DNA of 26,032 nt. Source: a virus. The notes below the pieces were generated by a model that worked only from the letters and a program-made list of their open reading frames with translations, did not search any database and was not told where the DNA came from. The position numbers and the translations under genes were made by a program. The stretch is taken from the IMG/VR virus record IMGVR_UViG_3300042691_026564, positions 1-26,032 of that record; one strand, given 5' to 3'. Shown here piece after piece: positions 1-26,032 of this stretch. The stretch's first letter is position 1. Every line of letters starts with the position of its first letter.

Positions 1-2
1 CC

Positions 3-3000
3 AATGTGGCTGCATACTTGCCTACCTACACCGGCAATATCTCTGCTGACACCATCACTGCCAACACATTTACTGGCAATATCACTGGTGGCTCAAACAC
101 AGCCAGCACCGTGACTGCATCTGCACAGCCCAACATTACCAGTGTGGGTACATTGACATCCGTAAGTTCCACTGGCAATATCACAGGTGCGTACATCCTG
201 GGCAACGGATCAGGACTCGGCTCAATCTCTGGTGCCAATGTCACGGGCACAGTGGCCAATGCCACGTATGCAACATCAGCTGGATCAGCCACGAGTGCAA
301 CCACAGCAGACACTGTGACCACGTCGGCACAGCCCAACATCACTTCAGTTGGTACACTAACTTCACTTAGCTCTAGTGGCAATATCACAGGTGCTTACTT
401 TATAGGCAACGGGAGTCAGCTGACAGGGTTGCCTGAGTCGTACGCCAATGCCAACGTGGCTGCTTATTTGCCCACTTATACCGGCAATCTAGTGAGTCTA
501 CAAGGCAATGTCACAACCACTGCCAATATCAGTGCCAGCCACGTGCTAGGCAATGGTTCTGGACTAAGCTCAATTACTGGTGCCAATGTCACAGATCAAG
601 TGGCCAACGCCCTGGTCTCAGGTACAGTATACACAGCAGCACAACCCAACATCACATCAGTGGGCACATTGAGTAGTTTGAGTGTGACTGGCAACATTTC
701 AACTGCTGGACTTATTAGTGGTAACGCAGCAGGTGCAAGCAATCTAGTATTTGGTAACATCACAACATTCAGCACAGCAAACATCACCACAGACGAACTT
801 TATTTACAAGCTACCACTCGACTAGAAGTAACTGCATCTGGTAGTTCGGGGTATTTGTTTGATCAATATGGTGCTGGGCTTAATCCTACTTTGTATGCAA
901 GATCCGGTGACACTTTGGCTTTTAATCTTGCAGTGACTGGTCATCCGTTTTTGATCAGACTCGGTGGTGCCAACTACAGCACTGGACTTAATCATGTGAC
1001 CACGTTGGGTGTGGTATCTTCGGATGCTGCAGCACAGGGCCAAGAAGCAGGAACACTATATTGGAAAATACCATATGGTATAACTGGTAATTATCAATAT
1101 CAGTGTAGTGTACACGGCGGCATGTTAGGTACAATTGCAATAGCAGATGCCAATACGTCCAATATTTCAATAGCATCAGCAGGTACAGTCACTGCATCTG
1201 CGCAGCCCAACATCACCTCAGTGGGCACACTGACATCACTCAGTTCCTCTGGCAACATCACTGGCAATTATTTTGTTGGCAACGGATCTCAGTTGACTGG
1301 CTTACCTGAATCATACGGCAATGCCAATGTGGCTGCCTACTTGCCCACATACACTGGTAACTTGGTGGCACTGACTGGCAACGTTACCACAACTGCCAAT
1401 GTTTCTGCCAACTACTTCTTGGGCAACGGATCTCAGTTGACTGGTATAGCTGCAGGTGGCGGTACTACTACATTCAGCTCAACTGCTCCGGTATCGCCCG
1501 CACAAGGTGACATCTGGATTGATGCAGACTCCGGCATCCAATACATATACTTTAACGATAACACATCCAGCCAATGGGCCGAAATGGAAGCACAAACCTC
1601 TATCAGTCCAGGTGCCGACTTGTCTGCTGTGGCAGCCAACATCTTGCCGGCTGCTGATGTTACCTATGATCTGGGCAGTGCAACCTATCGTTGGCGCGAC
1701 ATCTATCTGTCAGGCAACACCATCAATCTAGGTGGTGCCACAATCAAGACCGACGCCGGCTCGGGTGCTATTGCCTTGATTCCCGAACCCACTGAGGCCA
1801 ACCCCAATCCATCAGGTATGGTTGTGAGTCCTTCGGGTGGTATCACTGTGGTAGCCACAGTGGGTGGTGAGGTGTCGGGCAATGCCATTGCCAATGCAGC
1901 CGCTAGCCCCACAGCAGCACCTGTGCCCATAGACATCACTACTACGGCACCCACCAATGGCCAGGCCCTGATCTGGGACTCAGCCAACGAAGAATTTGTG
2001 CCTGGTAATGTAGGTGGTGGCACACCGGGTGGTGCCAACACGCAGATACAGTTCAACAATGCTGGTGAGTTTGCTGGCAGCGCTAATTTAACATGGTCAG
2101 GGACAACTTTAGACGTAATCGGCACAGCCAACATTTCTGCCAACATAACTGTGGGCAACATTTTAACCGACGGATACTATTATGCCAACGGTGAACCGTT
2201 TGCTGGCGGCGGCGGCGCCACAGCCACAGTGTATGGCAACATTGGCAGCTTGCCTCTGGCCAATGTGACCACTGGATCCATGGCATTTGTGAGCGGCAAC
2301 AATCGTTTATATCTCTGGAACGGCACTGGTTGGTTCAACATTGCATTGATCAATACAAATCCGACAATCACCAGTGGCCCTGATGCAAGTTATGTATTTG
2401 CCACTGACGGCACGCCAACTGTGCTGACTTTGGTTGCTGAAGATCCAGAAGGCATTCCAATTACATGGAGCTATCAGGTCACTAGCGGATCATTAGGTAG
2501 TACAGCTACTATATCTCAAGCTGACAATGTGTTTACTATCACACCTAGCAACAGTCCTGATTATAGCGGCTCATTCTCTGTTACATTCACAGCCAGTGAT
2601 GGCGTCAACATTGCCACTGCAGCGTCCTCATTTACATTAGTTTTTCCGCCCAGTTGGGCTTTGCCTTTTATCAATCAACAAGCCAAGATACAAGCCAGTG
2701 ACACAGCTCCGAGTGATCGGTTTGGAACCTCAGTGGCAGTTAGTGGTAATACGGTAGTTGTCGGTGCCTATCTGGGAGACCCTGTCGCGCAAGCTGATGC
2801 TGGAGCTGTTTACATCTTCACCAGATCAGGTACTACTTGGACACAACAGGCCAAACTAGTCGCTAGTGATGCACAAGCAACTGATTGGTTTGGATCCTCA
2901 GTGGCAATTGATGGTGATACAGTGGTGGTTGGCGCCCACGCCGAGGACACTGGTGGATCCTCGGCTGGATCTGCCTACATCTTTACCAGATCAGGCACTA

Positions 3001-4688
3001 CTTGGACACAACAGGCTAAAATACAAGCTGGCACTCCACAAGCTCCTGCTCTTTTTGGATACTCAGTGGCAATTGATGGCGATACAGTGGTGGTTGGTGC
3101 CTATATGGAAGATGTGCTTGTTGACCAAGGCGCAACCTACATCTTTACCAGATCAGGCACTACATGGACACAACAAGCCAGACTAGTCGCCAGTGATGCA
3201 CAAACAAGTGATAATTTTGGATACTCGGTGGCAATCAGTGGTAATACAGTGGTGGTTGGTGCCCGGTACGAAGACCCTGGCGCCATCAGTGATGCTGGAG
3301 CTGCTTACATCTTTACCAGATCAGGCACTACTTGGACACAACAAGCCAAACTAGTCGCCAGTGATGCACAAGCAAGTGATAATTTTGGATGGTCAGTGGC
3401 AATTGATGGTGATACAGTGGTGGTTGGCGCCTATCTGGAAGACCCTAGCGCCATCAGTGATGCCGGATCGGCTTACATCTTTACCAGATCAGGCACCACT
3501 TGGACACAACAGCAAAAGATACAGGCCAGTGACGCACAAGCAACTGATTGGTTTGGACACTCGGTGGCAATTGATGGTGATGTGGTAGTTGTCGGAGCCC
3601 ATCTGGAAGACACTGTTGCAGCCAGCGCCGGTGCGGCCTACATTTTTTCCAGATCGGGCACTACTTGGACACAGCAATCAAAAATACAGGCCAGTGATCC
3701 GGAAAACAGCGATTGGTTTGGATGGTCAGTGGCAATTGATGGTGATACAGTAGTTGTCGGTGCTGAACGAGAAGACACTGTTGGCGCTGACGCTGGCGCG
3801 GCCTACATTTTTAAAGGTAATACAAATTACCAAACAGGAGCTGATACTCCTGGACAACAATTGTTTACAACTCCTGGAACGTACTCTTGGACAGCGCCTG
3901 CGGGCGTTACTGCAGTTAGTGTAGTTGCAATAGGCGGCGGCGGCGCAGGTGGTGCTGCGTACTACTCTGGTGGCGGTGGTGGCGGAGGAGGCGTTGGATG
4001 GAAAAGTCGTATTACTGTTGTACCTGGATCAAGCTACACAGTTCAAGTAGGAGCAGGCGGAATAGGAGTTACTGCAAATGCCGGTGGTATAGGCACTCCG
4101 GGGGGTGACTCTTATTTTATCGATAATACTGTCGTTGTAGGTGGAGGAGGAGGTGCTGGTCAAGGAAGTTCCGACAACACCAACGTCAACCGAGCAGGCG
4201 GCGCAGGCGGTACTTTTGTGGGAGACGGTGGCAGCGCAGGAGGCGCAGGCGGAACATCATCTGGCGATACGGCAGGTGGAGGAGGAGGTGCTGGAGGCTA
4301 TAACGGATCTGCTTACCTAGGCCCAGCAGCAACAATGGCAACATTAACTGGACGTGGTGTTGGGTTCGGCGCAACAACGTTTGCAGCTCCATTTAACGGT
4401 GGTGGCGGTGCTGGTGGGCAGTATGGCAACCCCACAGCGGGATCTGGTGGCGGCGTAGGAGCATTAGGTGCAGGAACCAACGGAAATGTGGCAAGCGCTG
4501 GCGGCTCTGGTGGTACTGCTGGTGGTGCAGTGGGAGTTGTGGGTGCTGGGGGATTGTACGGCGGTGGCGGTGGCGGTCAATCCTCCGATAGCAAAAATAC
4601 TCCTGGTTCTAATGGAGGTAATGGCGCAGTTCGAATAATATGGGGAGCTAGCAGAGCTTACCCGTCAACTAATACTGCGAACGTATAA
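3..4688 (+). CDS. Giant modular tail fibre / adhesin (5'-truncated)
   Basis: Virion fibre protein, probably a receptor-binding or long fibre. The frame is open through the left edge, so the N-terminus is missing; 1,560 residues follow the GTG at 6, which is just an internal Val of a repeat. Residue numbers count from that codon. Residues 1-265 and 380-470 are Thr/Asn/Gly-rich fibre repeats (SAQPNITSVGTL, GNGSQLTGLP, NVAAYLPTYTGN). About 271-379 is a cupredoxin-like domain (H313, C367, H370, M373). About 782-881 resembles an Ig/cadherin-like domain. About 889-1272 holds seven FG-GAP repeats, predicting a seven-bladed propeller. About 1284-1560 is a glycine-rich domain ending in GAVRIIWG, like the polyglycine tip of some T4-like adhesins. 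Each domain type is known in phage or surface proteins; the combined role is inferred. Enzymatic activity is not expected. Confidence 0.9.
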   Translation, partial: NVAAYLPTYTGNISADTITANTFTGNITGGSNTASTVTASAQPNITSVGTLTSVSSTGNITGAYILGNGSGLGSISGANVTGTVANATYATSAGSATSATTADTVTTSAQPNITSVGTLTSLSSSGNITGAYFIGNGSQLTGLPESYANANVAAYLPTYTGNLVSLQGNVTTTANISASHVLGNGSGLSSITGANVTDQVANALVSGTVYTAAQPNITSVGTLSSLSVTGNISTAGLISGNAAGASNLVFGNITTFSTANITTDELYLQATTRLEVTASGSSGYLFDQYGAGLNPTLYARSGDTLAFNLAVTGHPFLIRLGGANYSTGLNHVTTLGVVSSDAAAQGQEAGTLYWKIPYGITGNYQYQCSVHGGMLGTIAIADANTSNISIASAGTVTASAQPNITSVGTLTSLSSSGNITGNYFVGNGSQLTGLPESYGNANVAAYLPTYTGNLVALTGNVTTTANVSANYFLGNGSQLTGIAAGGGTTTFSSTAPVSPAQGDIWIDADSGIQYIYFNDNTSSQWAEMEAQTSISPGADLSAVAANILPAADVTYDLGSATYRWRDIYLSGNTINLGGATIKTDAGSGAIALIPEPTEANPNPSGMVVSPSGGITVVATVGGEVSGNAIANAAASPTAAPVPIDITTTAPTNGQALIWDSANEEFVPGNVGGGTPGGANTQIQFNNAGEFAGSANLTWSGTTLDVIGTANISANITVGNILTDGYYYANGEPFAGGGGATATVYGNIGSLPLANVTTGSMAFVSGNNRLYLWNGTGWFNIALINTNPTITSGPDASYVFATDGTPTVLTLVAEDPEGIPITWSYQVTSGSLGSTATISQADNVFTITPSNSPDYSGSFSVTFTASDGVNIATAASSFTLVFPPSWALPFINQQAKIQASDTAPSDRFGTSVAVSGNTVVVGAYLGDPVAQADAGAVYIFTRSGTTWTQQAKLVASDAQATDWFGSSVAIDGDTVVVGAHAEDTGGSSAGSAYIFTRSGTTWTQQAKIQAGTPQAPALFGYSVAIDGDTVVVGAYMEDVLVDQGATYIFTRSGTTWTQQARLVASDAQTSDNFGYSVAISGNTVVVGARYEDPGAISDAGAAYIFTRSGTTWTQQAKLVASDAQASDNFGWSVAIDGDTVVVGAYLEDPSAISDAGSAYIFTRSGTTWTQQQKIQASDAQATDWFGHSVAIDGDVVVVGAHLEDTVAASAGAAYIFSRSGTTWTQQSKIQASDPENSDWFGWSVAIDGDTVVVGAEREDTVGADAGAAYIFKGNTNYQTGADTPGQQLFTTPGTYSWTAPAGVTAVSVVAIGGGGAGGAAYYSGGGGGGGGVGWKSRITVVPGSSYTVQVGAGGIGVTANAGGIGTPGGDSYFIDNTVVVGGGGGAGQGSSDNTNVNRAGGAGGTFVGDGGSAGGAGGTSSGDTAGGGGGAGGYNGSAYLGPAATMATLTGRGVGFGATTFAAPFNGGGGAGGQYGNPTAGSGGGVGALGAGTNGNVASAGGSGGTAGGAVGVVGAGGLYGGGGGGQSSDSKNTPGSNGGNGAVRIIWGASRAYPSTNTANV
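120..1232 (+). repeat. Four-copy fibre repeat (SAQPNITSVGTL type)
   Basis: The peptide (S/A)AQPNITSVGTL(T/S)S is encoded at about 120-155, 324-359, 636-674 and 1197-1232, each time followed by a GNI(T/S) segment. A companion module, GNGSQLTGLPE followed by NVAAYLPTYTGN, occurs near 405-490 and 1275-1365 and recurs in the next gene near 5055-5145. Copies are close at the DNA level. This fits beta-rich trimeric fibre shafts and provides substrates for recombination between fibre genes. Confidence 0.8.
2680..3820 (+). repeat. Seven tandem FG-GAP repeats (about 160 bp each)
   Basis: Seven in-frame units each contain an FG(T/S/Y/W/H)SVA core, then VVVGA, then YIF(T/S)RSGTTWTQQ. The FG cores read RFGTSV, WFGSSV, LFGYSV, NFGYSV, NFGWSV, WFGHSV and WFGWSV. 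The DNA around the RSGTTWTQQ segment is nearly identical between copies, suggesting recent expansion or gene conversion. Seven copies equal one closed integrin-alpha-like beta-propeller. Confidence 0.88.
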
Positions 4689-4691
4689 AAT

Positions 4692-4835
4692 ATGACAACA
4701 AAGATCTCAACGGACAACATTCAAGCCAGCTCAATGAGCTGGCAGGCAGTGCTGGGCGCTACACCGCCAACTTTACACCACCCACTGCACAACTGGGATT
4801 TGACAATCCGGAATAAGGACCAGGACACTGAATGA
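4692..4835 (+). CDS. Possible 47-residue ORF or decayed fibre-gene remnant
   Basis: An ATG three bases after the fibre stop opens a 47-codon frame whose TGA overlaps the next gene's ATG. The first codons read MTTKISTDNIQAS, which resembles the N-termini of many aquatic phage fibre proteins, but the rest does not look like fibre. In another frame the downstream DNA reads GRYTANFTPPTAQLGF before a TAA, so the segment may be a frameshifted remnant of a larger fibre gene. There is no clear Shine-Dalgarno sequence. I cannot tell a real small gene from debris. Confidence 0.3.
   Translation: MTTKISTDNIQASSMSWQAVLGATPPTLHHPLHNWDLTIRNKDQDTE
4725..4743. other. Perfect 8-bp inverted repeat (hairpin) after the large fibre gene
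   Basis: GCCAGCTC and GAGCTGGC flank a three-base AAT loop, giving a perfect 8-bp stem 37 bases after the fibre stop. No T-run follows, so it is not a classic intrinsic terminator. It may protect a 3' end, pause transcription or mark a recombination point. It lies inside the doubtful ORF at 4692-4835. Confidence 0.6.
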
Positions 4836-6130
4836 GCACACTAAATTTCCCCACCAGTCCCAGTCTCAATGACACCTACAGTTTTGGCACCAAGACCTGG
4901 ATCTGGAACGGCTCGGCCTGGCAACTAAATCGTACTGGTGCAATCAATGACATACCTGTAGGCAACATCACACCAGCTTCGGGTGCGTTTACAACTTTAA
5001 CAGCCAACAGCACTATCACGGCAGTGGGCAACATCACTGGCAGCTATTTTATAGGTAACGGAAGCCAACTCACAGGCTTGCCTGAGGGATATGGCAATGC
5101 AGATGTGGCCGCATACCTGCCCACATACACGGGCAACTTGGTCAGCTTGACTGGCAACGTTACCACCACTGCTAACATTTCTGGTAGCTACATACTGGGC
5201 AACGGAAGCCAACTCACAGGTTTGCCTGCGTCGGGTCTGACATGGACCACACAGGCCAACGCTGCTCCTGCCGGGCCAGCACCAGGAGACTTTTGGTATG
5301 ATGCCTACACTGGCGTCAAATATCAGTATATCAATGACGGCACCAGCAACATTTGGGTAGATCAAAGTTTTCCGACATCATTCAGCACCCTGGCCGTGGC
5401 TGGCAATGCCACCATTGGAGGCAACCTGGGTGTGACAGGCAACATCACAGGCGCTTATCTGATTGGAAATGGCAGTCAATTAACTGGACTGCCTGCTGGC
5501 TACACTGACAGCAACGTGGTAACATTGCTGAGCTCGTTTGGTAGCAACACTATTTCGACCACAGGCAACATCACTGCTGGCAATGCTGCAACAGGTATCT
5601 TCAACGCCAACAGTGCAGTAGTAGCCAATTCTATCACAGTGAACTCAGGCAATTTGACCACAGCCATTGTGAATGGCGGCTCAAATGGTGTGGGCAATAT
5701 TGGTTCTGCAGCAGGATCATTTAATACTATATTCGCCAAGGCCACGTCGGCACAGTACGCTGACTTGGCAGAAATTTACTCAGCAGATCAGAACTATACG
5801 CCTGGCACAGTAATAGTGTTTGGCGGCACACACGAAGTCACAGTCAGCAATGTCAGCCACGACATTCGTGCAGCAGGAGTTGTATCCACCAAGCCTGCCT
5901 ATGTCATGAACAGCACTGCCGCAGGAGTTGCTGTGGCATTAACTGGACGTGTGCCTTGTCAAGTACGTGGTCCTGTGGCCAAGGGTGAGCAACTGGTAAA
6001 TATTGAGCCGGGCATAGCAGGTGCTGTGGATTTTGCCCAGTATCGCCCAGGTTGTGTGATTGGCAAAAGCCTAGAAACCATTGAGGATTCAGCAGTGCAC
6101 ACAATTGAAATAGCAGTAGGGAGATATTGA
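4832..6130 (+). CDS. Tail fibre protein with intramolecular-chaperone-like C-terminus
   Basis: Structural fibre protein of 432 residues. The N-terminus (NFPTSPSLNDTYSFGTKTW, then WNGSAWQL) is the short leader common in aquatic phage fibres. The middle carries the GNGSQLTGLP and AAYLPTYTGN modules also found in the preceding gene. A segment near residues 137-175 (GDFWYDAYTGVKYQY) matches a similar one in the first fibre. The last 140 residues (SAQYADLAEIYSAD, PGTVIVFGG, AGVVSTKPAYVMN, VALTGRVPCQV) resemble the C-terminal domain of fibres related to the peptidase-G2 / intramolecular chaperone group, which helps trimer folding and may self-cleave; catalytic residues were not identified. The start follows AGGA by 6 bases. 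The stop overlaps the next start. Confidence 0.88.
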   Translation: MSTLNFPTSPSLNDTYSFGTKTWIWNGSAWQLNRTGAINDIPVGNITPASGAFTTLTANSTITAVGNITGSYFIGNGSQLTGLPEGYGNADVAAYLPTYTGNLVSLTGNVTTTANISGSYILGNGSQLTGLPASGLTWTTQANAAPAGPAPGDFWYDAYTGVKYQYINDGTSNIWVDQSFPTSFSTLAVAGNATIGGNLGVTGNITGAYLIGNGSQLTGLPAGYTDSNVVTLLSSFGSNTISTTGNITAGNAATGIFNANSAVVANSITVNSGNLTTAIVNGGSNGVGNIGSAAGSFNTIFAKATSAQYADLAEIYSADQNYTPGTVIVFGGTHEVTVSNVSHDIRAAGVVSTKPAYVMNSTAAGVAVALTGRVPCQVRGPVAKGEQLVNIEPGIAGAVDFAQYRPGCVIGKSLETIEDSAVHTIEIAVGRY

Positions 6131-7005
6131 TGCCTTTTCCATTAGCCCCCGTCAACGGTGAACAAACCACACAAAATGGCATAGTGTACATTTACAATGC
6201 CACTCTGGGTGTGTGGGCAGTGTTGACCAACACTGCTGGCAACATCAGTGCAGGAAACATTGTTGTTACTAACTCTATTGCTAGTGACACAGTGACTGCT
6301 ACAGGCAACATCACAGGTGGCAACTTACGAACATCCGGAGTGACCATTGATGCTAGTGCGGTCACAGGGGTATCAACACTCAGTGCAACTGGAACAGTAA
6401 CCGTAGGCAACGTGTCCACAGCTGGCACTGTGAGTGCTACTGGCAACATCACAGGCAACGTGATTGCGGCCAATGTGGTAAACACCGTGGGTAATATTAC
6501 TGGTGGCAATGTGACCACAGCCGGTAAAATTACTGCCACCACATTTGAGGGCGTATTTCCCTCTGGTACCAAGATGATGTTTGTGCAGACCGCTGCACCA
6601 ACAGGCTGGACCAAGGACACCACGCACGACAACAAGGCTCTGCGTGTGGTGTCTGGCACAGCCAGCTCTGGGGGTACGGTTGCGTTTACAACGGCATTTG
6701 CTTCAAAAGCAGTGAGTGGAACAGTGGGTAGTACGACACTGACAACAGCACAAATACCAACGCATAGGCATCCAATTAGAGGAGATTTTCGGGGAGATTC
6801 AGTTGGCGTAAGATTTGGACCAAATGACAGTACTAATGCAACCAATATGAGTCCAGATGGAAATCCTGTTAATACTACTACGTACACAGGAGTTTTAACG
6901 GCTTGGGACACTGGCGGCAGCGGTTCCCACAACCACAGCTTCACAGGCACAGCAATCGATATGGCTGTGCAATATGTAGATACTATTATTGCTACAAAGG
7001 ATTGA
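6130..7005 (+). CDS. Tail fibre tip protein with HxH motifs
   Basis: Fibre protein of about 291 residues. ATG 6130 shares its A with the upstream TGA and is preceded by AGGGAG; a TTG one codon earlier is less likely. The first half is GNITGGN-type fibre repeat. The C-terminal 150 residues begin FPSGTKMMFVQTAAPTGW and contain TTAQIPTHRH and GSGSHNHSF, ending in VQYVDTIIATKD. This layout is common in phage fibre and collar proteins. In the T4 gp37 tip, HxH motifs coordinate iron in a trimeric needle, so the HRH and HNH triplets here may do the same (inference). The segment between them, roughly RGDFRGDSVGVRFGPND, may be the variable receptor-facing loop. It follows two fibre genes and probably belongs to the same structure or is an alternative tip. 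Confidence 0.88.
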   Translation: MPFPLAPVNGEQTTQNGIVYIYNATLGVWAVLTNTAGNISAGNIVVTNSIASDTVTATGNITGGNLRTSGVTIDASAVTGVSTLSATGTVTVGNVSTAGTVSATGNITGNVIAANVVNTVGNITGGNVTTAGKITATTFEGVFPSGTKMMFVQTAAPTGWTKDTTHDNKALRVVSGTASSGGTVAFTTAFASKAVSGTVGSTTLTTAQIPTHRHPIRGDFRGDSVGVRFGPNDSTNATNMSPDGNPVNTTTYTGVLTAWDTGGSGSHNHSFTGTAIDMAVQYVDTIIATKD

Positions 7006-7007
7006 CA

Positions 7008-7298
7008 ATGAAAATAGAATCAAAAAACCAATGTCCACTCAACAACTTTGAACCCTGCCGCCAACTTGATTGTGCTTGGTTTTTACAAATACGTGGACGA
7101 AACCCCAACACCGGCGAGGACATGGACGACTGGGGCTGCTCCATGTCCTGGATGCCAATTTTGTTGATTGAAAACGCACAGATGAGTCGTCAAACCGGCG
7201 CTGCAGTGGAGTCGTTTCGCAACGAGATGGTCCGGGCCAATGAGGCCAGCCAGCAGATCTTAATGACTGCTGCACACAAAGCCATTGGAGGTCAATGA
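7008..7298 (+). CDS. Conserved small phage protein with clustered cysteines
   Basis: A 96-residue protein of unknown function. The ATG at 7008 is two bases after the fibre stop; an upstream extension in the same frame would be a shadow of the fibre gene. The N-terminal half has four Cys (CPLNNFEPCRQLDCAW and WGCSMSW), suggesting metal binding or a disulfide-rich fold. The C-terminal half is helical (SRQTGAAVESFRNEM, ANEASQQILM). I recall similar proteins beside fibre genes in aquatic T4-like phages, without a known role. It overlaps the next gene by a base or a few. Confidence 0.8.
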   Translation: MKIESKNQCPLNNFEPCRQLDCAWFLQIRGRNPNTGEDMDDWGCSMSWMPILLIENAQMSRQTGAAVESFRNEMVRANEASQQILMTAAHKAIGGQ

Positions 7299-7576
7299 TG
7301 CAAGTCACCATCATTCCAGCAGACGGTTTTGTTTCAGTTGATGGCAAGGGCTACAGCAAACTCGACCTGTCCTTCATGAACGCCAACATCCACGCCTTGC
7401 AGTGGTACGACACCGAAGGCGAAATTGAACGCTCTGACAGTCGTGGCCGTATTGTTGCCAATGAGGAGATTACCGACTTAACGCCATACCAGTCAGCGTT
7501 GGATGCGTGGCAAGTGGCCAACAATGCAGCAGATGCAGCAGATGCAGCAGCAGAACACACACCCACTAGTGCCTAA
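7298..7576 (+). CDS. Conserved small protein beside fibre genes
   Basis: A 92-residue protein of unknown function. Two adjacent ATGs exist at 7295 and 7298; GGAGG at 7287-7291 is 3 bases from the first and 6 from the second, so the second is preferred. The body is compact and beta-rich (VTIIPADGFVSVDGKGY, LDLSFMNANIHALQWYD, GEIERSD, EEITDLTPYQSALDAWQ), followed by an Ala-rich tail with short AADAADAAAE repeats. Its place after the fibre genes suggests a structural accessory or assembly role, but no motif proves it. Confidence 0.75.
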   Translation: MQVTIIPADGFVSVDGKGYSKLDLSFMNANIHALQWYDTEGEIERSDSRGRIVANEEITDLTPYQSALDAWQVANNAADAADAAAEHTPTSA

Positions 7577-7582
7577 CATCCA

Positions 7583-7590
7583 GCTAAATA
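7583..7590 (+). promoter_or_regulatory. T4-late-like promoter box GCTAAATA
   Basis: GCTAAATA lies in the 35-base gap before the 7612 gene, 21 bases upstream of its ATG. It matches the 3' six bases of the T4 late promoter TATAAATA. The identical octamer occurs at 22356-22363. GGAG near 7598 would then sit in the leader. It would drive the overlapping cluster to 9452. Confidence 0.5.
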
Positions 7591-7611
7591 CTTGATTGGA
7601 GCCCTGAATAT

Positions 7612-8508
7612 ATGTTGTTTGAAGAATTTACTGAAGGCCGCGCTGCTGCACCGTTTAGTGTGGGTGATCCTGTGATCATCACTGGCGACGTGGAATATCA
7701 GGGCCGGACTGGCGACGTGCGAGAAATTGGACGTGATGGTGCATTTGTTGTGGTGGACCTCTACAACTATGGTCCCTACAGTTTCCACTCTAGTGATGTC
7801 AGTTATAATGACTATGCTGATAGTGAAGATGAACTGAACGAATTTGCGCTGGATGACGGTGATGATCCAACCGAAGACTATCCCTGCTGGGATTGTGGTA
7901 GCACCATATTCCTACATCACACCAAGTTATGCGATCTAGCAGAGCCCAATGCCAAAAGAGATTTACCAGCTGAACCTGGAACACAATACTGGACTGGAGA
8001 AATTCCAAAAGGTCTTGCACCTATTCCTGGCCTGGCCGAAAGCACAAACGAAGATTCGGCAACAAAAAAGCTAAGTGGCGCAACACCTGCACCTGCACCA
8101 AATCCTTATCTCAAAGACATATTGATGCGGCACATTGATGAAGTTAGACACTTTGTAAATACCGGATACATTGATCCAACAAAACCCATGTTTCAAGAAC
8201 TATACGAGTATTTTGCAAACGAAATTCCCGACTCGGTTCGCCGTAATCCAGCACGATTAGAGCGCAGGATAGGCGACATGATCGCGCCCCACGCCAAGTT
8301 CTATGCCATCGCACAAAGCATGAACGAGCAAGGTGTGGCGGAAGAAGAAAAAGTTGGCAACATGCCTGCTGACAAATTCGATGATGCAATGGCCCGCCTT
8401 AAAAAGTTGGCCGGTGCAGGCCCCTTAAAAACAGTGTGGGATCCACAAAAGCGTGTGTATAAAAACGTGCCTACTGCTGTACAACCCCAAACACAGCCTA
8501 AAAAATGA
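7612..8508 (+). CDS. Putative virion-associated protein with KOW/SH3-like N-terminus
   Basis: A 298-residue protein, first of an overlapping five-gene cluster. It begins MLFEEFTEG, one of four similar leaders here. Residues about 15-65 (FSVGDPVIITGDVEYQGRTG, then VVVDLYNYG) look like a small KOW/SH3-type beta barrel. An acidic stretch follows (about 68-88), then CWDC near 94-97, a Pro/Ala linker (TPAPAPNPY), a helical region about 165-240, and a basic C-terminus (MARLKKLAGAGPLKTVWDP). I recall this tail type (LKKLAGAGPxxTVxDP) in aquatic T4-like phage proteins of unknown role. Possible roles are an internal capsid or neck-associated protein. A real gene with uncertain function. Its TGA overlaps the next ATG. 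Confidence 0.8.
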   Translation: MLFEEFTEGRAAAPFSVGDPVIITGDVEYQGRTGDVREIGRDGAFVVVDLYNYGPYSFHSSDVSYNDYADSEDELNEFALDDGDDPTEDYPCWDCGSTIFLHHTKLCDLAEPNAKRDLPAEPGTQYWTGEIPKGLAPIPGLAESTNEDSATKKLSGATPAPAPNPYLKDILMRHIDEVRHFVNTGYIDPTKPMFQELYEYFANEIPDSVRRNPARLERRIGDMIAPHAKFYAIAQSMNEQGVAEEEKVGNMPADKFDDAMARLKKLAGAGPLKTVWDPQKRVYKNVPTAVQPQTQPKK

Positions 8509-8711
8509 GACTCAACGAATTTGCCCAACCCACAATGACCTGCCCCAAGTGTGGCGGTCCTGCTTTCACAGACCTAGTTCTGGCAGAAAAGAAAGATGCC
8601 TGCTACAACAAAGTTCGCAGTAGATACAAAGTTTGGCCTAGTGCCTATGCGTCAGGTGCCCTGGTGCAGTGTCGCAAAAAAGGTGCTGCCAACTGGGGCA
8701 ACAAGTCATGA
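8505..8711 (+). CDS. Small CxxC protein, possible internal virion protein
   Basis: A 68-residue basic protein, coupled on both sides by ATGA overlaps. It starts MRLNEFAQ, has a CPKC knuckle at about residues 13-16, and a conserved-looking module DACYNKVRSRYKVWPSAYA followed by GALVQCRKKGAANWGN. I recall this module as recurrent in proteins of aquatic T4-like phages. The four Cys could bind zinc. Basic charge and the N-terminal motif suggest it is packaged with DNA, but this is inference. Confidence 0.75.
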   Translation: MRLNEFAQPTMTCPKCGGPAFTDLVLAEKKDACYNKVRSRYKVWPSAYASGALVQCRKKGAANWGNKS

Positions 8712-9061
8712 GATTTAGAGAGATTCTTGAATCATGCTGGCAAGGCTATCGTCGCCAGGGCATGAAGAAAAAGGGCGACCGCATGGTACCCAACTGTGTG
8801 CCCGTGAGTGAAGAAGCCATGGAAGAAGATCTCAAGAAGTGGTTTCGAGAAAAGTGGGTTCGTTTTGGACCCGATGGCAAGATCCGTGGCGACTGTGCCA
8901 GAGGAAGCAGCAAGGAAGGCAAGCCCAAGTGTTTGCCACAAGCCAAAGCACATGCACTGGGCAAAAAAGGCCGTGCAAGTGCTGCTGCTCGTAAACGTCG
9001 TCAAGACCCCAACCCCAACCGTAGTGGTGCCGCCAAGAACGTGCCCACCAAGAAATCATGA
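8708..9061 (+). CDS. Highly basic Cys-containing protein (possibly DUF5872-like)
   Basis: A 117-residue, strongly Lys/Arg-rich protein. The ATG at 8708 overlaps the upstream TGA; a longer frame back to 8669 would overlap the upstream gene needlessly. It begins MRFREILES, then the module CWQGYRRQGMKKKGDRMVP with NCVP, then WFREKWVRFGPDGKIRGDC and KCLPQAKAHALGKKGRASA, ending in a basic Arg/Asn/Lys tail. The middle resembles a small basic family found in phages and large DNA viruses that I believe is called DUF5872; this is from memory and unverified. Charge suggests DNA contact. It overlaps the next tiny gene by ATGA. Confidence 0.78.
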   Translation: MRFREILESCWQGYRRQGMKKKGDRMVPNCVPVSEEAMEEDLKKWFREKWVRFGPDGKIRGDCARGSSKEGKPKCLPQAKAHALGKKGRASAAARKRRQDPNPNRSGAAKNVPTKKS

Positions 9062-9165
9062 GAACATACACATTCACCACCAATGGCCGTACCTACACAA
9101 TTGAGGCCGAAAACTTTCAGGTGGCCAGGGCCCAACTGGCCGAACTGATTGCTGCGGAAGTCTAA
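9058..9165 (+). CDS. 35-residue micro-gene
   Basis: A short gene coupled on both sides: its ATG overlaps the upstream TGA and its TAA shares an A with the next ATG. Without it a gap would break an otherwise seamless cluster. The product reads MRTYTFTTNGRTYTIEAEN followed by an amphipathic helix QVARAQLAELIAAE. It looks like a beta-hairpin plus one helix. Function unknown. Confidence 0.65.
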   Translation: MRTYTFTTNGRTYTIEAENFQVARAQLAELIAAEV

Positions 9166-9452
9166 TGAGAGCACAAGAATTTGTGGCTGAAAAATGGAGT
9201 CAGAAATACAAAAGCTCCATCAACTGTGCCAGGCCACGAGGGTTTAGTCAACGGGCTCACTGTGCTGGACGCAACAAAAACGAAGATGAACAACTGGACG
9301 AGTTGTCTTTTTTGGGGTCAGAATGTACCAAAGACTGTTCAGGTCATCGTGCTGGCTATGAATGGAGTGCTCGCAAAGGCAACATCCAGGGCACGAGCCC
9401 CTACAGTCCCAGTTTCAACAAGGGCGCTAATTTGCGGGCTGCCGGAAAATAA
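9165..9452 (+). CDS. Small Cys-rich protein with T4-like capsid-targeting leader
   Basis: A 95-residue protein, last of the overlapping cluster. It begins MRAQEFVAEK, closely resembling the T4 internal-protein leader MKTYQEFIAEA, which targets proteins to the prohead and is removed by protease gp21 after an (I/L)xE-type site. Two modules follow: KYKSSINCARPRGFSQRAHC near residue 14 and ECTKDCSGHRAGYEW near 53, then SPSFNKGANLRAAGK. I recall both modules as recurrent in aquatic T4-like phages. Likely a small internal or virion-associated protein; the leader claim is inference. An alternative frame starting at 9181 overlaps and lacks the modules. Confidence 0.75.
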   Translation: MRAQEFVAEKWSQKYKSSINCARPRGFSQRAHCAGRNKNEDEQLDELSFLGSECTKDCSGHRAGYEWSARKGNIQGTSPYSPSFNKGANLRAAGK

Positions 9453-9485
9453 TTACACAACTGTTGTTTCAAAATATATAACTGC

Positions 9486-10145
9486 ATGACCAAATTAAAA
9501 AGTTTTGGATGCAGTTTTATTTTTGGCTCTGACTTAAATGATGTCAATTTGGAACACAGCCAGGCTTCATCGCAATCAACATGGCCAGCATTGATTGCTC
9601 GAAAATTAAATATTGATTATGAATGCCATGCTTTGCCAGGTCAAGGCAACTTTAAAATCTACTGCGACATTTTGGCCAACAGTCGTCTCAATGATGACTC
9701 AGTGTATGTCATAAACTGGACCTGGATTGATCGACATGATTATATCAATTCTCAAGAATGTTGGGATACGTTAAGACCTGCTCAAGAAAATCAATTGCAG
9801 GAATTCTACTACAAAAATTTACATAGTCAATTACATGACATGATATCCAGCGCCAGTTGGATAGTGTCAGCAGCCGAGCACCTGAACTCATTGAATTGCA
9901 ATTTTGTAATGACCTACATGGATCACAATTTGCTGATGCCAATTAATCCCAATTGGCACGATCCCAGATATTTAGAAATACTACAACAAAAACTTAAACA
10001 CCTGTTGGTAGATTTTGATGGTTTGAATTTTTTAGACTGGTCCAGACAAAATCATTATCCAGTCAGCAGCCGGTGGCATCCTTTAGAAGCAGCACATCAA
10101 GCCGCTGCTGACTACTGGTTGTCTTACATTCAAAGTCGAGTGTAA
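9486..10145 (+). CDS. SGNH/GDSL-hydrolase-like protein
   Basis: A 219-residue protein, AT-rich compared with the fibre genes. Block I reads FGCSFIFG with the candidate nucleophile S10. A Gly/Asn block PGQGNFKIYCDIL near residue 50 corresponds to the oxyanion region, and VYVINWTW follows a typical strand. The C-terminus SSRWHPLEAAHQAAADYW carries the candidate catalytic H198, but the usual Asp three residues earlier is Ser here, so the triad may be altered. SGNH enzymes are esterases and O-acetyl-hydrolases; a phage enzyme could deacetylate host polysaccharide. No signal peptide. The start has no Shine-Dalgarno sequence, only AT-rich TATATAAC just upstream. The 3' end overlaps the minus-strand methyltransferase by 16 bases. 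Confidence 0.75.
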   Translation: MTKLKSFGCSFIFGSDLNDVNLEHSQASSQSTWPALIARKLNIDYECHALPGQGNFKIYCDILANSRLNDDSVYVINWTWIDRHDYINSQECWDTLRPAQENQLQEFYYKNLHSQLHDMISSASWIVSAAEHLNSLNCNFVMTYMDHNLLMPINPNWHDPRYLEILQQKLKHLLVDFDGLNFLDWSRQNHYPVSSRWHPLEAAHQAAADYWLSYIQSRV

Positions 10146-10864
10146 ATAAAATACAAGCGTTCATTGGCATCGCGCTTGAACGTGTCCAGTCGCAGACGAT
10201 ATTTCTCTGCAAACTCATTTACTACTTCGAAACTCCAAGGAAAAATGTCCACATAAGGGCCAGCCTTGTGTGGGATGCCTGGGTTGGCTCTCAAATAAAA
10301 CTTACCGCCTGGAGCCAACAAATCCACACAGTGACTGAACCTGGCTTCGATGTCTTCGCGACTGTTAAAGTTGATTGATCCCAGGGCAATGATTGCATCG
10401 TAGGTGCCAGGACGAACCCGGTAGTCCAGAATATCTACTTCATAGTCAGCACAGTTGTTGTAGGGATCAATGCCCACAAGATTAGGGATACGGCCTTTGA
10501 ATGGGTGATACCCACACCCCACATCCAGCACTGCACCAGGATTGGTTTTTGAAATTTCTTCGGCTAAGGCCCAACCTGTGTAGTCGTATTCGCCTGTTCT
10601 GGGCTTCCAAATCTCGGCAAAAAATCTGTGAATGTAGCGCTCACTTAGATTGTCTACGATAGATTTCAGTGTGCCCACATAATCGCAGGGCAAACTTAAC
10701 TCGGCTTCTACCGCGTTCTTAAACTTGCGGTAGCGTGCCGGAGTCCAGGGCAACTGATCCACTTGAGTATCAGGTCCAATAGCACTGCGTATTGTGTCGT
10801 ACTTGGCCAGGGCAAATGCCTGGTGTAAATTTTTTGTGATTAGAGAGAAAATTTTGGTATTCAT
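10130..10864 (-). CDS. Class I SAM-dependent methyltransferase
   Basis: A 244-residue methyltransferase on the minus strand. Motif I is VLDVGCGYHPFKG (D114 to G118), the acidic residue after strand 2 is D133 in LVGIDPYNN, motif IV region is YDAIIALGSINF and a later strand is LAPGGKFYLRANPG. This is the Rossmann SAM-binding fold. The N-terminal 100 residues are helical and may give specificity. Substrate unknown: a small molecule, sugar or protein is possible; no DNA-methylase NPPY or PCQ motif is visible. It is AT-rich, lies tail-to-tail with the SGNH gene (16-base overlap), and is divergent from the Bug receptor gene across a 95-base AT-rich spacer. Confidence 0.85.
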   Translation of the reverse strand: MNTKIFSLITKNLHQAFALAKYDTIRSAIGPDTQVDQLPWTPARYRKFKNAVEAELSLPCDYVGTLKSIVDNLSERYIHRFFAEIWKPRTGEYDYTGWALAEEISKTNPGAVLDVGCGYHPFKGRIPNLVGIDPYNNCADYEVDILDYRVRPGTYDAIIALGSINFNSREDIEARFSHCVDLLAPGGKFYLRANPGIPHKAGPYVDIFPWSFEVVNEFAEKYRLRLDTFKRDANERLYFIYTRL

Positions 10865-10872
10865 AGAAATTT

Positions 10873-10880
10873 TATAAATA
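10873..10880 (+). promoter_or_regulatory. Perfect T4-late promoter box TATAAATA
   Basis: TATAAATA lies in the divergent spacer between the methyltransferase and the Bug receptor gene, 79 bases upstream of the latter's ATG. It is an exact match to the T4 late consensus recognised by gp55-type sigma factors. On the opposite strand the same AT block contains a near match that could serve the methyltransferase. The spacer (10865-10959) is otherwise AT-rich, with AAGGAG at 10946-10951 before ATG 10960. Confidence 0.6.
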
Positions 10881-10959
10881 AAGGTGAAATTTTACAAAGT
10901 ATCAAAAAATTTTTACTTGAACCTTTGTTTTTTTACTACATATTTAAGGAGTATTTAAG

Positions 10960-11922
10960 ATGTTGAAAAAAATTATTGCAGTTACTTGCTTGTCTGCTGC
11001 TGTGTTGGCCCAGGCGTTTGAAGCGCCGCGCACGGTGACTGTGACCACAGGATTTGGTCCTGGATCTGGTAACGAAGTCAGTTTTCGTGCTGTTGCAGCC
11101 ATTGTAGAAAAGCAAAATCCTGGAACCAGCTATGTGGTTCTAAATCGTCCCGGTGCCGACGAAGTGGTTGCCTTGAACTGGTTTACCAAGCTTGAGCCCA
11201 AGGGCGATAACTTGTATATCACCAGCCATCAGGGTGTGTTCACCGCCATTGACCACTGGTATCCTGATCAGATCAAATTTAATCCATTTGACATGGAGTT
11301 TGTGGCCACTATTGCCAAGAGCCCCCTGGCTGTGGTAGCTAACATCAACAGTCCTACCAACACTCCAAAAGAGTTGCTGGCTCGTATCAAAAATACCCAG
11401 CAACCTATCACATTTGGTCTGGGCGCAGGAGCGCACAAACTGGTGTTTGAATATCTCATGGACAAAGGCCAAGGCAATCGCCAACTGGTCAGCAGCGTGA
11501 TGTATAAAGGTCCAGCACAGGCAGTGAATGACGTGGCCGGGGGACATGTGGAATTTGGTATCCTGCCCACTGCAGTGGCCTATGGCTTGGTCAAAGGCGG
11601 CAAGGTCAAATACATTGCACTGGCCGGCGAACAACGCTTGGCTCGTATTCCTGATGTTCCACTGTGGCAAGAAACTGTGCCTGGACTCAACGTGTATGCT
11701 GCCTGGGCCATTGCCATGCCACCGGGAACTCCTAGAAATCAAGTGGACCACTACAACCGCCAGTTTGTGGCTGCTATTCGTAGTGCTGAAGCCAAACAGT
11801 TCTTTGACGAGAACTTGATGTTTACTGTGCCGGCAGAACATACACCCGAAGGTGTAAGAAAGCATCTAACTGAACTGCGTAAAAAATGGTTTCCTTATGT
11901 GCAAAAAATGAAGTTTGATTGA
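10960..11922 (+). CDS. Bug/TctC-family periplasmic solute-binding receptor
   Basis: A 320-residue exported receptor of the tripartite tricarboxylate transporter type (Bug family), which binds carboxylates and similar solutes in the periplasm for a TctAB permease. The signal peptide is residues 1-19, cleaved after AQA. Family features: TVTTGFGPGSGNE, VLNRPGADEV, GLGAGAHKLVFEYL, VMYKGPAQAVNDVAGGHVEF, KGGKVKYIALAGEQR, PDVPLWQETVPG and MPPGTP. Length is normal. Start: AAGGAG 8 bases before the ATG. No permease gene is visible, so it would have to serve a host transporter or act by itself. Bug proteins are greatly expanded in Burkholderiales, so capture from such a host is plausible. It heads a seven-gene coupled operon. 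The family call is firm; the ligand is unknown. Confidence 0.92.
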   Translation: MLKKIIAVTCLSAAVLAQAFEAPRTVTVTTGFGPGSGNEVSFRAVAAIVEKQNPGTSYVVLNRPGADEVVALNWFTKLEPKGDNLYITSHQGVFTAIDHWYPDQIKFNPFDMEFVATIAKSPLAVVANINSPTNTPKELLARIKNTQQPITFGLGAGAHKLVFEYLMDKGQGNRQLVSSVMYKGPAQAVNDVAGGHVEFGILPTAVAYGLVKGGKVKYIALAGEQRLARIPDVPLWQETVPGLNVYAAWAIAMPPGTPRNQVDHYNRQFVAAIRSAEAKQFFDENLMFTVPAEHTPEGVRKHLTELRKKWFPYVQKMKFD

Positions 11923-11923
11923 T

Positions 11924-12592
11924 ATGCAAAGCAGTTGGCAACAAACCAAACAAACCAGCGCCTATCACTTTGATCCTGCTGTTCAAGACCCTAGATGGGA
12001 CACAGTGATCGGCCTGGGAAGATTTGCACCTGTATGGCAATCAGAACTGGAACAAATTGTATCAGAATCTGAACCAGCCACTTGGGCCACTCGTGGCTAC
12101 AAAGGCCGAGGTGTCGAGCCCCCGCCAGAAGATCAAGCTGCCGAAACATATGATCTGAAGAGTGTGGGAGTTGATCCTGCTGCCACAATCACACACTTGA
12201 ACTGGAATATGCCTCCTGTGCTGCAACGGATCAGCGACCTGTTTGCTCTAAAGGACACCATGAACCGCATTCATGTGCAGCGGCCAGGCGAACTCTGGAA
12301 CTTGCACATTGACAAACTGCAAAAGTGGTGTCCAGAAGATCCTGATCGAATCATGCGAATCATGATACAGCTAACTGATTGGCAACCAGGACAGTTCTGG
12401 GAATACGGTAACTATCACTACAATCAGTGGAAAGCTGGAGATGTGACCACGTTCGACTGGCAGAACGTGCCGCACAGCACAGCCAATGCAGGCCGCCATC
12501 CCCGAGTCACACTGCAAATAACTGGTGTGGCAACCGCACAGACCCAAAAGTTTTTACAAACTCTCAGAAATACTGTAACATACACTGTATGA
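11924..12592 (+). CDS. 2OG-Fe(II) oxygenase-like hydroxylase
   Basis: A 222-residue protein. Fe(II) ligands in the double-stranded beta helix are likely H128 and D130 (LWNLHID) and H184 (VPHSTANAG), with R194 (HPRVTLQITG) as the 2-oxoglutarate-binding Arg. Strands such as RIMIQLTDWQPGQFWEYGN support the fold. The arrangement resembles aspartyl/asparaginyl beta-hydroxylase-type enzymes, which hydroxylate protein side chains or small molecules; phages often encode such oxygenases without known substrates. The ATG at 11924 is two bases after the receptor stop; a TTG three codons upstream is an alternative. The stop overlaps the next ATG (ATGA). Confidence 0.85.
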   Translation: MQSSWQQTKQTSAYHFDPAVQDPRWDTVIGLGRFAPVWQSELEQIVSESEPATWATRGYKGRGVEPPPEDQAAETYDLKSVGVDPAATITHLNWNMPPVLQRISDLFALKDTMNRIHVQRPGELWNLHIDKLQKWCPEDPDRIMRIMIQLTDWQPGQFWEYGNYHYNQWKAGDVTTFDWQNVPHSTANAGRHPRVTLQITGVATAQTQKFLQTLRNTVTYTV

Positions 12593-13209
12593 AAACTGTG
12601 TTAATCTTAACCGGGCCGCAGGGCTCGGGCAATCACATGTGGAGCAAGATCTTTGCTCTACATCCTGAAGTGCAAGGCTGGCAGGCCTTGCTGGATCAAT
12701 ACTGGCAGGGTCATGACCAAGAGCCTTTTGCCGATTACTGGGTTCGTCCTGATACATTATCCCAGTTTGACTGGAGTCAGAGCGACTGGTATGTGACCAG
12801 CATTTCGGTGCCGTATGCTCTCAACGGCACACTCACCGTGCCTGACTTTGCGCAGTTTGTGTCCGCTGTGCAGCAACAGGGGCATGCAGTAAAGATTGCT
12901 CTACTGGGCAGAGATCGCAACATTGTGTCCATGCAGGAACAGCGTGTGCGGGGACAGCCTACTTTGAGTCAGGCCCTGCACAGCTATCAACAGTTGACCC
13001 CCGATGCTTATCTCAGTTATGAACTGTTGCACCTGTATGGTGCAGCCTACTTGAAAAATGTGGCACAACAGTTGGACTTTCCCATTGACTGGAACAATCC
13101 CGCAGTGGAAAAAATACTGGAGGTGGATACCAACAGTAAATATTTCAGTGCTGTAGATCACTATGCCACAGACGATCTTGCACGACTCTCATCAAGGAAA
13201 TGGCGATGA
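12589..13209 (+). CDS. P-loop protein lacking the Walker lysine (sulfotransferase/kinase-like)
   Basis: A 206-residue protein. The N-terminus MKTVLILTGPQGSGNHMW has the strand-loop-helix shape of a nucleotide-binding P-loop, but the Walker Lys and Ser/Thr are N15 and H16. Such Lys-less loops are usual in sulfotransferases, whose loop binds the 5'-phosphate of PAPS. The rest (GWQALLDQYWQGHDQEPFAD, KIALLGRDRNIVSMQEQRV) includes an Arg-rich segment that could bind the 3'-phosphate. I recall relatives in other phages with no known role. It lies between the oxygenase and the APS-kinase-like gene with ATGA overlaps at both ends. A longer frame from 12427 would overlap the oxygenase gene and is rejected. 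Confidence 0.7.
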   Translation: MKTVLILTGPQGSGNHMWSKIFALHPEVQGWQALLDQYWQGHDQEPFADYWVRPDTLSQFDWSQSDWYVTSISVPYALNGTLTVPDFAQFVSAVQQQGHAVKIALLGRDRNIVSMQEQRVRGQPTLSQALHSYQQLTPDAYLSYELLHLYGAAYLKNVAQQLDFPIDWNNPAVEKILEVDTNSKYFSAVDHYATDDLARLSSRKWR

Positions 13210-13643
13210 CCAAACGAATTTTAATCATGGGCCTGCCTGGGTCAGGCAAAAGCACACTAGCAGAACCTTTCGCCCGCCTGGTAGGTGGAGTATGGCTCAA
13301 TGCTGATGCTGTGCGAGCCGAATACAATGACTGGGACTTCACACCTGAAGGACGTCAACGTCAGGCACACCGCATGCGATATCTAGCTGACGGAGTGATC
13401 AAAGCAGGCAAGATTGCAGTGGCAGATTTTGTGTGCCCCACCGAAGCTGCCAGAGCAGGATTTGCAGCAGACTATGTGGTCTGGATGGATACTATCGCAG
13501 AAGGCAGATTTGAAGATACCAATCGAATGTTTGAAAAACCCACTCGAGTAGACTACCATGTGAGCGAGTGGTTCACTGATACACACGAACAACTGTTCCG
13601 TGTGTTCAAAGATTATTTTGAAAAGGAAACTCCCAATGTTTGA
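13206..13643 (+). CDS. Adenylylsulfate-kinase-like P-loop kinase
   Basis: A 145-residue kinase. Walker A is GLPGSGKST (residues 9-17). GVWLNADAVRAEYNDW matches the APS-kinase region around DGDNVR, and GRQRQAHRMRYLADGVIKAG followed by VADFVCPTEAARAG matches the region preceding and including ISPFRADR. APS kinase (CysC) makes PAPS, the donor for sulfotransferases. The protein is shorter than bacterial CysC (about 200 residues), and the Ser that is phosphorylated in E. coli CysC appears replaced by Cys, so the substrate could differ. Start 13206 has AAGGA at a good distance and overlaps the upstream TGA; ATG 13200 is too close to it. The end overlaps the nucleotidyltransferase by 8 bases. Confidence 0.8.
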   Translation: MTKRILIMGLPGSGKSTLAEPFARLVGGVWLNADAVRAEYNDWDFTPEGRQRQAHRMRYLADGVIKAGKIAVADFVCPTEAARAGFAADYVVWMDTIAEGRFEDTNRMFEKPTRVDYHVSEWFTDTHEQLFRVFKDYFEKETPNV

Positions 13644-14046
13644 TTGGAAACGACCCACTACACAGATGTTGGGGCGCTGGCAACCTTGGCATCCAGGACA
13701 CACTGCGTTGTTTAAAAAGGCCCTGATGGAAACTGGGCAAGTGTGTATTCAGATTCGAGATGTGGGTGGTATCGTGGGTCAGGATGCTGGCGCCGGACGT
13801 ACTGCAGCACAAACAGACAATCCGTTTGATCTAGACACTGTCAAGGCCAACATTGTTGACGCCTTGGCTGGGGAAGGATTTGTCCACAACGAGGATTATA
13901 TCATCATGCAGGTGCCCAACATTGTGGACATCAGCTACGGCCGCGGAGTAGGCTACACATTCTCACAGCATGATCTTGGTGAAGAAATCCACAACATCTC
14001 AGCTACCAAAATTCGTGCTGAGCTACGAGCTGCGGGCAAACTGTAA
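13636..14046 (+). CDS. Cytidylyltransferase-fold nucleotidyltransferase
   Basis: A 136-residue enzyme of the HxGH nucleotidyltransferase superfamily. GRWQPWHPGH holds H19-P-G-H22, and HNISATKIRAEL holds the ISxTxxR motif (121-127). These bind NTP phosphates when a nucleotidyl group is moved onto a phosphate or sulfate acceptor. ATP sulfurylase belongs to this superfamily but is far larger, so calling it ATP sulfurylase would be unsafe; NMN, pantetheine-phosphate or glycerol-phosphate type adenylyl- or cytidylyltransferase activity is equally possible. It is coupled to the APS-kinase-like gene upstream and to the membrane gene downstream. A second family member lies at 23647. Confidence 0.85.
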   Translation: MFDWKRPTTQMLGRWQPWHPGHTALFKKALMETGQVCIQIRDVGGIVGQDAGAGRTAAQTDNPFDLDTVKANIVDALAGEGFVHNEDYIIMQVPNIVDISYGRGVGYTFSQHDLGEEIHNISATKIRAELRAAGKL

Positions 14047-14246
14047 TGGATGCACCATGCCGAAGCTTGGTCAAAACCATTAGTTGGCGTATCACAGGGT
14101 CAGGTGCCACATTCTTGATTGCATACTTGCTGACTGGTAATTTTGCTGTGGCCGGCGTAATTGGGCTCACGCAAATGGTCACCAACACCATACTGTACTA
14201 TGCGCACGAACGTATCTGGAACAAGATTGCATGGGGGCAGCAATGA
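14046..14246 (+). CDS. DUF2061-like small membrane protein
   Basis: A 66-residue membrane protein. It begins RSLVKTISWRITGSGATFLI, then a hydrophobic hairpin (FLIAYLLTGNFAVAGVIGLTQ), and ends with YYAHERIWNKIAWG. These are the marks I know for DUF2061, a two-helix inner-membrane family often found near sulfate-activation genes. Function unknown. The start overlaps the upstream TAA by one base and the stop overlaps the next ATG, so it is made with its neighbours. Together with the APS-kinase-like gene it may mark a sulfate-related cassette (inference). Confidence 0.85.
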   Translation: MDAPCRSLVKTISWRITGSGATFLIAYLLTGNFAVAGVIGLTQMVTNTILYYAHERIWNKIAWGQQ

Positions 14247-15121
14247 TATTATTAGACTTAAAAATTATGTCTAAAGTCCATTTACAATGTGAATTTTCAG
14301 GCATGGACAGGCTAGAAAATTGTTTGAACAAAGATCATTTTCGTAATTATCCACATAAGGTCGATTATGTGTATAACAGCCGAGGTTTTCGCGACGCAGA
14401 GTGGCCCGAGTCTCGAGAAGAATTAAAAAATGCCATATGGTGTATAGGTGACAGCTTTACTGTGGGCGTTGGTAGCCCGTACAATTTTACATGGCCACAG
14501 ATGTTGTCTGCAGCAACTGGCCGACGATGCATCAATGTAAGCATGGACGGTGCCAGTAATAACTGGATCAGTAGACGAGCACAGCAAATTATTAGAGAAG
14601 TTTCTCCCACTCACATGGTGGTGCTATGGTCGTATCTTCATCGTAGAGAATCTGCTGATATTAAATTGCCCGATGAAGATCGTCGAATTTGGGCAACACC
14701 AGCATCATACCTGGATGATTTTGCAAATTTTGTGTGGTGTTATCAACAATTGAATACTGCCGAAATATCTACAAAGATTTATAACAGTTCAATTCCTAAA
14801 TATTCCTATGTGGGTCAGAATCATATCCAGTGTCTCTGGAATAATATAAGAGATCCCAGTTGGCCTGTGTTGTATCCACAACGTAGATCAGAATTTGCAA
14901 CCTTGCCTGACGATATTCAGGAAGAATTGCTTGCGCAACCAGAAATTAAATCCAATTTGGAATCAGTGTTTGCTCAGGTTGAGTTTCTTGATCACAATGA
15001 ATTGTTGAATCTGACCAATTTAGACTATGCTAGAGATTATCATCATTTTGATAACATCACTAGCAAATTTTTGATTGAGAAAATTTCCAGCAGTTTATTT
15101 TTCAGCAATCAAGGCAGTTGA
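14243..15121 (+). CDS. SGNH/GDSL hydrolase
   Basis: A 292-residue SGNH hydrolase. Block I is IWCIGDSFTVGVG (G69, D70, S71), the Asn block is DGASNNW near residue 105, and block V is DYARDYHHFDN with D265 and H268 as the catalytic DxxH pair. The triad is complete, unlike the SGNH-like gene at 9486. N-terminal CEFSGMDRLENCLN and YNSRGFRDAEWP are typical of phage members as I recall them. A likely O-acyl esterase on polysaccharide or LPS; no signal peptide. The ATG at 14243 overlaps the upstream TGA; 14231 and 14267 are alternatives. AT-rich relative to upstream genes. The 3' end overlaps the sulfotransferase-like gene by 27 bases, tail to tail. Confidence 0.82.
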   Translation: MILLDLKIMSKVHLQCEFSGMDRLENCLNKDHFRNYPHKVDYVYNSRGFRDAEWPESREELKNAIWCIGDSFTVGVGSPYNFTWPQMLSAATGRRCINVSMDGASNNWISRRAQQIIREVSPTHMVVLWSYLHRRESADIKLPDEDRRIWATPASYLDDFANFVWCYQQLNTAEISTKIYNSSIPKYSYVGQNHIQCLWNNIRDPSWPVLYPQRRSEFATLPDDIQEELLAQPEIKSNLESVFAQVEFLDHNELLNLTNLDYARDYHHFDNITSKFLIEKISSSLFFSNQGS

Positions 15122-16321
15122 CGTGATACTGTGCCAAAAATTTTGCTCTTTTTGAACGGATAAGTCAATAGATTGATGAGTTAATGGCAACGAAATATTA
15201 GAATTTTGGTAGCACCAGTTGTTATAAATTTCCAGGCACTGATCGAAATTCTTTATAATTTTTTGTTTGTCAGCCATGGTTTGTTTTTTGATTGGTGGAC
15301 CATTCATAATAATTCCAAGATCTATCATTTGCTCGATAGTTTGTTGGGCTAGGTCATACCCTTCTTTTAAGGGCAACAATTGTTGCTGTCTTTCTGCATC
15401 CAACAACGAGATTATACCATTTCGCTCAACAGCCTGCATTTCAAATGTCTCCAGGATTTTAGCTGGCAATTTTTCCAATTCAGTGATTGATTCTATTGCT
15501 GGCCATTCTGGCAAGGCATTTTTTTGATAGTCTGCCACTAGATCTACTTTGTTCAACAAGGCAGTTTTGATTTGTGGTAACAATATTTCGGGCAATGCGC
15601 CAATATCGCTATTGGCATAGTGCATCTTGTTCCAGGAATTAAATGTGATGCCAAAATTTGATTCCCAGGATATTTTGTTTGACTGCGCACCAAATACCGG
15701 AAGATCAAGTATAAATTTTTCTATCTGAGGAATGTCTTGTTCATAGTTAAAAAACTTTGCAATATTAAAATATTGTTCGCTCCAGGATATATAGTCTCGA
15801 TATGCATTTAATTGATTGACAAATACGTCAGAATCGAGTGTGACTCCTGATTGATACATTTTGTAAAATGTATCAACTTTTTCATGCGCAGTGTAGACAT
15901 TTAATTTTTTGGTAATTTTGTTTAACGTCATGCTGAGTGCATGTTCAAACACATTGGTTCTTCTACATGCTATAATTAAAAAATTTTCATTAAGATAATT
16001 GTAGAATGGAATTTGTTCAGCAATTGTGTCTCCGCGGCGGCGAATATGATAGTGCGCAAGCCTTGAAGTTTTGTAATGATTCACACTGTCCAGAAGTTCA
16101 ACGACTTGTTGCAGGGACTGATAATACCCCCATTTTTTTAATGTGTGTTTACTGACTATCTCTTGATTAAATTCTGGACTGTAGTATTTGCTCAATCCAT
16201 TGGTTAACTCGTGTAGATTTATCACTGGTCTATCAAATTGATGAAATTGCATATAAATAGTCAACATACGTTGTAACAGCGTACTGCCTACCGCATCAGG
16301 TGTCAAGATTAAAACATTCAT
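15095..16321 (-). CDS. Sulfotransferase-like protein
   Basis: A 408-residue minus-strand protein. MNVLILTPDAVGSTLLQRML has the sulfotransferase 5'-phosphosulfate loop (G12-S13-T14-L15), and FLIIACRRTNVFEHALS (R120, R121, S130) matches the Arg...Ser motif that binds the PAPS 3'-phosphate. Sulfotransferases move sulfate from PAPS to sugars, proteins or lipids. The C-terminal half is helical and has no recognised domain. It is strongly AT-rich compared with the flanks, suggesting separate acquisition. It faces the SGNH hydrolase and is close to the APS-kinase-like gene, which could supply PAPS (inference). No clear Shine-Dalgarno sequence precedes the ATG. Confidence 0.75.
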   Translation of the reverse strand: MNVLILTPDAVGSTLLQRMLTIYMQFHQFDRPVINLHELTNGLSKYYSPEFNQEIVSKHTLKKWGYYQSLQQVVELLDSVNHYKTSRLAHYHIRRRGDTIAEQIPFYNYLNENFLIIACRRTNVFEHALSMTLNKITKKLNVYTAHEKVDTFYKMYQSGVTLDSDVFVNQLNAYRDYISWSEQYFNIAKFFNYEQDIPQIEKFILDLPVFGAQSNKISWESNFGITFNSWNKMHYANSDIGALPEILLPQIKTALLNKVDLVADYQKNALPEWPAIESITELEKLPAKILETFEMQAVERNGIISLLDAERQQQLLPLKEGYDLAQQTIEQMIDLGIIMNGPPIKKQTMADKQKIIKNFDQCLEIYNNWCYQNSNISLPLTHQSIDLSVQKEQNFWHSITSTALIAEK

Positions 16322-16374
16322 ATGGCGTACTTATGATGTGAGAATCATGTGACCATTTAACTGCAACAAATTGG

Positions 16375-16382
16375 GATAAATA
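16375..16382 (+). promoter_or_regulatory. T4-late-like promoter box GATAAATA
   Basis: GATAAATA (seven of eight with TATAAATA) lies 26 bases before the endolysin ATG, with AAGGAG at 16397-16402 in between. Late expression of a lysis cassette fits. The remaining divergent spacer 16322-16374 shows nothing else clear. Confidence 0.6.
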
Positions 16383-16408
16383 TTTCTATATAACCCAAGG
16401 AGCTTCCC

Positions 16409-16873
16409 ATGAAACTAACCGAAAATTTTAGTCTAAGTGAAATGATCAAGAGCGAAACTGCTCTGCGTCAGAACCTAGACAACACACCTGGTGCTGCAGA
16501 AACTGCCAACCTCAAGGTCTTGGCTGAAAAGGTGCTGCAGCCCATCCGTGATCACTACAAAAAAGGCATCAAGGTCAATTCGGGATTTCGTCACCCTAAC
16601 GTTAACGCTGCTGTGGGTGGATCAAGAACCAGTGACCACTGCAAAGGTCAAGCTGCTGACATTGAAATCCCCGGAGTGGCCAACGCTGAACTGGCTGAAT
16701 ACATCAAAAGCAATCTCAAGTTTACACAATTGATTTTGGAATTCTATACTCCAGGTGTTCCTGACTCAGGTTGGGTACATGTCAGCTATGATCCCGGCAA
16801 CCTCAAGTGCCAGGTCATGACTGCCTACAAGAAAAACGGCAAGACAGTGTACGAACCCGGAATCATTGCCTAA
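16409..16873 (+). CDS. Endolysin, peptidase M15A family
   Basis: A 154-residue peptidoglycan peptidase (D-Ala-D-Ala carboxypeptidase/M15A-like) that cuts cell-wall peptide cross-links. FSLSEMIKSETA and LQPIRDHYKKGIKVNSGFRH lead to the zinc site: H77 and D84 in SDHCKGQAAD, and H124 in GWVHVSYD. Length is typical. No signal peptide, so export depends on a holin. AAGGAG lies 6 bases upstream of the ATG. It heads a lysis cassette with spanin-like genes and a holin-like gene. Confidence 0.92.
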   Translation: MKLTENFSLSEMIKSETALRQNLDNTPGAAETANLKVLAEKVLQPIRDHYKKGIKVNSGFRHPNVNAAVGGSRTSDHCKGQAADIEIPGVANAELAEYIKSNLKFTQLILEFYTPGVPDSGWVHVSYDPGNLKCQVMTAYKKNGKTVYEPGIIA

Positions 16874-16874
16874 C

Positions 16875-17378
16875 ATGTTTGGCGGAACAACTGCTGCCAT
16901 TCGCATGATTGCAGTGTTGATCATTGTGGCCATCTGTGCAGCCGGTCTCTGGTATGTGACCGGTCTACGTGCTGACTTGGCCATAAGTGAACAAAATTCC
17001 AAAAAACTAACTGACGCAGTAGAACAGCAAGAAGCTGCTATGGCACAGATGCGTCAAGAGCAACAACAGATCCGTGATGCCAACAACCAACTCAATACCA
17101 CTATACAACTACAGAACAAAGACTTGACCAACCTCCAGGATCGTTTTACACAAAACGCTGCTGGACAAAAGAGAGACTTTGGCAAGACCGCTGCTGCTCG
17201 TCCTGAAGCACTGGAACGTGCTGTAAACCGTGGCACCCAGAATGCCCTACGCTGTTTGGAAATAGCGTCTGGCTCGCCTTTGACTGAATCAGAAAAGGCA
17301 GCCTCTAAACCCAGTGAGATCAATCGTGAATGCCCGGCCATTGCTAATCCTAATTACAAGCCTGCTGTTAGCAACTAA
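16875..17378 (+). CDS. Inner-membrane spanin (Rz-like)
   Basis: A 167-residue protein one base after the endolysin stop. A single N-terminal transmembrane helix (about residues 10-28, IRMIAVLIIVAICAAGLWYV) is followed by a long Gln/Glu/Asp-rich coiled coil (QQEAAMAQMRQEQQQIRD, NTTIQLQNKDLTNLQDRF) and a periplasmic tail. This is the i-spanin layout, which joins an outer-membrane lipoprotein to fuse membranes at lysis. TTG 16866 is a possible but less likely start. The 3' end overlaps the next gene, as in Rz/Rz1 pairs. Confidence 0.8.
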   Translation: MFGGTTAAIRMIAVLIIVAICAAGLWYVTGLRADLAISEQNSKKLTDAVEQQEAAMAQMRQEQQQIRDANNQLNTTIQLQNKDLTNLQDRFTQNAAGQKRDFGKTAAARPEALERAVNRGTQNALRCLEIASGSPLTESEKAASKPSEINRECPAIANPNYKPAVSN

Positions 17379-17718
17379 TCTAGCAGGCTGTGCCAGCTTT
17401 GGGTTGTTCGGTTCGCCAGTCAAACCCTTGACCATTACCACAAGACCTCTGGAAAAAACTCCCCTGGCCTTGCCTGATCCACTGCCACTCAGTACCAAAC
17501 CCATCAAATGGCGTGTGATAACTCCCGACAATGTGGATGCTGTGTGGGAGCGCCTGGCCCAGGATGATGAAGATATAGTGGTGTTTGCCATCACTGCTGA
17601 TGGTTATCAACAGCTGGCAGTGACCATTGCTGAACTGCGCAATCTCATTGCCACACAACGACTTATGATCAAGCAATACAAAGACTACTATGAACCTGCA
17701 CGAAAGGACCCCAAATGA
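17314..17718 (+). CDS. Outer-membrane lipoprotein, candidate o-spanin (Rz1-like)
   Basis: A 134-residue lipoprotein starting inside the i-spanin gene in another frame (65-base overlap). The signal peptide ends in ATNLAGC with lipidated C26. A Pro-rich segment (TRPLEKTPLALPDPLPLSTK) is followed by a conserved-looking domain (WRVITPDNVDAVWERL, VVFAITADGYQQLAVTIAEL, KQYKDYYEP). Starts are GTG 17314 or GTG 17326; the second gives a tidier signal peptide. The overlap and lipobox support the o-spanin role, but the body is larger than Rz1 and a second lipoprotein follows, so the partner is not certain. Confidence 0.75.
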   Translation: MRSIVNARPLLILITSLLLATNLAGCASFGLFGSPVKPLTITTRPLEKTPLALPDPLPLSTKPIKWRVITPDNVDAVWERLAQDDEDIVVFAITADGYQQLAVTIAELRNLIATQRLMIKQYKDYYEPARKDPK

Positions 17719-18095
17719 AACTGGCTGTTGTAGCATTGACCCTGGCACTTGCAGGATGCAGCTCTTTGCCGTTTGAGATTCCCAGTTTCTGGGATGACAA
17801 TCAAGCTGCCAGAATCATTGATGTTAGAAAAAGCATCAACGACCTTGACTGTGCTGCGGCTCATGCACCACAGGTCAAAACTATCCAGCATCATCTCAAG
17901 TGGTTTGAACTGTACAGTCAAAGCAAACGTACCCCTGATGTGGCTAGACTGATTCAACCCATGCAGGCCACTGTGGATGATTTCTACCGACGCAGCGTGG
18001 AAAATCCTGGTAGTCCTGCCTACTGCGAACTCAAAAAGCGTGTGATGATCACACAAGGTGAAACTGTGGCACGAGCTGTGCTGGGGAGATTCTGA
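17715..18095 (+). CDS. Second lysis-cassette lipoprotein
   Basis: A 126-residue lipoprotein. The short signal MKLAVVALTLALAGC places the lipidated residue at C15. The mature part reads SFWDDNQAARIIDVRKSIND, WFELYSQSKRTPD and YCELKKRVMITQGETVARA, with two more Cys that may pair. I recall this family beside endolysin genes in aquatic T4-like phages. It may be the true o-spanin or an accessory lysis protein. ATGA overlap with the upstream gene and one-base overlap downstream. Confidence 0.78.
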   Translation: MKLAVVALTLALAGCSSLPFEIPSFWDDNQAARIIDVRKSINDLDCAAAHAPQVKTIQHHLKWFELYSQSKRTPDVARLIQPMQATVDDFYRRSVENPGSPAYCELKKRVMITQGETVARAVLGRF

Positions 18096-18325
18096 TGGAT
18101 GAATTAAAAAAGCTGGCCGGCTGTGGCCAAGACTGGGCTGCACAACGTGCGCAAATGGCCTTGAGCATTTGTGATTCACATGCTCGTGGTGACATCTCTC
18201 GTGATGAATGTCGCGAACTCATGGAAGACCTGGTTCGCACAGACTCTCTTGATCGAGTAGCTGGTGATATAGAAACCAAGACAGCCTTGATCAAAGCAGT
18301 CAATGTGGCCATGATGCTGATATAA
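18095..18325 (+). CDS. Small helical protein in lysis cassette
   Basis: A 76-residue soluble, all-helical protein (MDELKKLAGCGQDWAAQRAQ, DISRDECRELMEDLVRTD). No signal peptide or membrane segment. GGGGAG at 18083-18088 precedes the ATG, which overlaps the upstream TGA. Function unknown; position suggests a lysis-timing or accessory role. Confidence 0.75.
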   Translation: MDELKKLAGCGQDWAAQRAQMALSICDSHARGDISRDECRELMEDLVRTDSLDRVAGDIETKTALIKAVNVAMMLI

Positions 18326-18326
18326 C

Positions 18327-18587
18327 ATGAACAACGAAACCTGGTTCAACAACAAATGGCGTCCGGCCATGGGTTGGACCTACATGATCACATGTGTCAT
18401 GGATTTTATTGTGTTTCCGGTGGCCTGGAATCTTCTACAAGCCTCGTTGGGACAAACTATCACTCAATGGAATCCACTCACACTACAAGGCGCAGGTCTG
18501 TATCACATGGCCATGGGCGCTGTTGTGGGTGTCACGGCCTGGCAACGCAGTCGAGAAAAAATGGCTCGCACCGTGCAACCGGATTGA
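18327..18587 (+). CDS. Holin-like membrane protein
   Basis: An 86-residue membrane protein. WFNNKWRPAMGWTYMITCVM leads into a helix through about residue 36, then a polar loop (TITQWNPLTLQG) and a second helix (YHMAMGAVVGVTAW), ending in a basic tail RSREKMAR. The RPAMGW entry is typical of holins in the GTA/3TM group. As last gene of the lysis cassette it probably forms the membrane lesion that lets the signal-less endolysin out. The start is one base after the previous stop. Confidence 0.8.
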   Translation: MNNETWFNNKWRPAMGWTYMITCVMDFIVFPVAWNLLQASLGQTITQWNPLTLQGAGLYHMAMGAVVGVTAWQRSREKMARTVQPD

Positions 18588-18588
18588 G

Positions 18589-18617
18589 TTGACATTGTGA
18601 TCTGTTTGTTGTACAAT
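18589..18617 (+). promoter_or_regulatory. Strong sigma70 promoter for the DnaJ-like gene, apparently leaderless
   Basis: TTGACA (18589-18594), a 17-base spacer and TACAAT (18612-18617) match the sigma70 consensus with one mismatch. A start 7-8 bases downstream falls on the GTG at 18625, so the mRNA would have no leader. No Shine-Dalgarno sequence is present. Confidence 0.8.
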
Positions 18618-18624
18618 ACAACAC

Positions 18625-19404
18625 GTGAAAAACTATTATCAAATTTTGGGCATAGACAAGTCAGCTTCAGCTGATCAAATCAAAAAAGCCTATCGTAAAT
18701 TAGCCAGTCAGCATCATCCGGACAAAGGCGGCGACACAGTCAAGTTTCAGGAAATACAAGAAGCATATGGCGTGCTGGGCGACGACGCACGACGAGCTGA
18801 ATACGACAATCCCCGTCCACAGTTTTCGGGCTTTCCTGGCGGCAGTGGATTCAACATGCACGACATGTTTGGGCAGATGTTCGGGCAACAGTTTGGACAA
18901 CCGCAGCAGTCTCGACGCAACCATGTGAGAATGACCATTTGGGTAAGCCTACAAGATGTAGCACAGGGCGGAAGCCGAGCCGTGAATGTCAGCACCTCTG
19001 CTGGCTCCAGCACAGTGGCCATCGAAGTACCACAGGGCATTGACGACGGAGACCAGGTGCAGTACGGCGGAGTAGCACCCGGGGGCATGGACCTGGTGGT
19101 GCAGTTTCGAATACAGCCTATGGCACAGTGGCGCCGGGAAGGCCTAAATCTACACACCGAACACAGAATCAGCATCTGGGACATGATTCTGGGTGCCGAA
19201 GTAGAAGTCACCAACATACTGGGTCACAATCTAGTGGTTCGAGTTCCGGCTGGTACTCAGCCCAGCACAGTCATGCGACTGAAAGGGCATGGCATACAAG
19301 ATCGGCATGGGCAAAAAGGTGACCTAATGATTCGCATGCAGGCTCAAATTCCCAAAATCATCGCACCCGAAATAGTCACAGCAATACAACAACACCGATC
19401 ATAA
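18625..19404 (+). CDS. DnaJ/CbpA-like co-chaperone without zinc finger
   Basis: A 259-residue type II J-protein that stimulates DnaK ATPase and delivers substrates. J domain residues about 3-63 with HPD at 31-33 (ASQHHPDKGGD). A Gly/Phe-rich linker about 64-92 is unusually Met/Gln-rich. Two C-terminal beta domains follow (VRMTIWVSLQDVAQGGSR, VAIEVPQGIDDGDQVQYGG, HRISIWDMILGAEVEV, VRVPAGTQPSTVMRLKGHGI). No CxxCxGxG zinc repeats, so it is CbpA-like and shorter than CbpA (about 306). The GTG start is fixed by the J domain and an in-frame stop at 18598. It sits directly before the ClpA-like gene, suggesting a protein-quality-control module. Confidence 0.92.
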   Translation: MKNYYQILGIDKSASADQIKKAYRKLASQHHPDKGGDTVKFQEIQEAYGVLGDDARRAEYDNPRPQFSGFPGGSGFNMHDMFGQMFGQQFGQPQQSRRNHVRMTIWVSLQDVAQGGSRAVNVSTSAGSSTVAIEVPQGIDDGDQVQYGGVAPGGMDLVVQFRIQPMAQWRREGLNLHTEHRISIWDMILGAEVEVTNILGHNLVVRVPAGTQPSTVMRLKGHGIQDRHGQKGDLMIRMQAQIPKIIAPEIVTAIQQHRS

Positions 19405-19418
19405 TATTGTCAGATTGT

Positions 19419-19447
19419 TTGTAAATCAGCTACGTAAGTAGTATAAT
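19419..19447 (+). promoter_or_regulatory. Sigma70 promoter for the ClpA-like gene
   Basis: TTGTAA (19419-19424), 17 bases, then TATAAT (19442-19447). It lies in the 66-base gap before the ClpA-like gene and is followed by AAAGGA just upstream of ATG 19471. The same TTGTAA -35 with a 17-base spacer recurs at 25030. Confidence 0.75.
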
Positions 19448-19470
19448 AAACAAACCCCTAAAGGAAATCA

Positions 19471-21729
19471 ATGACCCCCACTCCTGAAATTGAACACATT
19501 GTGGATCAAGCTGTGAAAATTGCACAGCAAAAACAACACGAATATGTGACCACAGAACACCTGTTGTTGAGCATAATCCGGTTTGCCCCATTTCGCAAAA
19601 CAGCCGACGCTTTTGGCGTAGCAGTGGATCAAATGGACCTGGAACTAGATGCTTACATCACAAGCCTGGTGAGCCTGGTCAAAAGCAATGTGGACACACC
19701 CAAAAAGACCCAGGCTCTGGAGAGAATTTTTAACCGTGCCAACGTGCAGGTGATGTTTACTGGTCGTAGGGCACTAAGCGTGATTGATCTGTATCTGTCA
19801 ATCATGAGCGAAGGCAACAGTCATGCACAATACTACATGCTGAAATATGGCATGAAGAAAGCAGAATTTGTGGAGTTCTGGCAAAAGAACTACAAACCTT
19901 CTGATGTCAAAATGAGTACTCAGCAGGCTGATGAAGTGTTGACCGAGTACTGTACCAGCCTCACTGCTCGTGCGGAAAAGAATCAGCTGGAGCCCATGAT
20001 TGGCCGTGGTAAAGAACTGGAAGAAATGATCACTGTGTTGGCTCGCCGATTCAAGGCCAACGTGCTGATGGTGGGCGATCCGGGTGTGGGCAAAACACAC
20101 ATTGTGGACGGCCTGGCACAGGAAATCATTGCTGGGCGTGTGCCCGAGTTCTTGAAAGGGCACGAAGTCTGGAGCCTAGAAATTGGCTCTTTGTTAGCAG
20201 GATCCAAATATCGTGGAGAGTTTGAAGAAAAATTCAAGGCCGTGATTGCAGCATTGGAAGCCAAGAAAAACTGTATCTTGTTTGTGGACGAAGCACATAC
20301 CATGAAGGGTGCCGGGGCAGGTTCAAGTGCAGGACTAGACTTTGCCAACATGTTGAAGCCGGCCATTACCCGGGGCAGTCTCAAGATTGTGGCCAGCACC
20401 ACCTGGGAAGAGTTCTACGAAAGCTTTGAAAAGGACCGTGCACTCATGCGCCGTTTCTATCGCCTGGCCATTGACGAACCTGATACTGCTACCACAGAAC
20501 AGATCTTGATTGGACTCAGCCCACGCCTGGAACAGTTTCACAATGTGTTAATTGACACCGAAGCCATGACCACTGCTGTGGAACTGGCCAATCGATATAT
20601 TCATGATCGCAAAAATCCTGACAAAAGCATTGACATCATTGACGCTGCTTGTGCTCGGGAGCGTGTGAAAGATTCGGGCACTGTAACCATCACACGTGAC
20701 ATGATCGAGGCGCAGGTGGCTCGCATGACTGGTGTGCCCACAGACAAACTGCAGAACGAACGTTCAGCTAAGATTGTGGAACTGGAATCAAACATCAAGC
20801 AAAAGCTGTATGGTCAAGACTCAGCTGTGGATGCTGTGCTGGATCGTGTGTACATCAGCTTTGCAGGTATCAGCAACGAAAAGCGACCCATGGCCAGTTT
20901 CTTGTTCCTGGGCCCAACAGGCACAGGCAAAACCGAACTGGCTCGCTTGCTGAGTGCCAACTTGGACATGCCCTTGCTGAAATATGACATGAGCGAGTTC
21001 CAAGAACGCCACAGTGTGTCAAGCTTGATTGGTGCTCCCCCGGGCTATGTGGGCTTTGAGGACGGCAGTGTGGGCGGCGGCAAGCTGATCTCGGATATCA
21101 GCAAGAACCCGTTCAGCATCATCTTGTTTGACGAGATTGAAAAGGCTCACCCCGATGTGTCAAACATCCTGCTGCAGATGCTGGACGAAGGTGTGCTGAC
21201 CTCCAGCAACGGCAAAAAGGTCAACGTCAAGAACTCCATCATTATCCTGACATCTAACCTGGGTGCTGCTGCCGGTGAAGGCAACATGATTGGCTTTGGA
21301 TCACAGGAAAAGACCGGCGAAGACGAACGAGCACTCCGGGAGTTCTTCAAGCCTGAAATGCGTAACCGTATTGATCAGATTGTGAAATTCTCCCGCCTGG
21401 ATACCTTGGCCATCAAGAAAGTAGTGCTGAAGTTCACACAAGAACTGCAGACAAGTCTGGCCAACAAAAACATCCGCTTGACCCTAACCGAAGCTGTGGT
21501 GGACATGCTGGCTGACAAGGGCTATGACGCCAAGATGGGTGCACGACCCCTAAGCCGCAAGATTGATCAGTTGATCCGTGTACCACTCAGCAAGCGGATC
21601 CTGTTTGATCGACTCAGCGACTGTGACATTGCTGCTGACATGTTGAACGATGATGTGGTGTTTGATGTGGTTGCACACGAGATTCCGGTGGTAGACAATG
21701 ACGGAATCATTCGTTTCCCCGGAGCCTGA
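19471..21729 (+). CDS. clpA: ClpA-like AAA+ unfoldase with ClpP-docking loop
   Basis: A 752-residue Hsp100 ATPase, about the length of E. coli ClpA (758). N domain about 1-150 (VTTEHLLLSIIRFAPFRKTA). First AAA+ module: Walker A GDPGVGKT (202-209), Walker B FVDEAH (271-276). Second: Walker A GPTGTGKT (481-488), Walker B ILFDE (551-555), then RPLSRKIDQLIRVPL. There is no ClpB-type coiled-coil insert. After the second Walker B, NMIGFGSQE carries the I607-G608-F609 tripeptide used by ClpA/ClpX to dock on ClpP. It may therefore feed substrates to host ClpP; no phage ClpP is visible. It has its own sigma70-type promoter and a good Shine-Dalgarno sequence. Confidence 0.93.
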   Translation: MTPTPEIEHIVDQAVKIAQQKQHEYVTTEHLLLSIIRFAPFRKTADAFGVAVDQMDLELDAYITSLVSLVKSNVDTPKKTQALERIFNRANVQVMFTGRRALSVIDLYLSIMSEGNSHAQYYMLKYGMKKAEFVEFWQKNYKPSDVKMSTQQADEVLTEYCTSLTARAEKNQLEPMIGRGKELEEMITVLARRFKANVLMVGDPGVGKTHIVDGLAQEIIAGRVPEFLKGHEVWSLEIGSLLAGSKYRGEFEEKFKAVIAALEAKKNCILFVDEAHTMKGAGAGSSAGLDFANMLKPAITRGSLKIVASTTWEEFYESFEKDRALMRRFYRLAIDEPDTATTEQILIGLSPRLEQFHNVLIDTEAMTTAVELANRYIHDRKNPDKSIDIIDAACARERVKDSGTVTITRDMIEAQVARMTGVPTDKLQNERSAKIVELESNIKQKLYGQDSAVDAVLDRVYISFAGISNEKRPMASFLFLGPTGTGKTELARLLSANLDMPLLKYDMSEFQERHSVSSLIGAPPGYVGFEDGSVGGGKLISDISKNPFSIILFDEIEKAHPDVSNILLQMLDEGVLTSSNGKKVNVKNSIIILTSNLGAAAGEGNMIGFGSQEKTGEDERALREFFKPEMRNRIDQIVKFSRLDTLAIKKVVLKFTQELQTSLANKNIRLTLTEAVVDMLADKGYDAKMGARPLSRKIDQLIRVPLSKRILFDRLSDCDIAADMLNDDVVFDVVAHEIPVVDNDGIIRFPGA

Positions 21730-21731
21730 CC

Positions 21732-22364
21732 ATGCCACAACCACACCATGAACATCGTAGTCGGCTGTATCACAATCAGTATCTCTATGCTGTGGAAATG
21801 CACTACCTGGGTGCTCGATACATCGGTGTGCTGACCCCCGAGCGAGTGACCAGTCAGTACAACAACATGCTGCAGCACTCTTGGCACACACCTGAAGTTG
21901 AACTGGTGAATGTGCTAGAAGTGGCACAAGGTCTAATCGATCTAGGCCCCAAGATCAAGTTGACCTCCAGCTGGAACAACATGTTTGTGTACACCAACGA
22001 TGCTGGTGATTATGAGAGAATTCAAAAGATTCCACATGCGACTGTGGGCAGTTATCGCAAGGCCATGGTCACACAGCCCGCAGGGGTGTTGTTGCGTCGC
22101 AATCCCAAGTATCTGTATCGCAGCTACTTTAGAGAAAAGCGAATGGATCCCGAACAGGGCCAGCAATTTTTGCAGTTTGTGATCAGCCGCGGGGACTATT
22201 TTAACCTGGACCATGCCACTCGCATGAGACTGGGATTAGGGCGTCACCGCTATCCGTTTGCTCGGCACAGCTACATTGAGCACAACAGCCCACTAGATGT
22301 GACCATGATGGAAATGGTCATGCCCGGAGCAATTCGTCAGACCCTACCCATACAGGCTAAATAA
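21732..22364 (+). CDS. Conserved phage protein of unknown function
   Basis: A 210-residue protein two bases after the ClpA-like stop, with GGAG 8 bases before the ATG. Segments such as NQYLYAVEMHYLGARYIGVL, LTSSWNNMFVYTNDAGDYER, NPKYLYRSYFREKRMD and FLQFVISRGDYFNLDHATRM look well folded. I recall similar proteins in aquatic T4-like phages without a role. No catalytic motif is visible. Its stop codon is part of the TAAATA box upstream of the next gene. Confidence 0.8.
   Translation: MPQPHHEHRSRLYHNQYLYAVEMHYLGARYIGVLTPERVTSQYNNMLQHSWHTPEVELVNVLEVAQGLIDLGPKIKLTSSWNNMFVYTNDAGDYERIQKIPHATVGSYRKAMVTQPAGVLLRRNPKYLYRSYFREKRMDPEQGQQFLQFVISRGDYFNLDHATRMRLGLGRHRYPFARHSYIEHNSPLDVTMMEMVMPGAIRQTLPIQAK
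22356..22363 (+). promoter_or_regulatory. T4-late-like box GCTAAATA overlapping a stop codon
   Basis: The octamer is identical to 7583-7590. It ends 7 bases before ATG 22371, so a transcript started here would begin at or next to that ATG. No Shine-Dalgarno sequence follows. Because it overlaps coding sequence it could be chance. Confidence 0.4.
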
Positions 22365-22370
22365 TACACT

Positions 22371-22541
22371 ATGGCAAAAATCATCGAAGACGTTATCGTC
22401 ATAAAATTTTCAAAAATTGTCCGAGACAGCGACTCAGACGCAGCTGGCATTGCCGGCGCTGACATTCAACAAGCACTGGAACAAGTGGCTCAAGAACTGG
22501 TGGGCGACGCAGTTGTGGTAGAAGTTGTGAGCGCACAATGA
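22371..22541 (+). CDS. 56-residue small phage protein
   Basis: A short gene filling the gap between two conserved phage genes. The product reads MAKIIEDVIVIKFSKIVRDS, then an acidic turn and DIQQALEQVAQELVGDAVVV. It predicts a strand, a helix and a strand. The TGA overlaps the next ATG (ATGA), which supports coding. No Shine-Dalgarno sequence. Function unknown. Confidence 0.7.
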   Translation: MAKIIEDVIVIKFSKIVRDSDSDAAGIAGADIQQALEQVAQELVGDAVVVEVVSAQ

Positions 22542-22897
22542 CCACTCAGGCCTTGCTGACTGCAGTTACCCACGGCACACCCTCGGGCAACTATGACGGG
22601 TCCAGTCAGGACTGGTTCTCAGATGCTGTCAAAGCTGCTGACTACTATCGTGGTCGTGGAGGTGTGCAGACCATGGGATTCTCGGTCACAGGGTTTCAGG
22701 GCACCGTCACCATAGAAGCCACCTTGGACATGGATCCAGACTCTGCTGCTTGGTTTCCCACACTAGAATATGGCGATGCCAGCACAGTGACCACACAGAA
22801 CATTTCAGAATCTGTTGTGGGCAACTTCACCTGGTTGCGAGCCAGGATAGAACACTTTGAAGCCGGTGTTATAAACACTGTGACTGTGACCTACTGA
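22538..22897 (+). CDS. Putative structural (decoration/neck-type) protein
   Basis: A 119-residue beta-rich protein without Cys. GNYDGSSQDWFSDAVKAADY, MGFSVTGFQGTVTIEATLDM, and VGNFTWLRARIEHFEAG, ending in TVTVTY, suggest a jelly-roll or beta-sandwich. I recall relatives in aquatic myoviruses labelled as structural or unknown. Coupled by ATGA to the small gene upstream. The last 29 bases overlap the minus-strand HNH gene. Confidence 0.72.
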   Translation: MTTQALLTAVTHGTPSGNYDGSSQDWFSDAVKAADYYRGRGGVQTMGFSVTGFQGTVTIEATLDMDPDSAAWFPTLEYGDASTVTTQNISESVVGNFTWLRARIEHFEAGVINTVTVTY

Positions 22898-23567
22898 TAC
22901 TTGGATTTGATTTACAATTGTCGCTGTGCCATCTAGCAAATGTGCCCGGGGCACATGCAGTATGACATTTAATACACGAGATTCGCTTAGAGTGTGCAAA
23001 CGCATACATCTCTTTTTGTTCAGGCGTTCTGTTCAACTGTTGCTGCCTAATATATTCTCTACGTTCAGGCGTCATTGACTCGACTGTTTTTTGTCTCAAT
23101 ATTTCTTTTAACTCTTTGCTTATTGGTCCTCGTTTGTGTCCAGTATTGCCTGAAGTTTTACCACGTCTATCAATTGCTTCCTGATGTCTTTTTCTAATCT
23201 CAGGATCACTCATTGGATTATTTGTTTTTGTATGGACTGATTTGACTTTGCAATATTCTTGTTTTAGAGATTCATATAGTCTTCCAGTTATTTTATATCT
23301 TTGTTGATTCTGATTCTCTAAGTTTGCCATGGTCCAGGCGGCGTAAATCATTTTTTCTTTGTGTGGACTACATACCATTTTAGTTAGCAACCAATGGCAT
23401 ATAAAGTGTTCTCTTGCAGTTAAATCTACCAAATTTTCTTTTCGATTATTACCGCCTAAACTTTTTGGTATAATGTGGTGTCGTTCCTTATACCCGATCA
23501 ACGATCGAGTTTTAGCTTGTTGGATGATGTTGTTATACCAGGTGGTATATTTGTTGTGTAAATACAT
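22869..23567 (-). CDS. Free-standing HNH homing endonuclease
   Basis: A 232-residue minus-strand nuclease. The HNH core is ERHHIIPKSLGG with H30/H31, N45 in KENLV, and H54 in REHFICHWLL. A middle segment (TNNPMSDPEIRKRHQEAI) resembles NUMOD3-type DNA-binding motifs, and RREYIRQQQLNRTPEQKE continues that basic region. The C-terminus CIKCHTACAPGTFARWHSDN followed by Cys looks like a zinc-binding finger. Such genes spread by cutting an unoccupied site in related phages. It is AT-rich, antisense, and ends inside the 3' end of the upstream structural gene, as expected for an insertion. Confidence 0.9.
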   Translation of the reverse strand: MYLHNKYTTWYNNIIQQAKTRSLIGYKERHHIIPKSLGGNNRKENLVDLTAREHFICHWLLTKMVCSPHKEKMIYAAWTMANLENQNQQRYKITGRLYESLKQEYCKVKSVHTKTNNPMSDPEIRKRHQEAIDRRGKTSGNTGHKRGPISKELKEILRQKTVESMTPERREYIRQQQLNRTPEQKEMYAFAHSKRISCIKCHTACAPGTFARWHSDNCKSNPSISRSQSQCL

Positions 23568-23629
23568 TGCTGATGCCCTTTCCCGGCGTTAGAGTAGTTG
23601 GATATTACCAGTATCGCGAACTACACTTT

Positions 23630-23641
23630 TATTTATAAATA
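23630..23641. promoter_or_regulatory. Palindromic bidirectional late-promoter box
   Basis: TATTTATAAATA contains TATAAATA on the plus strand (23634-23641) and again on the minus strand (23630-23637). It lies between the divergent HNH and nucleotidyltransferase genes. The plus-strand box ends 5 bases before ATG 23647, giving an essentially leaderless transcript; the minus-strand box is about 60 bases from the HNH start. Confidence 0.55.
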
Positions 23642-23646
23642 TATTT

Positions 23647-25035
23647 ATGAAGACTTTAGTAGTATTACCAATGGGCGCACATCCATTTCACCCGGGGCAC
23701 CTGGCCCTGTATCAGAGTGCGCAACGAGCATTTCCTGACGCTGAAGTGTATGTGGCAGCAACCAACGATACCAGTGCAAGACCATTCCCTTTCCCAGTAA
23801 AAGAAAAACTGGCCAAACTGGCTGGTGTAGAACCTGGACATTTTGTACAGGTCAAAAGCCCTTTCCGCGCAGAAGAAATTACTGCTCGTTTTGATCCCAA
23901 AAGTGACCGCTTGATTTTTGTGCGCTCAGAAAAAGACGCAGACAAACCACCACAAGCAGGTGGCGTCAAACGTGACGGATCGCCTAGTTACTTGCAGCCG
24001 TTGTTGGGTGCAAAGAAACTGGAACCATTTGCCAAGCATGCCTACATGGCCTACTTGCCCACAGTGGAGTTTGGTCCGGGCATGACAAGTGCTACACAAA
24101 TACGCACAGCCTGGCCTACACTAGACCAACGCAGAAAAACTGCCTTGGTCATGAGCCTGTATCCACGCACACAGGGCAATGCCAAGCTTGCGGCCACAGT
24201 GGTCCGACTGTTAGACGCTGCCATTGGTGGTGCATCGGATGTGGCGGAAAGCGTGGAATTCATGTCCGACGCTCAATTCTACGGCGAAATACTGAGTGTG
24301 TTGGCTGCTATGGGCGCAGGACTTGCCACAGGTGCTTACTTAAAAGCGCGAGACATTGTGAAAATGTACAACGCTGATCGAATCATGCGGGCCCTAGAAG
24401 GCTATCGTGTGGGCAATATCAGCGACAGCGAGCGCCAGGCCCTGACCAAACTGATTGCTGAGTTCAAACAGGCCATGGCTCAGCGCCAGGGAGAGCAAGC
24501 ACTTGCAATTGCCAAGCAGATCAAAACTATTGCAACCGATCGGACTTCTGTAGCTGAGGGCTGGAAAGATGTTGTGGCAGGTGGTGCCATGGCGCTGGCT
24601 GCCATGGGCTCTGGTGCTCAAAGCATGCCCGATATCAACGCACAACAAGTCGAACTCACCAACAAATATTACAAAGTGCTGGTTCAACGTGCAGTAGAAG
24701 ATGGTAGGACCTTGGATGCTCGTACCAAAAACTTTTTGATGTCTAAGGCACAAGACGCTGCTGCTCAAAAAATTCAAAAGTCAACAGCACAGACCGCCCA
24801 AACAAAACCACAATTTCCTGCCCAGGGCAGTGAGCAGCGTCGAGCCAAGGATTTTGATCAATTCGAATCTGCAGACGTGGACGAAAACCAAGGCTGGGCA
24901 GCAACACTAGAAACTGTGTCGGCCACAGGCACCACAGCCAATACCTCAGGTTCGGGAGCAGGCATGACTGCCAGCTATCAGCGTCGTGACAATCAGCCCA
25001 TAAGCGAAGACTATTTGAGCGAGCGCAGGTTGTAA
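23647..25035 (+). CDS. Nucleotidyltransferase fused to a long probable virion-type tail
   Basis: A 462-residue protein. Residues 1-160 form an HxGH nucleotidyltransferase domain: MGAHPFHPGHLAL with H15 and H18, and TSATQIR (147-153). Residues about 165-300 are helical. Then comes VAEGWKDVVAGGAMALAAMG, a hydrophobic stretch near 310, followed by a Gln/Ala-rich disordered region and the tail PISEDYLSERRL. Such tails, with EG/SE turns, are common in aquatic phage structural or injected proteins as I recall. The start cannot be moved downstream without losing strand 1. No Shine-Dalgarno sequence; a late-promoter box ends 5 bases upstream. Substrate unknown. Confidence 0.82.
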   Translation: MKTLVVLPMGAHPFHPGHLALYQSAQRAFPDAEVYVAATNDTSARPFPFPVKEKLAKLAGVEPGHFVQVKSPFRAEEITARFDPKSDRLIFVRSEKDADKPPQAGGVKRDGSPSYLQPLLGAKKLEPFAKHAYMAYLPTVEFGPGMTSATQIRTAWPTLDQRRKTALVMSLYPRTQGNAKLAATVVRLLDAAIGGASDVAESVEFMSDAQFYGEILSVLAAMGAGLATGAYLKARDIVKMYNADRIMRALEGYRVGNISDSERQALTKLIAEFKQAMAQRQGEQALAIAKQIKTIATDRTSVAEGWKDVVAGGAMALAAMGSGAQSMPDINAQQVELTNKYYKVLVQRAVEDGRTLDARTKNFLMSKAQDAAAQKIQKSTAQTAQTKPQFPAQGSEQRRAKDFDQFESADVDENQGWAATLETVSATGTTANTSGSGAGMTASYQRRDNQPISEDYLSERRL

Positions 25036-25058
25036 ATTTTGCCGGGACCAAGTATACT
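25030..25058 (+). promoter_or_regulatory. Sigma70 promoter for the glycosyltransferase-like gene
   Basis: TTGTAA (25030-25035), 17 bases, TATACT (25053-25058); initiation near 25065. The -35 overlaps the end of the upstream gene. The -35 and spacer equal those of the ClpA promoter. Confidence 0.65.
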
Positions 25059-25059
25059 C

Positions 25060-25067
25060 TGTAAATA
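25060..25067 (+). promoter_or_regulatory. T4-late-like box TGTAAATA
   Basis: It directly follows the sigma70 -10 and lies 22 bases before ATG 25090, with GGAG at 25080-25083 between. Together they could give both early and late expression of the gene. Confidence 0.5.
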
Positions 25068-25089
25068 ACTTACTTTTACGGAGAACCCA

Positions 25090-25995
25090 ATGGCTGACGC
25101 CCAACCCACTACCACACCCCCAACAGATCCTGCTGTGACCAATCAGCAAAACATCCAGGTCAATCTTGACTATTTGAGAACCACCAGGGTTCACATGTGC
25201 ATGCCCTGCTACGGCGGGCAATTGACCGAAAGCACATTCATGAGCTACATCAAGTGGGCCAACATGGCTCGACAGCTGGGTATTGAATGGACGGTGGAAA
25301 CCATGACCAACGAAAGCTTGATCAGTCGTGCCCGTAACACCCTCACAGCCAAGTTCTTGGCCACTAAAGAATCCACTCACCTGATGTTTATCGACGCTGA
25401 CATTGGCTGGGAACCCTGGCACCTGTTGGTCATGATGGACGCACAAAAAGATGTCATAGGCGGCCTGTATCCCATGAAAAGCATGCCCATCAAATGGTGT
25501 GTGAACGGTATTCCAGGTGTGACCGAAGACCCCAACTCCAACTTGATCGAAGTCAGCAAGACCGGCACAGGCTTCCTGTTGATCAAGCGTGATGTGTTTG
25601 AAAAGCTGGATGCACATCCAGCCACCCGGCCATTTGCCAACGACATTGGCCTGGACGCCAGCCTAAACCAGTACATGAAAACCTACTTTGACACCGCTGT
25701 GCGTGAAGGTCGCTACTACTCCGAAGACTGGACCTTCTGTGAAAACTGGCGCGATCTTGGTGGACAGGTCTGGGTGGACAAGCGTGTGCTGTTGCGTCAC
25801 ACAGGTACCTACACATTTGACGCTGCCACACAGGACAAGCTGTATCAAGATCTGCATGCCATGGTGTTGGCCAAGGCCGGTCCCACACACTCCATAACTC
25901 CTGCACAGCCCATGCACAACGTGGACCCTGCGGTGTTGACTGCAGAAGCTGCACCTGAAGTGATTGCTGAAAACTACAGCAAGGCACCTGAATAA
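25090..25995 (+). CDS. GT-A-like glycosyltransferase of a phage family
   Basis: A 301-residue protein. After a disordered Thr/Pro N-terminus, VHMCMPCYGGQLTESTFMS opens a GT-A fold, NESLISRARNTLTAKFLA forms a conserved helix, and LMFIDADIGWEP holds the DxD metal and nucleotide-sugar motif (D102, D104). GGLYPMKSMPIKW and GTGFLLIKRDVFEKL then YYSEDWTFCENWRDLGGQVW with VLLRHTGTYTF complete the family pattern, with likely acceptor and catalytic acids in SEDW. It may glycosylate a phage or host component. The Ala/Pro-rich C-terminus is probably disordered. Acceptor and sugar unknown. Confidence 0.85.
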   Translation: MADAQPTTTPPTDPAVTNQQNIQVNLDYLRTTRVHMCMPCYGGQLTESTFMSYIKWANMARQLGIEWTVETMTNESLISRARNTLTAKFLATKESTHLMFIDADIGWEPWHLLVMMDAQKDVIGGLYPMKSMPIKWCVNGIPGVTEDPNSNLIEVSKTGTGFLLIKRDVFEKLDAHPATRPFANDIGLDASLNQYMKTYFDTAVREGRYYSEDWTFCENWRDLGGQVWVDKRVLLRHTGTYTFDAATQDKLYQDLHAMVLAKAGPTHSITPAQPMHNVDPAVLTAEAAPEVIAENYSKAPE

Positions 25996-26020
25996 CACAC
26001 TGCCGAGAACTAATAGTCAC

Positions 26021-26032
26021 ATGAAAATTGGA
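26021..26032 (+). CDS. Possible start of next gene (only four codons)
   Basis: ATG AAA ATT GGA runs into the window end, 25 bases after the glycosyltransferase stop. The upstream sequence has only a weak GAG. The start MKIG is seen in many NAD-binding enzymes, but four residues prove nothing. Confidence 0.3.

Follow-up and report, generated by a model that had tools for sequence, protein, structure and literature searches.

Genes in a 26,032-nucleotide stretch of viral DNA (IMG/VR record IMGVR_UViG_3300042691_026564; the window) appear to form a phage-encoded group-transfer cassette, which would make a donor of the 3'-phosphoadenosine type (PAPS being the likeliest) and serve surface sulfation. 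We give this reading a probability of about 0.48. Its basis is computational: family assignment, predicted fold, gene fusion and conserved neighbourhood. A shortened APS-kinase-like enzyme is paired with a small nucleotidyltransferase beside sulfotransferase-shaped enzymes, so the phage probably produces an activated donor of its own, with sulfate as the likeliest group, to decorate a surface molecule.

Gene array

The sequence-only reading described seven genes lying end to end, with an eighth converging on the last. All eight ORFs are present: seven on the + strand, abutting or overlapping across positions 10960-15121, and a minus-strand ORF that converges on the last, with the junctions confirmed (Table 1). 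Their lengths exceed chance expectation (longest 320 aa; in mononucleotide shuffles the maximum averaged 106 aa). The window DNA has no match among named phages by megablast. The same gene order was found again in several other phage contigs, and the array is therefore no accident of the window contig.

Table 1. Genes of the array and its flank. Junctions are to the next gene of the array and are given for starts that agree with homologues; L numbers are related loci.
Feature	Coordinates	Strand	Basis	Junction
Second SGNH-like protein, recurrent neighbour	9486..10145	+	same flank in L002, L004, L063, L093, L102	
SAM methyltransferase-like protein, recurrent neighbour	10130..10864	-	Methyltransf_23 8e-5, below cut-off; same flank in relatives	
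Bug/TctC-type periplasmic solute-binding protein, recurrent cassette neighbour	10960..11922	+	PF03401 9.8e-27; same place, upstream of 2OG, in L002, L063, L069, L088, L092, L093, L102	1-base gap; alternative upstream TTG 11915 gives 8-base overlap
Putative Fe(II)/2-oxoglutarate (2OG) oxygenase	11924..12592	+	invariant HxD...H...R	4-base overlap, ATG 12589
Lys-less P-loop protein (GPQGSGNH), putative sulfotransferase-fold group transferase	12589..13209	+	AF2 and Foldseek	4-base overlap, ATG 13206; alternative start 13200 gives 10
Divergent APS-kinase-family kinase	13206..13643	+	AAA_33 3e-8, APS_kinase 1.6e-7	8-base overlap, ATG 13636
Small HxGH nucleotidyltransferase, NMN-adenylyltransferase-like	13636..14046	+	corresponds to C-terminal half of fused family phrog_10255	1-base overlap, ATG 14046
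DUF2061 small membrane protein	14046..14246	+	PF09834 9.3e-23	4-base overlap, ATG 14243; alternative start 14231 gives 16
SGNH/GDSL-like hydrolase (weak)	14243..15121	+	Lipase_GDSL_2 0.0053, below cut-off; same place in L002, L063, L089, L093, L102	27-base overlap with the convergent gene
Convergent protein, sulfotransferase-like N-terminal motifs	15095..16321	-	GSTLLQR and R-x8-S	

The kinase

The fourth gene of the array had been read as encoding an APS-kinase-like enzyme. To judge from family profiles and a modelled homologue, its product is a divergent, shortened member of the APS-kinase family, and it groups with APS kinases rather than with polynucleotide kinases. Both AAA_33 and APS_kinase are matched over the Pfam cut-off, with AAA_33 ahead by a small margin, and all 38 of the 38 family members match APS_kinase. 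When a profile of the family was compared with the PDB, APS kinases made up 24 of the 26 best matches (best 1.8e-13); the next families stood at 1e-5 or worse, with T4 Pnk far lower at 0.005. The structure model is that of a fused kinase-nucleotidyltransferase homologue, L035 (263 aa), rather than of the window's own kinase. For this AF2 model (pLDDT 87), human PAPS synthetase 1 ranks first by Foldseek, and 50 of the top 50 matches are APS kinases.

Features shared with APS kinase (CysC) and PAPSS include the kinase fold, the P-loop, FxxPxxxxR, the second Asp and the Arg of DGDxxR, and a GFSxxDR-type segment. The substrate motifs read NADxxR and (D/G)F(S/T)xx(G/D)RxxQ, compared with DGDNxR and GFSxxDRxxN in CysC. 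The second Asp, Arg, Phe and Arg are thus retained, but Gln replaces an Asn that we take to be an APS-binding residue of CysC. Two homologues stay closer to CysC: L080 and L075 retain DLGF(S/T)PEDR, and L080, with the DLGFSxxDR signature kept, matches TIGR00455 at 1.3e-16. The lid of CysC (RDxKGLY...FTGIDxxYE, ~20 residues) is missing from every kinase member aligned. The assignment as an APS kinase is borne out for family and fold, but not for the lid segment or the presumed APS-binding Asn.

The nucleotidyltransferase and its pairing with the kinase

Whether the nucleotidyltransferase makes APS had been left open. An enzyme of the ordinary ATP sulfurylase kind is ruled out by motif and profile. 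The alignment carries HxGH and ISATxIR, and has GRWQPWHxGH instead of the Sat-type sulfate/ATP motif QxRNPxHxxH, which is absent. Pfam matches are weak, both for the window protein (CTP_transf_like, 0.02) and to ATP-sulfurylase (8 of 28 members). The best PDB matches of the profile are NMN adenylyltransferases (9.5e-8), to which hhalign gives 96.9% over the N-terminal half, versus 6.4% for ATP sulfurylase. The blocks GRxQPxHxGH, NPF and ISxTxIR are shared with archaeal NMN adenylyltransferase (NadM). Unlike NadM, however, the phage enzyme is shorter, has another partner kinase, and carries PNIxxIxYGRxVGY in place of DIxxNxxW, presumably the NMN-binding stretch.

The nucleotidyltransferase is present at 65 of 81 kinase loci, and in 47 of these 65 it is fused with the kinase; some kinase loci are without it. 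A search seeded with the nucleotidyltransferase found the kinase at 69 of 80 loci. Fusions occur in dozens of phage contigs, and in others the genes are adjacent. Among cultured phages, Stenotrophomonas phages Bhz60 and Suzuki and Xanthomonas phage AhaSv have the fused gene. Because the two are repeatedly fused, they probably work as one unit. The fused form resembles animal PAPSS in having the kinase first and the nucleotidyltransferase second, but its second domain is NMNAT-like, about 120-136 aa long, and no ATP sulfurylase. The window kinase corresponds to positions 2-116, and the nucleotidyltransferase to 124-228, of phrog_10255 ("kinase", 230 aa), and the top BFVD match is "Adenosine 5'-phosphosulfate kinase" of Ralstonia phage phiRSL1 (B2ZYE1). 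The window differs from these fused, putative kinases in having two separate genes. Many kinase-nucleotidyltransferase pairs reside in the replication regions of T4-like contigs, flanked by UvsX and gp41, and lack a nearby sulfotransferase.

DUF2061

DUF2061 is a third partner of the kinase and nucleotidyltransferase. One or both of these genes are found at 27 of 29 viral loci retrieved with DUF2061, which is itself fused to the kinase in L023-L026. The co-occurrence in other phages that was expected from the window alone is seen chiefly for the kinase-nucleotidyltransferase pair and DUF2061, with sulfotransferase-like genes also concentrated around the kinase. Among 80 loci of the closest cellular DUF2061 relatives, 67 have CysH/CysD/CysN next to the gene. 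This link was observed in Flavobacteriia only, and a role as a general sulfate gene was not upheld beyond them: none of 20 Pseudomonadota loci has a Cys gene within 8 kb. In Caulobacter and Shewanella, DUF2061 genes are regulated by iron (PMC3751524, PMC12442407).

The Lys-less P-loop protein and sulfotransferase-like genes near the kinase

For the Lys-less P-loop protein, earlier suggested as a second user of PAPS, structure prediction gives a sulfotransferase fold, which strengthens its candidacy. Its AF2 model (pLDDT 87, pTM 0.86) has human TPST1 with PAP as the top Foldseek match (8e-5; the E-values are modest), and most of the top 50 matches are sulfotransferases. The predicted fold, the Lys-less P-loop and an RD segment are shared with tyrosylprotein and cytosolic sulfotransferases. 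Unlike them, the protein has no sequence-level match, with neither a usable Pfam match nor a PDB match by sequence. The loop, GPQG[SA]GNH, contains Lys in none of 15 homologues. A PAPS site is partly borne out: the 5'-phosphosulfate-type loop GPQGSGNH and an Arg are present, but Gln replaces the 3'-phosphate-binding Ser of sulfotransferases.

The P-loop gene adjoins the kinase and nucleotidyltransferase in 8 of 10 loci. Of 15 genomes, 10 have sulfotransferase-like genes no more than 8 kb from the kinase, compared with 1.9 expected from control positions within the same genomes; the nominal P value (5e-7) is too small because the phage genomes are partly related. Two kinase neighbours, in L034 and L053, clear sulfotransferase Pfam cut-offs.

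Proposed pathway and alternatives

In the proposed pathway, the kinase and the HxGH nucleotidyltransferase would act as a single unit. The nucleotidyltransferase would join AMP to X, a small acid or a phosphate, and 3'-phosphorylation by the kinase would yield a 3'-phosphoadenosine 5'-phospho-X donor. Sulfate is the likeliest X, in which case the product would be PAPS. The DUF2061 protein may assist, perhaps as anion supplier. The P-loop protein, and possibly also the convergent protein, would bind the 3'-phosphoadenosine part of the donor and pass X on to a surface molecule (glycan, lipid or protein) that may also be a substrate of the methyltransferase, the 2OG oxygenase and the SGNH enzymes.

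More tentatively, and at well below even odds, the pair could be a minimal bifunctional PAPS synthetase, in which an NMNAT-like HxGH domain turned sulfate adenylyltransferase is combined with a lid-less APS kinase. Helped by DUF2061, it would feed the phages' own sulfotransferases in very many phages. APS production by the NMNAT-like domain would add to Sat and CysDN a third, much smaller way of activating sulfate. In that case, many annotations of "viral cysC" that are at present taken to mean sulfur assimilation would be re-read.

The unit might instead make a 3'-phosphonucleotide donor of a non-sulfate group, phosphoramidate-like or a phosphate ester, and the sulfotransferase-fold enzyme would then be a non-sulfo transferase. 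We consider this rather unlikely, in that the closest cellular DUF2061 relatives sit with sulfate genes, but several features point to it. The nucleotidyltransferase is NMNAT-like and, to our knowledge, HxGH enzymes other than ATP sulfurylase take phosphate esters as acceptors. The substrate end of the kinase is altered though the APS-kinase fold is kept, and the best NCBIfam match of L035 is the PRK05541 subfamily, not TIGR00455. A precedent is the cytidine diphosphoramidate kinase of Campylobacter jejuni, which we take to be an APS-kinase relative. Part of the pathway for the capsule's O-methyl phosphoramidate (PMC10919079, citing Taylor and Raushel 2018), it resembles the phage enzyme in being a kinase for a nucleotide-type donor that serves surface decoration.

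A NadR-like pair for NAD salvage or anti-defence, with the kinase making NMN from nicotinamide riboside and the nucleotidyltransferase making NAD+, is improbable: the kinase is APS-kinase-like, not NadR-like, and the stretch corresponding to DIxxNxxW is replaced. The kinase-HxGH fusion is reminiscent of NadR (PMC9503650), NMN adenylyltransferases lead the profile matches, and a NADAR gene lies upstream of the fusion in Stenotrophomonas phage Bhz60. However, NadV is reported to accompany NadM in every NadM phage (PMC9503650), whereas the NadV family (PF04095) was found in 1 of 35 phage records, which disfavours salvage.

It is quite improbable that the kinase raises host PAPS solely for sulfur assimilation during infection, acting like a cysC-type auxiliary metabolic gene and having no connection with the transferases encoded next to it. 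Viral cysC is reported in that role (PMC9789665, PMC12766990), and the nucleotidyltransferase is missing at some kinase loci. However, the adjacency of the kinase with a sulfotransferase-fold gene is conserved, and no member of the PAPS reductase and CysH/CysD families exceeds the cut-off in the 35 records (0/35), which argues against sulfur assimilation, via CysH, as the kinase's use.

Most improbable is a polynucleotide- or deoxynucleoside-type kinase for DNA modification or repair, with the nucleotidyltransferase capping its product, since APS kinases come first by PDB profile and fold, even though AAA_33 is narrowly the best Pfam match and many T4-like contigs place the pair in the replication region.

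Relation to reported phage genes

Viral cysC and phage sulfotransferases have both been reported. The viral cysC reports call the same kinase family in viruses, but the parts available concern single genes and describe no paired nucleotidyltransferase/DUF2061/transferase module (PMC9789665, PMC12766990). A limited literature search found no published description of the kinase/nucleotidyltransferase/DUF2061 module. Phages are reported to carry sulfotransferase genes of unclear function (PMC10580990), and a linked donor-making pair would open this question to tests on two or three small proteins.

Other cassette genes

The convergent gene had been called sulfotransferase-like. Its position and motifs are borne out, but no family or structure match was obtained by sequence (no usable Pfam match and no PDB match). 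Neither its product nor the P-loop protein has a match among named phages. By sequence, the GAPGS family has no PDB match, and the SGNH-like protein encoded at 9486 has no family match. The 2OG oxygenase has no usable Pfam match for the window protein and no PDB match for the family by sequence; Asp_Arg_Hydrox (PF05118) is matched weakly by 2 of 15 members (best 0.0021), and HxD...H...R is invariant over 15 homologues. In the convergent protein, GSTLLQR and R-x8-S are invariant in 8 homologues, and its gene lies beside SGNH2 in every relative found.

Proposed mechanism

The gene array may encode a cassette that makes an activated donor and uses it to modify a surface. The nucleotidyltransferase would activate a group X to X-AMP, the kinase would add a 3'-phosphate, and a transferase would pass X to a surface molecule. 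With sulfate as the presumed X, we give this mechanism a probability of about 0.48. Computed support comes from the family and fold of the kinase (APS kinase), its pairing with the nucleotidyltransferase, the DUF2061 association, the predicted sulfotransferase fold of the P-loop protein, and gene clustering. The same logic could apply to a 3'-phosphonucleotide donor of another group, for which a Campylobacter cytidine diphosphoramidate kinase, cited in PMC10919079, is a precedent; this version is less likely. Roles in sulfur assimilation or NAD salvage are disfavored, because a PAPS-reductase-family protein exceeds the cut-off in none of 35 records and NadV occurs in one.

Viral cysC genes are already known (PMC9789665 and PMC12766990). 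Phage sulfotransferases are known as well, their function being described as unclear (PMC10580990). The unit of kinase, NMNAT-like nucleotidyltransferase and DUF2061 is apparently undescribed, as a limited text search of the literature found no earlier account.

Gene array

The seven-gene array and convergent gene of the sequence-only reading were confirmed; at starts in agreement with those of homologues, the junctions run from +1 to -8 bases. These genes are flanked by a tail-fibre-like region and lysis genes (M15 endolysin and spanin-like genes). None of 50,697 named phages is closely related at the DNA level to the source, an IMG/VR virus contig of 26,032 bases. Further features are tabulated.

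Positions of additional features in the window and in related loci (L-numbers)
Record	Positions	Strand	Feature
Window	6-4688	+	Tail-fibre-like repeat protein, seven FG-GAP repeats
Window	18625-21729	+	Phage-borne chaperone pair: DnaJ, then ClpB-like unfoldase
Window	22869-23567	-	HNH-endonuclease-like sequence (RHHIIPKSLGGN...REHFICHWLL), no Pfam match; probably a homing endonuclease
Window	23647-25035	+	Second HxGH nucleotidyltransferase-like domain; protein begins MKTLVVLPMGAHPFHPGHLALYQ, with TSATQIR further on; no Pfam or PHROG match
L084, Stenotrophomonas phage Bhz60	5565-6741		NADAR gene overlapping kinase-nucleotidyltransferase fusion by a few bases
L063	3498-4118		GAPGSKWSS family member
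L069	4123-4740		GAPGSKWSS family member
L058	54-674		GAPGSKWSS family member

Kinase

The kinase, called APS-kinase-like in the sequence-only reading, is a divergent member of the APS-kinase family. Alone, it matches the Pfam families AAA_33 (3e-8) and APS_kinase (1.6e-7). A profile was built from 38 viral homologues, each of which matches Pfam's model for APS kinase. Its 26 best PDB sequences include 24 APS kinases (best 1.8e-13), and other kinase families score 1e-5 or worse. When an AlphaFold2 model of the fused homologue L035 (pLDDT 86.6) was searched with Foldseek, human PAPS synthetase 1 ranked first and the displayed top 50 were all APS kinases; first in a viral structure library was a Ralstonia phage phiRSL1 protein annotated "Adenosine 5'-phosphosulfate kinase". 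In alignment with E. coli CysC, the phage kinase retains its P-loop; it also keeps Phe and Arg in the GFSxxDR motif and, in DGDNVR, Arg and the second Asp. It lacks the RDxKGLY...FTGID lid and has Gln in place of a conserved Asn. The most CysC-like members, from loci L080 and L075, keep DLGF(S/T)PEDR.

Nucleotidyltransferase

Among 81 kinase loci, comprising the window and 80 retrieved ones, 65 encode the nucleotidyltransferase, 47 of them within the same ORF as the kinase. Reverse seeding, with a nucleotidyltransferase that matches at least 600 stretches in IMG/VR, found the kinase at 69 of 80 loci. One PHROG family of 230 residues spans both proteins (kinase at 2-116, nucleotidyltransferase at 124-228).

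The suggested comparison with ATP sulfurylase instead revealed a resemblance to NMN adenylyltransferases (profile match 9.5e-8); in profile-profile comparison, bacterial NMNAT-Nudix proteins scored 96.9% and ATP sulfurylases 6.4%. Together with the motif GRWQPWHxGH in place of QxRNPxHxxH, these results rule out an ATP-sulfurylase-like protein. A middle block, PNIxxIxYGR[DG]VGY, is peculiar to the family. On T4-like contigs (L343, L356, L365, L372 and similar), the gene immediately precedes a gp41-type helicase gene and follows genes of the UvsX region, in replication surroundings that contain no sulfotransferases.

Sulfotransferase-like proteins

The P-loop protein, earlier suggested as a second user of the donor, lacks the Walker lysine in 15 of 15 homologues, and is predicted to have a sulfotransferase fold (model pLDDT 87, pTM 0.86). 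The first structural match is human tyrosylprotein sulfotransferase-1 with PAP (8e-5), and the top 50 are mostly sulfotransferases with nucleotide kinases among them, the E-values being modest. Its gene adjoins the kinase-nucleotidyltransferase pair in 8 of 10 loci; one further contig stops inside the gene. The convergent protein has sulfotransferase-like motifs only: its GSTLLQR loop and R-x8-S motif are invariant, but no family or PDB match was found.

The expected co-occurrence of sulfotransferase-like genes with the kinase was observed. Sulfotransfer_3 matches (E <= 0.01) occur in 17 of 35 large kinase- or nucleotidyltransferase-bearing records, over the cut-off in three. Of 15 genomes evaluated, 10 have their nearest match no more than 8 kb from the kinase, versus 1.9 expected (nominal P 5e-7, ignoring genome kinship). 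Sulfotransferase-like genes over the cut-off also lie near the kinase in L034 (PF00685, 1.6e-15) and L053 (PF13469, 2.6e-14). Relatives carry, between the Bug and 2OG genes, a weakly Sulfotransfer_3-like GAPGSKWSS family that has no member in the window.

DUF2061

Seeding with DUF2061 recovered the kinase and/or nucleotidyltransferase at 27 of 29 viral loci, several on near-duplicate contigs. DUF2061 is fused to the kinase in L023-L026, and adjoins the nucleotidyltransferase without a kinase in L353, L354, L359 and L366.

The alignment of phage DUF2061 proteins was also used to scan genomes. Among the 80 best cellular loci, all but a few in Flavobacteriia, there are 67 where DUF2061 adjoins CysH (64), CysD (58), CysN (58), sulfite reductase or sulfhydrylase genes. 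Only one of nine such genomes searched has a strong APS kinase match, and therefore the cellular link there is to sulfate activation, not to the kinase. No sulfate (Cys-type) genes lie within 8 kb of DUF2061 at 20 Pseudomonadota loci, so the sulfate link is lineage-bound. Published DUF2061 genes respond to iron in Caulobacter (PMC3751524), are linked to Fur in Shewanella (PMC12442407), and influence resistance to polymyxin in Pseudomonas (PMC12632274). In some Pseudomonadota (L301-L303), DUF2061 has the gene of an OxyR-like regulator on one side and a catalase-peroxidase-like gene on the other, a context unlike the sulfate one. The contig L189 is assigned to a Woesearchaeota MAG; its sequence reads as that of a T4-like phage and includes a DUF2061 gene, so the assignment is probably a binning error.
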